A stretch of DNA of 64,000 nucleotides from Anaerococcus mediterraneensis (GTDB taxonomy: Bacteria > Bacillota > Clostridia > Tissierellales > Peptoniphilaceae), in contig NZ_LT635772.1 in NCBI RefSeq assembly GCF_900128415.1, positions 1,860,001-1,924,000 of the forward strand, given 5' to 3'. Shown piece by piece: positions 1 to 64,000 of the stretch (its first letter is position 1; every line of letters begins with the position of its first letter). The position numbers were made by a program, and so were the translations under genes. The notes beneath the pieces were generated by a model, which ran no database searches, had not been told where the DNA came from, and worked only from the letters and a program-made list of their open reading frames with translations.

Positions 1-171
1 TTCATCAAAAGGTATGCCCATTAGGCCCATCTTGCCCATCTCTTTAATAATTTCTTTTGGAAATTCTTTTGTTTGGTCAAGGTGAAAAGCGATTGGCTTA
101 ATTTTATCTTCTGCAAAATCTCTGACGACTTTTCTAAATTCTTCTAAATCTCTTGGTAAATTATATCCCAT
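1..171 (-). CDS. acyl-CoA dehydrogenase, N-terminal fragment (cut by window edge)
   Basis: This is the first 57 codons of a gene running off the left edge. The start ATG is at 171, preceded by AAGGAG. The N-terminus (MGYNLPRDLEEFRKVVRDF, then DKIKPIAFHLD and GLMGIPFDE) has the helical pattern of the acyl-CoA dehydrogenase N-terminal domain. Family members are FAD flavoproteins that oxidise acyl-CoA or, in anaerobes, reduce enoyl-CoA such as crotonyl-CoA with electron-transfer flavoprotein. The FAD-binding and catalytic regions lie outside the window, so substrate cannot be judged. It is distinct from the complete paralogue at 19151-20293. Confidence 0.75.
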   Translation of the reverse strand, partial: MGYNLPRDLEEFRKVVRDFAEDKIKPIAFHLDQTKEFPKEIIKEMGKMGLMGIPFDE

Positions 172-318
172 TTTTTCTCCTTCATTTTTCTAAAATTACT
201 AAGCTTTTTATCTTTTTTGCTTGCGTCTTATAAATTGATACCCATAATAATTTAGTTAAAACAATTCTAAACACAAGTTATTTATTTGTCAAAATATCGT
301 TTATTATTCTTTAATAAA

Positions 319-327
319 TGGTATAAT
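319..327 (+). promoter_or_regulatory. extended -10 promoter upstream of fprA
   Basis: TATAAT at 322-327 is preceded by TG at 319-320 in the extended -10 spacing. No good -35 box lies 16-18 bases upstream, which is usual for extended -10 promoters. It sits 39 bases before the fprA start and its AAAGGAG at 354-360. Confidence 0.55.
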
Positions 328-366
328 TATTTTAGCAAGAAAAAATATAAATAAAAGGAGTTTCTT

Positions 367-1584
367 ATGTACAATATTATTGAAGTTCTAGATAACATAT
401 ATTGGGTCGGTGTAAATGACCGCAGGATCGCAAGATTTGAAAATATGTTTGAAGTTCCAAATGGAGTTTCTTATAACGCTTTCCTAATAAAAGATGAGAA
501 AAACGTTCTAATGGATTCTGTTGAGGGAGCTTTTACTAGACAATACCTAGAAAATATAAAAGCAGGTCTAGATGGTGAAGACCTTGACTACATTGTTATC
601 TCTCACATGGAGCCAGACCATTGTAGAAATATAGATTTTGTCCTAAAAGAATATCCAAATTGTAAATTTGTAGGAAATGCAAAAACCCACAAATTTTTTG
701 AACAATTCTACAGCGATGCCTACAAAGATAGGTATGTAGAAATAAAAGAAGGCGATGAGCTAAATATAGGTAAAAGAAATCTTAAATTCGTTTTTGCTCC
801 AATGGTTCACTGGCCAGAAGTATTTATGACCTACGAAACAACAGAAGGTCTATTCTTCTCAGCAGATGCCTTTGGTGCATTCAATGCTATTGCAGGCAAT
901 ATCGAAGCATCCAAAGTTATCCACAAAGGTGACTGGCTAGACCAAGCTAGACGCTACTATATAAATATAGTTGGCAAGCAAGGAAAAATGGTTCAAAACC
1001 TATTCAAAAAAGTAGAGGGTCTAGAAATAAATGCCATCCTTCCACTACATGGTCCAGTATATAAAGATGCTGACTCAATTAATTTCATCTTAGAAAAATA
1101 CAACCGTTGGTCAACATTTACACCAGAAGAAAAAGGTGTTTGTATAGTATACTCATCAATGTATGGTGACACCGAACAAGCAAGCGACATCCTAGCTAAT
1201 TTCCTAGCCCAAGAGGGTGTAGAAGATGTAGTTTTATATGATGTTTCTGACTGGGACCCATCATATCCAATTGCTGACTGCCACAGATACAGCCACCAAG
1301 TATTCGCTCCAATCAACTACAATGCAGGCCTATACTACAAAATGGATGCATTTTTAAGAGAATTAGTTGGTACAGGATATCAAAATAGGACAGTATCATT
1401 CTTAAACAACTGGTCATGGGGCGGTAGGAGTCTTGAAATCTCTAAAGAAATCCTAGAGCCAGCAAAATGTAAATACATCGGCGAAGTTGTAAAAATCAAC
1501 TCAGGCGTAAAAGAACCTCAAGTTGAAGAATTAAAAGCACTTGCAAAAATAATAGCAGAAGATTATAAAAATACAGAAATATAA
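367..1584 (+). CDS. fprA: FprA-family A-type flavoprotein (diiron flavo-oxidase)
   Basis: A 405-residue protein with a metallo-beta-lactamase-like diiron domain followed by a flavodoxin domain from about residue 255. The diiron ligands are visible as HMEPDH (H80, E82, D84, H85), H148 in MVHWPE, D167 in SADAFG and the His of LPLHGPV. The flavodoxin phosphate loop reads YSSMYGDTE. In anaerobes this family reduces O2 to water or NO to N2O, receiving electrons from rubredoxin or NADH:flavorubredoxin reductase. No rubredoxin domain is fused and none lies nearby. The ATG at 367 has AAAGGAG seven bases upstream. The gene stands alone; the next gene in the same direction is beyond 12 kb. Confidence 0.93.
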   Translation: MYNIIEVLDNIYWVGVNDRRIARFENMFEVPNGVSYNAFLIKDEKNVLMDSVEGAFTRQYLENIKAGLDGEDLDYIVISHMEPDHCRNIDFVLKEYPNCKFVGNAKTHKFFEQFYSDAYKDRYVEIKEGDELNIGKRNLKFVFAPMVHWPEVFMTYETTEGLFFSADAFGAFNAIAGNIEASKVIHKGDWLDQARRYYINIVGKQGKMVQNLFKKVEGLEINAILPLHGPVYKDADSINFILEKYNRWSTFTPEEKGVCIVYSSMYGDTEQASDILANFLAQEGVEDVVLYDVSDWDPSYPIADCHRYSHQVFAPINYNAGLYYKMDAFLRELVGTGYQNRTVSFLNNWSWGGRSLEISKEILEPAKCKYIGEVVKINSGVKEPQVEELKALAKIIAEDYKNTEI

Positions 1585-1695
1585 ATCAAAACTACCAGCT
1601 TAGCTGGTAGTTTGCACAGCGCCTATAAGGCGCGAATACCGGCACGCCCCTACTGGGGCTCCGAATATTCCGTCACATGCACCACTATCCCAACT

Positions 1696-1715
1696 ACTGC
1701 TAAAGCAGTTTTTTT
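1696..1715 (+). terminator. hairpin-T-run terminator at the tnpA 3' end
   Basis: ACTGCT-AA-AGCAGT (1696-1709) is followed by six T on the plus strand. It can end fprA transcription before it runs antisense into tnpA, and it overlaps the last codons and stop of tnpA. IS200 elements often carry such insulating terminators. Confidence 0.6.
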
Positions 1716-2184
1716 ATTTGTTTTTATTTACTGACTCTCCCGTAAACGGGTCATTGTATTCCTTTATACTTATTTGGTCAGCATAATAATCTTCTTTTAA
1801 TTGATTTTGTATATATTCTTTTATTTTCTTTTCATTTCTGCCTACTGTATCCACATAGTATCCTCTACACCAAAAGTGTCTATTTCCGTATTTATATTTT
1901 AAGTTAGCATGTCTATCGAATATTATCAGAGAACTTTTTCCTTTTAAATATCCCATTATTTGTGATATTGAATATTTTGGTGGTATTTCTACCAACATAT
2001 GGACATGATCTGGACATAGTTCTGCTTCTATTATGTTTATTCCTTTTCTTGAACATAATTCTCGAAGTATGCTTCCTATATCTTTCCTTAGTTGTCTATA
2101 TATTACTTGTCTTCTATATTTTGGCGCAAAAACTATATGATATTTGCATCTCCAGCTTGTATGTGATAAAGTATTTTTATCCAA
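1714..2184 (-). CDS. tnpA: IS200/IS605-family Y1 transposase
   Basis: A 156-residue transposase of normal length for the family. It cuts and joins single-stranded element ends as a dimer. The HUH motif is H60-V-H62 in CPDHVHMLVEIPP. The catalytic tyrosine is in the YxxxQ motif Y124-IQN-Q128. The chosen start is a TTG at 2184, because AAGGAGG sits five bases upstream and the protein then begins with the usual HTSWRCKYHIVFAPKYRR stretch. No frameshift or stop is seen, so the copy looks intact. Confidence 0.92.
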   Translation of the reverse strand: MDKNTLSHTSWRCKYHIVFAPKYRRQVIYRQLRKDIGSILRELCSRKGINIIEAELCPDHVHMLVEIPPKYSISQIMGYLKGKSSLIIFDRHANLKYKYGNRHFWCRGYYVDTVGRNEKKIKEYIQNQLKEDYYADQISIKEYNDPFTGESVNKNK

Positions 2185-2345
2185 GATTACCTCCTTGTTT
2201 AATTGTGCATGTGATTATCACAATTATACTTTAAGGAGGTTTTCTTGGTGCTTAAAGCTAAAGCTAAATCCCTCCACCTGCATAGCAGGTGGTTTTTTGT
2301 TTCGCTCTCTTTCGTTCGCTCAACTCACTAAAGTGGACAAACAAA

Positions 2346-2372
2346 AAAATGACAGCCTTCATGGCTGCCATT
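2346..2372. terminator. bidirectional terminator
   Basis: CAGCC-TTCAT-GGCTG (2352-2366) is flanked by an A-run on the left and a T-run on the right. On the minus strand it overlaps the TGA of the membrane-protein gene at 2359 and ends that transcript. On the plus strand it faces the IS. Confidence 0.7.
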
Positions 2373-3006
2373 TTTTATCTTTTTTAGAAAAAGGATATAC
2401 AAAAACTGAAAAAAGATAATAAATCAAGACGTAGGTAAATTTGATTTTTATTGAAAAATAAAAACAAATAAGTATAAAAAATATATTTACTAAAATGGAT
2501 GGCAATATAGATAATAAGCTTTTAAAACCAGTACTTAAATCTTTATACAAATCTCTTCTGTACCCACTTTCATAAGCAGGTTGATTTTTATAATTTATCA
2601 GGAGTATGAGATTATCACTGGCTAAAATTAATAATAGGTATCTATAAATATCTTTATAAAATAAATTTATCTCAGAAACTAGACCTAGTTTCCTTAAGAT
2701 ATTTAAAACTATAACAACCAAAGATAAAATTATGCTAGTGAATATCAGAGCAAATAAATTTTTATCAAAAAGAAATGATATAGAGCCACCTGGTCCTTTC
2801 CAACCCATAGGATTTTGGAAAAATCCCTCATCTCTTGTCACAAAAGAAAACAAGGAGCTTTGTAGGATCCCTATAGAAAGAAAAAACAACCAGATCCAAC
2901 TAGGCATATTTATAAAGGCAAAGCATAATAAAAAGACTATACCTATTATCAAAAAAATTAATTCAGAAAAGCTTCCGTAGTTTATAAATTTTTTAAAAGT
3001 TTCCAC
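2359..3006 (-). CDS. hypothetical integral membrane protein
   Basis: I do not recognise this 215-residue protein. It has about five hydrophobic segments (roughly residues 14-35, 37-56, 85-105, 120-138 and 170-205) separated by short polar loops, including a glycine-rich loop MGWKGPGGSISF near residue 67 and a Lys-rich tail. It lies 12 bases downstream of the aldehyde dehydrogenase gene on the same strand, so the two are probably co-transcribed. No catalytic motif is visible. Confidence 0.6.
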   Translation of the reverse strand: METFKKFINYGSFSELIFLIIGIVFLLCFAFINMPSWIWLFFLSIGILQSSLFSFVTRDEGFFQNPMGWKGPGGSISFLFDKNLFALIFTSIILSLVVIVLNILRKLGLVSEINLFYKDIYRYLLLILASDNLILLINYKNQPAYESGYRRDLYKDLSTGFKSLLSILPSILVNIFFILICFYFSIKIKFTYVLIYYLFSVFVYPFSKKDKKWQP

Positions 3007-3018
3007 AACCTGTCCTCC

Positions 3019-4386
3019 TTATTTCATAATCTTTTTTATAAAATTAAATTTCTTTTTTGTATAAGGTGGGTATTTTAGAAAATTATCAAAGTGGCTTGCC
3101 TTTAGGATGGATTTCCTATTTGAAAAATCCATAAAGCCAAAATATCCATGGTAGCCGCCCATGCCAGAATTACCCACGCCCCCAAACTCCAAATGAGGAT
3201 TTGCTATTTGCAGCAAAGAGTCATTTATAGCACCATTTCCAAACTCCATCCCCCTTAGGATTTTCTCCTCAATACTTTTATCCTGGGTATAGGCATAAAA
3301 GGCAAGAGGTTTTGGCATTTTCTTTATCTTGTTCAAAATCTGGTCAAGATTTTCATAAGAAATAATTGGAATAATCGGTCCAAAAATTTCCTCTCCCATT
3401 ACAGGATCAGAAAAATCCACCCCATCCATGATTGTAGGGGCAATTTTGAGTGTCTGTCTATCAAATTCACCGCCAAAAACAATCTTTTCTTGGTCAATCA
3501 ATCCCAACAGCCTATCAAAATGATTTTCATTTATAATCCTAGGCAGGTCTTTGCTTTCGATAGGATCTTTGCCATAAAATTGGGTTAAATTCGCCACAAG
3601 TTCTGAAATCAAATCAGCTTTTATAGATGTATCCACAACTATAAAGTCTGGCGCAATGCAAGTTTGACCGGCATTTACAGTTTTGGCCCAGGCAATTTTC
3701 TTGGCCGCCATTTTTATGTCAGCAGACTTTTCCACAAGGCAGGGGCTTTTGCCACCAAGCTCTAGGGTAAGTTTTGTGAGGTTTGCTGACTGGCTTTCCA
3801 TAATTTTTTTGGCAACATCTGGCCCACCTGTATAAAAAACGTGATCATAAGGCTTGCTTATCAATTCGTCGTAGTCGATTTTTGAGTTATCCAAATGGAT
3901 AAAAAATTCTTCCCTAAAATTATCTCCAATGATTTTTGAAATAATTTTTGTAGTTTCTTTAGACTTAGAAGACGTTTTTAAAATAATAGTATTACCAGCT
4001 GAAATTGCACCAACAACAGGACCCAAACTCAAATTAAAAGGATAATTCCATGGGGAAATTATGAGGGTGACACCTAGTGGCTCGTAAATATAAAAACTTT
4101 TTGCTGGAAATGTGGTTAGGGATTTTCTGACCCTTTTTTTCTTCATCCATTTTTTGAGATTTTTCTTGGCAAATTTAATCTCTTCTAGGACAAAGTGGTA
4201 TTCCGTCATATAGGATTCAAAATTTGATTTGCCCAAATCTTTCTCCAGAGCTAAAAGAATAGCTTCTTCATTATCTCTTATGGCTTTTTCAAGCTTGTCT
4301 AAGTTTCTAATCCTAAAGTCATAAGATTTGGTATTGTTCCCCAGAAAAAATTCCCTTTGACTTTGTATTATTTGTTCAAGATCCAT
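3019..4386 (-). CDS. NAD(P)-dependent aldehyde dehydrogenase (class 3-like)
   Basis: A 455-residue aldehyde dehydrogenase that oxidises an aldehyde to the acid. The length and the hydrophobic, basic C-terminal tail (KYPPYTKKKFNFIKKIMK) resemble class 3 or fatty-aldehyde enzymes. The general-base glutamate is E209 in TLELGGKSP, the nucleophile is C243 in NAGQTCIAPDF, and the Rossmann region contains SPWNYPF and the FYTGG motif. Substrate cannot be told from the sequence; long-chain aldehydes are a guess from the tail. The membrane protein at 2359-3006 follows within 12 bases. Confidence 0.88.
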   Translation of the reverse strand: MDLEQIIQSQREFFLGNNTKSYDFRIRNLDKLEKAIRDNEEAILLALEKDLGKSNFESYMTEYHFVLEEIKFAKKNLKKWMKKKRVRKSLTTFPAKSFYIYEPLGVTLIISPWNYPFNLSLGPVVGAISAGNTIILKTSSKSKETTKIISKIIGDNFREEFFIHLDNSKIDYDELISKPYDHVFYTGGPDVAKKIMESQSANLTKLTLELGGKSPCLVEKSADIKMAAKKIAWAKTVNAGQTCIAPDFIVVDTSIKADLISELVANLTQFYGKDPIESKDLPRIINENHFDRLLGLIDQEKIVFGGEFDRQTLKIAPTIMDGVDFSDPVMGEEIFGPIIPIISYENLDQILNKIKKMPKPLAFYAYTQDKSIEEKILRGMEFGNGAINDSLLQIANPHLEFGGVGNSGMGGYHGYFGFMDFSNRKSILKASHFDNFLKYPPYTKKKFNFIKKIMK

Positions 4387-4440
4387 TTTTATCCTTTCAA
4401 ATTTCGAGGGTTGTTAATTCATAAAAAATATCCAATAAAT

Positions 4441-4848
4441 TTAATCCTTCAAAATATCTTTTTCCATCCTTATACACATATATATCATTCCTAAAATCAC
4501 AGGAATTAAGATAATAAACGTGCCTAATAAAGGATCAAATAAGTTAAAGACTTCCCCTAATATCATTGTAAAAAATGTGATTCCTATGCCCACCATTCCA
4601 AGCTTTACACCAGACCTATACCAATAAGCATTTCCATTTTCCCAATTTGCTTGGCTTTTAACAAGTCTTGGGAGAACATAATGGGAGAGGCCATTATACT
4701 TATATGAAGATAGCCTTTCTCTCCCACTTTTAAATTCTTCCCTAATTTCCTCTGGTGGGTATGATTTTGGATTTTTTAATAGATTGTAATTTACTATAAT
4801 AATTAAAATATGTACTCCTAATAATATTAAATATATCTTATTAGACAT
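4441..4848 (-). CDS. hypothetical small membrane protein
   Basis: A 135-residue protein with an N-terminal hydrophobic segment (about 5-24), a polar central region rich in Tyr, Arg and Ser (residues 28-75), and two further hydrophobic segments (about 82-105 and 108-126), ending in a short charged tail. I do not recognise the family. It is 54 bases upstream of the aldehyde dehydrogenase gene on the same strand. The 215 bases between it and the NUDIX gene show nothing I can interpret. Confidence 0.55.
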   Translation of the reverse strand: MSNKIYLILLGVHILIIIVNYNLLKNPKSYPPEEIREEFKSGRERLSSYKYNGLSHYVLPRLVKSQANWENGNAYWYRSGVKLGMVGIGITFFTMILGEVFNLFDPLLGTFIILIPVILGMIYMCIRMEKDILKD

Positions 4849-5063
4849 AGATGCATCCTAAAAGTTTAAATCTTACCATTTTAATTAATTTGCCTAAACA
4901 GGGTTAGCGATATAAAAATCTATTTCCCCTATCCTTATGGATAAATTATTTGCATCATTGCCACACCTTATAGACCTGTCAAGTGCAATCTTGCAGCAGA
5001 GGAGAGAAATAAATTTATATAAAGAAAGGTGCTTATTATAATTCAAAAGCAGGAAGGGTTTCG

Positions 5064-5549
5064 TCAGACTCTTTCATCTGTAATGATGTGTTCTATGCCC
5101 TTATGGTCTGCTTTAAGATAATCTTTCATAAAAGTCGGATAAGCCTTATATTTTTCGACTTGGTCGATTGGTATCCAGTGCATGGTCTCTTTTATTCCGC
5201 CCATGGTGAAACTATGGCTCTTAAGATTTTTATTGCCCTTTGGCTTCATCATATAATAAAAGCAAATCTCATGGCAGTCGACACCTTTTAAACCAGAGCT
5301 TCCTACAAAGAAATTTTCGTGAATGATAGCCAAATAATCAACTTCGTATTCGACGCCTGTTTCTTCAAAGACTTCTCTTCTTACGGCTTGTTCAGAACTT
5401 TCCCCTAAATGGACTCCACCACCTATGGAATAGTAATAATCTTCTACTTCATTTCCAGCAAACAAAACGCAATCATCTTCGACTATAATGGCAGCTGCCC
5501 TATACCTAAACCACTTATCCCCTTTTCTAAAACCACAATCTACTTCCAT
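5064..5549 (-). CDS. NUDIX hydrolase
   Basis: A 161-residue NUDIX hydrolase. The box at residues 44-66 fits GX5EX7REUXEEXGU exactly: a glycine, then LGE, then RREVFEETGV. These enzymes hydrolyse a nucleoside diphosphate linked to another group; the substrate here is unknown. The start ATG at 5549 has GGAGG upstream. It stands between the ridA terminator and a 215-base gap, so it is probably a single-gene unit. Confidence 0.88.
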   Translation of the reverse strand: MEVDCGFRKGDKWFRYRAAAIIVEDDCVLFAGNEVEDYYYSIGGGVHLGESSEQAVRREVFEETGVEYEVDYLAIIHENFFVGSSGLKGVDCHEICFYYMMKPKGNKNLKSHSFTMGGIKETMHWIPIDQVEKYKAYPTFMKDYLKADHKGIEHIITDERV

Positions 5550-5565
5550 CTCAATCCTCCTTAAC

Positions 5566-5612
5566 TAAAAAAAACAGCAAAACCTATAAAAAACAGGTTA
5601 TGCTGGTAATTT
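5566..5612 (-). terminator. terminator after ridA
   Basis: On the minus strand CAGCA-T-AACCT pairs with AGGTT-T-TGCTG, followed by eight T, just downstream of the ridA stop. The opposite side is also T-rich, so it may work in both directions. Confidence 0.7.
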
Positions 5613-5620
5613 TTTATATC

Positions 5621-5992
5621 TTATAATAAAGCTATAGCTTCTATCTCTATAACAGCACCCTTCGGTATATTTGCAACCTCAAGGGCAGATCTGGCTGGTT
5701 TGTGATCTCCGAAAAATTCTTCGTATACGCCATTAAAATCAGCAAAATCATTTATATCATCTAAGAATACATTGCATTTTATAATCTTGTCAACTGATGA
5801 ACCAGCTTCTTCTACTATGGCCTTGATATTTTCTAGGGCTCTTTTTGTAGCTTTTTTAATATCACTTTCAAGCTCGCCAGTTTGTGGATCTAGTGGCAAT
5901 TGGCCTGATGTGAAAACTAAATTGTCTGTGGCGATAGCCTGAACATATGCGCCTACTGCTGCTGGTGCCTTGTCTGTATGGATTTTTCTCAT
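5621..5992 (-). CDS. ridA: RidA family reactive enamine/imine deaminase
   Basis: A 123-residue protein covering the whole RidA (YjgF/YER057c) fold. RidA trimers hydrolyse reactive enamines and imines formed by PLP enzymes, in the cytosol. The signature block is present: ARSALEVANIPKGAVIEIEA with R101, the conserved active-site arginine, and the C-terminal EIEAIA. SGQLPLDPQTGEL is also typical. It starts 8 bases after the carboxypeptidase gene ends, so it is probably co-transcribed with it. Confidence 0.92.
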   Translation of the reverse strand: MRKIHTDKAPAAVGAYVQAIATDNLVFTSGQLPLDPQTGELESDIKKATKRALENIKAIVEEAGSSVDKIIKCNVFLDDINDFADFNGVYEEFFGDHKPARSALEVANIPKGAVIEIEAIALL

Positions 5993-6000
5993 AATATCTC

Positions 6001-6999
6001 CTATTTTATCTTCAAATACTCTTCTAATGTAAGCTTGTTGTCATAGATTTCTTTGGCGTTTTCTACACCTACGAACCTAAAATGCCAAGCTTGGTGTCTG
6101 TGACCGGTTATATTTTCTTTTCCTTTTGGATATCTTTCAATAAAACCGTATTTGTATGCATTTTCTGCTAGCCATTTGTATTCATTGCTGGCTTCAAATT
6201 TGTCATTATATTTTGATCCTTCTGTGAAAAAATCAAAGGCAGAACCTAATTGGTGCTCGCTTGTACCAGGAAGCTCCGCATCAACCTCACCTGCTTCGTG
6301 CATCTTCTTTTCTAGGTCATAACCCCTATAGTCAGATGCGATCTTTAGGTGAAGATTTTCCCTTTCCATATCTTGTCTCATTGTTTCAAAAGCTCGTCTG
6401 GCTGTCTTATCCACCCCTGGGTCAAAGTTTGGATCTAGTGGGTAGTCAGGGCTTACATAGGCTATTCCATTTACAACCTTGATCTCTTGTCCCTTTTCTA
6501 GTTTTGAAAGGCCAAACTTGTTTACATAATAATAAGTATCATCGATTTTAACCTTGGCAAAACCATTTTCACAACCATAGAATCCCAAAAAAGAACCCTC
6601 ATTTATAAACTTATCAGTCCTAGAAAAATCGTTTGGGAACTGATAGGCATACTGGGTCTGTAGGCATTTTACATATTCGATTAACTGGTCGCTGTATGAA
6701 GAATCTTGTATTTTTAGTTCATCAGCTATATTTATATCATTAAAACCAATCTCTGTAGCCACATGAACATCAGAAGTAGACTTATCTTTGATCTCCTCAC
6801 TTGTGTAGGATATATCTCCAGAAGCAATCCTGTATTCACTTGGTCTTTTGATTTGGTAATTATCTTTTTCTGGCAAGGCAAACTTTATTGTTGTAAAGGT
6901 CAAAACTGCCCCTAAAGTAAGCAATGCTGCTTTTTTTCTCTTCCTCTTCTGCTCTCTTCTCTTGCGCCTTTTAAGCTCTCTAATTCCTCTGTTAGACAT
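6001..6999 (-). CDS. membrane-anchored D-alanyl-D-alanine carboxypeptidase, VanY/M15B type
   Basis: A 332-residue zinc peptidase expected to trim the terminal D-Ala of peptidoglycan stem peptides outside the membrane. A very basic N-terminus (residues 7-23, nearly all Arg and Lys) precedes one transmembrane helix (24-43). Residues about 130-170 look like a small SH3-like segment. The M15B zinc ligands are H249 and D256 in SEHQLGSAFDF and H306 in AWHFRFVG. No van regulatory genes are nearby, so this is more likely a housekeeping enzyme than glycopeptide resistance. Confidence 0.88.
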   Translation of the reverse strand: MSNRGIRELKRRKRREQKRKRKKAALLTLGAVLTFTTIKFALPEKDNYQIKRPSEYRIASGDISYTSEEIKDKSTSDVHVATEIGFNDINIADELKIQDSSYSDQLIEYVKCLQTQYAYQFPNDFSRTDKFINEGSFLGFYGCENGFAKVKIDDTYYYVNKFGLSKLEKGQEIKVVNGIAYVSPDYPLDPNFDPGVDKTARRAFETMRQDMERENLHLKIASDYRGYDLEKKMHEAGEVDAELPGTSEHQLGSAFDFFTEGSKYNDKFEASNEYKWLAENAYKYGFIERYPKGKENITGHRHQAWHFRFVGVENAKEIYDNKLTLEEYLKIK

Positions 7000-7184
7000 T
7001 TCTCTTCCTTTATTTATTTCAATATTTTTAGTAAAACTGTTGGGTCTTAGTATATTTCATAAGGATATTAAATATATTTCAATTTTCTATACTTATTTTA
7101 TAATACTATATTCTATATACATTATAACACTATTTTACAAAAAAACATAGGGGTAAAAAGTGGAAAATCGAAGAAAAGCACAAA

Positions 7185-7208
7185 AAATCCGACAAATTTG
7201 TCGGATTT
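7185..7208 (-). terminator. terminator after ppk1
   Basis: A perfect 24-base palindrome (AAATCCGACAAA and its complement) lies 16 bases past the ppk1 stop, followed on the minus strand by a T-rich stretch. Confidence 0.7.
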
Positions 7209-7223
7209 AAGTCAATTTTAGTT

Positions 7224-9410
7224 TTATTTTGACGATTTTACAAAAATATTTTTCAAAATACCAAGAATCCCTTTATTCTCTTTGCCAGGGTCAGTAACCT
7301 TTGACGATAAAATTTTATTTTTATTTGCCTCGGCTCGGGCATCAATTCTTGATTTTTCATTTTCAAAATCTCTTATGGCTTTTTTCATAAGCTCTTCTTG
7401 GGCAGAAAAACTATTTTTATTTTCGATCCTTTTATAGGTCCCGTCAGAAGAAAGTTTTCTAATTTTGACATCATCAGCAAACATCATATCACAAAATTTT
7501 AAAATATAAGCCTGGATATTTTTATCTAAAATAGGCACTCCTACTTCCATCCTGTTTCTGATATTTCTTGTCATAAAATCAGCAGAAGAAATATATAATT
7601 TCGGGTTGGTTTTTCCAAATTGATAGACTCTATGATGTTCTAAGAATCTACCAACAATTTGGTATATGTCTATATTTTCGGTCTTATCTTTTATACCTGG
7701 CAAGATACAGCATATCCCCCTTACCATCATATCTATTTTGACACCTGCCTTTGAAGCCTCGCTCAATAAATCTATCATTTTCCTATCTGAAATAGAGTTC
7801 ATTTTTAGCCTTATATAGGCTTCTTTTCCTTCTTGGGCTTTTTTGATTTCTTTTTTTATAAGTTTTTCTAAGCCTTCTTGCATAGATTTTGGTGCAACTA
7901 AGAGCTTTTGGTATGATCCATTGAGATTTCCTATCAAAATATTGTCAAAAAGATCTTTTGCATCCTGGCCAATTTCTTGGTTTGCTGTTATCAGAGAAAA
8001 GTCTGTATAAAGTTTGGCTGTTTTTTCATTATAATTTCCTGTGGCAATCTGGGTAATAAAGAAAGCTTGATTGTCCTCAAACTTTGTTATTAGACATACC
8101 TTGCAGTGGCACTTATAATGATCAAATCCATAGACTACTTTACAGCCCGCTTCTTCTAGTCTTGATGACCACAAGATATTGTTATTTTCATCAAACCTTG
8201 CCCTAAGCTCCATCAAAACTATGACTTCTTTGCCATTTTCTGCCGCCTTGATCAAACTATTTGCTATAGCTGAATCTTTTGCTATCCTATATAGGCTTAT
8301 CTTTATTGAATCAACCTTGGGATCGTAACTTGCCTCATCTAATAGCCTAAGAAGAGGATCCATTGACTCGTAGGGATATGATAAGAGAATATCTTTTTCA
8401 CATACTTGGTCTATCATTTTTCTATTTGGATCAACCATGGTAGATGGGACTGGATTATAGGGCTCATAGCTATGATTTTCTACAAAGTTTTCTTGAAAAC
8501 TTTCTAGCATAGAAAATAGAAAACTCAATTGCATAGGGCTTTTGCTATAAAAAATTGATTTTTCTTCTATCTCGAAGTTTTTGCATAAAAATTCAATTTC
8601 TTTTTGACTTAAATTCTCATCTACTTCCAACCTTACTACTTGAAGTCTCTTTCTTTTTTTTAGCTTACTTTTCATATAAGCCCTAAAATCTTGATCAACT
8701 TCGTAGTCGTCATCGTCATAGGATATATCTGTATTTCTAGTCAGACCTATAATATAGGAATTTTTAACCTTATAACCTTCAAAAACATCCTTGCCTAAAT
8801 GCTTTATTATGTCTTCTAAAAATACATAGGTATTTTCAGAAATCCTTACAAACCTATCAAGTTTTTCTGGGACATAGATTATGCCGCAGACTTCATTTGA
8901 TTTTTTATCCTTTTCTTTTTCTAGGTCATAAATTATTGACAGGCTCAAATTTGCAATCCTAGGCAAAGGGTGAACCCTATCTATAACTTGGAAAGATAAA
9001 ATCGGTTCTATATTGGTATCAAAATAAATCTTTAAGCTTTCCCTATCCCTATCACTTAGATTTTCAAATTCGGATAAATTTATCCCCTCTTTTCTAAGCT
9101 CGGCTTGGAGGGAGAAAAACACCTCATCTTTGTCCCTATACATAGGGATAAGCTTTTGAAATATAGCGTCTAATTGTTCATTAGGACTCATATTTGATTT
9201 ATTATCTATGTGTTGTTTTTTTAGCTTTGATAAGTCTGTCAGAGATCCGACCCTGACCATAAAAAATTCTTCAAGATTTGTATCATAGATTGATAAAAAT
9301 TTAAGTCTTTCTAGAATTGGTACATTTGGGTCTTTGGCCTCTTCTAGGACCCTTTTATTAAATTCCAGCCAAGAAAGTTCCCTATTTTGCGTAAAAGTAA
9401 TATCCATCAT
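7224..9410 (-). CDS. ppk1: polyphosphate kinase 1
   Basis: A full-length 728-residue PPK1, which reversibly makes polyphosphate from ATP. The N-terminal domain begins with the typical NRELSWLEFNKRVLEEA and the head domain includes IYDTNLEEFFMVRVG. The autophosphorylated histidine is in YKCHCKVCLI, followed by IATGNYNEKTAKLYTDFSL. The second active-site histidine is in LEHHRVYQFG. The C-terminus adds a lysine-rich tail of about 50 residues. It is two bases downstream of ppx, so synthesis and breakdown of polyphosphate are encoded together. Confidence 0.95.
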   Translation of the reverse strand: MMDITFTQNRELSWLEFNKRVLEEAKDPNVPILERLKFLSIYDTNLEEFFMVRVGSLTDLSKLKKQHIDNKSNMSPNEQLDAIFQKLIPMYRDKDEVFFSLQAELRKEGINLSEFENLSDRDRESLKIYFDTNIEPILSFQVIDRVHPLPRIANLSLSIIYDLEKEKDKKSNEVCGIIYVPEKLDRFVRISENTYVFLEDIIKHLGKDVFEGYKVKNSYIIGLTRNTDISYDDDDYEVDQDFRAYMKSKLKKRKRLQVVRLEVDENLSQKEIEFLCKNFEIEEKSIFYSKSPMQLSFLFSMLESFQENFVENHSYEPYNPVPSTMVDPNRKMIDQVCEKDILLSYPYESMDPLLRLLDEASYDPKVDSIKISLYRIAKDSAIANSLIKAAENGKEVIVLMELRARFDENNNILWSSRLEEAGCKVVYGFDHYKCHCKVCLITKFEDNQAFFITQIATGNYNEKTAKLYTDFSLITANQEIGQDAKDLFDNILIGNLNGSYQKLLVAPKSMQEGLEKLIKKEIKKAQEGKEAYIRLKMNSISDRKMIDLLSEASKAGVKIDMMVRGICCILPGIKDKTENIDIYQIVGRFLEHHRVYQFGKTNPKLYISSADFMTRNIRNRMEVGVPILDKNIQAYILKFCDMMFADDVKIRKLSSDGTYKRIENKNSFSAQEELMKKAIRDFENEKSRIDARAEANKNKILSSKVTDPGKENKGILGILKNIFVKSSK

Positions 9411-9412
9411 TA

Positions 9413-10318
9413 TTAATCCTTTCTTAATAATTTGCTATAGACATACCCTTCCCTAACTCCAGTTTGGCTAACATTTATGGTTTCTACTTCAAAAAACTTG
9501 CAAAGTTTATTTAGAATTATCATTCCTGGCAAAAGTGTATGGACCCTGTCAGGTTTTATATCAAGTATTGTATCCAATTTTTCTTTATCATCTTTTTTCA
9601 AAATATCTTTGAGCATTTTATCAAATTCTGATGCATCCATCTGCCTGATATCATCATCTAGCTTAAAATAGTCTCTATAAAACTTTAGGCCTGCCCTAGC
9701 TGACCCTCCAACTGCTGCCAGATTTTCAAATTTCTCGGCATACATTGATGAATCCTCTAGGAGCTGATCTATCCTTTTTTCTATAGACTTTCTTGATTTT
9801 TTATCAGCAAAAAGCCCCTCAACATAATCATTAAAGGCTGATAGGGACCCTATAGAAAGAGAGGCAGATTTTATAACCTTTTTTTGACCAATAAGGACTA
9901 CCTCTGATGAACCACCGCCTATATCTACAAGTACACCCTCATCAACTTTTGTAGATACAGAAGCACCAACAAAGGCAAGCCTTGCCTCTTCTTCACCAGA
10001 TAAGATCTCTATTTCAAGATCAGTTTTTTCTTTTACAAGGTCCAGGATTTCAGACCTATTTGCCACATCCCTAATAGTAGCAGTAGCAAAAGGATGAACC
10101 TGGTCTATATCATCAAAATTATCTACCACATCTTTAAACTTTGATAGGGTATGCAAAAGCCTTTTGATACCCTTGTCGGTAAGCCTGCCATTTTTGACAA
10201 ACTTTCTTAGTGACACCTGTTCTTTTTCAGAAAATAGGCAGACAGCTTGCCCCTCTTTTTCTTTATAAACAGAAAGCCTGACTGTATTTGAACCTATATC
10301 CATTATTGCATAAATCAC
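9413..10318 (-). CDS. ppx: Ppx/GppA-type exopolyphosphatase (short form)
   Basis: A 301-residue ASKHA-fold phosphatase. It hydrolyses terminal phosphates from polyphosphate, or the related pppGpp. Phosphate-loop motifs are MDIGSNTVRL at the N-terminus and VDIGGGSSEV mid-protein; the catalytic-region SGEEEARLAF is present. It has only the two core domains and lacks the C-terminal HD-like domain of the roughly 500-residue E. coli Ppx. It overlaps murI by 4 bases and precedes ppk1 by 2. Confidence 0.9.
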   Translation of the reverse strand: MIYAIMDIGSNTVRLSVYKEKEGQAVCLFSEKEQVSLRKFVKNGRLTDKGIKRLLHTLSKFKDVVDNFDDIDQVHPFATATIRDVANRSEILDLVKEKTDLEIEILSGEEEARLAFVGASVSTKVDEGVLVDIGGGSSEVVLIGQKKVIKSASLSIGSLSAFNDYVEGLFADKKSRKSIEKRIDQLLEDSSMYAEKFENLAAVGGSARAGLKFYRDYFKLDDDIRQMDASEFDKMLKDILKKDDKEKLDTILDIKPDRVHTLLPGMIILNKLCKFFEVETINVSQTGVREGYVYSKLLRKD

Positions 10319-11067
10319 GATAATTCTCCTATATAATCTAATTGGTAGTCACATTCCATGATATTTTCTACTAGGTTTTCAGTTTTTCCTGACTCCTTTG
10401 TCATATATATATGTACCCTATTTTGCCTATCATCAGTTTTTATTTTTTCTGCCAAGTGGACTGCTGGATCTATAATATTGGCAGGATAGGTCAAATTCTT
10501 TTTTATAGATTCTTTTACGAGGGGATAATGAGTACATCCCAACAATATATTTTCTATTTTTTTATCATTTGCAATCTTCAGATATTCTTTTAGGTGATCA
10601 TCCAATTCTTTTCCAGAAAAATCTCCATCTTCTATGAGTTTAACTAGGTCTAAGGCAGCTTTTTCATAAACTTCTGCACCGGTAATTTTTTCTAGCTTAT
10701 CCTTGTAATAGTGGCTTTCTATAGTAGCCTTGGTAGCAAGGACTAAAAAATCTCCCTGACAGGTGCTTGCTGCTTCTACAGCCATCTCTGTAATGGGTAT
10801 AAATTTTTTATCAAAATTTTCTCTCAAATAAGAAAGAGATGTCACAGATATTGTGTTGCAGGCTATTATATAATAGTCTATATCAAATTTTTCCAAAAAA
10901 TTTACAATTTCAAATGCAAATTTTCTTATTTCTTCTACCGGTCTTGGCCCATAAGGGACCCTGAGATTATCTCCTAGATAATAGAAGTTGGCCTTGCTAG
11001 TCTTGCTTAGCTCGTTTAAAACCGCTATTCCTCCTAGACCCGAGTCAAAAATACCTATATTAGTCAT
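10315..11067 (-). CDS. murI: glutamate racemase
   Basis: A 250-residue racemase converting L- to D-glutamate for peptidoglycan. The two catalytic cysteines are C70 in IIACNT and C178 in LLGCTHYPL. The glycine-rich start GIFDSGLGG carries the conserved Asp8 and Ser9. It overlaps ispE by 8 bases upstream and ppx by 4 bases downstream, indicating tight translational coupling in an ispE-murI-ppx-ppk1 operon. Confidence 0.95.
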   Translation of the reverse strand: MTNIGIFDSGLGGIAVLNELSKTSKANFYYLGDNLRVPYGPRPVEEIRKFAFEIVNFLEKFDIDYYIIACNTISVTSLSYLRENFDKKFIPITEMAVEAASTCQGDFLVLATKATIESHYYKDKLEKITGAEVYEKAALDLVKLIEDGDFSGKELDDHLKEYLKIANDKKIENILLGCTHYPLVKESIKKNLTYPANIIDPAVHLAEKIKTDDRQNRVHIYMTKESGKTENLVENIMECDYQLDYIGELS

Positions 11068-11893
11068 CTATAAGCTCCACTTTTTTTACAAACCTATAAG
11101 AATCTTTTATACTTTGGTAGGCTTCTTCTAGGTCATTTTCATCAAAAAATATGCCGAAAACACTAGCTCCAGACCCTGAAACCAAGGCCTTTTTCGCTCC
11201 CAAAGATAAGAGTTTTTCTTTTATATCCATCAATTTTGGGAAATCCCTACAGACAACATCTTCCATTACATTTTCAAATTCTTCTACTATTTTATTATCA
11301 GAATTTCTTAGGCCACTTACAATCTTATCCATATCTATATGGCCAAAGTGTTTTGTCCTTTCATAAACATAGGATGATGGGATTTCTGGACCGTCATTTA
11401 TAAGGAGAATTTTTAGGTCAGTCTTATTTGAAAAGGCCTCTAATTTTTCCCCAACTCCCCTGGCCCTAGCAGATTCTTCTAAAAAGAAAAATGGAACATC
11501 TGCCCCAAGTTTTAGACCTATATCCATCATTTCTTTTTTTGATAGGCCTAGGTCCCAAAGCTCATTTAGGCCCTTGATCATCTCAGCTGCATCAGTAGAC
11601 CCACCAGCAAGTCCTGCTGCAAGAGGGATATTTTTTTCAAGTCTAACCCTTATACCTTTATTTTTAGCCCTTGGTGATATGAGCTTGTAGGCCTTATAAA
11701 TCAGATTGTCCTCAAGGTCCCCAAGATCTATATTTGCTTCATAATGAAATTTATTATCATTAGTTTTCTCTATAAAGAGTTTATCAAAAAGATCAATCCT
11801 AGTCATAATTGTATCAATTTCATGATATCCATCCGACCTTTGCCCTAAAATATCAAGGGCTAGGTTGATCTTTGCATAACATTTTTTAATCAT
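11060..11893 (-). CDS. ispE: 4-diphosphocytidyl-2-C-methyl-D-erythritol kinase
   Basis: A 277-residue GHMP kinase of the MEP isoprenoid pathway; it phosphorylates CDP-methylerythritol using ATP. The N-terminus MIKKCYAKINLALDILGQRSDGYHE is diagnostic (here split as AKINLALDILG and RSDGYHE). The GHMP ATP loop is PLAAGLAGGSTDAA at residues 90-103. First gene of the minus-strand operon; it is divergent from the T-box transporter, with about 60 bases to that promoter. Confidence 0.95.
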   Translation of the reverse strand: MIKKCYAKINLALDILGQRSDGYHEIDTIMTRIDLFDKLFIEKTNDNKFHYEANIDLGDLEDNLIYKAYKLISPRAKNKGIRVRLEKNIPLAAGLAGGSTDAAEMIKGLNELWDLGLSKKEMMDIGLKLGADVPFFFLEESARARGVGEKLEAFSNKTDLKILLINDGPEIPSSYVYERTKHFGHIDMDKIVSGLRNSDNKIVEEFENVMEDVVCRDFPKLMDIKEKLLSLGAKKALVSGSGASVFGIFFDENDLEEAYQSIKDSYRFVKKVELIDD

Positions 11894-11953
11894 ATTTACC
11901 TCAGTTTTATTATATCCTTTTGGATATTTTTTTCTATATTCTAATAATATAGC

Positions 11954-11982
11954 TTGACAAAAAAATTGATTAGGTATATAAT
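11954..11982 (+). promoter_or_regulatory. consensus sigma-A promoter of the T-box transporter operon
   Basis: TTGACA (11954-11959), a 17-base spacer and TATAAT (11977-11982). It is a perfect consensus promoter placed just before the T-box leader. Confidence 0.88.
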
Positions 11983-11984
11983 TC

Positions 11985-12236
11985 CCCTAACAAGCGATGA
12001 GAAGAAGAGTAGCTGATCTTAACGCCTAAAGCGAGTCTTGTAGAGTGTGAGAAGACAGGTAGGAGATTGGTAAAAAGAGTCTTTGAGCTGGGAATCTGAA
12101 ATATAAGTAGGGTTTTCGGGGTCTGCCCCTTATAGCAGAATAGTATGTACGTACTTATTGAGTTTTATTTTGTGAAAGATAAAAAAATTTGGGTGGCAAC
12201 ACGATTACCTCGTCCCTTGTGGATGGGGTATTTTTT
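11985..12236 (+). ncRNA. T-box leader (tRNA-sensing riboswitch)
   Basis: An about 250-base leader with T-box landmarks in order. Stem I base CCCTA (11985-11989) pairs with TAGGG near 12110. GCGATGAGAAGAAGAGTA is the K-turn and specifier-loop 5' strand. The T-box itself is GGGTGGCAACACG (12191-12203). The terminator CCTCGTCC/GGATGGGG (12208-12228) is followed by a T-run (12231-12236). Uncharged cognate tRNA should favour the antiterminator and switch on the transporter. The antiterminator bulge reads TGGC, implying a tRNA with discriminator G. I could not place the specifier with certainty: in GAGCTGGGAATCTGAAA the candidates UGG (Trp), AAU (Asn) and UCU (Ser) all fit a discriminator G. Confidence 0.9.
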
Positions 12237-12263
12237 ATTGCCAAAAACAAAAAGGAGAAAATT

Positions 12264-13022
12264 ATGAAAATGAAAAAATTGTTTCTAGGACTAGCCTTAG
12301 CAGGCATCATGACAGGTTGTGGCAAAAATGAGAGCAAAAAACCTACTCCTGCTGCTAGTAATGATATACTTGCTGATGGAGTTTTGACTGTGGCTACAAG
12401 TGCAGACTTTGCACCTTATGAATATTATGAGGGCAAAGATATAGTTGGGATCGACCCAGATATCCTAAAAGCCCTTGGCGAAAAACTTGGTGTAGAAATT
12501 GAAATTAAGGATATGGATTTTAATAATATCATAGCATCTATCGGCTCTGGCAAGGCAGACATAGGCGCTGCAGGCCTAACCATAGATGAAGAAAGGCTAA
12601 AAAACGTAGACTTCACAGATACCTATGCAGGTAGCGTACAAATATTTCTTGTAAAAGATGATGGAGAAATAAATTCTGTCAAAGACTTAGAGGGCAAAAA
12701 AATCGGTAGCCAACTTGGATCAATCGGAGATGACCTAGCCCAAGAGGACTACGATAATGTATCAACCTTTGCCAAATATCCTGATGCAGTTTTGGCCCTA
12801 CAAAATTCAAAGGTAGATGCCATCCTAATGGATAAGACATCAGCAGAAAAATTTGTAGATGCCAACGAGGGCCTAAAAATCATGGAAGGTCCTTATGAGC
12901 CAGAAGAATATGCCCTAGCCCTCGGCAAAGACCAAAAGGATGCCAAAGAAAAAATAAATGCAGCCATAAAAGAACTAAAAGAAGATGGCACAATAGATGA
13001 AATTGTAAAAAAATATAAGTAG
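12264..13022 (+). CDS. amino-acid ABC transporter, substrate-binding lipoprotein
   Basis: A 252-residue solute-binding protein of the polar amino-acid family. The signal peptide ends in lipobox GIMTGC, with lipidated C19. The mature part opens with VATSADFAPYEYYEG and GIDPDI, typical of family 3. The ATG at 12264 follows AAAGGAG; an in-frame TTG further upstream lies inside the T-box terminator and is not used. It is first in a three-gene operon with permease and ATPase. Its ligand should be the amino acid sensed by the T-box; sequence alone does not name it. Confidence 0.92.
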   Translation: MKMKKLFLGLALAGIMTGCGKNESKKPTPAASNDILADGVLTVATSADFAPYEYYEGKDIVGIDPDILKALGEKLGVEIEIKDMDFNNIIASIGSGKADIGAAGLTIDEERLKNVDFTDTYAGSVQIFLVKDDGEINSVKDLEGKKIGSQLGSIGDDLAQEDYDNVSTFAKYPDAVLALQNSKVDAILMDKTSAEKFVDANEGLKIMEGPYEPEEYALALGKDQKDAKEKINAAIKELKEDGTIDEIVKKYK

Positions 13023-13028
13023 GATCTG

Positions 13029-13733
13029 ATGTTTGAAGAAATTTACAACAATCTCTTTGCAGATGGCCTTTATATCTATCTTTTAGATGGTCTAAAGGTC
13101 ACCCTGCTTGTGAGCCTAATATCCCTTGCCATTTCATTTTTTCTTGGCCTGGGACTTGCTCTTATAAAAACTAGCAAAAATGACCTCAATCCATCCTGGT
13201 CAAACCCAAAGGGTTTTTGCCTAAATATCTTGGACAAGCTGGCCAATCTTTTTATTACTATCATAAGGGGTACACCAACAACAATCCAGCTTTTGATAAT
13301 GTTTAATGTAATACTTGTAAATCTGGATAACCTAATAATAGTAGCAATCGTCACCTTTTCCCTAAACTCTGCCGCCTATATGTCAGAGGTTATGAGAGGT
13401 GGCCTCCTAGCTGTAGATAAAGGCGAAATTGAAGCAGCTAGGTCTCTGGGACTTTCCTATGGGCAGACTCTAGCAAAAGTTAGCCTTCCTCAAGCTATTA
13501 GAAAGGCCCTACCAGCCTTGGGAAATGAAGTTATAACCCTGCTCAAAGAGACATCAATCACAGGCTTTATAGGCCTTGCAGATTTGACTCGTGGTGCATC
13601 GATTATAATTTCAAAAACCTTCAAGGCATCTATCCCATATTTTGCTGCTGCCCTGATTTATCTACTAATAGTCATAGGCATTGAGCAGATATTTAAAAAA
13701 CTAGAAAGAAGGATGAACCATGTTAGAAGTTAA
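13029..13733 (+). CDS. amino-acid ABC transporter permease
   Basis: A 234-residue inner-membrane permease of the His/Glu/Gln/Arg family with about five transmembrane segments. The EAA loop that contacts the ATPase is [20 protein letters not shown] around residues 138-157. It starts six bases after the lipoprotein stop and overlaps the ATPase gene by 14 bases. Confidence 0.93.
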
Positions 13734-14442
13734 AAACCTATCTAAATCTTTTGGTGAAAATGAGGTCCTAAAAAATATTGATCTTAAAGTAGATCAAGCT
13801 GATGTTATCTCAATTATAGGGCCATCAGGATCTGGTAAATCTACTTTTCTCAGGAGCCTAAACCTCCTAGAAGTACCAAATTCTGGTACAATCACATTTT
13901 TGGGTCAAGATATAAAAACAATGGACATAAATAAAGTCAGGGAAGAAATTGGCATGGTTTTTCAAAACTTCAACCTTTTTTCCCACCTAAATATAATAGA
14001 AAACCTAACCCTAGCACCAGTCCTTAGAAAAAAAATGACAAAGGACCAGGCTATAGATAAAGCAGAGAAACTACTGGCTAGGATTGGACTAGAGGATAAA
14101 AAATTATCCTATCCTGATGAGTTATCAGGTGGACAAAAACAAAGGATCGCCATAATCAGAGCCCTGATGATGGATCCGAAAATAATTTTATTTGACGAAC
14201 CAACCTCTGCCCTAGATCCGGAAATGGTAGGCGAAGTCCTATCACTGATGACAGATTTGGCACAAGAATCTATAACCATGCTAGTTGTGACCCACGAAAT
14301 GGGTTTTGCAAGAGAAGTCTCAAACAAGGTTATCTTTATGGACCAAGGACAAATCGTAGAAAAAAGCCATAACCCAAAAGATTTTTTTGCAAATCCAAAA
14401 ACCAAAAGGGCCCAAGTCTTTTTATCCAAACTAATTATTTGA
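13720..14442 (+). CDS. amino-acid ABC transporter ATP-binding protein
   Basis: A 240-residue ABC ATPase powering import by the preceding permease and lipoprotein. Walker A is GPSGSGKST (residues 34-42), the signature is LSGGQKQR, Walker B is [12 protein letters not shown] and the switch histidine is in VVTHEMGFA. Its stop codon (14440-14442) overlaps the -35 box of the tRNA-Leu promoter. Confidence 0.94.
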
Positions 14443-14467
14443 CAAAAATTTCAAAAGATAGTATCAT
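14439..14467 (+). promoter_or_regulatory. promoter of tRNA-Leu
   Basis: TTGACA (14439-14444), a 17-base spacer and TATCAT (14462-14467). The -35 box uses the TGA stop of the upstream ATPase gene. The -10 lies in a small dyad (GTATCA/TGATAC, 14461-14480). The tRNA begins 17 bases after the -10. Confidence 0.75.
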
Positions 14468-14483
14468 TATTAGGTGATACTAA

Positions 14484-14573
14484 GCGGGATTGGCGGAACT
14501 GGCAGACGCGCAAGACTAAGGATCTTGTGACCGACTTTAGGTCGTGGAAGTTCAAATCTTCTATCCCGCACCA
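14484..14573 (+). tRNA. tRNA-Leu (anticodon AAG)
   Basis: A 90-base class II tRNA with encoded CCA. Acceptor GCGGGAT pairs with ATCCCGC, and discriminator A14570 precedes CCA (14571-14573). The anticodon stem CAAGA/TCTTG encloses loop CTAAGGA, so the anticodon at 14518-14520 is AAG, with U33 before it and G37 after it. A long variable arm (CCGACTTTAGGTCG) and the T-arm TTCAAAT support leucine. A34 is uncommon in bacterial leucine tRNAs. Confidence 0.92.
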
Positions 14574-14886
14574 GTAAATATTTATACAAGAGTGTAAAAT
14601 AATATATCGGAATATACACGAATTTAAAGAATAATTATTCTGTACTTTTGGTATAAAAGAGCGTAAATGACTATAAAAATATAAGAATGTAGTTAAAATG
14701 TAGTTAGTATAAAATGTTATAATAGAAGTTATAGAGACCCTTAGTGGTCTCTTTTTTCTTTGATATCTTGAATATTCATCTTCAAACTTAAGTATTAAAC
14801 CTTTTTAAAATCCTAGCCATATTGTAATACCCTTAAAATAATCAAAAAAAAGCCACCTCCAATTGGCGGCTAAGAATAATCTTATA
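14574..14886. other. intergenic region with short direct repeats and two terminators
   Basis: No gene is visible. It contains paired direct repeats AAGAGTGTAAA / AAGAGCGTAAA and ATGTAGTTA twice in tandem near 14690. There is a plus-strand hairpin AGAGACC/GGTCTCT with a T-run (14733-14757), and a minus-strand terminator for hicB (AGCCGCC/GGTGGCT, 14843-14871). Repeats next to a tRNA 3' end and a prophage relic resemble the arm-site region of an integrated element, but no integrase gene remains. Confidence 0.45.
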
Positions 14887-15285
14887 TTATTGTAAATTTA
14901 ATTCCCTTTTTAAGCCTTCTTGTAGGATATAAGAAAAATTTAAATCCTTCTCCCTAGCCATAATGTCTAACCATTGTGGTATAGTCAAGGTTTTCTTTAT
15001 TGATTTATTATTTATTGCCTTTCTTACAGTTGGCATCCAAACACTTATCAAAGCTGTTTTTTGATTTTCTCCTACTTTTATATCCCTTAAATTAGTAGGT
15101 TTAGGAATTTCCTCATTCTCTTCTTCTAATTCAAACATCCATAATCCTAATACATCTTCAGCCATATATAGAGCTTCTTCATCCGTATCAGCACATGAAA
15201 AACACCCTGGCAAATCAGGAAACTCTATACTAATTCCATCATCATCGTAATAAAAAAGTGCAGGGTATACGTATTTGTCTTTCAT
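14887..15285 (-). CDS. hicB: HicB-family antitoxin
   Basis: A 132-residue HicB protein. The N-terminal partial RNase-H-like fold is recognisable from YPALFYYDDDGISIEFPDLPG followed by CFSCADTDEEALYMAEDVLG. The C-terminal part (TLTIPQWLDIMAREKDLNFS) looks like a ribbon-helix-helix DNA-binding segment. It normally neutralises HicA mRNA interferase and represses the operon. Here the adjacent hicA is dead, so the antitoxin is an orphan in this locus. Confidence 0.88.
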   Translation of the reverse strand: MKDKYVYPALFYYDDDGISIEFPDLPGCFSCADTDEEALYMAEDVLGLWMFELEEENEEIPKPTNLRDIKVGENQKTALISVWMPTVRKAINNKSIKKTLTIPQWLDIMAREKDLNFSYILQEGLKRELNLQ

Positions 15286-15317
15286 AAATGTCTCCTTTAA
15301 TTTAAAGAACTTAGGGA

Positions 15318-15521
15318 TTATAATTTAACCCCTATTTGTTTCTAAATACTTTTTAAGGTTCTAATTGGATAAGAATCTCTAGGGCAAGGAACAGTAACTT
15401 TACCTAATTCAGGTCTATCTGGATTAATTAAGTACTTATGACTTCCCTTTTGAACTCCTTTTTCAATCTAACCATTCTTATTCAGTATTTTGAGTAGTTC
15501 TTTTGAGTTATAAGTCTTCAT
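15318..15521 (-). pseudogene. hicA: hicA toxin pseudogene (two in-frame TAG codons)
   Basis: Read in one frame, 67 codons give a good HicA: MKTYNSKELLKILNKNG, then IEKGVQKGSHKYLINP with catalytic-type H28 in GSHKY, then VTVPCPRDSYPIRTLKSI. Codon 18 is TAG (15468-15470, where Trp is expected) and codon 60 is TAG (15342-15344, where Leu is expected). The frame is otherwise uninterrupted and of normal HicA length. The start has AAGGAG nearby. It is directly upstream of hicB in the usual order. Confidence 0.85.
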
Positions 15522-15545
15522 AAGGAGCGTCCTCCTTACATTAAC

Positions 15546-15573
15546 ATCATACGTGTTATTATACGTGTGTCAA
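15546..15573 (-). promoter_or_regulatory. hicAB promoter with repeat operator
   Basis: On the minus strand TTGACA (15568-15573), a 16-base spacer and TATGAT (15546-15551). The spacer region carries the repeated motif ATACGTG-TTATT-ATACGTG (plus-strand reading), a plausible HicB operator. Confidence 0.65.
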
Positions 15574-15704
15574 TAAAATAATAAAGGAGACCTACCCAAG
15601 TACAAGATAGGTTTTAATATTGTAAAATTTCAGAGTTTCCTCTTTTCTATAAGATATTTGTACTGTCTTTAGCTTGCCCTAAAATCAAACTTTTTATAAA
15701 TTTA

Positions 15705-15859
15705 TCATTTCTTAGAGTCGTAGAACTTAGCTTCAACAGTATCTGCTAAAAAGAGGCGAGCTTTTCTGCTGATCCTAAATAAGCTTTTACCGGGAATAAA
15801 TGTGCCCTATTTTGTGCTGCCTTTATTAGGCTTTTAAAACCTTTAATTTTTAATTTCAT
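15705..15859 (-). pseudogene. frameshifted small prophage gene
   Basis: The reading frame starts at 15859 (ATGA overlap with the preceding gene) with MKLKIKGFKSLIKAAQNRAH and reaches LASF before a TAG in a T5 tract near 15750. In the -1 frame translation would continue as LADTVEAKFYDSKK and stop at 15705. One missing T explains this, giving an original product of about 51 residues. Function unknown. Confidence 0.5.
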
Positions 15860-16116
15860 TTTTTCACTCCTTTGTTGATATTTATATACCTACATTTTTT
15901 GTCTAGCTTTTTGTATTCTTCTTTGGTCAATATTCTTTGCATAGGGAGCTTGTATTTTTTATTGTAGGGATATTTGTTAGCATCTATTAATTTTCTGACA
16001 TTTTCAGCATCTTTTTTGCATAAAAAGTGGGCGTGCTGGTCATAGCTCCCGCCCTCTCGTATCAGCATCCATTTTCTTTTTGGTAGTTTGGGGTAGTATT
16101 TGATAGATAGTTTCAT
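15856..16116 (-). CDS. hypothetical prophage protein
   Basis: An 86-residue basic protein (many Lys and Tyr). It contains WMLIREGGSYDQHAHFLCKK, which has the look of a small phage or plasmid accessory protein, but I cannot name a family. No clear ribosome site precedes the ATG at 16116, so expression is doubtful. It overlaps the next small frame by an ATGA junction. Confidence 0.5.
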   Translation of the reverse strand: MKLSIKYYPKLPKRKWMLIREGGSYDQHAHFLCKKDAENVRKLIDANKYPYNKKYKLPMQRILTKEEYKKLDKKCRYININKGVKK

Positions 16117-16180
16117 AATATCATAAGATCGTTTATTTATATTTCAACATTTGCCTGGTATTTATAATCATTTATACAAT

Positions 16181-16212
16181 AAAAAAAAACACGCTAGTTT
16201 TACTAACGTGTT
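16181..16212 (-). terminator. terminator after the 70-residue prophage ORF
   Basis: On the minus strand AACACG...CGTGTT with an inner TAGT/ACTA pair is followed by nine T. It lies 20 bases past the stop at 16232. Confidence 0.7.
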
Positions 16213-16231
16213 TAGTCTGATTTTATTAAAT

Positions 16232-16444
16232 TTACAGTCCTGAATTGTTCATTCCTACCACTTGCCAATAACCTAATGTGTCACCTGTCACAATCTCTGG
16301 CCAATGCTCTTTAAGTTCATTAGCTGTTAATTGCCTTTCTTCCTTATCTTCTTCACTCATAGAATCCCATTCAGCTTTTTCTTTTTCAAATTCACAAATT
16401 ATTTTAATTTTATTTTCTGCCTTTTGCATAGTTTTCTGCCCCAT
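16232..16444 (-). CDS. hypothetical prophage protein, possibly N-truncated
   Basis: A 70-residue acidic protein, rich in Glu and Lys, with tail LKEHWPEIVTGDTLGYWQVV. The frame is open for another 11 codons upstream of the ATG without another start, and the ribosome site is weak, so an N-terminal part may be lost. Family not recognised. Confidence 0.4.
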   Translation of the reverse strand: MGQKTMQKAENKIKIICEFEKEKAEWDSMSEEDKEERQLTANELKEHWPEIVTGDTLGYWQVVGMNNSGL

Positions 16445-16507
16445 TCCAACCGGTTTTAATACATTAAGGATAATTCATAGGCTAATGAATAATCGTATGC
16501 ACCATTA

Positions 16508-16747
16508 TTATATAAGCATATAAAGATTATAGGCTGTAGACAATACTCGTTTATTGAATGTATCTTTAGCTACAACGTCTTTATCTTTCAAATCCTCTTG
16601 TAAACTTTTAAAATCTAGTAAAAATACATCTTCATTTTCTTTCAATTCTTCCTGTATTCCTTCATCTGAACTTAGATTCATCATATCTAGATATTTATTT
16701 ATAACCGCCTTTTTAAAGTCGTAATAAGAATATTTCATCTTATCCAT
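16508..16747 (-). CDS. hypothetical prophage protein
   Basis: A 79-residue protein beginning MDKMKYSYYDFKKAVINKYL. The ATG at 16747 is preceded by AAGGAG five bases upstream, which decides the start over longer in-frame readings overlapping the portal gene. It has an acidic middle (EELKENEDVFLLDF). Function unknown. It follows the portal relic by 50 bases in the same direction. Confidence 0.5.
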   Translation of the reverse strand: MDKMKYSYYDFKKAVINKYLDMMNLSSDEGIQEELKENEDVFLLDFKSLQEDLKDKDVVAKDTFNKRVLSTAYNLYMLI

Positions 16748-16797
16748 TACAACTCCTTGTCTCTTTTGCTTTGAGCTTCTCCAACAACAAAATTGTG

Positions 16798-17790
16798 TTA
16801 TATGAATTCCTGTATAGTTCCATTTGGCTTTTGCTTCCAATACTGATCTATCAGCTGCTTTTCACTTAATATTATACCCTTATTTTTCTTGCTTTTAAAT
16901 GATAAATTAGCATTTGGGGATACCTTCATTTGCTTTTTTATTTCTTTCATTGCTAATTCAGGGCTTTTCCATCTCTTAGCCCTGTAAACACCATTTATCC
17001 CTTGCACTTGAACCTCGACTAATACTAACTTGCTTAAGTCTAGGTTCTTTTCAAGGATATTTTCAAGTTTTATTTCCTTATTTACTTGTCTTAATGACTT
17101 TTGAAATAAATCCTCACTTGTTTCTTCATCTTCTATTTCTGTATCATCTCCCCCGCCTTCTTCATCGTATCCATATGAGTCAAAGTCAAAGTCCATTGAG
17201 TCGCCGCTCGGCATCATTTGTTTTGATTGCAAGAAATATGGATTTGCTATTATATCTCCACCTTCTATTTCAGCTAGCCCCTTATCGGCTCTAACCTCAT
17301 TTATGGTCATGTATGATTCAGTTTTTCTCTTTGCTAGGTCTACTTGTTCAGACTCTGATTCATTGTCTAGGCCATCAAAGACAAAAACATATTCATCATC
17401 TAGGCTAAATCTTGATATTATATATTTATTTACAACATTTTCTATATATTGTAGTAGTGGCAATAGACCCTTTGCTTTTGATTGGTCTACCTTGTCTTTG
17501 TCACCTGAAAAAAGACTTGATCCCTTACCACCTACACCACCATTATTAGGGAAATTTATTTCTGCTGGATCTATTTTATAAACAGCACAAATGATATTGA
17601 TTAGATAGTTGATCCATTTTTCAAATACCATCTCCCCACCTGATTGGGCAATCTTTATAAATTCTAGCTCGCCTGGTAGGGTAAAGACTGGTATTTTCCA
17701 TGCGCCTTTTTGACCTGTTACCTGGGTTCGCCACTGTCTTTTAAATGATTCTAGGGTCTGCCTATCACCTGGTGCTGGACCATTCTTTTC
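16798..17790 (-). pseudogene. phage portal protein, N-terminally truncated
   Basis: The frame is open from 17790 to 16798 (330 residues) but has no start until M at 17631. The residues before that ATG still match portal sequence: NGPAPGDRQTLESFKRQW, GAWKIPVFTLPGELEFIKI. Next come CAVYKIDPAEINFPNNGG, a typical portal block, and DLAKRKTESYMTINEVRADKGL. The C-terminal third is acidic, then basic. The N-terminal part is missing, replaced by a TGA and a tRNA-like relic, so the gene is broken. In phages the portal is the DNA channel of the capsid. Confidence 0.8.
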
Positions 17791-17807
17791 TCATCTTATT
17801 TTGTTTT

Positions 17808-17895
17808 TGGCGAAGCGGATAGGATTTGAACCCTCGCCCTTTTTAAGGTCTAAGGGATTAGCAAACCGTCCCCTTGACAACTTGGGTATCTTGCC
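17808..17895 (-). tRNA. degenerate tRNA-Ser(GCU)-like sequence, probably a pseudo-tRNA
   Basis: On the minus strand the order of elements matches a class II serine tRNA: TACCCAAG...AAGGGGAC (D arm), GGTTTGCTAA (anticodon loop with GCT), a long variable arm (CCTT/AAGG), GGGTTCAAATCC (T loop) and a terminal GCCA. The anticodon stem does not pair, the T stem is only three pairs and the acceptor stem has several mismatches. It is therefore probably a relic, perhaps phage-borne or a damaged attachment site. Confidence 0.5.
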
Positions 17896-17983
17896 ATAAA
17901 AAAGACAAATAAAATCTAATCTAGTTGTCTTATTAATCAATTTATTTAATTTTTCTTATAAATGGGTATATTAACAACAAATA

Positions 17984-18059
17984 ACAGGTATTCCTCTTCC
18001 CCAAAAAGAGATGTCTATATGAGTAATTATATAGAACTGAGGGGGGATACCTGTTTTTT
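17984..18059 (+). other. large stem-loop with T-run
   Basis: ACAGGTAT (17984-17991) pairs with ATACCTGT (18047-18054), extended by C-rich and G-rich strands (CCCC with GGGGGG), with a loop of about 35 bases that contains a smaller hairpin. A T-run follows on the plus strand. It lies in the gap between the pseudo-tRNA and a convergent-side gene. It may be a terminator or a small structured RNA. Confidence 0.45.
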
Positions 18060-18070
18060 ATTTATTTTCT

Positions 18071-18319
18071 TTAATACCACATTATCTTGCAATCTTTTAT
18101 GTCTCTTTCTCCCTCTGCCATATCTCTAAGTCCATTTAAGGCATAAATTGCATAAGGATAACTGCTATATTCTTTTTCATCGGTAGGGCTTAATTTCACC
18201 TTATAATCATCTAGATCTAAACAATTTACAGATACGATTCCGAACTCTTCCCAATCTTCAGGGTAATATTCTGCTCTTATCCAATTATCCTTTTTTATTA
18301 CGTTTTTTAATTTTAGCAT
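18071..18319 (-). CDS. hypothetical prophage protein
   Basis: An 82-residue acidic protein, MLKLKNVIKKDNWIRAEYYP, then EDWEEFGIVSVNCLDLDDYKV and LSPTDEKEYSSYPYAIYALN. The ATG at 18319 is chosen because GGAG lies six bases upstream; a longer GTG start would place that site inside the gene. It resembles small proteins of Firmicute phages but I cannot name it. It overlaps the truncated frame upstream by 35 bases. Confidence 0.5.
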   Translation of the reverse strand: MLKLKNVIKKDNWIRAEYYPEDWEEFGIVSVNCLDLDDYKVKLSPTDEKEYSSYPYAIYALNGLRDMAEGERDIKDCKIMWY

Positions 18320-18617
18320 AATATTCTCCACTTTTTTTATAATTATATTTTTCGCTTGCTAGTTTAGGAGCTTGTTCTTGGATTAGTTCATTAGCTATAA
18401 GCTTTTCTTCGTACATCTCGTGTTTTAGTAGTGTTAAATCATGTTTTTTAATATTGTCATTCATGATTCTGTTCCACGACTTGGCAATTTCAAAGCTAGG
18501 GGCAAATCTTTCTATACTTTTGCCTTCTAAATCGTTTTTAACAATAAAAATTCTTTTTTCTTTGGATTTCCTCTTTGTATATCCGGTATTTTTGGCTACC
18601 TGTCTTTGTAGGTAAGC
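18285..18617 (-). pseudogene. 5'-truncated prophage ORF
   Basis: An open frame of 110 codons with no plausible start, bounded upstream by TAG. It reads KNTGYTKRKSKEKRIFIVKN, then EGKSIERFAPSFEIAKSWNR and EEKLIANELIQEQAPKLA. The long open stretch with charged, helix-forming content suggests a real gene that lost its 5' end where the second hicA stub was joined. Family not recognised. Confidence 0.45.
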
Positions 18618-18644
18618 CTATCTTCTAGATCTTTTATCCTATTG

Positions 18645-18695
18645 TCCATTCTTGTTAAGTATCTTGAGTAGTTTTTTTGAGTTATAAGTCTTCAT
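18645..18695 (-). pseudogene. second hicA stub (5' end only)
   Basis: Seventeen codons MKTYNSKKLLKILNKNG almost identical to the start of the hicA at 15521, then an abrupt change to unrelated sequence. The upstream 60 bases are also similar to the hicAB promoter (TACATTAA...TATACGTCTTATTATAAGTAT) but the -35 box is lost. It is a direct repeat of the 15.5 kb locus, about 3.1 kb away. Confidence 0.7.
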
Positions 18696-18774
18696 AAGAA
18701 GCGGCCATCTTACATTAATTCTATACGTCTTATTATAAGTATATCGATGAAAAATAAAAAAGAAGCCTAAAAAA

Positions 18775-19005
18775 CTAGGCCTCTAATTCTTCTATTATGG
18801 GTTTTATATACTTATCAGCAAGTTTTTTCTCACCAATGGCGCACAAACTTTCATAGACAGTCTCAAACCTGTTTTCTTCAAAATTAATGACATCAGAATT
18901 AAAATACTCCAGTATATTAGCTATCTGTCCAAAATTTTCCTTGCCATCTACCTCTTCTAGAATCCTATCGATAAGGTCCCTTATGCTATTAATCTCTCTT
19001 TCCAT
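18775..19005 (-). CDS. hypothetical acidic small protein
   Basis: A 76-residue acidic protein, predicted mostly helical (MEREINSIRDLIDRILEEVD...KKLADKYIKPIIEELEA). The ATG at 19005 is chosen because GGAGG lies five bases before it; the upstream TTG overlaps that site. It sits between the prophage relic and the pyrimidine operon terminator. Function unknown; it could be a host gene or the edge of the prophage. Confidence 0.55.
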   Translation of the reverse strand: MEREINSIRDLIDRILEEVDGKENFGQIANILEYFNSDVINFEENRFETVYESLCAIGEKKLADKYIKPIIEELEA

Positions 19006-19075
19006 CCTAGCCTCCAAATAAAAATTTATCTTCTATATATAAATACCCTCTTTGTAAAATTAATAAAAAGCTCAA

Positions 19076-19108
19076 CAAAAAAAGATGAGGCTGGCTCATC
19101 TTTTTTTA
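19076..19108. terminator. bidirectional terminator of the pyrimidine operon
   Basis: AAGATGAG-GCTGG-CTCATCTT (19082-19102) flanked by an A-run and a T-run. It ends the eleven-gene operon on the minus strand. Confidence 0.8.
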
Positions 19109-19150
19109 AAAGGATCATACAACATATAATTTATTATTAGGATTATCGTT

Positions 19151-20293
19151 TTATTTTAAAATAGATCTTGCTATTACAAGTTTTTGAACTTCTGAGGTTC
19201 CCTCATATATTTCTGTAATTTTTGCATCTCTGTACATTCTCTCTAGTGGGAAGTCTTTCATGTAGCCGTAGCCACCGTGGATCTGTAGGGCTAGGTTTGT
19301 GACTTCTCTAGCTGTTTGTGATGCAAATAATTTTGCCATGGCTGCTTCTTTGCTATGGCGTATACCTTTATCTGCAAGCTGAGCTGCTATGGTTGTAAGG
19401 GCTCTTGCTGCTTGGATTTTGGTTTCCATTGTAGCTAGGTACCATTGTATACCTTGTAGGTCTGCTATTGGTCTTCCAAATTGCTCACGTTCTTTGGCAT
19501 ATTTTATAGAAAGGTCTAAAGCTCCTTGGGCTATACCAACTGCTTGGGCAGATACACCGATTCTAGCTGTATCTATTAGAGAAAGGGCTATAGATAGGCC
19601 TTTGTTTTCCTCGCCTAGCAAGTTTTCTTTTGGTACTCTACAGTCTTGGAATACTAGTTCTACTGTTTCTGATGCTCTAATACCCATTTTGTCTTCTACT
19701 TTTCCGTAGGTGAAGCCTGGTGTTCCTTTTTCAACTATAATTGCTGATAGGCCACGAGCTTTGGCAGCTGGGTCTGTTAGGGCAAATACTAATACGTATT
19801 CTGCAGCTTTTCCGCTTGTTATAAAGGTTTTACTACCGTTTAAAACATATTCGTTTGTGCTTTCGTCAAAAACTGCTGTTGTTTTTGTTGCTCCAGCATC
19901 AGATCCTGCTCCTGCTTCTGTTAGGGCAAAAGCTCCTAATTTTCCACCGCTTGTGATGTTTTCTAGGTATTTATCTTTTTGTGCATCTGTCCCAAATTTT
20001 TGTAGGGCGTGTTGAAGGATAGATGATATAGAATATATGCCACCTACTGCTCCATCTACTTTGGCAAGCTCTTCTACTGCAACTATTTTTTCTAGTTGGC
20101 CCATGCCTGCTCCGCCGTATTCTTCGGCAACACCTATGCCTGTTAGGCCCATGTCTACAAGGTCAGCCCAAACATCGCTAGGAAATACTGCAGTTTTATC
20201 TCTTTCTTCTGCTGTAGGTCTTAGTTCTTTAATTGCATAATCTCTAACTAGGTCTCTAATGTCTATCTGGTTTTCTGTTAAAAGATTTTCCAT
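19151..20293 (-). CDS. acyl-CoA dehydrogenase, proposed acryloyl-CoA reductase
   Basis: A 380-residue FAD enzyme of the acyl-CoA dehydrogenase family and normal short-chain length. Signatures are FALTEAGAGSDAG, LQIHGGYGYMKD and the catalytic base E364 in ITEIYEGTSE, in the position used by butyryl-CoA dehydrogenase. It is the last gene of the operon, 7 bases after the lyase-like genes. Placed after beta-alanyl-CoA deamination, its likely job is to reduce acryloyl-CoA (or methacrylyl-CoA) to the saturated acyl-CoA. That role is inferred from context; no etfAB genes are in the operon, so the electron donor must be encoded elsewhere. Confidence 0.88.
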   Translation of the reverse strand: MENLLTENQIDIRDLVRDYAIKELRPTAEERDKTAVFPSDVWADLVDMGLTGIGVAEEYGGAGMGQLEKIVAVEELAKVDGAVGGIYSISSILQHALQKFGTDAQKDKYLENITSGGKLGAFALTEAGAGSDAGATKTTAVFDESTNEYVLNGSKTFITSGKAAEYVLVFALTDPAAKARGLSAIIVEKGTPGFTYGKVEDKMGIRASETVELVFQDCRVPKENLLGEENKGLSIALSLIDTARIGVSAQAVGIAQGALDLSIKYAKEREQFGRPIADLQGIQWYLATMETKIQAARALTTIAAQLADKGIRHSKEAAMAKLFASQTAREVTNLALQIHGGYGYMKDFPLERMYRDAKITEIYEGTSEVQKLVIARSILK

Positions 20294-20300
20294 ATTTCAC

Positions 20301-20669
20301 CTATTTTACTTCATATACATATTGGGCTACTGTACATAATGGAGGATTTTCAAGAACGTCTATAGAAGATGGGTATTCAGGATTTTCTGGATACTCGATT
20401 ATTTTGAAGGCTCTAACTTCTATTAGGGCTTTGTTACCTTCTTTTCTTTTTATTCTTGCTATAAACTCCATATAGTCACCTGCTGCAAGAGGTTCATAAA
20501 GTCTAACTTTTTTAACCTTGGTCATTGTGCCTACGTTGCTAAATACTTTTGCCATCAATCTTTTGGCACAGTCTTCCATTAGGGTAAGGCCTCTGGCACC
20601 ATTGACTACTCCACCACCATAAAATACATCTCGGTCGCTCATTCTATAACGCATTGTCATTGTTTCCAT
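20301..20669 (-). CDS. hotdog-fold CoA ammonia-lyase-like subunit A
   Basis: A 122-residue protein of the 3-aminobutyryl-CoA / beta-alanyl-CoA ammonia-lyase type. Start ATG 20669 follows AAGGAG by six bases; the upstream TTG contains that site. It keeps the N-terminal block RMSDRDVFYGGGVVNGARGL, equivalent to the YxGNLVNGAR block of known lyases as I remember them, and the strand LYEPLAAGDYMEF. The helix that in those enzymes carries GDVxTE reads EDCAKRLM here. It abuts its paralogue (20688-21152). I infer that the two form one enzyme that removes ammonia from beta-alanyl-CoA. Confidence 0.72.
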   Translation of the reverse strand: METMTMRYRMSDRDVFYGGGVVNGARGLTLMEDCAKRLMAKVFSNVGTMTKVKKVRLYEPLAAGDYMEFIARIKRKEGNKALIEVRAFKIIEYPENPEYPSSIDVLENPPLCTVAQYVYEVK

Positions 20670-20687
20670 AATACTCTCCTTATCCAA

Positions 20688-21152
20688 TTAAAACTCTACA
20701 TCATCTTCTGGGAAGTCTTCTAGTTCTGCCCATGGATCTTTTACAAGGCCATCTGGTTGTAGGCCTCTTTGTAGGTGTTTTTTAACAACTAGTCTTACAT
20801 GTCCTTTAGAGCAAAGTATTGGTTCATCATGCCAAATCATTTGACCAACTTTTCCGCTTTCTTTATCAGGACTTGCTAGTTTGAATACTTCTATAAGACA
20901 GTCTCTTGATGTATTTCCAATGTGGGTCATTGTTGCCTTGTATTCCATCATGTCGCCAACATAGACATCTTCATATATTTCTACATCGTGATAGCCTAAG
21001 CATAATGATTCATCGCCATCGTTTAATATCATTTGTTCTGTCTCAACATCGCCTATAAAATCAAATTGTCTACCTACTGGGACTCTACCGTCACAGTCTG
21101 AAGCATCTTGTGTAGTCATGTTGTAGCTTAAAAATGAAACTTTTCTTGTCAT
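20688..21152 (-). CDS. hotdog-fold CoA ammonia-lyase-like subunit B
   Basis: A 154-residue paralogue of the preceding family. It keeps the second half of the lyase site: IGDVETEQM (residues 33-41), then NDGDESLCLGY and VYVGDMMEY, which closely follow beta-alanyl-CoA:ammonia lyase as I remember it. The first block, YxGNLVNGAR in that enzyme, is degraded to CDGRVPVGRQ. So each paralogue retains what the other has lost. It starts eight bases after the CoA-transferase gene. A deaminase role is inferred from family and context. Confidence 0.72.
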   Translation of the reverse strand: MTRKVSFLSYNMTTQDASDCDGRVPVGRQFDFIGDVETEQMILNDGDESLCLGYHDVEIYEDVYVGDMMEYKATMTHIGNTSRDCLIEVFKLASPDKESGKVGQMIWHDEPILCSKGHVRLVVKKHLQRGLQPDGLVKDPWAELEDFPEDDVEF

Positions 21153-21160
21153 AATTTAAC

Positions 21161-22348
21161 CTATATTACCCCTTCTTCTTTAAGTTGTTTTTCTTCTTCT
21201 TCTGTTAGATTGAATACTTCTCTGTTGTGTTGGCCTAAAAGTGGTGATGGAAAATTGATCTGTCCTGGTGATTCAGATAATTTTGGTACTATACCTTGCA
21301 TCTTTACCTTGCCCATTGTTGGGTGGTCAACTTCTACAATCATATCTCTGGCTTTGATATGTGGATGATTTATAGCTTCTGCTACATCAAGGACTGGACC
21401 ACATGGTACTCCTGCTTCTGCCATCATTTCTTCTAGTTCAGCCTTGGTGTACTCCAAAGTGAATTCTCTAATGGTGTTTTGTAAGTCTGGAAGATAGTTT
21501 TCACACCTAAATTCATTTGTTTCGTACCTAGGATCTTCTATCAATTCTTCTTTGCCCATAACTGTACAGAATTTTGCCCACAAGTTGTCATTTCCAACAC
21601 CTAGGGCTACAAAACCGTCCTTGCATTCATATACGTCAAATGGAGCTATAGATGGGTCTATGTTTCCATTTCTTTGTGGAGCAACGCCCTCCATAAGGTA
21701 TCTTGGAATAGCATTTTCTAGGATAGAAAATATTGTATCAACCATAGATACGTCTACTAGTTGGCCCTTGCCTGTTCTTTCTCTATATTGTAGAGCTATA
21801 AGTGCTCCGACCATTTGATAGATTCCTGAAACATGGTCAGCTACAGATGGACCTACTTTTACTGGTTGGGTATCTCTAAAACCTGTTAGGTTTATGATCC
21901 CACCCATAGCTTGAGCTACTATGTCATAGCATGGTCTTTCTGCTAATGGACTTGTTTGTCCAAATCCAGAACCTGAAACATATATTAGTTTAGGGTTAAT
22001 TTCTTTTAGGGTATCATAATCTATTTTTAATTTTTTTGTTACACCACCCTTGTAGTTTTCACATACAAAGTCAGCATTTTTTACAAGGTCGTAGAACATT
22101 TGTAGACCTTTTTCAGATTTTAAGTTTAGTGTAACACCTTTTTTGTTTCTATTTGAATATGCGAAGAATCCACTTTCTCCACTTTTTTCATCTATAGGTC
22201 CCCAAGTTCTGCATTGCTCACCATTAACTGGTTCTATCTTTATAACATCTGCTCCAAAATCGGCAAAAAACATTGTGCAAAACGGACCACTCAAAGCTGA
22301 GGTTAGGTCTATAACTTTCAAACCCTCAAGTGCACCATTATTAATCAT
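21161..22348 (-). CDS. class III (CaiB/BaiF) CoA-transferase
   Basis: A 395-residue family III CoA-transferase, normal length. The N-terminus GLKVIDLTSALSGPFCTMFF and FGADVIKIEP are typical. The catalytic aspartate is D171 in GPSVADHVSGIY, equivalent to Asp169 of formyl-CoA transferase. In this operon the likely reaction moves CoA from propionyl-CoA (or acetyl-CoA) to beta-alanine, giving beta-alanyl-CoA and free acid. That assignment is inference from neighbours. 31 bases downstream of the amidohydrolase gene. Confidence 0.88.
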   Translation of the reverse strand: MINNGALEGLKVIDLTSALSGPFCTMFFADFGADVIKIEPVNGEQCRTWGPIDEKSGESGFFAYSNRNKKGVTLNLKSEKGLQMFYDLVKNADFVCENYKGGVTKKLKIDYDTLKEINPKLIYVSGSGFGQTSPLAERPCYDIVAQAMGGIINLTGFRDTQPVKVGPSVADHVSGIYQMVGALIALQYRERTGKGQLVDVSMVDTIFSILENAIPRYLMEGVAPQRNGNIDPSIAPFDVYECKDGFVALGVGNDNLWAKFCTVMGKEELIEDPRYETNEFRCENYLPDLQNTIREFTLEYTKAELEEMMAEAGVPCGPVLDVAEAINHPHIKARDMIVEVDHPTMGKVKMQGIVPKLSESPGQINFPSPLLGQHNREVFNLTEEEEKQLKEEGVI

Positions 22349-22379
22349 ATTTTCTCACTTTCTATATCATTAAATATTT

Positions 22380-23639
22380 TTATTGGGCATCTCTCTTTAG
22401 TATTGCATTTAATAGTACAGATGCACCTTGTGTACATTGTTCTGTTGATGTAAATTCTGGTTCGCAGTGTGAATGTCCGTCTTTAGATGGAACAAAGATC
22501 ATTGTTGTTGGGACCATGTATGATACGAATTGTGCATCATGGCCAGCACCTGAATTTATTTTTTGGTTAGAATATCCAAGTTCATTTACAGATTCTTGTA
22601 CATAGTTAACTAGTTGTTCGTCAAAGTAAACAGTATCTCTTGTCCAAGCTACTTCATAGTCTGTTGTACAACCAACTATTTCTTTTGGTATGCTCTTGAT
22701 TACTTCTACTACTTGTTCTATAACTTCTGCTTTTTCGTGTCTAGCATCTATAGAGAATTCTACATAGTCAGGAATAACAGTGTGTACGTTTGGATGGCAG
22801 ATGATTTCACCTGTTGTATAAACAAGTTCTTCATCAAGTTTGTCTAGCTCATCATGTAGGTATTGAAGAACTTTTGCTGCTCCGTATAGGGCATCGTGAC
22901 GATATTTCATTGGTGTTGTACCAGCGTGGTCAGAAACACCGTAGATTTTGATTCTGTAGTTAACCATACCAAGTACGCATGTAACAACTCCAACATCCTT
23001 GTTTTCTGCTTCTAGGATTGGACCTTGTTCGATGTGCATTTCAAAGTTTGCACAGTAGTCATCTGGGTTTAGTCTGTTAGCTTTATCGCCTTTAAATCCT
23101 GATTTTTCTAGGGCTTCTTTGAAGGTTGTTTCTTTATCAAGAACTGATTTTGAGTTCATCATATTTTCATAAACGAAGTTTTTCTTGATCTCTTCTGGTA
23201 GGTAGTCATACATAACAATACCTGATGACATCATTGCTGGTGGATATAAAGATCCTTCTTCGTTTGTCCATACCATTGCGGTGATATTGTGTTTGTGAGG
23301 GATGTTTTGCTCATGGATTGTTTCTAGAACTTCCATAGCTGACATTACACCTAAAATACCATCGTAGTTACCACCATTTCTTACAGAGTCTGTGTGTGAT
23401 CCTGTAACTATAGCTGGTAGTTCTGGATTTGATCCATTAAGTGTTGCATACATATTTCCTATGTCGTCTGTTTTAACTTCTGCACCTATTGCTTCCATTC
23501 TTTTTTTGAATTCGTTTCTAGCTTGGATATCTGCTTCAGAAAAACAATAACGTGTTATTCCACCGTGTCCTGCATCTCCAAATGTGCTAAAAGTATCAAT
23601 TTTATCTTGCATTCTTGCTTCATTACATTTATAAGTCAT
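22380..23639 (-). CDS. N-carbamoyl-beta-alanine amidohydrolase (M20/AllC family)
   Basis: A 419-residue metal-dependent amidohydrolase of the allantoate / N-carbamoyl-amino-acid hydrolase group. Metal-site motifs are GSHTDSVRNGGNYDG and TNEEGS. The dimerisation-domain motif YRIKIYGVSDHAGTTPM and the C-terminal GAGHDAQF are also present. It should hydrolyse N-carbamoyl-beta-alanine to beta-alanine, CO2 and NH3, since it shares an operon with dihydropyrimidinase. An allantoate or hydantoin role is less likely because no purine-catabolic genes are here. It overlaps the ThrE C-terminal gene by 11 bases. Confidence 0.88.
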   Translation of the reverse strand: MTYKCNEARMQDKIDTFSTFGDAGHGGITRYCFSEADIQARNEFKKRMEAIGAEVKTDDIGNMYATLNGSNPELPAIVTGSHTDSVRNGGNYDGILGVMSAMEVLETIHEQNIPHKHNITAMVWTNEEGSLYPPAMMSSGIVMYDYLPEEIKKNFVYENMMNSKSVLDKETTFKEALEKSGFKGDKANRLNPDDYCANFEMHIEQGPILEAENKDVGVVTCVLGMVNYRIKIYGVSDHAGTTPMKYRHDALYGAAKVLQYLHDELDKLDEELVYTTGEIICHPNVHTVIPDYVEFSIDARHEKAEVIEQVVEVIKSIPKEIVGCTTDYEVAWTRDTVYFDEQLVNYVQESVNELGYSNQKINSGAGHDAQFVSYMVPTTMIFVPSKDGHSHCEPEFTSTEQCTQGASVLLNAILKRDAQ

Positions 23640-24078
23640 TTTTTCTCCTCACTTTATAAAAATCATACATTTTTGTAAATATTATCTCTAGGGCTATACC
23701 ACCGCTTATGGCTATGGCTATATTTACTGAATTAGCCCCATATTTCAATACGTTTTCCCAATTTGTTATAAACAAGTACTCCATTGTCAAAAATAGTGAA
23801 CGCCCTGGTATCAAGGGTATAAATCCTACGGCGTGGTAGATGGTAGCTGGTGCTTTGTTTCTCCTTGAAATTATTTGGGAGTAAAGTCCCAAAAACAAGG
23901 ATGCAAAAAAGTATGACTGGTATTCATCTTTTGTATAGATGAAGGTTATTATATATACAGCCCAGTCTAAAAGTCCAGCAAGACTTGCCCAAAACAAATC
24001 TTTTCCTTTTATATTAAACAAAAGAGCAAAGCCCAATGATCCAATACCAGCAGCTATTATTTGTATAATCTTATCCAT
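23629..24078 (-). CDS. ThrE-family transporter, C-terminal half (DUF3815-like)
   Basis: A 149-residue membrane protein with about four to five helices (GSLGFALLFNIKGKDLFWAS, HAVGFIPLIPGRSLF). It corresponds to the small half of threonine/serine exporters of the ThrE family; here the transporter is split into two genes, as in many Firmicutes. It lies between the amidohydrolase gene (11-base overlap) and the large half (7-base gap). Its position suggests it moves an amino-acid-like intermediate or product such as beta-alanine, which is inference. Confidence 0.8.
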   Translation of the reverse strand: MDKIIQIIAAGIGSLGFALLFNIKGKDLFWASLAGLLDWAVYIITFIYTKDEYQSYFFASLFLGLYSQIISRRNKAPATIYHAVGFIPLIPGRSLFLTMEYLFITNWENVLKYGANSVNIAIAISGGIALEIIFTKMYDFYKVRRKNDL

Positions 24079-24085
24079 AGCGCCC

Positions 24086-24829
24086 TCACCTAAGTATAGT
24101 TGCTAGGGCAAAACCAATGCAGATAGCCATAGCTATGAACAAGGCTTCAAATAATTTTATAGCCCCTGTCAAGATATTGTCCATAAACATCTCTTTGAAA
24201 GAATTTGTAAAAAGAAGGCCTGATATCAAAATCATTGTTATACCTATACTTATATGTTCACTAGATAGTCCAAGTCCTATGTCTACTGCAAGTGACGATA
24301 GACGTGCTATCACAAAGCCACATACGCAAATAACTATAAATCTATTTATATTTATCTTTCTAAGTAGGGCTTCTGCAAGCCTCATAAGGCAAGCTATAAA
24401 ACCACCTATGATGGCATCTTTAAAGCTTGATCCAAAGAAGATACAAAAACCAAAAGCTATGAGAAAGTAGGATAATAAAATCCTAATTTGTCCAGCTCCT
24501 TCTAGGTTTTTGATCTCTTTTATTTCTTTTTCTATATCAGAAAAGTCTATCTGGTCATTGCAAATACGCCTAGACAGGTTGTTAAACCTAGCAAGCGATT
24601 CCAGATTGTAGGACATAGTCAGTACTCTTCTTGATTGGGTATAGGGTTTATTTTCAAATTCTGTGCTTGTTACTATACTATAAGGAGTTGCAAAGACATT
24701 GACGTTTTCTGCACAAAAGTGTCTACAAATACGACCTATGGTATCTTCAACCCTATTTATTTCTGCACCAGATTTTAACATGCCTGCGCCAATGTCTATA
24801 GCATAGGTCAAAATTCTATCGTAGTCCAA
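24086..24829 (-). CDS. ThrE-family transporter, N-terminal half (DUF1212-like)
   Basis: A 247-residue membrane protein. The soluble N-terminal region (IDIGAGMLKSGAEINRVEDT, then VFATPYSIVTS) is the ThrE hallmark, followed by about five helices. The start is a TTG at 24829 with AAGGA eight bases upstream; the first ATG would delete part of the conserved GAGMLKSGAE block. It is the partner of the gene immediately downstream. Confidence 0.83.
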   Translation of the reverse strand: MDYDRILTYAIDIGAGMLKSGAEINRVEDTIGRICRHFCAENVNVFATPYSIVTSTEFENKPYTQSRRVLTMSYNLESLARFNNLSRRICNDQIDFSDIEKEIKEIKNLEGAGQIRILLSYFLIAFGFCIFFGSSFKDAIIGGFIACLMRLAEALLRKININRFIVICVCGFVIARLSSLAVDIGLGLSSEHISIGITMILISGLLFTNSFKEMFMDNILTGAIKLFEALFIAMAICIGFALATILR

Positions 24830-24866
24830 TAGCTTTTTCCTTTCTTGTCAACTCCTATTTATTATC

Positions 24867-26243
24867 TTAGTATTTTTGAGCTTGTCTCTTTACAAATTTA
24901 CCCATACCTGGTTTTCCAACAAATTCACCATCATCATAGATTAGGTTTCCTCTTAGGTAGGTTTGTACAGGATAACCTGAGAATTTCTTGCCTTCCCAAA
25001 CTGTGTGGTCACATAGGGTGTGCATATTATCTATTGACACTGTGAATTCTTTGTTTTTATCATAGATTACAATGTCTGCATCTTTGCCTACTGCAAGTTC
25101 ACCTTTTTGTGTACAACCGTAGATTTTTGCTGGGTTTGTTGAGCAAAGTTCTACTGCTCTTTCAAATGTGATCTTGCCTTTATTTGCAGCGTCTAGCATA
25201 TATGGATATAGGTTTTCTATACCTGCTATACCATTTGGTATTTTTGTAAAGTCATCTTTACCCCAATCTTTTTCATATGATTGGAATGGGCAGTGGTCAG
25301 TTGCTATTGTGTCAACCATACCATTTTGTACTGCTTGCCAGATTGCATCTTGGCTTTCTTGTCCCTTCATAGGAGGTGAGCATACAAAGTTTCTACCGTC
25401 TTCTCTTTTATAGACATCACTTGTAAACTCTAGGTATTGTGGACAAGTTTCTATAAATACAGTTGCTCCTTCTAGTTTAGCATCTATAGCTGCTTGTAAA
25501 CCTTCTTTATCAGCCATATGAACTACCATTAGTGGGGCATCAAGGTTTTTAGCCCAGTGAACTGCTCTTTTATCTGCTTCTGCTTCTACAAATTCTGGTC
25601 TACTTAGGTAGTGGTACCATGCACTTGTTTTGCCTTCTTTTAAAAACTCTTCGACTCTTAGGTCTATCAAATCTGGGTTTTCAGCATGAACATTGATTAG
25701 TCCGCCAAGCTCTTTAGCTCTTTCTAGAAGTCTAACGAAGGTTCCATCATCAGTCATCATGCCTTCTTTTTTATAAACCATGAATACCTTAAAGCTTGTA
25801 ATACCTTCATTTATCGCTGTTTCCATCTCATCAATGATTTCTCCATCATTAAGGTCTGTGATACAAACGTGGGATGCATAGTCTATGCAGGCTTCCTTTT
25901 CTAGAACAGCTTTTTTCTCATTTATAAGTTCCATTATAGAGGTGCCTTTTCTTTGTACTGGGTAATCAAATACTGTTGTTACACCACCACAAGCTCCACC
26001 TCTTGTACCTGATTCATATGTATCAGATGAAACTGTTCCACCAAATGGCATTGCCAAGTGTGTATGAGAATCTATACCACCTGGAAGCACAAGTTTGCCT
26101 TCTGCATCTACTATCTTTTCGGCATCACCCTCAATGTTTGCAGCTATCGCTACAATTTTTTCATCTTTAACAGCAAGGTCTGCCTTAAAAGAATTGCTTG
26201 CAGTAACTATTGTTCCGTTCTTAATTAATAAATCGTATTTCAT
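24867..26243 (-). CDS. hydA: dihydropyrimidinase (hydantoinase family)
   Basis: A 458-residue cyclic amidohydrolase that opens dihydrouracil or dihydrothymine to the N-carbamoyl beta-amino acid. The binuclear metal ligands are H60 and H62 in DSHTHL, the carboxylated lysine K152 in SFKVFM, H186 in VHAEN, H242 in VVHMA and D316 in ATDHCPF. The length and PPMKG motif fit D-hydantoinase and dihydropyrimidinase. The start ATG has AGGAGG. Its place between PreA and the carbamoyl hydrolase argues for a pyrimidine substrate. Confidence 0.93.
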   Translation of the reverse strand: MKYDLLIKNGTIVTASNSFKADLAVKDEKIVAIAANIEGDAEKIVDAEGKLVLPGGIDSHTHLAMPFGGTVSSDTYESGTRGGACGGVTTVFDYPVQRKGTSIMELINEKKAVLEKEACIDYASHVCITDLNDGEIIDEMETAINEGITSFKVFMVYKKEGMMTDDGTFVRLLERAKELGGLINVHAENPDLIDLRVEEFLKEGKTSAWYHYLSRPEFVEAEADKRAVHWAKNLDAPLMVVHMADKEGLQAAIDAKLEGATVFIETCPQYLEFTSDVYKREDGRNFVCSPPMKGQESQDAIWQAVQNGMVDTIATDHCPFQSYEKDWGKDDFTKIPNGIAGIENLYPYMLDAANKGKITFERAVELCSTNPAKIYGCTQKGELAVGKDADIVIYDKNKEFTVSIDNMHTLCDHTVWEGKKFSGYPVQTYLRGNLIYDDGEFVGKPGMGKFVKRQAQKY

Positions 26244-26255
26244 ATAACCTCCTTA

Positions 26256-26774
26256 TTAGTCATCGAAAAGTTTAAGAACACTCCATTCCTCTTGGTCATC
26301 ATTTTCTTTTGCAGTCATATCGTAGATAAGATTGCCAAGTTTTACACATAGATAACCTGCTATATTGCCAATAATAGTACAGACAACTACCATTTCCCAA
26401 TTGCCACCTGTAGCAAAGGCGGAAAAACCGCCCATAAAGGTACAAGGTGCATATCTTAATAGATCTATGTGTACTATGTAGCAAATAACCCAGGTGAAAA
26501 ATCCTGTAACTACTGCTGAAAATAGAACACTATCTGGAAATATATTGCTTAGTGCTATTATGGTACAACCTATTATAACACCTATTATATTTGAAGCTGA
26601 AGATCTAAATACTGCTGATTTGCTAGCACCAGCTGTGAAAAATGAGGTTATTCCTACAAATCCTAGCCAAGTAGCAAAAAGATCTGGGAAGCTCATTGAT
26701 AGTTTAGCTGCAACATAAGCCCATATCCCACATACTATGCCACTACCGACTGCGCCTGCGCCTATCCTTTTCAT
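26256..26774 (-). CDS. DUF1097-type membrane protein
   Basis: A 172-residue protein with about five hydrophobic segments and glycine-rich turns (GAGAVGSGIVCGIWAY, FVGITSFFTAGASKS, TFMGGFSAFATGG). I take it as DUF1097, whose function is unknown. It lies 11 bases after preA and 12 bases before dihydropyrimidinase. In this operon it might be a channel or carrier for uracil, thymine or a product; no classical uracil permease is present. Confidence 0.65.
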   Translation of the reverse strand: MKRIGAGAVGSGIVCGIWAYVAAKLSMSFPDLFATWLGFVGITSFFTAGASKSAVFRSSASNIIGVIIGCTIIALSNIFPDSVLFSAVVTGFFTWVICYIVHIDLLRYAPCTFMGGFSAFATGGNWEMVVVCTIIGNIAGYLCVKLGNLIYDMTAKENDDQEEWSVLKLFDD

Positions 26775-26785
26775 AGCTACCTACC

Positions 26786-28039
26786 TTATCTATATTCGTG
26801 TTTAACTTTTACTTCGTATTCTTCTCTACCTTCTTTAAACTTAACTTCTCCTGGTAAGATACAATCAAATACTGGACAAACGTTTAAGCATAGGTGACAA
26901 CCAACACAATTATCATTTATAATTGGTTTTCTTTCTTTGCTATCCCAATCAATCGCTTGGTGAGCAGCATCGAAACATGATACATAACATCTACCACATT
27001 TTACGCACTTATCATAGTTGATTTCTGGGATGATCTTGAAATCTCTGTCTATTTCGTCAGCACCAACTATATTTGGAAGTGCAAGACCTACTAAATCTTC
27101 TAGTCTATCAATTCCTCTTTCGTCCATATAGTGGCTTAGACCGCTTATCATATCCTCAACTATTCTGTAACCGTATTGCATAACCGCTGTTGTTACTTGT
27201 AGGTTGCTAGCACCAACTAATAGGAACTCAAGGGCATCCTGCCATGTTTCTATACCACCCATACCTGTTATAGGCACATCTTTAAGTGGTTCATATTGTT
27301 TCATTTGTGTTATAAATCTAAGAGCTATAGGCTTAACTGCCGCACCAGAATATCCTGATATAGATGATTTACCATTTATAGCTGGCATTGCTGTCATAGA
27401 CTCTAAGTCTAGGTTTGTTATAGCCTTGATAGTGTTTATTGCTGCTATACCCTTAGCACCTGCTTTGACAGCTGCTTCTGCTGGTATTTCCATATGACCG
27501 ATATTTGGTGTCATTTTTGCAACAACTGGTAGGTGTGTATTTTCTACACAAAGTTTTGTATAATGAGCAACTAACTCTGGGTTTTGACCAACGTCAGATC
27601 CCATCTCGTGTGAGTCCATTTGTGGACAAGAGAAGTTAAGCTCTATTATGTCTGCTCCAGCTTCTGTAACTTTCTTTGTTAGATAAATCCACTCTTCGTC
27701 ATTTGATCCCATTATAGAAACTGCCATGACCTTTGTTGGGTAATCTTTTTTAAGTCTTGATATATACTCTAAGTTAAGCTCTAGAGGTTTGTCAGAGATC
27801 ATCTCCATATTTTTGAAACCTGTCCAAGCTAAATCTTCTTTTCTACCGATATCAAATCTTGGAGAGCACTCATCTGGTATATAAACACCGATTGTTTTAT
27901 AGTAAACTCCTGCCCAGCCAGCTTCAAAAGCTTTTTTGATCATTTCATAGTTTGATCCAACTGGTGATGATGATAGGAAGAATGGGTTCTCACATTTAAC
28001 GCCTAAAAAATCAATTGATAAATCTTTCTTAACTGCCAT
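26786..28039 (-). CDS. preA: dihydropyrimidine dehydrogenase catalytic subunit PreA
   Basis: A 417-residue protein with an FMN-binding TIM barrel like dihydroorotate dehydrogenase ([42 protein letters not shown]), then two [4Fe-4S] motifs near the C-terminus: [11 protein letters not shown] and [11 protein letters not shown]. With PreT it reduces uracil and thymine to the 5,6-dihydro forms using NADH. The active-site loop matches what I recall of E. coli PreA rather than mammalian DPD. Gap to preT is 9 bases. Confidence 0.94.
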
Positions 28040-28048
28040 ATCTATCTC

Positions 28049-29254
28049 CTATTTCAAGTATGCTAATATTTCTAAAGCTGCGCCCTTACCTTCGGCAACT
28101 GCTTTAACTACTGTCTCGCCGCCATTTCTAGCATCGCCTGCTATAAATACGCCGTTTCCTTTTTTTACACCTTCATAATCATCTTCTAGCTTTTGACCTA
28201 TAGCAAATACTACTGTGCTAGCTTTAAGATTCATAGTAGAAACTTCATCCCAAGATTTAAACTCAACAAGTTCAACCTTTCCATCTCCGTGGATTTTTTC
28301 TGGTGCAAATCTTGTGTGAACTGGAACGCCTAGACTATAAGCATAGCTTAGCTCTTGGATGTTAGCTGGAGCTTCTTCTATTGATCTTCTATATACTATA
28401 GAAACATTTTTTGCTCCTGCTTGTTTTGCACTTGTAGCGCAGTCCATAGCAACGTCTCCACCACCTACTATAACGACATCTTCACCAAGCTCGATCTTAC
28501 CATCGTTTTCATACATTTCTTTCAAGAAGTCTACAGCGGTATAAACTCCTTTTAAATCTATACCCTCAATTTCTGGTAGCCAAGTTTTCCATAGTCCTAC
28601 ACCAACAAATACAGCATCATATTCTTTCTTAAGATCTTCTATTTGATCATATGTAATCTTCTTGCCAAACTCAAATTTGACACCTAATTCTTCTACTTTT
28701 GATATGTCATAATCAACTGTATTTCTGCTAAGTCTTGATGGGTTGATACCGTATCTTAGTACACCACCAGCTTTTTCGTATTGCTCATAGATAGTTACAT
28801 CTACACCATTTTTAGCAAGCTCTGCTGCAGCTGCTAGTGATGCTGGACCTGATCCTATACAAGCAACTTTTTTGCCAATGCTTTCACCTTTTTTAAGGAC
28901 TTGCATCTTGTGAATTCTTTCTTGGTCCATTGCAAAACTTTGTAGTCTACCAATCTCGATTGGTTTGTCAATACCAGTTCTTGAACAAGCTTTTTCACAA
29001 AGTTTTTCATAAGGACATACTAGTGCACAGGTTGCTCCAAGGATATTGTTTTCCCTAATTGTCTCAGCAGCACCTTTGAAGTTTCTAAATCTTATAGATC
29101 TGATGAACTTGCCTGGATCTGTTTTTGCCGGACAATCCTGACTACATGGTGCATCCTCACATAGTAGGCATCTTGTAGCCTCTTGCATTGCACCTCTGAC
29201 ATCTAGTGGCTCGTATGATAACTCGCCATAAGATAATTTTCTGGTCTTACTCAT
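28049..29254 (-). CDS. preT: dihydropyrimidine dehydrogenase NAD-binding subunit PreT
   Basis: A 401-residue flavoprotein related to the glutamate synthase small subunit. Cysteines for Fe-S clusters lie in CLLCEDAPCSQDCP and CALVCPYEKLCEKAC. The FAD motif is GSGPASLAA and the NAD(P)H motif is VVGGGDVAMDCA. It passes electrons from NAD(P)H to PreA. It is the first gene of the eleven-gene operon; its ATG follows GGAGGAG. It is divergent from the MerR-type regulator, with about 276 bases between. Confidence 0.94.
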   Translation of the reverse strand: MSKTRKLSYGELSYEPLDVRGAMQEATRCLLCEDAPCSQDCPAKTDPGKFIRSIRFRNFKGAAETIRENNILGATCALVCPYEKLCEKACSRTGIDKPIEIGRLQSFAMDQERIHKMQVLKKGESIGKKVACIGSGPASLAAAAELAKNGVDVTIYEQYEKAGGVLRYGINPSRLSRNTVDYDISKVEELGVKFEFGKKITYDQIEDLKKEYDAVFVGVGLWKTWLPEIEGIDLKGVYTAVDFLKEMYENDGKIELGEDVVIVGGGDVAMDCATSAKQAGAKNVSIVYRRSIEEAPANIQELSYAYSLGVPVHTRFAPEKIHGDGKVELVEFKSWDEVSTMNLKASTVVFAIGQKLEDDYEGVKKGNGVFIAGDARNGGETVVKAVAEGKGAALEILAYLK

Positions 29255-29350
29255 ATTTTCTCCTCCAGATATATATTTTTTTAAAACCTTTTCGGTTTTA
29301 ATGACAATGTTTGCAAGGCATCCTTTAATATGAATTGCCTCTTCGTATAT

Positions 29351-29400
29351 AATATATCACAGCGGACGAAAGTTTTCAAGTTAAATTTTTAACTTTCTCG
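29351..29400 (-). promoter_or_regulatory. preT operon promoter and candidate MerR operators
   Basis: On the minus strand TTGAAA (29374-29379), a 17-base spacer and TATATT (29351-29356). Just upstream and overlapping the -35 is a dyad AAGTTAA-ATTT-TTAACTT (29378-29395), and a wider pair GAAAGTT/AACTTTC frames it. This is a likely site for the divergent regulator. A classic MerR-type 19-base spacer is not evident. Confidence 0.5.
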
Positions 29401-29530
29401 TATTTTTTTTAAAACTTTATAGCGATTCATAGTTTTTCTTTTATCCCCTAAAATTTTTTCCAAATTTGATTGATAATTATTAACTTTATAGTTTAATAGA
29501 CTTAGTAAATATGTAAAAAGAGAGTAAATT

Positions 29531-30406
29531 ATGAACGATTTATATACAATTGGAACTATTTCCAAACTTAGCAATATACCAACAGAAACCCTACGATACT
29601 ATGACAAAATTGGTCTTTTCTGTCCTGAACATAGGGATGAGACAACCGGTTATAGGTATTATACAAAGGATGGCCTTACCGCTCTTTTGATCATCAGAAG
29701 GCTTAGAAACCTAGGTTTTTCTATAGAAGATATAAGGAGTGCCCTAGAGGATAAAACCCTTGACCACCTCAAAGCTTTATTATTAAAAAAAGAAAAAGAA
29801 TATGATAAGTCAATAAAAATCCTTCAAGCAAGACAATATGCTTGCAATGTTGCCTATGAAAAAATAGTCTCTGGTGAGAATATAAGAAAAAATTTCGATA
29901 GAAATGCAAGATTTGAAGAGACTGTCTCTCTTGAGAAAATCCCAAAAAGAGAGCTTATTTTCTCTAGAAAAATTATGAAAGCATATAAAAACTCTGACCT
30001 ATCGCTTTCTAGATGGATTGATATTTATGAAAAATGTACGGAAAATGGTCTAGAGATGAAAGGGTCAATAATAGTTATCTATCACGACGATCCCCTCGAT
30101 CAGTTTTTGCTAAAAGATTGTGACCTGGAGTTTGCTATTGAGATTAATTCTGAAGATGCTGCTAGGCTCTCTAAGGATAAGACTAGGTCTTGGGGAGACT
30201 TTACGGCTTGCACATCTTATTTTTTAGGAGATTATTCTGGCATTATGACTAGACACGTCCAGATGATCAGGTGGATAAATGCAAATGGTTATGAGATTTG
30301 TGGACCTATTTCAGAAGAATTTATCATCTCTCCTCTAGATGTCTACAATCCAAGCGATCACGTGACAAAAATTATTATCCCAGTTAAAAAAAATGATGAA
30401 AAATAA
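29531..30406 (+). CDS. MerR-family regulator with GyrI-like effector domain
   Basis: A 291-residue BmrR-type regulator. The N-terminal winged helix reads YTIGTISKLSNIPTETLRYY and GLFCPEH, followed by GYRYYTKDGLTALLIIRRLR. A coiled linker (about residues 80-110) leads to a C-terminal domain of GyrI-like length (about 135-290), which usually binds small molecules. It is divergent from preT and is the only regulator near the operon, so it probably controls it. The ligand could be a pyrimidine or a breakdown product. Ribosome site is weak (AGAGAG). Confidence 0.85.
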   Translation: MNDLYTIGTISKLSNIPTETLRYYDKIGLFCPEHRDETTGYRYYTKDGLTALLIIRRLRNLGFSIEDIRSALEDKTLDHLKALLLKKEKEYDKSIKILQARQYACNVAYEKIVSGENIRKNFDRNARFEETVSLEKIPKRELIFSRKIMKAYKNSDLSLSRWIDIYEKCTENGLEMKGSIIVIYHDDPLDQFLLKDCDLEFAIEINSEDAARLSKDKTRSWGDFTACTSYFLGDYSGIMTRHVQMIRWINANGYEICGPISEEFIISPLDVYNPSDHVTKIIIPVKKNDEK

Positions 30407-30409
30407 AAA

Positions 30410-30452
30410 AATCCCTTTCTAAATCATTTGATTTAAAAAGGGATTTTATTTT
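30410..30452. terminator. bidirectional terminator between merR and hisS
   Basis: AATCCCTTT...AAAGGGATT with an inner AAATCA/TGATTT pair (30410-30446), A-run on one side and T-run on the other. It separates convergent genes. Confidence 0.85.
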
Positions 30453-30457
30453 TTTAC

Positions 30458-31744
30458 CTATAAATTGTCAAAGCCTATGCTTTCTTGATCGCCTGTTTCC
30501 ATATTTCTGATTGTGACAGTTTTATTTTCTCTCTCATCTGCCCCAATGATATAGGTATATTTGACACCGATTTTATCTGCATAGTTGAATTTCTTTTTTA
30601 ACTTGCCAGATTCTAGGTAAATATCCGCATTTTTACCCGATTCTTGGACCTTGTTTAGTATATCTATAGCGTATAGGTTTTCTTCTTCGCTCATAGGTAT
30701 GATTAGGATTTCTGTAAGCTTCATTGCCTCTTTATCCACAAGGCCAAGCTCTTTTAGCTGGTAAAATAGCCTGGTTAGACCAATTGACATACCAACTCCT
30801 GGTAGTTTTTGCTTGGTGAAATTATCAGCTAATTCCTCATACCTACCACCAGAAGAAACTGATCCTATAGACTCATGGCCCTTGATAAAGGTTTCATAAA
30901 CTGTACCTGTATAATAATCAAGGCCCCTAGTTATGGCTGGGTCTATTTTTATATTTTTATCCTCTATGCCAAATTCTAGCATATATTTATAAACTGTTTT
31001 TAGCTCTTCATAGCCTGTCTGGTATAGGTCATTTTCTACAAAACCGTCTAGGCTTTCTAAAAGATCCTTGTTTTCTAGGTCTGACCCTATAAAGGCTAGG
31101 ATTTTTTCTGCCTTTTTGCTATCAACAATCTCTAGTAATTCTTCCTTGGTTTTTTCTAGGCCAATCTTATCTTTTTTGTCGATCAGCCTTAGGATATCAG
31201 TAGTATTTTCTATATCAAGTGACTTTAAAAAACCATTTAACAATTTCCTGTTGTTGATCTTGAAAGTAACCTCAGGAGTGTTTAGCTTTTTAAAAATCTC
31301 ATAGATAACCTTTGGCAAAATAGCATCATTGGCTATGGCTAGGTTGTTGTGGCCAATAATATCTATATCGCATTGGTAAAACTCCCTATACCTGCCCTTT
31401 TGATTTCTCTCACCTCTATAGACCTTGCCTATATGGTATCTTTTGAATGGGAAGTTGAGGTCTGAAAAGTGCTCTGCTACATACCTAGCAAGTGGTACTG
31501 TTAGGTCAAATCTCAGGCTCATATCCCTTGTCTCTGAGGCGATCTCGTAAATTTGTTTTTCGGTTTCTCCACCGCCCTTGGCAAATAAAATCTCATTTTT
31601 TTCTATAAGGGGAGTATCTATTGGCAAAAACTGATACTTTTTGAAGGTCTCCTCTATAATATTTTTCATCTTGTTAAAGGCTAGCTGGTCTTCTGGCAAA
31701 AGCTCCATAATGCCGGCTATGGTTGATGGTTTTACTATTTTCAT
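30458..31744 (-). CDS. hisS: histidine-tRNA ligase
   Basis: A 428-residue class II aminoacyl-tRNA synthetase that charges tRNA-His. Motif 2 region is RYHIGKVYRGERNQKGRYRE, histidine motifs include LDYYTGTVYETF and SSGGRYEELADNF, and the anticodon-binding domain starts near residue 335. Length is normal. No T-box or other leader is seen in the 75 bases upstream. Confidence 0.96.
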   Translation of the reverse strand: MKIVKPSTIAGIMELLPEDQLAFNKMKNIIEETFKKYQFLPIDTPLIEKNEILFAKGGGETEKQIYEIASETRDMSLRFDLTVPLARYVAEHFSDLNFPFKRYHIGKVYRGERNQKGRYREFYQCDIDIIGHNNLAIANDAILPKVIYEIFKKLNTPEVTFKINNRKLLNGFLKSLDIENTTDILRLIDKKDKIGLEKTKEELLEIVDSKKAEKILAFIGSDLENKDLLESLDGFVENDLYQTGYEELKTVYKYMLEFGIEDKNIKIDPAITRGLDYYTGTVYETFIKGHESIGSVSSGGRYEELADNFTKQKLPGVGMSIGLTRLFYQLKELGLVDKEAMKLTEILIIPMSEEENLYAIDILNKVQESGKNADIYLESGKLKKKFNYADKIGVKYTYIIGADERENKTVTIRNMETGDQESIGFDNL

Positions 31745-31819
31745 ATCTTCCTCTCTTATATCTCTTTACTATAATAGACTATACGATAAATAGGAGAAAT
31801 TAAAAATCTTTGCAAAAAT

Positions 31820-32494
31820 TTATAGAAAAATCAAGGATCCTAGGTCTACCAGAGGGCACTTGGGGAAAAGTATTTTTATAGATTCTTTTTGGCAGATCTC
31901 TTTTATCTTTGGATAGGCCTTGTGCTTTGAAATATCACCGGTAAAAATAAGCTTATCCTCATATAAAGTGCAAGTCCCACCCAAAAATCCCTGGTTAAAA
32001 CCATCAAGGGCCACCGTATCCTCATCCAAAAGTTCTATATCAATCTTATCTTTTAGACTTTTATAGATCCCATAATCACTGGTCAAAATCGTATTTTTAA
32101 GGACAATACTAGAGCACCTGGTGTAGCCTTGTTTTACCCTTAGGTGGGCAATATTTTTATCAGCAAAATATTTTTTTATATTGGTCTCAGTGAAATCATT
32201 GTGGATATAATAATCCTTAAATCTCACTACATTATAGATTGCATCCTTTGGATAAGTTTTTTCGGTAGACTGGCCCCTTATGAGATTATAAGAAGGGATT
32301 TTTTCTACATAATAATCATAGACCTCATCAGCAACCACTATATTTTTCTCATCTAAAAGGAAAAGTGATAAGTCCGGATGGTCGGCAATCCTTGGATCTA
32401 GTTTTGGATTTCCTATCGTCTCTATGTATTTTATATTATTTTCTTTTAGATACTCTTTGAAAGCCTCGCTTGCCTTGTAGGAAATAATGACCAT
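31820..32494 (-). CDS. conserved protein of unknown function, possibly GME/pentein-like (DUF6873-type)
   Basis: A 224-residue soluble protein. Recognisable blocks are HPDLSLFLLD, KQGYTRCSSIVL, ILTSDYGI, GFNQGFLGGTCTLYEDKLIF and TGDISKH. The pattern of repeated beta-strand-turn units with HPD, C and GG motifs recalls GME-fold (pentein) proteins related to arginine deiminase, and I tentatively match DUF6873. The enzymatic role is not known. It follows the tRNA pair and its terminator and precedes hisS on the same strand. Confidence 0.6.
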   Translation of the reverse strand: MVIISYKASEAFKEYLKENNIKYIETIGNPKLDPRIADHPDLSLFLLDEKNIVVADEVYDYYVEKIPSYNLIRGQSTEKTYPKDAIYNVVRFKDYYIHNDFTETNIKKYFADKNIAHLRVKQGYTRCSSIVLKNTILTSDYGIYKSLKDKIDIELLDEDTVALDGFNQGFLGGTCTLYEDKLIFTGDISKHKAYPKIKEICQKESIKILFPKCPLVDLGSLIFL

Positions 32495-32512
32495 AATCTC
32501 TCCTTTTTATAA

Positions 32513-32534
32513 TAAAAAAATCCCCATTTGGGGA
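32513..32534 (-). terminator. terminator after tRNA-Cys
   Basis: TCCCC-ATTT-GGGGA (32521-32534), followed on the minus strand by seven T (32520-32514). It ends the tRNA-Gly/tRNA-Cys transcript. Confidence 0.85.
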
Positions 32535-32540
32535 TACGTT

Positions 32541-32614
32541 TGGAGGCGCCACCCAGATTTGAACTGGGGGTAAAGGTGTTGCAGACCTCTGCCTTACCAC
32601 TTGGCTATGGCGCC
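32541..32614 (-). tRNA. tRNA-Cys (anticodon GCA)
   Basis: A 74-base tRNA with encoded CCA and discriminator U. Acceptor GGCGCCA pairs with TGGCGCC. The anticodon stem GAGGT/ACCTT (one G-T pair) encloses loop CTGCAAC with GCA. The T arm is CCCAGTTCAAATCTGGG. Confidence 0.96.
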
Positions 32615-32625
32615 ATAATAAAAAA

Positions 32626-32700
32626 TGGAGCGGATGACGAGATTCGAACTCGCGACCCTCGCCTTGGCAAGGCGATGCTCTACCACTGAGCCACATCCGC
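32626..32700 (-). tRNA. tRNA-Gly (anticodon GCC)
   Basis: A 75-base tRNA with encoded CCA and discriminator U. Acceptor GCGGATG pairs with CATCCGC. Anticodon loop TTGCCAA is closed by CGCC/GGCG. The T arm is GCGAGTTCGAATCTCGT. It precedes tRNA-Cys by 11 bases in one transcript. Confidence 0.96.
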
Positions 32701-32709
32701 ACAATTATT

Positions 32710-32737
32710 ATTATATATGTTTTTTTTGATTTGTAAA
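32710..32737 (-). promoter_or_regulatory. promoter of the tRNA-Gly/tRNA-Cys unit
   Basis: On the minus strand TTTACA (32732-32737), a 16-base spacer and TATAAT (32710-32715), ten bases before the tRNA-Gly 5' end. Confidence 0.75.
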
Positions 32738-32937
32738 GTAAAACCTATAATTTTTAGAGATTTTCTTAATTCTCTTAGGAGCTTACTGTTATATTATAGG
32801 ATAAATTTTATAACTTGTCAAGTTTATTTTTCTTTTTTCTATTTTTTATCTAATTCACCCATAAAACCTGATTGGAAAATAAAAATCTTTTTTTAGGTCA
32901 CAAGGGGATTTGTCTCTAATCTTTTTATGAAATCCAA

Positions 32938-32975
32938 ATAAAAAAGAGAAGTAAACCCTAGTGGATTTTCTTCTC
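32938..32975 (-). terminator. terminator at the MATE gene 3' end
   Basis: On the minus strand GAGAAG...CTTCTC is followed by TTTTTTATTTG. The upstream arm overlaps the last codons of the MATE gene. Confidence 0.6.
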
Positions 32976-34289
32976 CTTTTCTAATTCTTTGAGCTCTTTT
33001 CTGATCAAAAACAAAGATACAACCATAGTCAAAAGGTCTGATGCGATCAAGACATACCAGATAGCTTCTTTTGGCAAAAATTTTGTCACAAAAAAAGCAA
33101 AAATTGCCACAAAAATATAGCCTCTCAAAAGTGTAATTATAAAGTCAAACCTTGGCCTGCCAACAGATGTGAGATAGCCTCCGTTTGTTATATTAAAACC
33201 TAAAATCAAAAAGCTTAAGGCAAAAATCCTCAGAGATTTTGATGCAAAGACCATAAATTCGCTTGTGACATCTGTCAAAAATACATTTATAAAAAATCCT
33301 GGCCAGATTTCTATGGCCCCGACCATTATTACTGAGAGAATAGCCACTGACCTTAGCATATATTTTCTGATTATAGGGATATTTTCATATTCTCTTGCCC
33401 CATAATAAAAACCCAAAAGCGGTTGGCTGGATTGGTTTATAGCAAGCATGGTGTTAACCACAAAAGTCATCACGTAGGCAATTACAGAAAAGGCTGCAAG
33501 GCCCATATCCCCATAAAGATGGCCAATGGCTAGGTTAAAGACCAAAATACAAAATCCAGTCGAAAGCTCTGATAAGGATGCGGGAAATCCATAGGAAAAA
33601 ATTTCCTTAAACATAAAGGCCTTGACCCTAAATTTCCTAAATTTTAGGTAGGATTTTGGCGATAAAAAATAAATCAAATAGCCAACTGTAGGTATAGTCT
33701 GGGCTAAACCTGTCGCCACAGCCGCTCCCCATAATCCCCAATGAAACTTGAAAATAAAAATATAATCAAGGATGACATTGGTCATAGCTGATAAAAGCAT
33801 AAAAACAGTGGTGATAGATGGCCTACCGTCAGCCTTTACCATGATTTCAAACACATAAGAAGTCAGATAAAAAGGCAAAAAGAAAATCAAGATTGATAGG
33901 TATTCCTTGACCATTTCTACCATATGTCCCTCTGCGCCCAAAAATCTCACTAGGGGATTTATAAAAATATAACCTAAAATCGAAAGACCCAGGGCAAATA
34001 TTACAGAAATCGTGACTCCCAGGCTAAAAAATTCATCAGCACCTTCCTTGTTTTTCCTACCCTTTTCATGGGCAATAAGGTTTAGTGACCCGATAGAAAT
34101 TAAAATCGCAAAGGCAAAGGCCAGGGTCACAAAGGGCATGGAAATATTTACAGCTGCCAGACCCTCACTACCTACACCCCTACCAACAAAAATACCATCC
34201 ACCATGGTGTAGGTTGAAAAAAGTGTCATGGTCGTGATGGTCGGGATCAAATATTTTAAAAAATTTTTAATTAATGATTTTTTCTGCAT
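32958..34289 (-). CDS. MATE family efflux transporter
   Basis: A 443-residue multidrug/sodium (or proton) antiporter with about twelve transmembrane helices. The N-terminal half has the family pattern: PTITTMTLFSTYTMVDGIFV followed by GVGSEGLAAVNISMPF. The second half repeats it (FPASLSELSTGFCILVFNLA). It resembles the MepA/DinF branch. Substrates are unknown. It stands alone, with terminators on both sides. Confidence 0.9.
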   Translation of the reverse strand: MQKKSLIKNFLKYLIPTITTMTLFSTYTMVDGIFVGRGVGSEGLAAVNISMPFVTLAFAFAILISIGSLNLIAHEKGRKNKEGADEFFSLGVTISVIFALGLSILGYIFINPLVRFLGAEGHMVEMVKEYLSILIFFLPFYLTSYVFEIMVKADGRPSITTVFMLLSAMTNVILDYIFIFKFHWGLWGAAVATGLAQTIPTVGYLIYFLSPKSYLKFRKFRVKAFMFKEIFSYGFPASLSELSTGFCILVFNLAIGHLYGDMGLAAFSVIAYVMTFVVNTMLAINQSSQPLLGFYYGAREYENIPIIRKYMLRSVAILSVIMVGAIEIWPGFFINVFLTDVTSEFMVFASKSLRIFALSFLILGFNITNGGYLTSVGRPRFDFIITLLRGYIFVAIFAFFVTKFLPKEAIWYVLIASDLLTMVVSLFLIRKELKELEKEKKIH

Positions 34290-34355
34290 TTATTCTCCTT
34301 TTAGATAGATATAATATAACCTTGCGGCCTGCTTTGGTCAAGAATTTTGGGCAAA

Positions 34356-34384
34356 ATAAAAAATCGACTCAAAAGAGTCGACAT
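34356..34384 (-). terminator. terminator after the Bce permease gene
   Basis: TCGACTC-AAAA-GAGTCGA (34364-34381), followed on the minus strand by a T-run. Confidence 0.8.
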
Positions 34385-34385
34385 T

Positions 34386-36305
34386 TTATGAAATTAACTT
34401 GTAATATTGCCTGCTGCTTACTTTGTAATAAATCAAATACAAAAGTGCAAATATTACAAAGCCCATTATAAAAGATGTGATTTTTATTGAGTCATTGACA
34501 CATCCTAGCATGACAAAGATTTTTGAAATCATTTTGTATGCAAAGCCTACATGGATGCCTGCAACTATCAAAGGTAGGAAGAAAAATACCAGAACCTGCT
34601 TATCTATAGTTTTTTTGATTTTTTCTTCACCTATGCCAAGTTTCCTTAGAGATTCGTACTTTTCTTTATCTGCAAAACCTTCTTGGATTTGCTTATAATA
34701 TATTATTAATCCTGTAGCCACCATGAAAATTAATCCTAAAAATATTCCTACAAAAAATATTGCCCCGAAAAGTTTGTAGGATTCTAAGACAAAATCATCA
34801 TGAAAGCCTATACCAAATTCGTTTTGGACATCCTTAGTTTTCTCCTTGAAAACCTTCATATCCTCATCTGATAAATCAAAATTATAGGCATGGACTATTT
34901 TATTTTCATCTATGCTTAAATTTTCGTCCAATTTTTTAACTATCAGAAAATAAAAATCAAACATTTGTGATACTATAGAATTATTTCCAGAATTTTTATA
35001 TGGATAATCCTTAATATCCGACTTTTTCTTTAATTTTTTACCATTAATATCAAGTTCTGATAAATCATCTAGATTAGAGTCCTTATAAAGTAAAAACTCC
35101 CCATCTTTTAAATCAGATGCTTCTGGTATTGATCCGTCATTGACTTCAACAAGAATCCCCATTGCCTTATCATCAAGAGAATTTGCCTTATCAAAGACAT
35201 AAGATTCTTTACTGGTCTTAATAGTTTGGCCATCCTTTTCAAAGGCAAAGACAGCTTTGTAGTCTTGAATATTTTTTGCTTCTAAATTATTTTCTTTGAT
35301 AATTTTTTGGACCTGATCTATTGAATATTCATCCTCAGAAGCTAGGCCCACAGCTCTTGGATACTGTCTAGAACCCATATCCTCAACACTCCTATAAAGG
35401 GCTAGGGCTGATGATAATAAAATAATAGCAGCTGTTGACATGATTGTAATTGAACCAAGACCTTTTGCGTTTGACCTCAACCTAAAAATAAGACTTGAAA
35501 CTGAGATAAATCTTTCAGTCTTGTAATAAGATTTGGAAGCCTTCATCAATTTTAAAATCACTATTGAAAGTGATGAAAAAAGGAAGAATGTTCCTATCAT
35601 TACAAGGACAACAGCCAAGAAAAAGTAAGTAAGGGCCCTTAAAGGATTGTTTATAGTTTGGGCTAAGTAATATCCAGACCCAAGCAGAATTAATGATACA
35701 AACGCACTTAAAACCATGCCCCTTGGCCTTTTAAAGGTCTTTTCTTCCTTAAATAAGTCTAGGATTGATTTTCTTTTTATTTTTATTATCCTGGATAATA
35801 AAATCAATAAGGAGATTCCTGCAAAAACCAAGAAGCTAATTATATAAGCATTTTTTGCAAAACTTAGGTAGAAATTTCCTTCCATTAGCATAAGTTTTAA
35901 AAAAATTGTTTCTAACAATTTATAAATTACACTAGCAGAGATAATTCCAATCAAATATCCCAAAGCCGATATAATCAATGATTCTAAGGCCAAAATTTTT
36001 GAAAGATGTTTTTTATCAAGACCCAAAATCGCATAGAGGGAAATTTCTTTTAGTCTTTTATTTAATAAAAATCCATCTGAATAATATAAAAATATTAGAG
36101 AAAATAACCCCATTACATAAATAGCAATTTTCAATATATAATAGATACTAGACATGGCGTAAAAATCTTTTAAAGTATCGGCATTCATTAAAAGCAAAAT
36201 CGAAGTAAATGAAAAAACCATAAATCCGTAAATCAAAATATATGGAAGATAGACTTCCTTATTTTTTCTAATCCCATCTAGGGCAAGGCGTTTAGTAAGT
36301 TTCAT
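34386..36305 (-). CDS. BceB-type ABC transporter permease (antimicrobial-peptide resistance)
   Basis: A 639-residue FtsX-fold permease of the length and layout of BceB: about ten transmembrane helices with a large extracellular domain between helices 7 and 8 (roughly residues 310-520). The conserved RLKEISLYAILGLDKKHLSK region follows helix 2, and YESLRKLGIGEEKIKKTI lies near the C-terminal helices. Bce systems sense and detoxify lipid-II-binding peptides such as bacitracin and lantibiotics. It overlaps the ATPase gene by 14 bases and is next to a matching two-component system. Confidence 0.9.
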   Translation of the reverse strand: MKLTKRLALDGIRKNKEVYLPYILIYGFMVFSFTSILLLMNADTLKDFYAMSSIYYILKIAIYVMGLFSLIFLYYSDGFLLNKRLKEISLYAILGLDKKHLSKILALESLIISALGYLIGIISASVIYKLLETIFLKLMLMEGNFYLSFAKNAYIISFLVFAGISLLILLSRIIKIKRKSILDLFKEEKTFKRPRGMVLSAFVSLILLGSGYYLAQTINNPLRALTYFFLAVVLVMIGTFFLFSSLSIVILKLMKASKSYYKTERFISVSSLIFRLRSNAKGLGSITIMSTAAIILLSSALALYRSVEDMGSRQYPRAVGLASEDEYSIDQVQKIIKENNLEAKNIQDYKAVFAFEKDGQTIKTSKESYVFDKANSLDDKAMGILVEVNDGSIPEASDLKDGEFLLYKDSNLDDLSELDINGKKLKKKSDIKDYPYKNSGNNSIVSQMFDFYFLIVKKLDENLSIDENKIVHAYNFDLSDEDMKVFKEKTKDVQNEFGIGFHDDFVLESYKLFGAIFFVGIFLGLIFMVATGLIIYYKQIQEGFADKEKYESLRKLGIGEEKIKKTIDKQVLVFFFLPLIVAGIHVGFAYKMISKIFVMLGCVNDSIKITSFIMGFVIFALLYLIYYKVSSRQYYKLIS

Positions 36306-37050
36306 TTTTTGCCGCCCTTAAAAAGTTTAATGAATCTGAAATTCTCTTATAAAACTGATCTCTGCTGTCATCTGCCTTATAAATTTCATTGAAAACTTTT
36401 CCATCTCTAATAAATAAAACTCTTTTAGCAAAGGATGCTGCTATATTTGAGTGGGTCACCATGAGGATTGTATTGCCCTCGGCGTTTATTTTTTCAAAAT
36501 AATTTAGAAGATCCTCGCTAGATGAGGAATCGAGTTGGCCTGTTGGCTCATCTGCCAAAATTATTTTTGGCCTTATAATCAAGGCCCTGGCTACAGCCAC
36601 CCTTTGCTTTTGCCCACCGGATATTTCTGCCGGATACTTATTTAAAAGATTAGCAATTCCAAGCTTATCAACAATAGGCATAAGCTTATGATCAAAATTA
36701 TCTGGATTTTCTTCCCTTAGAACAAGGGGCAAAAGAATATTTTCCCTCACATCAAAATTATCTAAAAGATTAAAATCTTGAAAGATATAACCAAAATTAT
36801 CCCTCCTAAAATCTGACTTTTCCTTATCAGATAAGGATAAGATTTCCTTGCCATCAAGGAAAATTTGTCCGCTAGTTTCCTTATCAATCAGTGAAATGAT
36901 ATTCAAAAGTGTAGTCTTTCCAGAGCCTGACTCACCCATGATGGCTAGAAAGTCACCGTGCTCGACTTTTAAATTCACATCCTTCAGTGCAGTCACAGAG
37001 TTTTCTGTATTTTCCTTATAAATTTTTCTCAAGTTTTTTATTTCTAACAT
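36292..37050 (-). CDS. BceA-type ABC transporter ATP-binding protein
   Basis: A 252-residue ATPase of the MacB/BceA group. Walker A is GESGSGKTT, the signature is ISGGQKQRVA, Walker B is IILADEPTGQLD, and the switch histidine is in MVTHS. The ATG at 37050 (MLEIKNLRKIY) is preferred over the ATG at 37065, because AGAGGTG precedes it at normal spacing. Its own promoter probably lies between the histidine-kinase terminator and the gene. Confidence 0.92.
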   Translation of the reverse strand: MLEIKNLRKIYKENTENSVTALKDVNLKVEHGDFLAIMGESGSGKTTLLNIISLIDKETSGQIFLDGKEILSLSDKEKSDFRRDNFGYIFQDFNLLDNFDVRENILLPLVLREENPDNFDHKLMPIVDKLGIANLLNKYPAEISGGQKQRVAVARALIIRPKIILADEPTGQLDSSSSEDLLNYFEKINAEGNTILMVTHSNIAASFAKRVLFIRDGKVFNEIYKADDSRDQFYKRISDSLNFLRAAKNETY

Positions 37051-37085
37051 ATTTTCACCTCTCATAATATAATTATAAAGGCTTA

Positions 37086-37123
37086 TAAAAAATAAGTCCC
37101 TTTGTTTTTCTTACAAAGAGACT
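37086..37123 (-). terminator. terminator between kinase and ABC genes
   Basis: On the minus strand AGTCTCTTTG pairs with CAAAGGGACT (one mismatch), then TATTTTTT. It separates the two-component genes from the transporter genes, leaving room for a regulated promoter. Confidence 0.75.
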
Positions 37124-37130
37124 ATTTATC

Positions 37131-38078
37131 TTACAATTTTGTAAGTTTATCAAATTTTATCATAAATTTTGTAAACTCGCCTTCTTCTGACTCGATTCTT
37201 ATAGGTAGGTTCAAATCCTTGCTAATAGAATCTACCAAATATAGGCCAAGACCAGTTGACGAACCCAATTTTCTGCCATTTTCTCCTGTATATCCCATTT
37301 CAAAAACCCTAGGCAGGTCGGATTTTTTTATGCCTAGGCCAGTATCTTCTATGACTAGGTTTTTCCCCTCAAAGTATATCATCACCTGGCCACCATCTGG
37401 ACAATATTTTAGGGAATTGTTTAGAACTTGGCTAATTATAAAAGATAGCCACTTGCCATCGCTTACTGTCATAAAGGATAAATTTTTTAGGTCTAAGTTG
37501 ATATTTTTTGAAATAAAATCAAAAGATTTTTCCTTTATTATGTCCTTTACCAGTTTTTCGATATTTATATCCTCAAAAATATAATCATTGGTTTTTGACT
37601 TGTAACGGGTAAAGCCCAAAAGAATATTTATATAATTATCTATCCTCTTGTTATTTTTTATAAGCAGGTCTATATCAGGCTTATCCTCTGCCAAAATTAG
37701 CCTATTTTCTGCTATGGGAGTTTTTATCTCATGGATCCAGAGAGAATAAAAATCCCTAAGGTCAGTATCCATTTCATCATAAGCTACAAGTAGGGACTTG
37801 TATTTTTTATCTAGGAGATAATACTCATCCAGGATAATTTTTGCATCCCCATCCAAATTTGTATCTCTTATGATATCTTCAAATGTTTTTTCTTTTTTAG
37901 CAAGACTTTTATATAGAAAGTATAGGCTTATGGCAAATACATTTATCAAGAACCCATAATAAATAGGGAAAATATCCAAGTCAAAGGCCCTAAAAACTCC
38001 TAGGTAGACAAGGCTTATGAATAAAAATATAAAAATAAACTTTTTATTTTCATCATAAAATTTTCTAATCTTCGACAT
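37131..38078 (-). CDS. BceS-type intramembrane-sensing histidine kinase
   Basis: A 315-residue kinase with two transmembrane helices (about 13-31 and 37-57) joined by a very short loop, so it has no extracellular sensor and depends on the transporter to detect peptide. The phosphorylated histidine is H116 in LWIHEIKTP. ATP-binding motifs are the N box QVLNNSLKY, the G1 box IEDTGLGIKKSD and the G2 box STGLGLYL. The ATG at 38078 overlaps the regulator gene by 14 bases. Confidence 0.9.
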   Translation of the reverse strand: MSKIRKFYDENKKFIFIFLFISLVYLGVFRAFDLDIFPIYYGFLINVFAISLYFLYKSLAKKEKTFEDIIRDTNLDGDAKIILDEYYLLDKKYKSLLVAYDEMDTDLRDFYSLWIHEIKTPIAENRLILAEDKPDIDLLIKNNKRIDNYINILLGFTRYKSKTNDYIFEDINIEKLVKDIIKEKSFDFISKNINLDLKNLSFMTVSDGKWLSFIISQVLNNSLKYCPDGGQVMIYFEGKNLVIEDTGLGIKKSDLPRVFEMGYTGENGRKLGSSTGLGLYLVDSISKDLNLPIRIESEEGEFTKFMIKFDKLTKL

Positions 38079-38739
38079 AGTATCCTGCTCCAACCTTGGT
38101 TTTTATAAAATCCATAACTCCCAGACTTTCTAGTGATTTTCTAATTCTAGAAATATTTACAGTCAAGGTATTATCATCTATAAAAATATCTGTCGACCAT
38201 AAAGCTGTCATTAGCTTCTCCCTTGATACGACCTTGCCAGAGTTTACCATCAGGGTTTCTAGGATTTTAAATTCATTTTTGGATAAATCTAGGCTCTTAT
38301 CCTCAAAAAATATTGTCATAGACCTCAGATCTAAAATCACCCCGTCCTTTTCAAGCTTATCTAGTGATTTTTTATAAGCATAGGTCCTTCTCAAAAGCGC
38401 CTTGACCTTGGCAGTCAAGAGGTCTAGGTCAAAGGGTTTAGTCACAAAGTCATCTGCCCCCATCTCCATCGCCATTATTTTATTCATGGTTTCTTCTTTA
38501 GATGATAAAAATATTATGGGTACATTTGAAATATTTCGGATTTTTCTAGTCCAATAGTAGCCATCAAAAAATGGCAGGCTTATATCCATAATGACGAGTG
38601 AAGGATTTTCTTTTTTAAAAATCTCAAATACTTTTTCAAAATCATCCACAAGGACTACTTCGTAGGCCCATTTTTCAAATTCATTTTTTAATTTTTCTGA
38701 AATTATTTTGCTATCGTCTACTACAAATATCTTAAACAT
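38065..38739 (-). CDS. BceR-type OmpR-family response regulator
   Basis: A 224-residue regulator. The receiver domain has acidic residues D8 and D9, phospho-acceptor D52 in VIMDISLPFFDG, and K101 in FVTKPFDLDLL. The winged-helix C-terminal domain carries LSKNEFKILETLM and TVNISRIRKSL. It should activate the downstream Bce transporter operon. First gene of the two-component pair. Confidence 0.92.
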   Translation of the reverse strand: MFKIFVVDDSKIISEKLKNEFEKWAYEVVLVDDFEKVFEIFKKENPSLVIMDISLPFFDGYYWTRKIRNISNVPIIFLSSKEETMNKIMAMEMGADDFVTKPFDLDLLTAKVKALLRRTYAYKKSLDKLEKDGVILDLRSMTIFFEDKSLDLSKNEFKILETLMVNSGKVVSREKLMTALWSTDIFIDDNTLTVNISRIRKSLESLGVMDFIKTKVGAGYYVED

Positions 38740-38791
38740 AGGATCTCCTTTGTTTTATTATAGCACATATTTTATTTTATTTTAGGGTAAA

Positions 38792-38816
38792 GAAAAACCC
38801 TCGCATAAAGGAGGGT
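38792..38816 (-). terminator. terminator downstream of the palindromic element
   Basis: ACCCTC...GAGGGT (38797-38816), followed on the minus strand by five T. It would stop read-through from the ABC exporter operon before bceR. Confidence 0.65.
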
Positions 38817-38835
38817 GCGACTGATAGAAAGGTTG

Positions 38836-38994
38836 CAAAATCCAAATTCGTTCGGAAGAAATTGTATGAAATTCAAATTGAAATAACCCGCCCGTAAATC
38901 GCACTGTTTGAGCCTTGGCGAGTTTGCGATTTACAGGGTTATAAAATTTAGAATTTCTAAATTTCTGTAGTCGGATAAGCGTTTTTGGATTTTG
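38836..38994. repeat. long nested palindromic element (MITE-like or structured RNA)
   Basis: A 159-base region folds on itself in register through five successive paired blocks: CAAAATCCAAA/TTTGGATTTTG, AGAAATT/AATTTCT, GAAATTCAAATTG/AATTTAGAATTTC (one mismatch), ATAACCC/GGGTTAT and GTAAATCGCA/TGCGATTTAC. The loop is about 20 bases (38904-38924). It has no coding capacity that looks real. It lies between the ABC exporter stop and the bceR start. A mobile palindromic repeat or a stable RNA are both possible. Confidence 0.65.
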
Positions 38995-39031
38995 TCTACG
39001 ATCTACCATAGAATAAATTAGGGTATTTTTA

Positions 39032-40900
39032 TTAATCTAGCTCCAATTTGCCAGTATACAACTGCCAATATGTGCCTTTTTCTGCCATTAGTTTGTCGTG
39101 GTTGCCACGTTCTATGATCCTGCCATCATCCATTACCATGATCATATCAGAGTTTCTAATGGTTGATAGTCTGTGGGCTATGACTATAGACGTAGATCCT
39201 GTCATGAGCCTATCCATGGCTTGTGTGACTTTTTCTTCGGTAGCTGTATCTATAGAGCTTGTCGCCTCATCTAGGATCAGCATTGGCGGTTCTGAGATGG
39301 CAGCTCTGGCTATAGATATGAGTTGGTTTTGTCCATCTGATAGGCTTGACCCGTCTCCGTGGATCTCAGTATCGTATTTTTCTGGAAGTCTTTTTATAAA
39401 GGAGTGGGCTCCAGCAAGCCTGGCTGCTGATTTGACATCCTCATCGCTTGCCCTTAGTCTGCCATATCTGATATTATTTTCTATAGTGCCAGTAAATAAA
39501 TTTACTTCTTGTAAAACCATACCAAAGGCTCGTCTTAGGGCATCCTTTTTTATATCTCTGATGTCTATCCCATCTACCATTATCATGCCCTTGTCTATTT
39601 CATAAAACCTGGTTATGACGTTGGTGATGGTTGTCTTGCCTGCTCCGGTTGATCCTACAAAGGCAATTTTTTCTCCTGGCTCTGCATAAAAACTTATATC
39701 TTTTAGGATTTGATGTTCTCCATCATAGGAAAAATCTACATGGTCAAATTCGATCCTGCCTTCTAGCATTTTGTAGTGGCGTCTATCGCCATCATCCCAC
39801 ATCCAAGCATAGCGACCTGTCAAATCATCACATTCTTTGACTGTCCCATCTGGGTTTTCTACAGCGTGGACTAGTTCTATAAAGCCTGTGTCTACCTCTA
39901 TAGGCATATCTATTATTTCAAAAATCCTATCAGCTCCTGCCAGTGCCTGGAAGACTGCGTTTGCCTGTTGGCTGACATTGACAATTGGGTTTTGGATCTG
40001 CCTGATATTTGATAAAAATGCTGCCAAGACACCTACTGTTATATCTCCCCTTATAGTTATATAAAGGCCCAAAACTGTGATGGCTGCATAGAGGATATTG
40101 ACCATATTTAGCAAAAATGGCATCATCCTTCCAGCGTGGGTGTTGGCCTTTGCAAATGATAACCTGACTGCTTCTGATTTTTCCCTATAGGTATCAAGTG
40201 TTGTATCTTCTCTAGAAAATACCTTTATAACCTTTTGACCTGATAGGGACTCTTCGGCAAAACCGTGAAGGTTTGATACATTTTCCTGGCCATCCCTAAA
40301 GGCCCTTGATGATTTCATAATTATTTTTGACAATATTGGAATCATGACCCCAAGCCCAACAATCATTGTCAAAGTCAAGGAAAAACTTAGCCTAAACATA
40401 ACTATAATTGTACCTACAAACATAATAGTCGCTCTGACTATAGTAGGGACCGTGTTGGCTAGGGCCTGGCTTAGGACATCAGTATCATTTGTAAACCTAG
40501 ACATGATCTCCCCATGCTGGTTGGAATCAAAAAAGTTTAGGGGCATTTTTTGGATTTTTGCAAAAAGCTCTGTCCTGATATTTCTAATTGACCTCTCCCC
40601 GATCCTAACCATAAGCCTAGAATAGATAAAAGATGTGATTGCTGATACAGCATAGATAGCTCCCATCTTTAGGCAAGCTGCCTTTAGTCCTCCTAGGTCA
40701 GATTTTAAAATGTAGTTGTCTATGATAGGCCTTAGCATATTGACTCCCCAAATTTGGGTTAGAGCTGAAACTATAACACAAACTATGATTAGGGCCATCT
40801 GCCACTTGTAGGCAAAAAGGTAGGATAAGAGCCTAGTTATGGATGCAAATGAGATTTTTCTTTTTTGTGATTTGCTTGATATTTTATGTTGGTTATTCAT
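39032..40900 (-). CDS. ABC exporter subunit 2 (heterodimeric multidrug type)
   Basis: A 622-residue type IV ABC exporter with six transmembrane helices and one ATPase domain. Walker A is GSTGAGKTT, the signature is LSDGQ and Walker B is LILDEATSSID with the catalytic glutamate present. A charged insertion of about 35 residues (near ENPDGTVKECDDLTG) precedes the ATPase domain. The ATG at 40900 follows GGAGG and overlaps the partner gene by 8 bases; earlier in-frame starts lie inside the partner. It forms the competent half of a heterodimer. Confidence 0.9.
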   Translation of the reverse strand: MNNQHKISSKSQKRKISFASITRLLSYLFAYKWQMALIIVCVIVSALTQIWGVNMLRPIIDNYILKSDLGGLKAACLKMGAIYAVSAITSFIYSRLMVRIGERSIRNIRTELFAKIQKMPLNFFDSNQHGEIMSRFTNDTDVLSQALANTVPTIVRATIMFVGTIIVMFRLSFSLTLTMIVGLGVMIPILSKIIMKSSRAFRDGQENVSNLHGFAEESLSGQKVIKVFSREDTTLDTYREKSEAVRLSFAKANTHAGRMMPFLLNMVNILYAAITVLGLYITIRGDITVGVLAAFLSNIRQIQNPIVNVSQQANAVFQALAGADRIFEIIDMPIEVDTGFIELVHAVENPDGTVKECDDLTGRYAWMWDDGDRRHYKMLEGRIEFDHVDFSYDGEHQILKDISFYAEPGEKIAFVGSTGAGKTTITNVITRFYEIDKGMIMVDGIDIRDIKKDALRRAFGMVLQEVNLFTGTIENNIRYGRLRASDEDVKSAARLAGAHSFIKRLPEKYDTEIHGDGSSLSDGQNQLISIARAAISEPPMLILDEATSSIDTATEEKVTQAMDRLMTGSTSIVIAHRLSTIRNSDMIMVMDDGRIIERGNHDKLMAEKGTYWQLYTGKLELD

Positions 40901-42656
40901 TATCCTTGCCTCCTTCCTCTTGGATATCATAAGTTTTCCTATAAAGGTCATTGGTCTTGTAAAGCTCGTCATGGCTACCTATGGCTTCTATCCTGCCCTC
41001 GTCCATAACGATGACCCTGTCAACGTATTTGAAAGATGAAACCCTTTGGGAAATAATGATCTTTGTCAAATCCTTGTTATACTCGTTGATCCCCTCTATA
41101 ATAGCTGTTTCTGTTTTTGTATCTACAGCTGATGTTGAGTTATCCAAAATCAAAATCTTTGGATTTTTAAGGAGGGCACGGGCAATGGTTAGCCTTTGCT
41201 TTTGGCCACCAGAAACTCCTATCCCACCTTGGCCAAGGACTGATTCGTAGGAATCAGGACGATTTTGTACAAAATCATCTGCCTGAGCGATCCTACTTGC
41301 AAGCTTGATTTCCTCCATAGACGCATCCTGGTCTCCCCATCTGAGATTATCGGCAATTGAGCCAGAAAAAAGTGTATTTTTCTGTAAAACTATAGCCACA
41401 TTATCACGCAAGATTTTTAGGTCATAATCTTCGACCGGATGACCACCGACCTTGATCAGTCCCTTTGTCCTATCATAAAGCCTTGGTATAAGCTGGACAA
41501 GGGTAGATTTTGATGATCCTGTTGGGCCCAATATACCGATTGATTCCCCGCTTTTTATGTGGAGATTTATATCCTCCAGCTGGAAAGAATCAGAGTCTTT
41601 CTCATAAGAAAAAGATACATTGTCAAAATCAATTGATCCATCTTCTAAGCTTAGGCCGTCAATTTTTTTGTCATTGTCCATAGATGGTTGTCTTTGTATA
41701 ACCTCAACAACCCTTGTGATACCAGGAGATGCTGACATAAACATGGTTAGAACCATAGACAAACCGATAAAAGCACCCAAAAGCATGGTCGCATACATAT
41801 TAAAGGCCAAAAGATCTCCTACCTCTAGCCTGCCATTTATAATCTCCATTCCCCCAAAATAGGTGATAGCTACAAAGGTTGCAAACAAAATAACATTGGC
41901 AACTGGAAATACAAAGGACATAGGACCTTGGGACCCATCTGCATACTCAAACATTTTTTCATTTTGAATACCAAACTTATCCAGCTCGTATTTTTTTCTA
42001 AAAAATGCCTTGATAACACGGACATTTTTGAGATTTTCTTCTATAACTAAGTTTAGTTTGTCATATTGAAACCTTGCCTTCCTAAATTTTGGGATGGCAT
42101 AGGTTGTAAGACCCATCAAAAGGGCAAACAAAACTGGGACCCCTATCAAAAATATGATAGATAATTTTAGGCTTGACCTAAGGGCCAAGATAAAGGCAAC
42201 TATTGCCATGGCCACAGTCTTTATGACAAATCTTGTTGATACAAACATAGAAAAAGCAATCTGCTGGGTATCAGAAGATAATCTAGTCAAAAGCGATGGG
42301 ACCCCAAAATAATCTAGGTCTTCAAAAGAAAACCTCTGTATATTTTCAAACTGGGCAAGCCTTGCATTGTGTCCCATACCTGATGAGGCAAGACCAGCAT
42401 TTTTTGTAGCCTGCATACCGGCATACATGGTTATGAGTGATAAAACAACCATCAAAATACCGTACTTGATAGCAAGAGATAAATCTTGGCCTTTGACAGC
42501 TTCATTTAGGGTCATACCCATCAGAGCTGGTATGGCAAGCTCCATAATAGTTTCTAAGATTGTAAAGATCCTTGAAATATTCCTATTTTTCTTATACTCT
42601 CCCAAGTATCTTTTTATATAGGAAAAGGACCTATAAAATTCTTTTATACTATTCAT
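40893..42656 (-). CDS. ABC exporter subunit 1 (heterodimeric multidrug type)
   Basis: A 587-residue ABC exporter half. Walker A is GPTGSSKST, with Ser where Gly is usual, and Walker B is LILDNSTSAVD, with Asn in place of the catalytic glutamate. The signature VSGGQKQR is good. This asymmetry is what heterodimeric exporters such as BmrC/BmrD or YheI/YheH types show: one degenerate and one active ATP site. It overlaps marR by 4 bases. Confidence 0.9.
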   Translation of the reverse strand: MNSIKEFYRSFSYIKRYLGEYKKNRNISRIFTILETIMELAIPALMGMTLNEAVKGQDLSLAIKYGILMVVLSLITMYAGMQATKNAGLASSGMGHNARLAQFENIQRFSFEDLDYFGVPSLLTRLSSDTQQIAFSMFVSTRFVIKTVAMAIVAFILALRSSLKLSIIFLIGVPVLFALLMGLTTYAIPKFRKARFQYDKLNLVIEENLKNVRVIKAFFRKKYELDKFGIQNEKMFEYADGSQGPMSFVFPVANVILFATFVAITYFGGMEIINGRLEVGDLLAFNMYATMLLGAFIGLSMVLTMFMSASPGITRVVEVIQRQPSMDNDKKIDGLSLEDGSIDFDNVSFSYEKDSDSFQLEDINLHIKSGESIGILGPTGSSKSTLVQLIPRLYDRTKGLIKVGGHPVEDYDLKILRDNVAIVLQKNTLFSGSIADNLRWGDQDASMEEIKLASRIAQADDFVQNRPDSYESVLGQGGIGVSGGQKQRLTIARALLKNPKILILDNSTSAVDTKTETAIIEGINEYNKDLTKIIISQRVSSFKYVDRVIVMDEGRIEAIGSHDELYKTNDLYRKTYDIQEEGGKDNE

Positions 42657-43096
42657 TCATCCTCCTTTTTAAAATCTTCTCTAATTGTGTCATTCAAAAG
42701 CCTAAGTGCATTTTTAATCTCCAAAGCCTTCTTCTGACCCAATTTCTCGTACATCCTCTTATTTGATTCACTAATTGGTTTTAATCTCTCGTCCCTAATT
42801 TCTTCGCCCTTTGGTGTAAGTCTTAAAATCCTCATCCTCTTATCATCTTCACAGGGGATAAGGTCAATAAGCCCCTCCTTGCTTAGATTTTTTATAATAT
42901 TATTTACAGTCTGCTTGGGAGCACCAAGCTTTTCTGAAATATCCTTTTGGCTAGGATTTATCATGTGGCCAATATGGATAAGGATAATAGTTTCTAAGTC
43001 GCTAAGACCATAAAACTTGGCCCTTTCCCTATTGAGACCATTTGCACATCTGAGCAAAGAAAAAATAGAGACCATAGGATCAAGTTCAAAATTCAT
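42653..43096 (-). CDS. MarR-family transcriptional regulator
   Basis: A 147-residue winged-helix repressor. The DNA-binding core is ISEKLGAPKQTVNNIIKNLS and GLIDLIPCEDDKRMRILRLT. It is the first gene of the operon with the two ABC exporter halves and probably represses it through the dyad in the promoter. Confidence 0.92.
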   Translation of the reverse strand: MNFELDPMVSIFSLLRCANGLNRERAKFYGLSDLETIILIHIGHMINPSQKDISEKLGAPKQTVNNIIKNLSKEGLIDLIPCEDDKRMRILRLTPKGEEIRDERLKPISESNKRMYEKLGQKKALEIKNALRLLNDTIREDFKKEDE

Positions 43097-43138
43097 AAAT
43101 CCTCTCTCTCTAAAAAATCAATATTAATTAATACCTTT

Positions 43139-43166
43139 ATTATAGTACTATTTGGGACTATGTCAA
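43139..43166 (-). promoter_or_regulatory. marR-exporter promoter with operator dyad
   Basis: On the minus strand TTGACA (43161-43166), a 16-base spacer and TATAAT (43139-43144). The inverted repeat ATAGT-N10-ACTAT (43142-43161) covers the spacer, a typical position for MarR autorepression. Confidence 0.8.
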
Positions 43167-43189
43167 GAAAATAATGATATCCCTAAATC

Positions 43190-43475
43190 CATTCCCTACC
43201 AACAGTTGACAAAAATCTCCACCTACACCCACCACCAGCCAGGATCAATCCACCACCAATCACGATAGACCACAAAAACCCAAAACCAACCAAGAAAAAC
43301 CAGGAAAACCCAAAGTAAGTCACAACTCTCCAAAATAATCCACGAGATGCCACAGAAAACCAAATCTATCCACCAACAACTACAAATCACCAATAAGCAA
43401 AAACAATTTATCTACCACAAGGTACAATCTGCCAAATCCAACCACTATGAACCAAAGCCAACCACCAAAAAGTAC
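43190..43475. other. intergenic stretch with extreme strand asymmetry
   Basis: About 285 bases in which A and C dominate on the plus strand and G is scarce, with recurring CCACCA, CCAACC and CCAAA words. No gene is convincing on either strand. On the minus strand it is G/T-rich, with runs such as GGCTGGTGGTGGGTGTAGG that could form a two-tier G-quadruplex. It lies between the surface-protein terminator and the marR promoter. Confidence 0.6.
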
Positions 43476-43511
43476 AAAAAAAGACCGCAAGCTTTCGCTT
43501 ACGATCTTTTA
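43476..43511 (-). terminator. terminator of the giant surface-protein operon
   Basis: On the minus strand AAGATCGTAAGC-GAAA-GCTTGCGGTCTT, followed by seven T. The stable GAAA tetraloop and T-run make it a strong intrinsic terminator just past the stop at 43515. Confidence 0.88.
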
Positions 43512-43514
43512 GTC

Positions 43515-46500
43515 TTATTCTTCGTCCTTATTCTTTTTTTCTCTTGTAAAGAATAGTCCGACACTAGAAGCTGCTATCAATCCTAGGTAAATTTCATAGT
43601 TGGTAATTATACCTGTTTTAGGATTTAGGAAGTCTTTGACTCCATTTACAACTTTACTACCTGCTTGGCCAATAGTTTCTACAACTTTTTTGCCAGGTTT
43701 ATCTGGTTTTTTGTTGGTGTCAATTTCTACAGGTGGTTTTTCCTTTTCTTTGTCAGGAGTTTTTTCTTCTGGTTTCTTTTCAGGAGTTTTATCCTTATCC
43801 TTTTCAGGAGTTTTCTCCTTGTCAGGGTCCTTATCCTTTTCCTTGTCAGGATCTTTTTCCTTATCCTCATCACCAGGGACTATAGGGTTGTCATCTGGAC
43901 TAGGAGTAGGTATCACATCTGGACTTGGTTCTGGATTTGGTTCTGGTTCTGGTTCTGGATTTGGATTTGGTTCTGGTTCTGGCTCTGGAGTTGGTTTTGG
44001 TGTTGGTGTAGGAACTGGTGGTTTTTCACCTGGTGTTATTTCCACATCATCACCAACATAAGCATTAGTAACAGTCATATTCACTAAATCATATGTTGTC
44101 TTAATCTTATGTGTTTGGCTTGCATCTTCATAAACAGATTTGTCATTGATGACCTCTCCGTTTGCATCCAATTCAACTACATAGTAAGAATAAAGGTCTT
44201 CATTGGCATTATATTTATCTTGATAACCAAAACTTACTGTGATCAATCCATTTTGATCTGGATCTCCAGCCACTTCTACCGGTTCGCCAACTTTCTGTTC
44301 TTCTTCTTTATCAGCTATTCTCATTAATTGGAATTTGACTACAGGTCTTACAGCATCATCATCTGGAACTTTTTCCCACTTCTTATGACCTGCTACTACT
44401 ATTCTTCTTTCTGGATCTTGGAAGGTGTTAGTAATATTAAAGGCGATAGTCTCACCGTTAGTATTTACTGTATCCTTTGTTATTTCAGACCTATAAGAAT
44501 TTTCTCCAACCTTATAAATCTTATCTGTTCCAACTCCTAGTTCTTTAACTTCATAGCTGTATTCGTAGCCATCAGTGTCATGTTTTGGAAGGTTTCTCCA
44601 AACATAGGTTATAGTATCGGACTTGCCATTATTTAATGTTTCAAGCCTATATTCATTAGTAACATCTTCTAGACTACTACCAACTTTAGCACTTGTCCTT
44701 AGGAGTTGAAGTGTTACAGCTGTGTGGTCAGCTTCTGGTCCACCGACCCAAATCTTTGTAGCCCTTACTGTGAGGTCATTTTGATTAATGACGTTTTTAT
44801 TTGTTACAGTTAAGTTTACTTCATCGCTGCTATTTACAGCCACTACAAATTTTTCGCTTTGAGTTTGTTCGCTATCTCCTATAGCAAAGTATGGAGTATA
44901 ACCTTGGGTTTGTGTTTCTTTGACAGTGTATTTACCATAGCCTAGGTTTTTAAAAGTCTTAGACTCATTAGCTCCAAGTTGGAATTCTTCGCTAGTTCCA
45001 TCTGGTTTAGTGATTGTAAACTTAAATTTAATAGGTTCTGCAGCAGACCTTGTTGAGTATGTTGTCCTTGTTGGAACATTTTCAAGCTTCTTGGTAATTG
45101 TTATCTTACCATCTTTGGCTATCTTTGTATTTGTAACTGTTAGGCCTTTTTCAACCTTTACATAACCTTCAGGTTTAGCATCATTGCCATTGGCATCTAC
45201 TTCTTTTACAGAATAGATGTATTTATTGCCGTTTTCATCAGTTAGGTCTTGTTTTTCCCAAGTAACTTTTGCAGTTCCAGCTGGAAGTTCTTTTACATCT
45301 GCATTTTCTACTGGTTGGCATTCCTTACAGTCATCTAATTTTCTGTAAAGTTTGAAGTAGGTGGTTGGTGGAGTCTCCTTATCTGCCAAGCCTTCCCAAA
45401 CTTTTTCAGCCTCGATATTTCCTTTTGGAACTTGGTAGGTGTTTGTGATGGTATTGCCTTCTTGGCTTACCTCATAAGTGTTGTTGCCAACTTTTACTTT
45501 GTTGTCAGTAACATTAGCTTCTTCTATACTATAAGTGTATGCCTTGCCATCATCGTTGATTCTTGATAAGTCTTTCCATACATAGTTGAATTTAGAAGTG
45601 TCCTTCGCATCGCGAGATGTATCTGGAGTAACACCTTTCACTTCTTCTTTTTGTCCACCATCAACTTGTCTGTAAAGTTTTAGGTCAACCGCTGTATGGT
45701 CTGTGCTTGGACCACCTGACCAAATCTTTGTAGCCTTAACTTCAATGATATGTGGATTTGATGGTTTTACATTCTTGTTAGTAAATGTTACACTAGCTTC
45801 TTTGGCATCTTTGCTTAGGGTAACTTTTCCTGTATTGGATTCGGTTTCTTTACCATCATTAATTTTTACAAATGGAGTTAATCCCTTGGCATCAGTTTCT
45901 TCAACAGTGTATTCACCGTATAGCAAATGGTCAAGCTCTTTGCTTTCTCCAGCCTTTAATTTGAATGTCTCTTCTTTTCCATATGGGTCTGTTACCTTGA
46001 AAGTAAATTCCATTGGAGCTGCTGGAGCCCTAAACATAGATATAACTTTATTTATAGGAGTACTTTCAATCTTTTTAGTGATTGTAAGCTTAGCCATTCT
46101 GTGTTTGTTTTCATCTGGAGTATCATTTTCACCTGGTACTGTTTTTAGCTTGTTGGTAATGGTATTATTACCATTTTCAACAGTTTCCATTTGGCCTAGT
46201 ATCCAGTTGGCATTTTTAACATCAGAATTTTCATCCTTAAATGTTTCTTTTACAGAATATTCAAAAGCATTATCATTAGAATCTACTTTTGGAAGGTCAT
46301 TCCAAGTCGCTTCAGTCTTTGTTTTTGTGATTTCTTTTACTTCTGCACCTGGAACTTCAACAGGTTGATCTTGTGAATCTTTAACTTTCCTATAAAGGGT
46401 GAAGTTCATAGTTGGTACAGGATTAACATCATCTTTCCAAACTTTCTTTGCTGTAAATGTCATTGGGTCTTTAGGTTTAAATACCGCTATAAATACAGCT

Positions 46501-49500
46501 GATACTTTATTTTTAGGGATAAATGTTTCTTTATCGCTAACTTCTACATTCTTTTCATCAACCCATTTTACAAATTCATAACCTGGTTTTGGTGTAGCAG
46601 TTGAGCCTTTTATATCTTCATCTTCTGATAAGTCTTCTGAGCTAGGGCTTACGCTTCCCATTTCTGGATCTCTAGGTATATAGGTTATTTTTGATTCGCC
46701 TAGGGATTCGTAGTTGGCTACATAGATCCTATCTTCTTTGATCTCTGTGGTATCTTTTGTAAAGTCTGCATGCCAGTTTGGAGTTCCTACCTTGTAGCCC
46801 TTGTTGGCTTTTATAGTAGGAGCAGTAATATCCGCCATGGTCTTTTTAGCATTTGGATTTACATAGAAAATTGTATTTCCTTCTAGAATACCGTTTTTAT
46901 CTGTCCTAAATTCTACCTTTACATAGCCTTTTGGTTGTTCGTTTTTATTACCATTTTCATCTGTTTCTGGAATTATATCATCTAATTTTACAAAGTTGAA
47001 TTTGTAGCTTTCATCACTTGTATACTGCTTTTCAGTTATTACAGGTGACCAAGTTCCGCCTTCTGCTGTGTAGCCTAGGTCTGGAATTTTTGTTAGGGCA
47101 TCAGCCTTATCAGATAAATCAACTTCAACACCTGGTTTTACAAAGTATTTTGTTGTACCTGCTAGACTACCATTTTTAACCTCAAATGTTACTGTAACAT
47201 ATCCATCAGGTTTAGTTTGGTCTCCTGGGATTATGTTTTTTAGTTCTTCATATTGGGCTTTAATTGTTGTGTCTTTACTAAATGTTTGGGTTAATAGACT
47301 ATCCCAAGCTTGGTCTCCGTCTTTTTGCTTCCAACCTGTTTCTGGTTTTACAGTTGGAGCTGGGACTGTTACTTCTTTGTTTGGTTTTACATAGTAGACA
47401 GTTTTGCCTGTTATTTCTTTTCCATGGTCACCCTTATCAAATGTTACTGTTAGGTAGCCTGCTGGCTTATCTGTACCATCTGGATTTTCTTGTGGGATTA
47501 CGTCTCTTCTTTCGTTATAAAGAGCAGTAATTTTATCGCCGTCCTTATATTGGATTGCTTTGTTGATGCTTGTATCCCAACCTGCTGAAGTGTATCCAGT
47601 ATTTGGTTTTATAGTTGGAGCTTTATCCTCAAGCACAACTGCCTTATTAGGATTTACATAGAATGTTGTATTTCCTTCTAATTCTCCATTAGCACCCTTT
47701 TCGAATGTGACTGTGATGTATCCATCAGGTTTTTCATTTTCTCCACCTGTTGGCTTATCTTTTGGAATCACATCATCAATAGGTTTATATTGTGCTGTAA
47801 CTGTTATATCACTTAATATTTCTTTTGTATCAGCAATATTCCAGCCAGTGAACTTATAGCCTGTTTCAGCTTTTACTGTTGGTTTTGCTATTGATGTATC
47901 GCCTAATGTTTTAACTGGGTCTGCTTTTGGATTTACATAGTAAACAGTTTGACCTGTTATTGATTTACCGTTATCGCCTTTTTCAAAAGTAACTGTTACA
48001 TAGCCTTTTGGTTTGGCGTTTGGCTTTCCATTGTCATCAGTTGATGGGATTATGTCATCAAGCTTTTTGAAAGAACCTTTGACTGTGGTGTCTTGGTCAT
48101 ACTTTTTAGCTTTACTTGTATCTTTATCCCATTCTTTAAATTCATATCCTGTATCAGCTTGGGTCTTTGGTGGATTGATTGTTACTTCTTTAGATGGGTT
48201 TACAAAGTATGTTGTCTTCTCACCCTCAGCAATCTTTCCGCCTTGGCCTTCTATTTCAAAGCTTACTGTTACATAGCCTTTTGGTTTTTCTGAGTCATCA
48301 TCTTTTGTTTTTGGAATGACATCACTCAAACCATTAAAAGACCCTGTGATTGTTGCATCATCTTTATAAACTGTTGGGATTGTAGCATCCTTATCCCATG
48401 CTCCAAATTCATAGCCTGTGTTGGCACTTGTAGCTGGTGGATTGATTGTAACATATTCTGTAGGGTTTACATAGAATTTTGCAACGCCAGTAATTGAACC
48501 CTTAACTTCATCTCCAGTTTTTACTACAAATGTTACTTCCTTATAGCCTTTTGGCTTTTCATTTGGTTTGTCATTTTTATCTTTTTCCGGAATAACATTG
48601 TCAAGTTTTGTAGCCTTTGCTGTTACAACTATATCAGTGTTTATAATAGTCTCATCATTTTTGTCCCATTCTGTAAACTTGTAACCAGTTTGTGCTTCGT
48701 ATCCTGGTTTTTCAAGTTCAGCATTTCCAAGTGTTATACCTGCATTTTTCTTTACATAATATGCTTTTTGCTCTGTTAATTTTAAGCCTGGGTCTGCTGC
48801 AAAAGTTACTCTTACATAGCCATCTGGTCTAACCATTGGATCTGGTACGCTTGGGTCGTAAGGAATAATATTTTCTGTTTCCTCATAGGTTGCTGTGATA
48901 GTTGTATCTTGTGTAAACTTTTTAGGAGTGCTTGGAGTATATTTTTCTCCCTCAGCATTTGCACCCATCTTCCACTCTTTGAATTTGTAAGTAGCATTAG
49001 CTTTTGGATTACTTACTGGTATAGTTACTTCCTTTTTAGGATTTACAAAGAAAACTTTGTCTCCATCCATGCTTCCTTTGTCTGTTGGTACAAACTCTAC
49101 CCTTACATAATCTTCAGGTACTGAATCAGGGTTGCTTCCATCAGGATTTGCAGGAATGACATCAGGAACTTTTTCGTAGTAAATCTTAATTGTTGTCTTC
49201 TTGTCTAGGCTATATTTTCCATCTTTTGGATTTAGTTCGATCCTGTTAAATTTATAGCCTGTAAACTTAGGGGCAGTTTCTTCTGTAAAGACATCATTAG
49301 CTATAGTTTCGCCAGCTTTGCCTTCTTTTTCTGTTGGATAGTTTTCTGTGTCAATTCTAAATTCATCAGCAATAGGCTTGCCGTCTAGGTCAAGGTATTT
49401 AACAAGAGCGCTGGCTTGTTCATAGTGGGCGTAGAAAATTTCTGGTGTATAACCATCCTCAGGGTATGTTGTCCAATCCCAATTTGGGACCTTTACTACA

Positions 49501-51974
49501 TAACCATCAGCAATTTTTGATCCGTCATCTGCCTTGTCTTGCCATTCTTTAAATTCAGCCTTGTCTTTATTTGGAAGGCCGTATTCGCTTTCTATTTCTG
49601 CCCTAGCTTCTTCAAAGGTTACTGGGTTGTCACCTGTAAACATATACACCCAAAGAGTCTTTTGAGTATCTTGTCCAAGTGAACCACCATTGGCATCGAA
49701 AACTACTTTAAAGTAAGCATTATCATTATTCGGATCTTTTGTTGTTACTTTTTTATTGTATTTGTAAGTGACTGTATCTAGTTTATCAGGATCTTTTGGG
49801 TCCTTATAGTATTTGCCCTTTATGTCATCTCTAATATTAAAGACATATCCCTTAAATTTAGGGCCTTTGCTAGGAAATTGAAGCTGATCAGCCTCTCCAC
49901 CAAGGCCACCAGATTTTTCTGAAGGGTAATCTTGTCCGGTTATCTGATACTTCGTGTCGATTTCCTTGTTATTTTCATCAAGATAAACAATCTTGATTTT
50001 CCCAGTTCCATATTTGGCGGTGATTGTAGAGTCCTTATCGTAGATTTGTCTCTTTCCAAATGTATAGTCAGACTCAACAGTATCATTATCTGCCTTTATG
50101 GTCCACTTAGAAAAGATATTGTCACCAGCTCCCACTGGGTCTTTACCTTTGCCTGGAATTTCAACTTTGGCTTTAGGATTTACATAGTAATAGGCCTTAT
50201 CTGGGTTTTGAGCTTTATCTGTCGGATCAACGGTTACCTTTACATAGTCATCAGGTATATGTGGGAACCTGCCGCCTTGGTCACTACCCTTATAGATATT
50301 TTTCAAGACCGTAATAGGGATTTCTACCTTTCTTTCAGTCCCGTCAGAGTATTTGACCTTTGCCTTTACTGTTTCAGTTCTTGAGACTTCGTCATCCTTA
50401 TTCTCTTTTACCTTGTCATAAAGAAATTTCTTTAGGTCAACGCTATCTTCTGTATATTCTTTTGTTCCGTCTACTATAGAGAATTTTACATCATCAGGTA
50501 GTGCTACAAAATCACCATTGGCATCTTTGACCTTAACTTGCCTCTTTAAATCCTCAAATGTAGGAACAAAGTCATTGGTGAATTTTGGTTCCCCTCTTCT
50601 AGGAAAGCTTCCAAATGATTCAGTAGTTTTAAGCTCTTCAACTTGGATGTCTTCGTCGGACCAAATTGCATAAAAAGTCTTGGCAGCTTTAAGGTCTTTA
50701 TAATCGCTATCAGTTGCAGGAATCTTTCCATCTTTATCTGTAGTCCAGCCCTTGAAAGCCTTACCTGGCTTTGTAGGAGTTTCGGCCTTGTCAGTTAAAG
50801 TGCCATCATAGTCAACTTCTTTTATGATTTCTTGCTTTGCCCCTTCTTCAGTAATAGAAGCAAACTTACCACCATTGGCATCAAAGGTCACTGGGATGAT
50901 CTCTGTCATGGTGAGCTTACCGCCGTTTATGACATCGTAGGTGAAGTCGTATTCGAATTTGTGGTCGCCTGACTTGACAGTCTTAACTTCATTATTTTCT
51001 TCAAAAGTTAAACCTTGTGTATCTTTCTTAATTCCTATATTAGGTTTATTATTAAGACGTTCTGCTATGACTAAATTAGGATCCCCTTGATCATCAAGGT
51101 CTCTTACAATAACTTCGTCTGTATCATTTTTTGGTAAGTCAATAGTAAGATCTTTAGTTTTTTCCTTACCCATATAGGTACCACTAAATGTTGCATCGGC
51201 TTGGATTTGTGGTCTATCTGTTTCCTTAAGGCCTGTATTCCATTTTGATGTAAATTTAGTTGATGTTACTTGTCCTAAAGTTAGCTCTAAAGTTAAATTA
51301 AATTTAATCCTGCCATCAGCGTCTGGTTCTTCAAAGGTTGGGGATGCATCCTCTGACCCAAAGAAAGTAGCTGTTAGTAGTTTGACTTTATCTGCTACAT
51401 TCTCATCTATCCTTACTTCGTAGGAAAAAGGTTCAAATTTGTTATTGAACAATGGAAGTTCGGCAGGATTTTTATCACCATCTGTCCAGGCGTATGTTCC
51501 AGCTTCAGTTATTTTTAAATAACGTTCTACACCTGTCTCAACACCTGTGTCGTCATTAATCTGTGTAAATATTAATTGTGCAGGTTTTGGATTTCCATCT
51601 TTATCTACTCCAAAGATTTCATTCCATTGGAATTCTCCACCATTAAGTCCTTTTACACTTAGTTTGGCCTTTACGTTTCCATGATACTTTAGCTTTTTTT
51701 CATCTGTTGGTTCGTTATCGTCTCCAAAATAAGGTCCTGGACTATATAAACTAACGCCTTTATCTTTGCTTTTAGTTTTTCTATTCCTCGCTGCAACCTT
51801 ATTCATTTCTATCAATGTCTTAGAATCAAATGCCTTATAATCAATCTTGCCCACAGTTGTATATTTGCCATGAGGGAGAGTACTGTCTCCCTCTGCAAAT
51901 ATCTTTTGCGGTACAAGGATTTGAATTAACATCATTAATGCTAAGAGCAATGACATTATTCGTTTTTTCATCAT
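43515..51974 (-). CDS. giant cell-wall-anchored surface protein with InlB-type, tandem and Cna-B repeats
   Basis: A 2819-residue secreted protein. Signal peptide 1-28; a beta-rich unique region to about 350; an InlB-type (Listeria-Bacteroides) repeat about 361-440; a Rib-like region about 455-560; then nine tandem modules of 86-97 residues from about 938 to 1759. Each module opens with [DN][VI]IP, followed by KPxGYVTVTF, YYVNP and a GYxFxxWD turn. From about 1838 to 2640 come Cna-B-type domains (KVWKDD, KIWSGG, KVWEG, KIWVGG, KKWEK) alternating with ITKK-type domains. A Pro/Glu/Lys linker (about 2640-2770) leads to NPKTG, a hydrophobic stretch and a basic tail. It has NPKTG instead of LPXTG. 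Likely adhesin; binding partner unknown. Confidence 0.9.
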   Translation of the reverse strand: MMKKRIMSLLLALMMLIQILVPQKIFAEGDSTLPHGKYTTVGKIDYKAFDSKTLIEMNKVAARNRKTKSKDKGVSLYSPGPYFGDDNEPTDEKKLKYHGNVKAKLSVKGLNGGEFQWNEIFGVDKDGNPKPAQLIFTQINDDTGVETGVERYLKITEAGTYAWTDGDKNPAELPLFNNKFEPFSYEVRIDENVADKVKLLTATFFGSEDASPTFEEPDADGRIKFNLTLELTLGQVTSTKFTSKWNTGLKETDRPQIQADATFSGTYMGKEKTKDLTIDLPKNDTDEVIVRDLDDQGDPNLVIAERLNNKPNIGIKKDTQGLTFEENNEVKTVKSGDHKFEYDFTYDVINGGKLTMTEIIPVTFDANGGKFASITEEGAKQEIIKEVDYDGTLTDKAETPTKPGKAFKGWTTDKDGKIPATDSDYKDLKAAKTFYAIWSDEDIQVEELKTTESFGSFPRRGEPKFTNDFVPTFEDLKRQVKVKDANGDFVALPDDVKFSIVDGTKEYTEDSVDLKKFLYDKVKENKDDEVSRTETVKAKVKYSDGTERKVEIPITVLKNIYKGSDQGGRFPHIPDDYVKVTVDPTDKAQNPDKAYYYVNPKAKVEIPGKGKDPVGAGDNIFSKWTIKADNDTVESDYTFGKRQIYDKDSTITAKYGTGKIKIVYLDENNKEIDTKYQITGQDYPSEKSGGLGGEADQLQFPSKGPKFKGYVFNIRDDIKGKYYKDPKDPDKLDTVTYKYNKKVTTKDPNNDNAYFKVVFDANGGSLGQDTQKTLWVYMFTGDNPVTFEEARAEIESEYGLPNKDKAEFKEWQDKADDGSKIADGYVVKVPNWDWTTYPEDGYTPEIFYAHYEQASALVKYLDLDGKPIADEFRIDTENYPTEKEGKAGETIANDVFTEETAPKFTGYKFNRIELNPKDGKYSLDKKTTIKIYYEKVPDVIPANPDGSNPDSVPEDYVRVEFVPTDKGSMDGDKVFFVNPKKEVTIPVSNPKANATYKFKEWKMGANAEGEKYTPSTPKKFTQDTTITATYEETENIIPYDPSVPDPMVRPDGYVRVTFAADPGLKLTEQKAYYVKKNAGITLGNAELEKPGYEAQTGYKFTEWDKNDETIINTDIVVTAKATKLDNVIPEKDKNDKPNEKPKGYKEVTFVVKTGDEVKGSITGVAKFYVNPTEYVTINPPATSANTGYEFGAWDKDATIPTVYKDDATITGSFNGLSDVIPKTKDDDSEKPKGYVTVSFEIEGQGGKIAEGEKTTYFVNPSKEVTINPPKTQADTGYEFKEWDKDTSKAKKYDQDTTVKGSFKKLDDIIPSTDDNGKPNAKPKGYVTVTFEKGDNGKSITGQTVYYVNPKADPVKTLGDTSIAKPTVKAETGYKFTGWNIADTKEILSDITVTAQYKPIDDVIPKDKPTGGENEKPDGYITVTFEKGANGELEGNTTFYVNPNKAVVLEDKAPTIKPNTGYTSAGWDTSINKAIQYKDGDKITALYNERRDVIPQENPDGTDKPAGYLTVTFDKGDHGKEITGKTVYYVKPNKEVTVPAPTVKPETGWKQKDGDQAWDSLLTQTFSKDTTIKAQYEELKNIIPGDQTKPDGYVTVTFEVKNGSLAGTTKYFVKPGVEVDLSDKADALTKIPDLGYTAEGGTWSPVITEKQYTSDESYKFNFVKLDDIIPETDENGNKNEQPKGYVKVEFRTDKNGILEGNTIFYVNPNAKKTMADITAPTIKANKGYKVGTPNWHADFTKDTTEIKEDRIYVANYESLGESKITYIPRDPEMGSVSPSSEDLSEDEDIKGSTATPKPGYEFVKWVDEKNVEVSDKETFIPKNKVSAVFIAVFKPKDPMTFTAKKVWKDDVNPVPTMNFTLYRKVKDSQDQPVEVPGAEVKEITKTKTEATWNDLPKVDSNDNAFEYSVKETFKDENSDVKNANWILGQMETVENGNNTITNKLKTVPGENDTPDENKHRMAKLTITKKIESTPINKVISMFRAPAAPMEFTFKVTDPYGKEETFKLKAGESKELDHLLYGEYTVEETDAKGLTPFVKINDGKETESNTGKVTLSKDAKEASVTFTNKNVKPSNPHIIEVKATKIWSGGPSTDHTAVDLKLYRQVDGGQKEEVKGVTPDTSRDAKDTSKFNYVWKDLSRINDDGKAYTYSIEEANVTDNKVKVGNNTYEVSQEGNTITNTYQVPKGNIEAEKVWEGLADKETPPTTYFKLYRKLDDCKECQPVENADVKELPAGTAKVTWEKQDLTDENGNKYIYSVKEVDANGNDAKPEGYVKVEKGLTVTNTKIAKDGKITITKKLENVPTRTTYSTRSAAEPIKFKFTITKPDGTSEEFQLGANESKTFKNLGYGKYTVKETQTQGYTPYFAIGDSEQTQSEKFVVAVNSSDEVNLTVTNKNVINQNDLTVRATKIWVGGPEADHTAVTLQLLRTSAKVGSSLEDVTNEYRLETLNNGKSDTITYVWRNLPKHDTDGYEYSYEVKELGVGTDKIYKVGENSYRSEITKDTVNTNGETIAFNITNTFQDPERRIVVAGHKKWEKVPDDDAVRPVVKFQLMRIADKEEEQKVGEPVEVAGDPDQNGLITVSFGYQDKYNANEDLYSYYVVELDANGEVINDKSVYEDASQTHKIKTTYDLVNMTVTNAYVGDDVEITPGEKPPVPTPTPKPTPEPEPEPNPNPEPEPEPNPEPSPDVIPTPSPDDNPIVPGDEDKEKDPDKEKDKDPDKEKTPEKDKDKTPEKKPEEKTPDKEKEKPPVEIDTNKKPDKPGKKVVETIGQAGSKVVNGVKDFLNPKTGIITNYEIYLGLIAASSVGLFFTREKKNKDEE

Positions 51975-51975
51975 A

Positions 51976-54900
51976 TCACCTTACTCTATATTCTCTTATA
52001 TCGGATTGTACATTATTTAGCTTAGAATAAGCTCTTATTTTATCACGTCTTCTTAATTTACCACCTAATTTTCCTGGTATTTTAAATACAACGTCTCCAT
52101 CATCATTAGTAACGGCTTCAATTAGAACTGGTGGATTTGATCCCCTAATTACCTCAATATATGCAGTTGCTCCTTCAGTAATTTCACTAACATATACTAC
52201 AGTAGCATTGGACTTTGGATGTCTTATCGTAATTATTGGCTTAACAAGACTTCCATCGTCAATATTTGTATCTTCTTTAAAGATAAAATTATATTTATTT
52301 TCTTCATCTTTTTCGTAGTTCCATCCATTAAATTCATAATCATTTGGTTGATCATTTTCTAATGTACGAGGATGAACAACTGGTGGAGTAATATCAACTC
52401 TTGTGTTTGCTTTTACATAGAATCTACTATTACCATCCATGAAGGCTTTGCTTTCATCAACTGAGAATGTTACCAGCACCATGCCCTCAGGTTTTTCTTT
52501 TTTGATCTCTTCTTCATCAGTAACTGCTGGGTCTACTGGGATTACGTCTGCTATTGGCTCGTACTTAGCTGTGAAGACTTTTTCTGTTTCATTTGCACCT
52601 AGTATCAAGTCAAGAGTCTTATCCCAACCTGAGTTTTCATCTTTGGCCTTGTAGTATTTGGCTGGTTTTATACCAGGTACTTCCATGCCATTTTTCTCAG
52701 CTTTTTCGAATGATAGTGTTTTTGCAACCTTGTAGGTTACTTTATCAAACTCAGGATTTTTACTGTCATTTAATTTGCCATGGTCACCCTCTTTGAATGT
52801 GACTTTGATAAATTTATCTTCTACTGTGGCATTTTCATCAATTTTTTGTACAGGGTCTTGCCAGATTGCTACTAGGGTTTTATCTGCTGTGATTGGTGTA
52901 GTTAAATCAAAGTATTCTTTATCACTGTCATTTTCCTTCCAACCCATAAAGACCTTACCTTCTATTTTTGGTTCATTTACATTTTTCAATTGTTCATTGT
53001 GTTTAACTTCTTGTTGACCAATTTCTATTCCTCTAGAAACAAATTTGACTGTATGAGGTTTTTCCTCCCACTGGGCTGTGGCTGTTCTTGCTTTTTCTAG
53101 TGTCACTTGGTCGCCTGGTTGGTATATTTTGTCATCTTCTCCATCAAGCTTCCAGCCTTTAAAGGTTGAGTTTGGTTTTGCTAGATTGCCTGGTCCTGCA
53201 AGTCCTACTGTTGCGCCGTAATTTGCTGTTGTCTTAGCTGGAAGATCTCCAGATACATCATCTCCACCTTTTTTATAGGTCAAGGTCACTTGGCCATATT
53301 TAAAGATGGCAACGTGTACTCTCTCGCTTGTGATTGGAGTTTTTTCGTCGATTCCTTCTTGCCATTTATCAAATACATAGTTTTTCGCAGGAAGTGTTTC
53401 AGGAACTTTTAGTTCTTTTTTGCCTGCTGTTTGACCTTTTTCTAAAACTTTTAGCTTAATACCAGCTTTTGGATTTACATAGTAGATTTTTTCTGCTTTG
53501 TCTCCCTCAAGTTTGCCCTTATTTTTATCTTCGGTTTTGAAGGTGACTTTGACATAGCCATTAGGGATTTTTGTATTTTCGTCAATTTTTTCTACTATAT
53601 CAGCTGATTTGCTAAAGTTAAATACAAATTCTGTTTCAGGGTCTTTAAATATATCTTTTAGGTTTTTACCCTCTATATTATCCCATTTTTCACCATCTAC
53701 AAAGTATCCTATATCTGGAGTCTTTGTTATAGCAGCGGCAGATTTTGTCATATCGACTTCTACCTCTGGGCTTACATAGTAGACTGTGTCACCTGATAAG
53801 CTTCCGCCCTCGCCAGCTTTGAAGATTACTTTTACATAATTATCCATAGCTCCTTCTGGCTTAGTACCGTCTGGTTTCGCAGGAACAATTGGCTCGTGAA
53901 CTTGAACTGGGACTTCTAACGGTTTGTCATTTGTACCAACGCTTGAACCGTCAGTGTATTCAACGATTACTTTTGCTATACTCTTTCCAGGTTTGTTTAC
54001 ATCTGGATTTTCAACTATTGTTACCTTTCTAATAGTTTTACCTTCTGGAGGGATAATCATCTTGGTAATTTCTTCTACTGTTGGAGTCTTGCCTTGTGGG
54101 GTATGGACTGTATCTGCACTTGGTACTTGAGGTTTAACCACCTCAGGTTTTACAGAATATTTTGCTACTATTGTAGTTTCTTTTTCGAATTTTCCTACTA
54201 TCTTGTCTTCCCAAGTTCTTGGAGTAGTTTCTTCTGATTTCCACTTAGAGAAATTCATTGTATAGCCAACTGTGCCAATTTTTGTAGGGTCTGCCGCTAC
54301 AGTCTTGCCTGTTGGATTTGTTACATCTATAGGAACTTCCTTAGTTGGGTTAACCCAGAAGGTTTTTTCAAACTTAGTTTCATCAGTTGCATTATCAGTT
54401 GTCTTAACAATTACTTTTACATAAGTCTTAGGTACGTCTGGCTTTTTATTTGGATCTGTTTGTTCTACTACATCCTTAGCAAATCCTGGTGAAATTATTG
54501 TGTTTTCTGTAAACATATGACGTTTTGTAAACTCATAGACACCATTTGCGACTTTATTTTCATTTTGAGCATCTTTATCTGCTGTCCAATTTGTAAAACC
54601 TAAGTTCTCTTTTTCTGTATCTGTCAATTTGATTTCAGGAATTTCTACCCAGGCTTTAGGATTTACATAATAAATCTTGCTATCTTTTTCCCCTGGTTTA
54701 CCTGTTGGGTTTACTGTTACCCTTACATAATTTCCAGTTATATCTTTCAATTCACCTTTTTCAGCGTCTGATAAGAATAATGGTTTTTCTCCTGTTGTAA
54801 GGGCTTCGTAGACGTTTTTGTAGACTGTAATTGGTATATCAAGTTCTTGTGGGTCTTTGCCATCTGTGAAAGTAACTTTGGCCTTGATATTTACTGTACG

Positions 54901-57900
54901 AACAAGCTCATCCTTATCGGCAGCTTTCTTTTCATTTACTAAATTATAAACTTGATCGTCTTTAGTTAGTTCGTTTCCAGCTTCGTCAAATAATTTTATT
55001 ACAGCTCCAGCTGGAAGATCTTTTACTTGGTCTTTTTCTCTCCAAACTAATTGTGCTTTTAATTGATCAATAGTAGGAGCAAAGTCATTTGTCCATTTGT
55101 TATCAGGGTCTTTGAAGGCTTCTGTTCTTACTAGGCCAGATGCTGTTAGGCCTGACCATTCAAACTTCGCTGTAAATACATAGAAGTCTTTTGTATCGTT
55201 ATCAACTATTGTATTTTTGTTTAATAGTGGCTTTTCATCCCATTTGATAAATTTCTTTCCAGTTTCTGGAGTGATGTAGTACTTGCCTTCTTCTTTTTCT
55301 TTACCTTCTTCTAGTTCTTTTGGAACTGGAAGTAGGTCAGATTTAAGTCCTTTTATTACATCGTAGTATAATTCTGTCTTTGAATTTCCTTCCTTGTCGG
55401 TAAATGCTCCGCCCTTGTCTGCCTTATAAGTTACTCTTACATAGCCATCTGGTACTGGGTCATTTTTATTTGGAACTTCGATTACTCTTACGTCCTTATA
55501 ATAGAAGGTAATCTCATCTTTGCCTGTACCATTGATACCTAAGAACTCATTTGTTTTTTCGTCGACATCAAAGAACAACTGTTGTTGTGGAGCACTTACC
55601 AATTTCCAACCTGGTATTCTCCTGTAGTTTCTTGCGTCAAAATGGCGGTTACCATTTTTAACAAGTTCTTGGTCTATAATAGCCGCACCTTCTTCTTTTT
55701 CTTTGCCTTTAAATCTTTCATCTATATAGTTGACCTTGTACTCACGTTTTCTATATGGTCTATAGAAGAATTTAAAGACATTGTCTTTGACATCAGGGTT
55801 ATCTTCAAGCTCATTTGTTTCTGTGTTTAATCTCTTCTCTGGTTCAACCCTAAAGGTTTGGAAGAATGAGTTATTTAATCCAACTCGCTTATTATATTCT
55901 TCATATATTGTCTTCATGTCACCAGTCAGATTATCTTCAAGCTCTGATTGAGGAGCTAGGATGTATTCATCATCTTGCCTATCACCAGTTGTAGCTACTA
56001 GGTAGCCTGCACGCTTATCTTCTAACTTGTCTGGAATAGGGTTTGGGCTTATCTTTTTGTCTAATTCGTAGTTTTTATCCAGCATGTAGTGTTCTATATT
56101 GATATCTACTCTTTGGTTAGGAACCCAAATTGCTTTTAGGTAGACTGGAGCTACTACGTCATTACCAAAGCTATAAAGCTCTGGAACTCCGTATGTGTCA
56201 CGATATGAAGTGTCAACTTCATCTGTGTAATCGCCTTTTTCGTTTTTCTTGTAGCGGATTATTTCCCAGCCCATAAAGTCATAACCTTTTTTGACAGGTT
56301 TTGCTTTTGGCTCTACAAGTTTTTGTCTTTGAATAACTGTAAATACTTGTTTGTTGCCATCGTTATCTTCTTTTTTGGCATAGGTATTTACTTCTTCTTG
56401 GCCTATATCACCTTCTTGGATGGTTTTGCGTTTCTGGGTTATACTTTCTTCTTTGAGGTTTTTTAGACTGCCGCCGTCTGGATCAAAGGTTACCTTCCAT
56501 TTATAATCAGGCTCGTCCCATTTTGCATAGAGGTTAAGTGGATGGGTAGGCATCTTTTCGTCCTTGTTTTCCCAAACAAGTTTAGTGCCGGCTGGGTCTA
56601 GGGCCCAACCCTTAAAGACCATTTGATCTGATAAGTTGTCAGGACGCTTAACTTTTAACTTGCCATCAGTATCTGTAAATACTAAGTCTGTAAGGCCCAA
56701 TTTTTGTAGGTTTTCCGGATTGTCTAAAAAGTTTTTTGGGTCTTCTTTGAAATATTCCCTATCTTCCCTATCTAGATTTGAATCTACCAAATCAGGGCTT
56801 AGGACCTTTAGTGGGAATTCATAGAAGGTATCTAATTGATTTTTAGAATTAAAATAAGAATCATCCCTAATGATTGATGGGTCGTAGTTGAACCTTAGTG
56901 GGTACTTGTTACGGGTGTATTTGTAACGAAGGTAGCCGTTTTCTTCAAATGCTTGACCACCTTCCTTTACGTCTCCATATTCATCGGAATCGCTAAAGAA
57001 AACTGATATAAAGTCTAGCTGACCGATAGGGAGTTTGATTCCATTGTTGTTATAGTATGTCCCACAAGTGTTAGGAGTAATATCATCACGTTCGTCGTTT
57101 AGGTCATTAATTCCTTCTTCATTAACACGGCCGTTTTCCTCACTACCCTCTTCAATAGTTGGCCATGCAGTTCTAGGCTTATAGCCATAAGGAGTAAAGC
57201 CTGTAACTATCGGATATTTGTGACCATAGGTTAGAGAAGCTGTATCCGCTTTGGTCCTAACAAGGTCGTAACGAATGATGGTTTCACCGTCCTTAAAGCC
57301 GTCCATCCAAAAGTCCATATGGTGAGGGATAGAAGGATGATCCTGTTTTATACCAAAGGAAAGGGTTGTGAAGTCGAATGGAGCAAGATCAATGGTTGTG
57401 CCATCGCCCTTATCTATGTGCTTAGTATAGCCGCCCTTATTAGTATAATCTGTCATGTCTAGGAACTCATCAGCATTAAGCCTATAAGGAGGTGTGTCTA
57501 AATGAAGAGGCCAATAAGGGACAGCGTAGTTTGGTCCCCAGCCGAAAGATTGGTAACCAGGTGTGAAACCCTTGGTTTGCTTGGCATCGTTTGGCCACTT
57601 ATACATCATCTCATTAAATCTCGCCTTGTAGTGGTAAAGATTGCCAGGACCACCTAGCATGACCGCCTCTCCCTTTTTCTGGTCGTAGCCCCAAATCTCA
57701 GGGTAGAGGGTGTTTTTATCAGGTTGTGCATTGGACTTTGTAAAGTATAGGTCGTAAACCTGTCTATCGTAGTAGATATTATATACAGTTTTACCTGTTG
57801 ATGATACAGATTTCACTAGGTTTGCATCCTTAGGGTCCACATTTTGCTCATGAGTTAAATCTTGGTTGTAAACATAGAACTTGTTTAGATAAAGATTTCT

Positions 57901-59163
57901 GCCACGATTAAATTTATCGCCATTCCAAATCTTTTGTAAACGGGCTTGGTCTAGGTCAGGGAATTTTAGTCCTTTTACAGGTTCATTATCCAGGTCAGCT
58001 CTTGTTCCTGTATCAGCATCTTTATAAACACGGGTGCCCATATAGTCGTATTTTTCTAAAATAGAAGCACCATCAGCGTGGTCTGACTTTTCTGCCCAGA
58101 ACTGGATAGCATAATCTGCCTTTTCTTTATCCTTCCACACTGCTGTGAAGGTGATCTTGCTTGCAGGCATTTTTATTTTTGCATCTAGGTTTAAAATAGC
58201 CTTGCCATTAGCATCTTTGATTATTTCGTCTTTCTTAAAAGTAGTTTTAACATTATCTAAACTGCCTTCTAGGTCAATTGATGGCATCCAACCTTGGAGA
58301 ACCCCTCCTATCTTTGTAGGGATTTGATTTTCATCTATTATTGGTACTATTTGTTCGTAATAGAGGGTACGGCTTGGTAGGGCTGTTCCACCAGCAGTGT
58401 CGAAAGTCACATCAAAGTGGTCACGGTTGTAGCGGTATTCTAAAACAAAGTTTTCAGCATTTTCTGGTACCCTCATGGTAATATTTGCTTGCTCAGGAAC
58501 AAAGCCTTTTCTCTCTGGCCCATCTAAAGGGCTTACCTCCATGGTCGATCCTGTATTACCATTTTGAATTGTTACAAGCTGGCCTTTTTCTCCTTGGCTA
58601 CCGTCAGGATTTGTATATTTAGAAAAATCCTCCAGGGATTGGAAAATATGTTTGATTTGGATTTGGTTTGGCTTGGCCTTGTATCTAAAATCTTGCCAAG
58701 CTTTTTTTTCATAGCCAATCTCTTCATTACCAATTGTTTGGCCATCTTCTGCTGCCTTTTTAACTGTATCATAGTCAATTGTGTAGGTATCATCAAGCTG
58801 GTTTTTATCATAACCAGCAAGGTCTGGCAAGGTGATTTCTTTTTTGACCTTTTCTCGTTCATCATCTGTTGCATCAGCACCTACGCTTGCTATATAAGGC
58901 TGATAGTTTATATCATATCTCTCACCTCTTTGTACCTTGTAGTCTGTACGCAAGGTGTAGATATCTGGTTGGTCTGGATCTTTTATAAAATCCACAGAAT
59001 TTTCTCCCTCTTTTAGCTTTGCTGGCCTAACTGGATCTTTGTCGTTTATGATATCCGATCTCCAACTATCATGAGTTAGGCTAGTAGCAAAAGCTGGGCC
59101 TATATTTGATGCCATCATAATAATGGCGATCAAAAGAGCCGTAAACTTCCTAATCTTCTTCAT
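51976..59163 (-). CDS. giant secreted InlB-type repeat protein without sortase signal
   Basis: A 2395-residue protein. The ATG at 59163 follows AAGGAGG; signal peptide MKKIRKFTALLIAIIMMASN to FATS. InlB-type repeats are seen at several places (VTFDTAGGTALPSRTLYYEQ, VTFDPDGGSL, TFKGWKLDGEDD), with a large unique N-terminal region rich in Tyr and Trp up to about residue 900. The middle and C-terminal parts share Rib-like domains and YVNP modules with the downstream protein. It ends in an Ig-like domain (VTNDDGDVVFKIPG) with no LPXTG, hydrophobic tail or other anchor. One base separates it from the next gene, so the two are translationally coupled and probably act together. Confidence 0.88.
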   Translation of the reverse strand: MKKIRKFTALLIAIIMMASNIGPAFATSLTHDSWRSDIINDKDPVRPAKLKEGENSVDFIKDPDQPDIYTLRTDYKVQRGERYDINYQPYIASVGADATDDEREKVKKEITLPDLAGYDKNQLDDTYTIDYDTVKKAAEDGQTIGNEEIGYEKKAWQDFRYKAKPNQIQIKHIFQSLEDFSKYTNPDGSQGEKGQLVTIQNGNTGSTMEVSPLDGPERKGFVPEQANITMRVPENAENFVLEYRYNRDHFDVTFDTAGGTALPSRTLYYEQIVPIIDENQIPTKIGGVLQGWMPSIDLEGSLDNVKTTFKKDEIIKDANGKAILNLDAKIKMPASKITFTAVWKDKEKADYAIQFWAEKSDHADGASILEKYDYMGTRVYKDADTGTRADLDNEPVKGLKFPDLDQARLQKIWNGDKFNRGRNLYLNKFYVYNQDLTHEQNVDPKDANLVKSVSSTGKTVYNIYYDRQVYDLYFTKSNAQPDKNTLYPEIWGYDQKKGEAVMLGGPGNLYHYKARFNEMMYKWPNDAKQTKGFTPGYQSFGWGPNYAVPYWPLHLDTPPYRLNADEFLDMTDYTNKGGYTKHIDKGDGTTIDLAPFDFTTLSFGIKQDHPSIPHHMDFWMDGFKDGETIIRYDLVRTKADTASLTYGHKYPIVTGFTPYGYKPRTAWPTIEEGSEENGRVNEEGINDLNDERDDITPNTCGTYYNNNGIKLPIGQLDFISVFFSDSDEYGDVKEGGQAFEENGYLRYKYTRNKYPLRFNYDPSIIRDDSYFNSKNQLDTFYEFPLKVLSPDLVDSNLDREDREYFKEDPKNFLDNPENLQKLGLTDLVFTDTDGKLKVKRPDNLSDQMVFKGWALDPAGTKLVWENKDEKMPTHPLNLYAKWDEPDYKWKVTFDPDGGSLKNLKEESITQKRKTIQEGDIGQEEVNTYAKKEDNDGNKQVFTVIQRQKLVEPKAKPVKKGYDFMGWEIIRYKKNEKGDYTDEVDTSYRDTYGVPELYSFGNDVVAPVYLKAIWVPNQRVDINIEHYMLDKNYELDKKISPNPIPDKLEDKRAGYLVATTGDRQDDEYILAPQSELEDNLTGDMKTIYEEYNKRVGLNNSFFQTFRVEPEKRLNTETNELEDNPDVKDNVFKFFYRPYRKREYKVNYIDERFKGKEKEEGAAIIDQELVKNGNRHFDARNYRRIPGWKLVSAPQQQLFFDVDEKTNEFLGINGTGKDEITFYYKDVRVIEVPNKNDPVPDGYVRVTYKADKGGAFTDKEGNSKTELYYDVIKGLKSDLLPVPKELEEGKEKEEGKYYITPETGKKFIKWDEKPLLNKNTIVDNDTKDFYVFTAKFEWSGLTASGLVRTEAFKDPDNKWTNDFAPTIDQLKAQLVWREKDQVKDLPAGAVIKLFDEAGNELTKDDQVYNLVNEKKAADKDELVRTVNIKAKVTFTDGKDPQELDIPITVYKNVYEALTTGEKPLFLSDAEKGELKDITGNYVRVTVNPTGKPGEKDSKIYYVNPKAWVEIPEIKLTDTEKENLGFTNWTADKDAQNENKVANGVYEFTKRHMFTENTIISPGFAKDVVEQTDPNKKPDVPKTYVKVIVKTTDNATDETKFEKTFWVNPTKEVPIDVTNPTGKTVAADPTKIGTVGYTMNFSKWKSEETTPRTWEDKIVGKFEKETTIVAKYSVKPEVVKPQVPSADTVHTPQGKTPTVEEITKMIIPPEGKTIRKVTIVENPDVNKPGKSIAKVIVEYTDGSSVGTNDKPLEVPVQVHEPIVPAKPDGTKPEGAMDNYVKVIFKAGEGGSLSGDTVYYVSPEVEVDMTKSAAAITKTPDIGYFVDGEKWDNIEGKNLKDIFKDPETEFVFNFSKSADIVEKIDENTKIPNGYVKVTFKTEDKNKGKLEGDKAEKIYYVNPKAGIKLKVLEKGQTAGKKELKVPETLPAKNYVFDKWQEGIDEKTPITSERVHVAIFKYGQVTLTYKKGGDDVSGDLPAKTTANYGATVGLAGPGNLAKPNSTFKGWKLDGEDDKIYQPGDQVTLEKARTATAQWEEKPHTVKFVSRGIEIGQQEVKHNEQLKNVNEPKIEGKVFMGWKENDSDKEYFDLTTPITADKTLVAIWQDPVQKIDENATVEDKFIKVTFKEGDHGKLNDSKNPEFDKVTYKVAKTLSFEKAEKNGMEVPGIKPAKYYKAKDENSGWDKTLDLILGANETEKVFTAKYEPIADVIPVDPAVTDEEEIKKEKPEGMVLVTFSVDESKAFMDGNSRFYVKANTRVDITPPVVHPRTLENDQPNDYEFNGWNYEKDEENKYNFIFKEDTNIDDGSLVKPIITIRHPKSNATVVYVSEITEGATAYIEVIRGSNPPVLIEAVTNDDGDVVFKIPGKLGGKLRRRDKIRAYSKLNNVQSDIREYRVR

Positions 59164-59208
59164 CTTTTCCTCCTTTTTTGATGTCAAGAAAAATAATTGC
59201 TTTATCAA

Positions 59209-59381
59209 TTTAGGTAAATATTAAACCTATTCTAATTATATATCATTTTAGCATTAAAATAAAGTAGTTTTCTTTGGTTTTTCAACTATATTACTTGCTT
59301 TAAGAAATATTTTTATTTTTCTTGCCAATTATAGCAAGTGATTTTTCATATCATAAATGTATAATAAAGCGGAGGTGAAAT
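59209..59381. promoter_or_regulatory. divergent promoter region of the surface-protein operon and moxR
   Basis: On the minus strand TATAAT lies at 59235-59240, about 70 bases before the giant-gene ATG, with only a weak -35. On the plus strand TATAAT lies at 59360-59365, followed by GGAGGTG before moxR. A small dyad CTTGC/GCAAG lies near 59319-59337. The about 70-base leader of the surface operon shows no clear regulator site. Confidence 0.45.
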
Positions 59382-60287
59382 ATGATTGAATATTTAAAAG
59401 AACAAGGGGTCAATGAGACTTTGATCGCCAAGTTAGAAAAATATAGAAAAGAAAATGGGCTTGATAATGACGATAGGATTATAAGGCCTGAGTATAAATA
59501 TTATGGCAAAGAGGTTTTAGAAGAAGCAATCGCAGCCCTTTTGGCGGGAAAAAATATCCTCCTAACAGGGGCCAAGGCTACGGGCAAAAATGTCCTAGCT
59601 GCAAATCTGGCCTATCTTTTTAAAAGACCGACCTACAATATATCCTTTCATGTAAATACTGATTTTGGGTCGCTCATAGGAGCTGATACCTTCAAAAATG
59701 GAGAGGTTATCTTTAGAAAGGGCCCAGTTTATGAGGCAGCAGAAAGGGGCGGTTTTGCAATCCTAGATGAGATCAACATGGCAAAAAACGAGGCTATTTC
59801 TGTCCTCCATGCCTCCCTTGACCACAGGAGGATCATAGATATATCTGGCTTTGACAAGATAGACCTAGATCCTAATACCAGATTTATAGGGACTATGAAC
59901 TACGGCTATGTCGGCACTCGTGAGCTTAACGAAGCTTTGGCATCTAGGTTTATGATTATAAATGTACCAAATATTTCCAAAGCCAACCTGGATAAGCTCC
60001 TAAGGGATAAATTCCCAACTCTAAAAGAAAAATACAGAAAAGCCTTTATAGATAGCTTTATTTCCCTACAAACTAAGAGCGAAAACAATGAGATATCAAC
60101 AAAAGCAGTAGACCTTAGGGGGCTGATTGGGGCAATAGAAACTATGAAAATAGGGCTAAATCCAATGGATGCTATAAAAATGGGACTTGTAAATAAATCT
60201 TTTGACAATTTTGAAAGGGAAATCGTCCTTGATGCCATAAGGACAAAAATACCAGAAAAAATAGACGAGAGTATTTTTGATGAATGA
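59382..60287 (+). CDS. MoxR-type AAA ATPase
   Basis: A 301-residue AAA+ protein of the MoxR/NorQ/CoxD type, thought to act as a chaperone that inserts metals or assembles complexes with a VWA partner. The Walker A is GAKATGKN (residues 63-70), ending in Asn rather than Ser/Thr; Walker B is GFAILDEINMA. Sensor and arginine regions include IGTMNYGYVGTRELNEALASR. It overlaps the VWA gene by 8 bases, the usual partner arrangement. Confidence 0.9.
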   Translation: MIEYLKEQGVNETLIAKLEKYRKENGLDNDDRIIRPEYKYYGKEVLEEAIAALLAGKNILLTGAKATGKNVLAANLAYLFKRPTYNISFHVNTDFGSLIGADTFKNGEVIFRKGPVYEAAERGGFAILDEINMAKNEAISVLHASLDHRRIIDISGFDKIDLDPNTRFIGTMNYGYVGTRELNEALASRFMIINVPNISKANLDKLLRDKFPTLKEKYRKAFIDSFISLQTKSENNEISTKAVDLRGLIGAIETMKIGLNPMDAIKMGLVNKSFDNFEREIVLDAIRTKIPEKIDESIFDE

Positions 60288-62010
60288 CAAGCTAGAAAAG
60301 ATCAGAGAATATAATGTGATTTGGGATTTTGCAGAAAAGTATGATTTTCTCCCACGAAAATCCTATCCTATGGATCAGATTTATAAAAATATGACCACAG
60401 GTTTTATCATAAAAACCTTCGATTTTGATATTTTGGATGCTTTTTTTGATTATCTGAGAGATGAAAATCCATTTTTTTCTGAATTTGCCTTTATCACCCA
60501 GCTTTTGATGGAGGATATCGCCTACAAGAGCCTGGCAGGAGATAACCTAGTTATAGGGGATTTTAGAAAATCTTTTGCCAAAATCATCCTCAGAAAATAC
60601 TCCTTCCACGATCCAAAAGATCTCAAAGAACAGATAGAAAAAGCCTACTATGGCAAGGTTTTGGATAAACCCATCATAGAGGGAGTACTTTTAAGGTCAA
60701 TCTTTGATGAGATTTTTTCTATCTACACCCTATCAACTACAGACCTTATTGACAAACTAAACAAGGTTTTTAAGACCTTTTTTAGATTTGAAAGAAAAAG
60801 AGAAGACGCCAGTCTTTTTGAGGACATGGTCAGGGAAGAAAAGGCAAAAGACTTCAAATCTGGCAAGTCCAAGAGCGAAAAGCTAGATTTTTCTGATGAA
60901 TTTATCAAAGACCAGTTCAATATAGGGTCGGCAGAATTTACCGGCAACATCTACCTAGAAGAAAAAACCAAGGACATGGACAGGCACATGGTCCTCATAA
61001 ACGCTGACAAAGAAGGCTACCACGGGACCAATGAATTTATAGAGGATTTTTATGGCAAATCAATCTATCCAGAAATCCTTGTCAAAAACCTAGAAAACAA
61101 AGTATCCAAGGGCATCCACTCTGGCAAAAAGCTTTATTTTACCAGGGGTGACTACACTGACAGGCCCAATGCTAAATTTTATAAGAAAAACCGTGATGAG
61201 GTTTTTGAAAAGAACAAATCTTATATAGAAAAAAATTTGGCAATAAATAACCGATCCATAAAAGAGCTTGCCCAGACTATAAAAAACTCCATAGCCAACT
61301 ACGAGGACTTTGCTGAGGTCTCCAAGTCCTATGGCCTTGTTGATGGCAAAAAAGCTTGGAGAGCAAATGTGGTCAAGGACTTTGATATTTTTGACAATAT
61401 AGAAAATGACGAAATGGCAAGTTTTAAGGTTGACCTCCTCCTGGACGGGTCTGCCAGCCAGCACTCTAGGGCAGAAATAATTGCCAACCAAGCCTACATC
61501 ATAGAAAATGCCATGGATGAGGTAGGGATCCCTATCAGAGTGATGAGTTTTTCTAGTCTCAGAGACCACACAGTTGTAAATTTTTATAGGGACTATAATG
61601 AAAAGCACAAAAATGATGAAATTTTCAAATACTATGCCTCTGGGTCAAACAGGGACGGCCTTGCCTTTAGACTTATAAATGAACTAATTGATAAGAAAAA
61701 TGAAAATGAAAAACATATTTTGATAATACTGACAGATGCCAAACCCAATGACGAAAAATCCAATATAAACACCATAAAACTCCGTGAAAAAGACCAATAC
61801 ACAGGAGAGGTGGCAGTCAAGGATACGTCAAAGGAGATTAGAAATATAAAAAATGAGGACATAGCAGTCCTCGGTGTCTTTACTGGTGAGGATGATGATG
61901 TAGAAAATGCCAAAATGATTTACGGGGCAGATTTTTGCAAGATTACAAGTTTGGAAAACTTTTCAAAGATAGTTTCGATTTTTATAAAAAGTCAGATAAT
62001 GAAAATGTAA
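60280..62010 (+). CDS. VWA-domain protein (CoxE/NorD-like partner of MoxR)
   Basis: A 576-residue protein whose C-terminal third is a von Willebrand factor A domain. The MIDAS motif is D389-GSAS, with a further acidic site at ILTDAKPND (D486). The N-terminal part is charged and helical with no clear family. The ATG at 60280 is inside the moxR stop region. These pairs often activate a metalloenzyme, but none is encoded next to them here. The target is unknown; surface-protein or envelope work is only a guess from the divergent neighbour. Confidence 0.85.
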   Translation: MNDKLEKIREYNVIWDFAEKYDFLPRKSYPMDQIYKNMTTGFIIKTFDFDILDAFFDYLRDENPFFSEFAFITQLLMEDIAYKSLAGDNLVIGDFRKSFAKIILRKYSFHDPKDLKEQIEKAYYGKVLDKPIIEGVLLRSIFDEIFSIYTLSTTDLIDKLNKVFKTFFRFERKREDASLFEDMVREEKAKDFKSGKSKSEKLDFSDEFIKDQFNIGSAEFTGNIYLEEKTKDMDRHMVLINADKEGYHGTNEFIEDFYGKSIYPEILVKNLENKVSKGIHSGKKLYFTRGDYTDRPNAKFYKKNRDEVFEKNKSYIEKNLAINNRSIKELAQTIKNSIANYEDFAEVSKSYGLVDGKKAWRANVVKDFDIFDNIENDEMASFKVDLLLDGSASQHSRAEIIANQAYIIENAMDEVGIPIRVMSFSSLRDHTVVNFYRDYNEKHKNDEIFKYYASGSNRDGLAFRLINELIDKKNENEKHILIILTDAKPNDEKSNINTIKLREKDQYTGEVAVKDTSKEIRNIKNEDIAVLGVFTGEDDDVENAKMIYGADFCKITSLENFSKIVSIFIKSQIMKM

Positions 62011-62022
62011 GAGATCTAGCAA

Positions 62023-62290
62023 AACAGGACTATTTTAAAATTATGAGATTCCTCACTGCGTTCGGAATGACAAGCCTTGACCGTTGATACCTAGACAAAT
62101 ATCCATTGTTTCGACTAAGGGCGAAGCCCGCATGGAGAAATCTATTTGCTTTGTTCGCTTTAGAAATTAAAAATGATTTGAAAAGAGATCTCTCGACTCC
62201 GCTGTGCTCCGCTCGAGATAAGGGGTTGGCCGTGACTCCGTACGAGATTAGGGATTGGGGCGTGACTCCGTACGAGATAAAGAGTTGGTG
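62023..62290. repeat. intergenic repeat, copy A
   Basis: Copy A begins AAAACAGGA and runs through GAGATTCCTCACTGCGTTCG, TTTCGACTAAGGGCGAAGCC, and TCTCGACTCCGCTGTGCTCC to CGAGAT. It ends with a tandem of GTGACTCCGTACGAGAT, present twice here. It is richer in GC than the flanking genome and contains short palindromes. No credible gene. Confidence 0.8.
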
Positions 62291-62409
62291 GTAATTCCCG
62301 GTCGAGATAATAGTTGGCTCAGTCAGGTTTGAGGTAAGGTGAAAATTTTTAGCTTATGAGTTTTTTCTAGACCTGGCAAAAGTTATCTAGAAGTAATGTT
62401 AGGTTTCAC

Positions 62410-62650
62410 AAAACAGGAAAGTTTTTAAATCATGAGATTCCTCACTGCGTTCGGAATGACAAGCCTTGACCATTGATACCTAGGTAAATATCCCTTGTTT
62501 CGACTAAGGGCGAAGCCTGCATGGAAAAATCTCTTTTCTTGATTTGCTTTGGAAATTAAAAATAATTTTGAAAAGAGATCTCTCGACTCCGCTGCGCTCC
62601 GCTCGAGATAAGGGTTGGGGCATGACTCCGTACGAGATAAGAAGTTGGGG
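62410..62650. repeat. intergenic repeat, copy B
   Basis: A direct, slightly diverged copy of the 62023-62290 sequence in the same order: AAAACAGGAAA, GAGATTCCTCACTGCGTTCG, TTTCGACTAAGGGCGAAGCC, TCTCGACTCCGCTGCGCTCC, with the ACTCCGTACGAGAT unit once. Differences from copy A are mostly single bases and one missing tandem unit. A third, partial copy (TCGACTAAGGGCGAATCCCC to TTGGAAATTAAAAATCATT) follows at about 62652-62721. Confidence 0.8.
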
Positions 62651-62723
62651 TGGTCGACTAAGGGCGAATCCCCGCTTGGAGAAATCTATTTTCTTTATTT
62701 GCTTTGGAAATTAAAAATCATTA

Positions 62724-62753
62724 AAAAAGAGATGGCTATTCCATCTCTTTTTT
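62724..62753. terminator. bidirectional terminator at the murJ 3' end
   Basis: AGAGATGG-CTATT-CCATCTCT (62728-62748), flanked by an A-run and a T-run. On the minus strand it follows the murJ stop directly. Confidence 0.85.
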
Positions 62754-64000
62754 TAGTAATTCTTTTTTCTTTTTCTCTTTGCCACTCTTTTTGGATTTTG
62801 TTTTTTGCCTGATATCTTATGGTAAAGTTTATTTACTAGGTCCATGACTTCTGGGATCCTTGCTATAAGGATCAAGAATACATACACTAAACCTGCTATA
62901 GCTATTGATAATAATAGTGATGTGATATGGCCAGTCCTTGCATCAAAAAAGTTGTGGACTTTGCTTGCAAGAAATGCCATTATGGCTGTGGCAAGTCCTA
63001 TTTTTATAAGCGATATGAGAGCCTGTCTAAATTTAAAAGATCCAAAATTGTCCCTAAATTTATAAAGCATGGTCATCGATCCTATGGCTGTGGATAAGAC
63101 TGTAGCATAGGCTAGACCTGCTAGATCAAAGTATTTTATAAAGATAAAATTCATGCCTATATTTAGGATTTGTTGGATTACAACTATTATTACCGGAGTT
63201 TTTGAATCACCTACTGCATAAAATCCCCTATCGATAACATCAGTTAGGGATTGGAAGATTATATAGGGAGCGTAGGCAAAAAGTAGGCTTGCTACTATGA
63301 TTGTATCATCATTTGTAAAGGCCTTTCTCTCAAAAACTAGCTGGATAATTGGTTCTGACAAAACCATCATGCCGATTGTAGCTGGTATAACAAGGCTCAT
63401 AGTTGTGACAACTGCTGATGATATGTTTTCTTTCATCTTTTCTATGTGCCCTGCCTGGCCCAATTGTGCAATCTTTGGAAAGATCGCTGTAGTGACAGAT
63501 ACTGTGATGACTCCTGTTATCAAGGTCAGCATGGTTTTGGAATAGAAAAGTTTGGCTACAGATGCCTTGCCAAAAAAGGCTGATGCCATAGAGTTGTCTG
63601 CTATTATGGATAGCTCGCCTGCTGCTGATGATATTATGATTGGGATTGCAATTATCATCAAGTTTTTTACATATTTGTTATGGATATCTACAAAACGGCT
63701 ATGTTTGTAGCCTGCTTGTCTTACCGCCTTTGGAAAGAGCATATACTGCAAAACATTGCCCAAAAGAGCCCCTATGATCAACAAATAAGGATTGCCTGTG
63801 ATGCCTGTCAGTACTGTGAAAATTATAATGACAATATTCATCAAGATTCCTGTAATGGCAGGATCAAAGAAATTGCCCTTGAGGTTTAAATACCCCCTAA
63901 AAATCGCAGAATAAAGATAGGCAAATACTGCAAACATCATTATTCTTGTGTAGTTTGTCGCAAGATCTAGCCATTCCCCTTCAAGGTCAGGGCTTAGGAT
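62753..64000 (-). CDS. murJ: lipid II flippase MurJ, C-terminal part (cut by window edge)
   Basis: A 415-codon open frame continuing past the right edge. It shows many transmembrane helices and MVF/MurJ motifs: TNYTRIMMFAVFAYLYSAI, GYLNLKGNFFDPAI, GKASVAKLFYSKTMLTL, DRGFYAVGDSKTPV. The C-terminus is a long basic tail (KRVAKRKRKKNY). MurJ flips lipid II across the membrane for peptidoglycan synthesis. The N-terminal helices are missing only because of the window edge. Confidence 0.92.
   Translation of the reverse strand: MLSPDLEGEWLDLATNYTRIMMFAVFAYLYSAIFRGYLNLKGNFFDPAITGILMNIVIIIFTVLTGITGNPYLLIIGALLGNVLQYMLFPKAVRQAGYKHSRFVDIHNKYVKNLMIIAIPIIISSAAGELSIIADNSMASAFFGKASVAKLFYSKTMLTLITGVITVSVTTAIFPKIAQLGQAGHIEKMKENISSAVVTTMSLVIPATIGMMVLSEPIIQLVFERKAFTNDDTIIVASLLFAYAPYIIFQSLTDVIDRGFYAVGDSKTPVIIVVIQQILNIGMNFIFIKYFDLAGLAYATVLSTAIGSMTMLYKFRDNFGSFKFRQALISLIKIGLATAIMAFLASKVHNFFDARTGHITSLLLSIAIAGLVYVFLILIARIPEVMDLVNKLYHKISGKKQNPKRVAKRKRKKNY

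Follow-up and report, generated by a model that had tools for sequence, protein, structure and literature searches.

A predicted operon of Anaerococcus mediterraneensis that would link uracil degradation to propionate formation through CoA esters

Genomic organization

Could a single operon carry uracil all the way to propionate? The question is raised by a 64,000-nucleotide stretch of the Anaerococcus mediterraneensis genome (hereafter the window), in which eleven minus-strand ORFs form one run from preT (29254) to an acyl-CoA dehydrogenase gene (19151), with genes for pyrimidine degradation beside genes for CoA-ester chemistry (Table 1). The intergenic gaps, in the order preT to acrC, are 9, 11, 12, 37, 7, -11, 31, 8, 0 and 7 bases. 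The gap of 0 between lyA and lyB presumes a TTG start of lyB and becomes 18 with the ATG at 20669, which has AAGGAG just upstream, agrees with the relatives and is probably the true start.

Downstream of acrC, a hairpin flanked by an A run and a T run can act as a terminator both ways. Compared with shuffled versions, its sequence gives a better fold (z -2.1; equalled in 8 of 200 shuffles), and it is absent from the output of the consensus terminator scan. The single-operon layout put forward by the first-pass annotation was confirmed in its strand, its gaps (-11 to +37) and its two-way hairpin terminator. From 18300 to 30500, the consensus scan gave 50 promoter-like sites (43.1 ± 5.9 in shuffles) and 7 terminator-like sites (7.2 ± 2.9 in shuffles), which is the shuffle level, so that it is silent on internal promoters, for or against. 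A foreign base composition was also considered and set aside, since the G+C content of 37.5% in the operon against 35.8% in the window is not telling.

Table 1. Coordinates and supporting matches of the features at the locus (positions in the window)
Feature	Position	Strand	Evidence
preT	28049..29254	-	Fer4_20 and Pyr_redox_2 domains; 9 bases before preA
preA	26786..28039	-	NF006183, 598.9 bits (cut-off 335)
DUF1097 membrane protein	26256..26774	-	PF06496
dihydropyrimidinase (pydB)	24867..26243	-	TIGR02033, 488.3 bits (cut-off 393.25)
ThrE-family membrane protein, possible exporter half 1	24086..24829	-	PF06738
ThrE_2-family membrane protein, possible exporter half 2	23629..24078	-	PF12821
M20 carbamoylase (pydC)	22380..23639	-	NF006771, 497.4 bits (cut-off 399)
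class III CoA-transferase (cat3)	21161..22348	-	PF02515
lyA, putative ammonia-lyase subunit A, hotdog-type	20688..21152	-	central Acl/Kal segment kept
lyB, putative ammonia-lyase subunit B	20301..20687	-	4mtu match, E 4.7e-07
acrC, predicted acryloyl-CoA reductase / propionyl-CoA dehydrogenase	19151..20293	-	NF042972, 645.8 bits (cut-off 640)
MerR-type regulator, divergent	29531..30406	+	PF13411
preT promoter-like site	29351..29393	-	TTGAAA, 17 bases, TATATT; weak evidence
terminator hairpin after acrC	19077..19107	.	AAAAAAAGATGAG-CCAGC-CTCATCTTTTTTT, flanked by an A run and a T run

The pyrimidine-degradation genes

By its PreA score and the adjacent PreT domains, the first gene pair belongs to PreTA: preT is predicted to encode the NAD(P)H/FAD and Fe-S subunit, and preA the FMN and Fe-S catalytic subunit, of a dihydropyrimidine dehydrogenase that converts uracil to dihydrouracil. 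For PreT, no NCBIfam model reached its cut-off among the matches listed. The next enzyme is placed among the dihydropyrimidinases by TIGR02033. The M20 carbamoylase passes a model named allantoate amidohydrolase, and its solved relatives include the N-carbamoyl-beta-alanine amidohydrolase 8c46; from its context, it is read as the latter enzyme. No aminotransferase or malonic semialdehyde enzyme family occurs among the eleven operon proteins, and the PydDE extension of the pathway is not assigned.

For comparison, 49 loci were fetched through lyA, and pyrimidine genes were counted within 10 kb. At least one pyrimidine-degradation gene was found in 23 of them, of which 12 have DUF1097, 7 an NCS1 permease, none both and 4 neither; DUF1097 is probably the pyrimidine importer, as a candidate role. 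ThrE and ThrE_2 would form a two-gene exporter, perhaps with a beta-amino acid as cargo; ThrE genes were found in one of the 49 loci.

The CoA-transferase and the lyase

The cat3 product shares 50% identity (196/395) with a class III CoA-transferase whose gene adjoins acl2 in genome G461, where Acl2 matches the crystallised beta-alanyl-CoA:ammonia lyase (4mtu) without a difference over 144 residues. Position and size mark this adjoining gene as a probable act, encoding the beta-alanine CoA-transferase, and cat3 is read as an Act-like propionyl-CoA:beta-alanine CoA-transferase. Among the enzymes tried in PMC13067684, as far as the available part of that paper goes, only Act of C. propionicum, and not Pct, significantly loaded CoA onto beta-alanine. 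A class III enzyme of 43.9 kDa also fits the 42 kDa given for ACT in the accessible text of PMC13042692. A class I Pct was rejected as the CoA carrier: the one class I gene (C1:37762-38475) lies outside the operon, and Pct is reported, in the same part of PMC13067684, to be barely active on beta-alanine. Among 31 genomes of the genus, one has a cat3 orthologue.

The first-pass annotation had assigned lyA and lyB to the CoA ammonia lyases. Their likeness to Acl and Kal holds, lyA retaining the central segment and lyB much of the N-terminal one, but they stand outside the curated Kal family, with 65.5 and 63.2 bits against a cut-off of 160 (NF052388); an origin of these genes in Kal and lysine fermentation was rejected on the same score. 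From these alignments, we take the lyase for a diverged form made of two subunits, outside that family. Fifty columns are invariant across eight single-chain lyases (one Acl, seven Kal-like); retention is confined to A in 14 and to B in 9, shared by both in 6 and absent from both in 9, the other 12 being mixed. Neither chain alone carries every conserved column, and the pair is therefore left out of Acl and taken only to work in a similar way. A complementary split of the columns was rejected, since the overlap of 6 against 7.9 expected is not below chance (P 0.20); the segment pattern, with the N-terminal segment in B and the central one in A, gave P 0.0095 for a pattern chosen after looking. 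The predicted structures (mean pLDDT 72 for lyA and 85 for lyB) show a strand, a helix and further strands in an order compatible with a hotdog fold. An alignment search with lyA, which also counted against the lysine-fermentation origin, gave no second match in its own genome.

AcrC and the electron-transferring flavoprotein

The acrC product passes the NCBI acryloyl-CoA reductase model by a small margin, and the three other acyl-CoA dehydrogenases of the genome fail it (539, 457 and 422 bits). In all five genomes tested, a single gene scores above this cut-off, and in G461 that gene sits with preA, preT, pydB, pydC, cat3, lyA, lyB and etfBA. Below the cut-off are loci L007 (626 bits), L051 (574) and L008 (an acyl-CoA dehydrogenase, 463); G043, the genome taken as Peptoniphilus stercorisuis, has another gene at 720 bits elsewhere.

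The operon lacks etfAB, and its description as a complete fermentation operon was for this reason too strong. AcrC would need EtfAB, which would have to come from the pair at C1:25609-26909, the only one behind the two ETF-domain (PF01012) matches of the genome. Among the 49 related loci, acrC occurs in 44, etfA in 42 and etfB in 41.

Recurrence in other genomes

Gene families, gene order, recurrence and co-occurrence are established directly. Both cat3 and lyB accompany lyA in 45 of the 49 loci, so the arrangement is not due to chance, and 12 loci hold preT, preA, pydB, pydC, cat3, lyA, lyB, acrC, etfA and etfB. For 26 of the 49, pyrimidine genes are missing within 10 kb, in part owing to contig ends. 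PreA scored above its cut-off in 41 of the 49 lyA genomes against 17 of 291 genomes of the class (Fisher 3.8e-31, kinship ignored and some genomes being in both sets), and it did not in the other eight; the CoA module thus also exists without the PreA uracil reductase. Conversely, a lyA-type gene occurs in 5 of the 16 PreA genomes of the class, the own genome excluded.

The CoA-transferase tree requires 8 linkage changes, at least 6 of them on well-supported branches; it covers 39 of the 45 cat3-bearing loci, uncalled ORFs and those outside 300–450 residues having been dropped, the four Lachnoanaerobaculum-type pyrimidine-linked loci among them.

A search for the eleven-gene order, suggested with the first reading, found it exactly in none of the 49 loci. 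Nearest is Pseudoramibacter alactolyticus (preT, preA, pydB, ThrE, ThrE_2, pydC, cat3, lyA, lyB), where DUF1097 precedes preT and the 20-kb locus has no acrC. In P. stercorisuis, two Acl-type genes lie between cat3 and lyA, and the run continues with lyB, an acyl-CoA dehydrogenase gene, DUF1097, pydB and pydC; the Acl that was tested matches 4mtu (E 4.7e-48). The genera among the loci include Lachnoanaerobaculum, Peptostreptococcus, Anaerotignum and Eubacterium, which live in the gut and mouth.

Regulation

One MerR family accompanies 34 of the 49 loci, and the divergent MerR-type protein probably controls the operon. A MerR of the same family (39% identity) adjoins acl-act in G461, a locus that the operon resembles in this regulator and in the homologous CoA-transferase (50%). 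The palindrome GTTAA-N4-TTAAC lies at 29380-29393, inside the preT promoter-like site, and occurs in six loci including the window, against a maximum of 2–3 for any motif in five shuffles. As a shared operator it was not retained: of the five further loci, three belong to near relatives, and three of nine occurrences across the 49 loci are not at module promoters, so little is made of it.

Proposed pathway and alternatives

We propose, with considerable confidence, that the operon serves to ferment uracil reductively to propionate, a process that would consume electrons and in which every substrate and the direction of flux are inferred, as are the roles of DUF1097, ThrE and MerR. PreTA would reduce uracil to dihydrouracil; dihydropyrimidinase and carbamoylase would open the ring through N-carbamoyl-beta-alanine, releasing CO2 and ammonia and leaving beta-alanine; the class III CoA-transferase would move CoA from propionyl-CoA onto beta-alanine; the hotdog lyase lyA-lyB would remove ammonia from beta-alanyl-CoA to give acryloyl-CoA; and AcrC, with the EtfAB encoded elsewhere, would reduce this to propionyl-CoA, which would pass its CoA to the next beta-alanine and free propionate. 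By atom balance, the net reaction would be uracil + 2 H2O + 4[H] -> propionate + CO2 + 2 NH3. The CoA cycle would yield no direct ATP; the cell would benefit by regenerating NAD+ and, with a bifurcating Etf, by reducing ferredoxin as well. Comparative evidence (families, likeness of cat3 to the presumed Act, recurrence and co-occurrence with PreA) supports the chain from uracil to propionate via CoA esters that had first been suggested. A bolder version is tentative and rather doubtful: in anaerobic Bacillota, uracil would take up four electrons as a Stickland-type terminal acceptor, a bifurcating Etf would charge ferredoxin for the Rnf pump, and the lyase would be a new heteromeric one with an active site formed jointly by two half-degenerate subunits.

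The pyrimidine half might instead only supply nitrogen and beta-alanine and be merely co-transcribed with a CoA half that uses another beta-amino acid (3-aminobutyrate, lysine-derived). The resemblance of lyA and lyB to Kal, the 3-aminobutyryl-CoA lyase of lysine fermentation, speaks for this, as do the loci without a nearby pyrimidine gene (26/49) and the genomes without PreA above its cut-off (8/49). We nevertheless hold it unlikely, given the AcrC score, the likeness of cat3 to the presumed Act, the Acl found together with cat3, pydB and pydC in P. stercorisuis, and a coupling to pyrimidine genes that changed repeatedly yet recurs.

Less probable still is thymine as the main substrate, converted through 3-aminoisobutyrate and methacrylyl-CoA to isobutyrate. 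The chemistry would run parallel to the uracil route, and PreTA and dihydropyrimidinase enzymes generally accept thymine; however, among characterised enzymes the nearest relatives are those for acryloyl-CoA and beta-alanyl-CoA, and nothing in the present evidence points to a methyl group. Equally little weight is given to a pathway ending at beta-alanine, for pantothenate or ThrE export, with CoA genes that run backwards or only clear toxic acryloyl-CoA. Beta-alanine is a pantothenate precursor, and a two-gene ThrE-type exporter lies amid the pyrimidine genes here and in P. alactolyticus, but ThrE is nearly absent from the related loci, in which acrC and etfAB are common (1 against 44, 42 and 41 of 49), and salvage needs no CoA-transferase cycle.

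Comparison with known systems

Searches of the open-licence literature listed no description of such an operon. Clostridium (Anaerotignum) propionicum reportedly ferments beta-alanine with Act, Acl1/Acl2 and an acryloyl-CoA reductase, in work attributed to Herrmann in 2005 and Hetzel in 2003. The proposed uracil route would share with it the activation by CoA transfer, the elimination of ammonia from beta-alanyl-CoA and the Etf-linked reduction of acryloyl-CoA; it differs in its lyase, a diverged A/B pair and not one chain, and in being joined to uracil breakdown. The reductive pyrimidine pathway is said, after Yin in 2019 and Zhu in 2020, to comprise PydABC followed by PydD/PydE or MSDH. The operon would share its steps from uracil through dihydrouracil and N-carbamoyl-beta-alanine to beta-alanine but, unlike the extended pathway, send beta-alanine through CoA esters to reduction.

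The Pyd gene names follow PMC7332683. From the portion available, its ferredoxin-dependent PydAc clusters of Clostridium likewise reduce uracil anaerobically, whereas the operon has PreT, an NAD(P)H/FAD subunit; that portion examines uracil as a source of nitrogen, leaving aside what becomes of beta-alanine in the organism studied. The ycdZ-preTA-hydA cluster of Anaerostipes hadrus (PMC11036815, available part) similarly groups DUF1097, preT, preA and dihydropyrimidinase; it is described there as without a beta-ureidopropionase homologue, 5-fluorouracil ending at the ureido acid. In the beta-valine pathway of Pseudomonas SBV1, a beta-amino acid is likewise handled through CoA esters and an ammonia lyase; the difference, in the part of PMC4619459 at hand, lies in an ATP-dependent ligase and in lyases of the enoyl-CoA-hydratase type, which are unrelated to the CoA ammonia lyases already known.

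If the proposed route is correct, two textbook half-pathways become one, anaerobes would gain in RNA-derived uracil both an outlet for electrons and a source of propionate, and carriers would be predicted to push fluoropyrimidine drugs beyond alpha-fluoro-beta-alanine. Genes that have lacked a role would gain a candidate one: the lyase pair, a family of beta-alanine CoA-transferases, the MerR-type regulator and DUF1097, the last perhaps importing pyrimidines. G461, whose acl2 is identical to 4mtu, also carries an A/B pyrimidine-linked set at another locus; since this genome resembles the classical beta-alanine fermenter, the question could be tested in a long-cultured collection strain.

Operon layout and proposed pathway

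The genome of Anaerococcus mediterraneensis is a single contig of 2,080,215 bases, of which the window covers bases 1,860,001–1,924,000. The operon consists of eleven genes, in the order preT and preA (dihydropyrimidine dehydrogenase subunits), DUF1097, pydB (dihydropyrimidinase), ThrE, ThrE_2, pydC (M20 carbamoylase), cat3 (class III CoA-transferase), lyA and lyB (hotdog-type ammonia-lyase-like subunits) and an acyl-CoA dehydrogenase gene (acrC), with intergenic gaps of −11 to +37 bases. This layout bears out the first-pass annotation, which had described a same-strand operon of eleven genes closed by a bidirectional terminator. The same annotation had proposed the chain from uracil through dihydrouracil, N-carbamoyl-beta-alanine, beta-alanine, beta-alanyl-CoA, acryloyl-CoA and propionyl-CoA to propionate. 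Judged from the sequence, this pathway is the best reading of the operon, and a probable one: PreA, dihydropyrimidinase and acryloyl-CoA reductase score above their cut-offs, and much of the gene set recurs in other genomes. What would be new is the joining of known kinds of enzymes, a diverged lyase among them, recurrent across anaerobic Bacillota; the chemistry is not of a new kind. Among the matches listed by full-text searches of open-licence papers, no paper on uracil-to-propionate fermentation or on this operon appeared.

Features of the window and of related loci
Feature	Position	Remark
tRNA-Leu	window 14484–14573	near the HicB-like gene
HicB-like gene	window 14887–15285	downstream of operon
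Phage portal-protein fragment	window 16798–17631	about 1.5 kb downstream of operon
Two-way hairpin terminator	window 19077–19107	after acyl-CoA dehydrogenase gene
Operon	window 29254–19151	minus strand
lyB start	window 20669	ATG, probable
MerR-type gene	window 29531–30406	divergent, upstream of operon
Giant ORF, surface-protein-like	window 43515–51974	2819 aa; Listeria-Bacteroides repeat and Cna_B domains
Giant ORF, surface-protein-like	window 51976–59208	2410 aa; Listeria-Bacteroides repeat domains
Acyl-CoA dehydrogenase	L003:697–2625	own genome (G000:C1); 642 aa
Acyl-CoA dehydrogenase	L004:958–2637	own genome (G000:C1); 559 aa; stops at window base 171
Acl-type gene	L008:8957–9373	P. stercorisuis, beside lyA and lyB
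Acl-type gene	L008:9448–9864	neighbour of the former; identical first 40 residues

Given their place near a tRNA gene, the portal fragment and the HicB-like gene may be what is left of an integrated element.

Enzymes of the pyrimidine half and the putative two-subunit lyase

PreA (598.9 bits; curated cut-off 335) and dihydropyrimidinase (488.3 bits; curated cut-off 393.25) are recognized by their models, and the carbamoylase reaches 497.4 bits on a family-level model with a cut-off of 399; its substrate, N-carbamoyl-beta-alanine, is read from the gene context. PreT has the expected domains, and none of the models shown for it scores over its own cut-off.

Compared with solved structures, the lyA (E 5.7e-16) and lyB (E 4.7e-07) proteins have the beta-alanyl-CoA:ammonia lyase (Acl) 4mtu as their sole match, and both proteins lie far under the cut-off for 3-aminobutyryl-CoA ammonia lyase (Kal). 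Eight single-chain lyases (one Acl, seven Kal-like) served as reference and gave 50 invariant columns, of which 14 are kept by A alone, 9 by B alone, 6 by both and 9 by neither, the other 12 being mixed. The N-terminal conserved segment is found mainly in B and the central one mainly in A (P 0.0095, for segments picked post hoc); the overlap of the columns kept by A and B is overall not under chance (P 0.20). An active site common to both subunits is only a reasonable guess.

Acryloyl-CoA reductase and electron supply

The acyl-CoA dehydrogenase of the operon scores 645.8 bits on the NCBI acryloyl-CoA reductase model, a small margin over the cut-off of 640; three others found in the genome score 539, 457 and 422. 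Among six relatives tested, the genes of L041 (703), L043 (704) and L033 (685) are over the cut-off and those of L007 (626), L051 (574) and L008 (463) are under it. All five genomes searched have exactly one gene over the cut-off.

The etfAB genes are absent from the operon, and the single etf pair of the genome lies beside a butyryl-CoA-dehydrogenase-like gene. Its EtfB, like that of the A. neopropionicum module, has its top-scoring matches in 4kpu, 6fah and 5ol2, the Etfs of known bifurcating complexes, and the genome has two Rnf-Nqr subunit matches. A bifurcating Etf in acryloyl-CoA reduction is possible; the C. propionicum reductase is not known to bifurcate, which counts against it. The dehydrogenases of L003 and L004 are apparent dehydrogenase-EtfA fusions, in which the C-terminal part resembles, by eye, the FAD-binding part of EtfA.

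Links to known beta-alanine chemistry

The Peptoniphilus stercorisuis locus (L008) has the order cat3, two Acl genes, lyA, lyB, acyl-CoA dehydrogenase, DUF1097, pydB and pydC, and its first Acl protein matches 4mtu over the whole length (E 4.7e-48). Genome G461 encodes an Acl that agrees with 4mtu at every one of 144 residues, from which we infer that this genome is A. propionicum or a very near relative. Adjoining its acl are a MerR protein, 39% identical to that of the window, and a class III CoA-transferase of 397 residues, 50% identical to cat3, which by position and size (43.9 kDa) is probably act. PMC13042692 gives 42 kDa for ACT, and PMC13067684 reports that, among the enzymes tried for loading CoA on beta-alanine, only Cp_act was significantly active, Pct being marginal. 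A second G461 locus (L083) contains preA, preT, pydC, an NCS1 permease, pydB, MerR and acrC-etfB-etfA-cat3-lyA-lyB, and holds the sole AcrC of that genome over the cut-off.

Conservation and distribution of the gene set

A scan of 84,980 species, one genome each, with a lyA alignment yielded 49 loci; the gene counts come from tblastn matches filtered on identity and from ORF clusters. lyB is present in 47, cat3 in 45, acrC in 44, etfA in 42, etfB in 41 and MerR in 34; cat3, lyA and lyB occur together in 45/49, with acrC in 42/49 and with etfAB in 40/49. In 23 loci there are pyrimidine genes no more than 10 kb away; the other 26 have none at that range, some of them because the contig ends. The full set (preT, preA, pydB, pydC, cat3, lyA, lyB, acrC, etfA, etfB) is found in 12 loci: C. 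thermopalmarium, two Anaerotignum, one Tyzzerella genome, three Lachnoanaerobaculum, Lachnospiraceae oral taxon 107, two Peptostreptococcus, Clostridium sp. OS1-26 and C. carboxidivorans.

The CoA-transferase tree held 44 sequences: that of the window, that of L083, three act-like ones and those of 39 cat3 loci out of 45, the other loci having been dropped mostly by a length filter. It grouped the window cat3 with P. stercorisuis (78% identity), next with L007 and then with P. alactolyticus. Pyrimidine linkage changes eight times on it, at least six of them on well-supported branches. The coupling has therefore been gained or lost repeatedly, with the reservation that short contigs can hide linkage.

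PreA is over its cut-off in 41/49 lyA genomes versus 17/291 genomes sampled from the class, own genome included (Fisher's test 3.8e-31, which ignores kinship and the presence of some genomes in both sets). Conversely, a lyA-type gene (at least 212 bits) occurs in 5 of the 16 other PreA genomes of the class sample, and Kal-like genes alone (60–66 bits) in two more. Therefore the CoA module mostly accompanies PreA, but PreA does not imply the module. PreA-like proteins of about 200–260 bits, under the cut-off, occur beside or in place of PreA in the Maledivibacter halophilus genome (G134, locus L011) and other lyA genomes; ferredoxin-type PydAc or UacX could account for some of them.

Of 130 genomes in the family, two carry lyA-type genes (at least 272 bits), the present one and G043, presumably P. 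stercorisuis, and seven more have Kal-like genes alone (53–81 bits). The cat3 orthologue occurs in one of 31 genomes of the genus, its own, further matches being at most 32% identical; it is 88% identical to a cat3 named 'uncultured Anaerococcus sp.' Such a patchy presence agrees with acquisition through transfer, or with loss in the other genomes.

Transport and regulation

Of the 23 loci with pyrimidine linkage, which extend up to 10 kb either way and include several near relatives, 12 have DUF1097, 7 an NCS1 permease, none both and 4 neither, suggesting that DUF1097 can replace a pyrimidine permease. The present genome also encodes four uracil/xanthine-type permeases outside the operon. A BrnQ-type transporter cluster, a candidate beta-alanine carrier, is present in 14/49 lyA loci (L011, L017 and L020 among them), nine of these being without a nearby pyrimidine gene.

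The MerR relatives of the lyA loci are 36–49% identical to that of the window, one being cut by a contig end. The palindrome GTTAA-N4-TTAAC is located at the predicted preT promoter; it also precedes genes of the module in a further five loci, of which three are near relatives.
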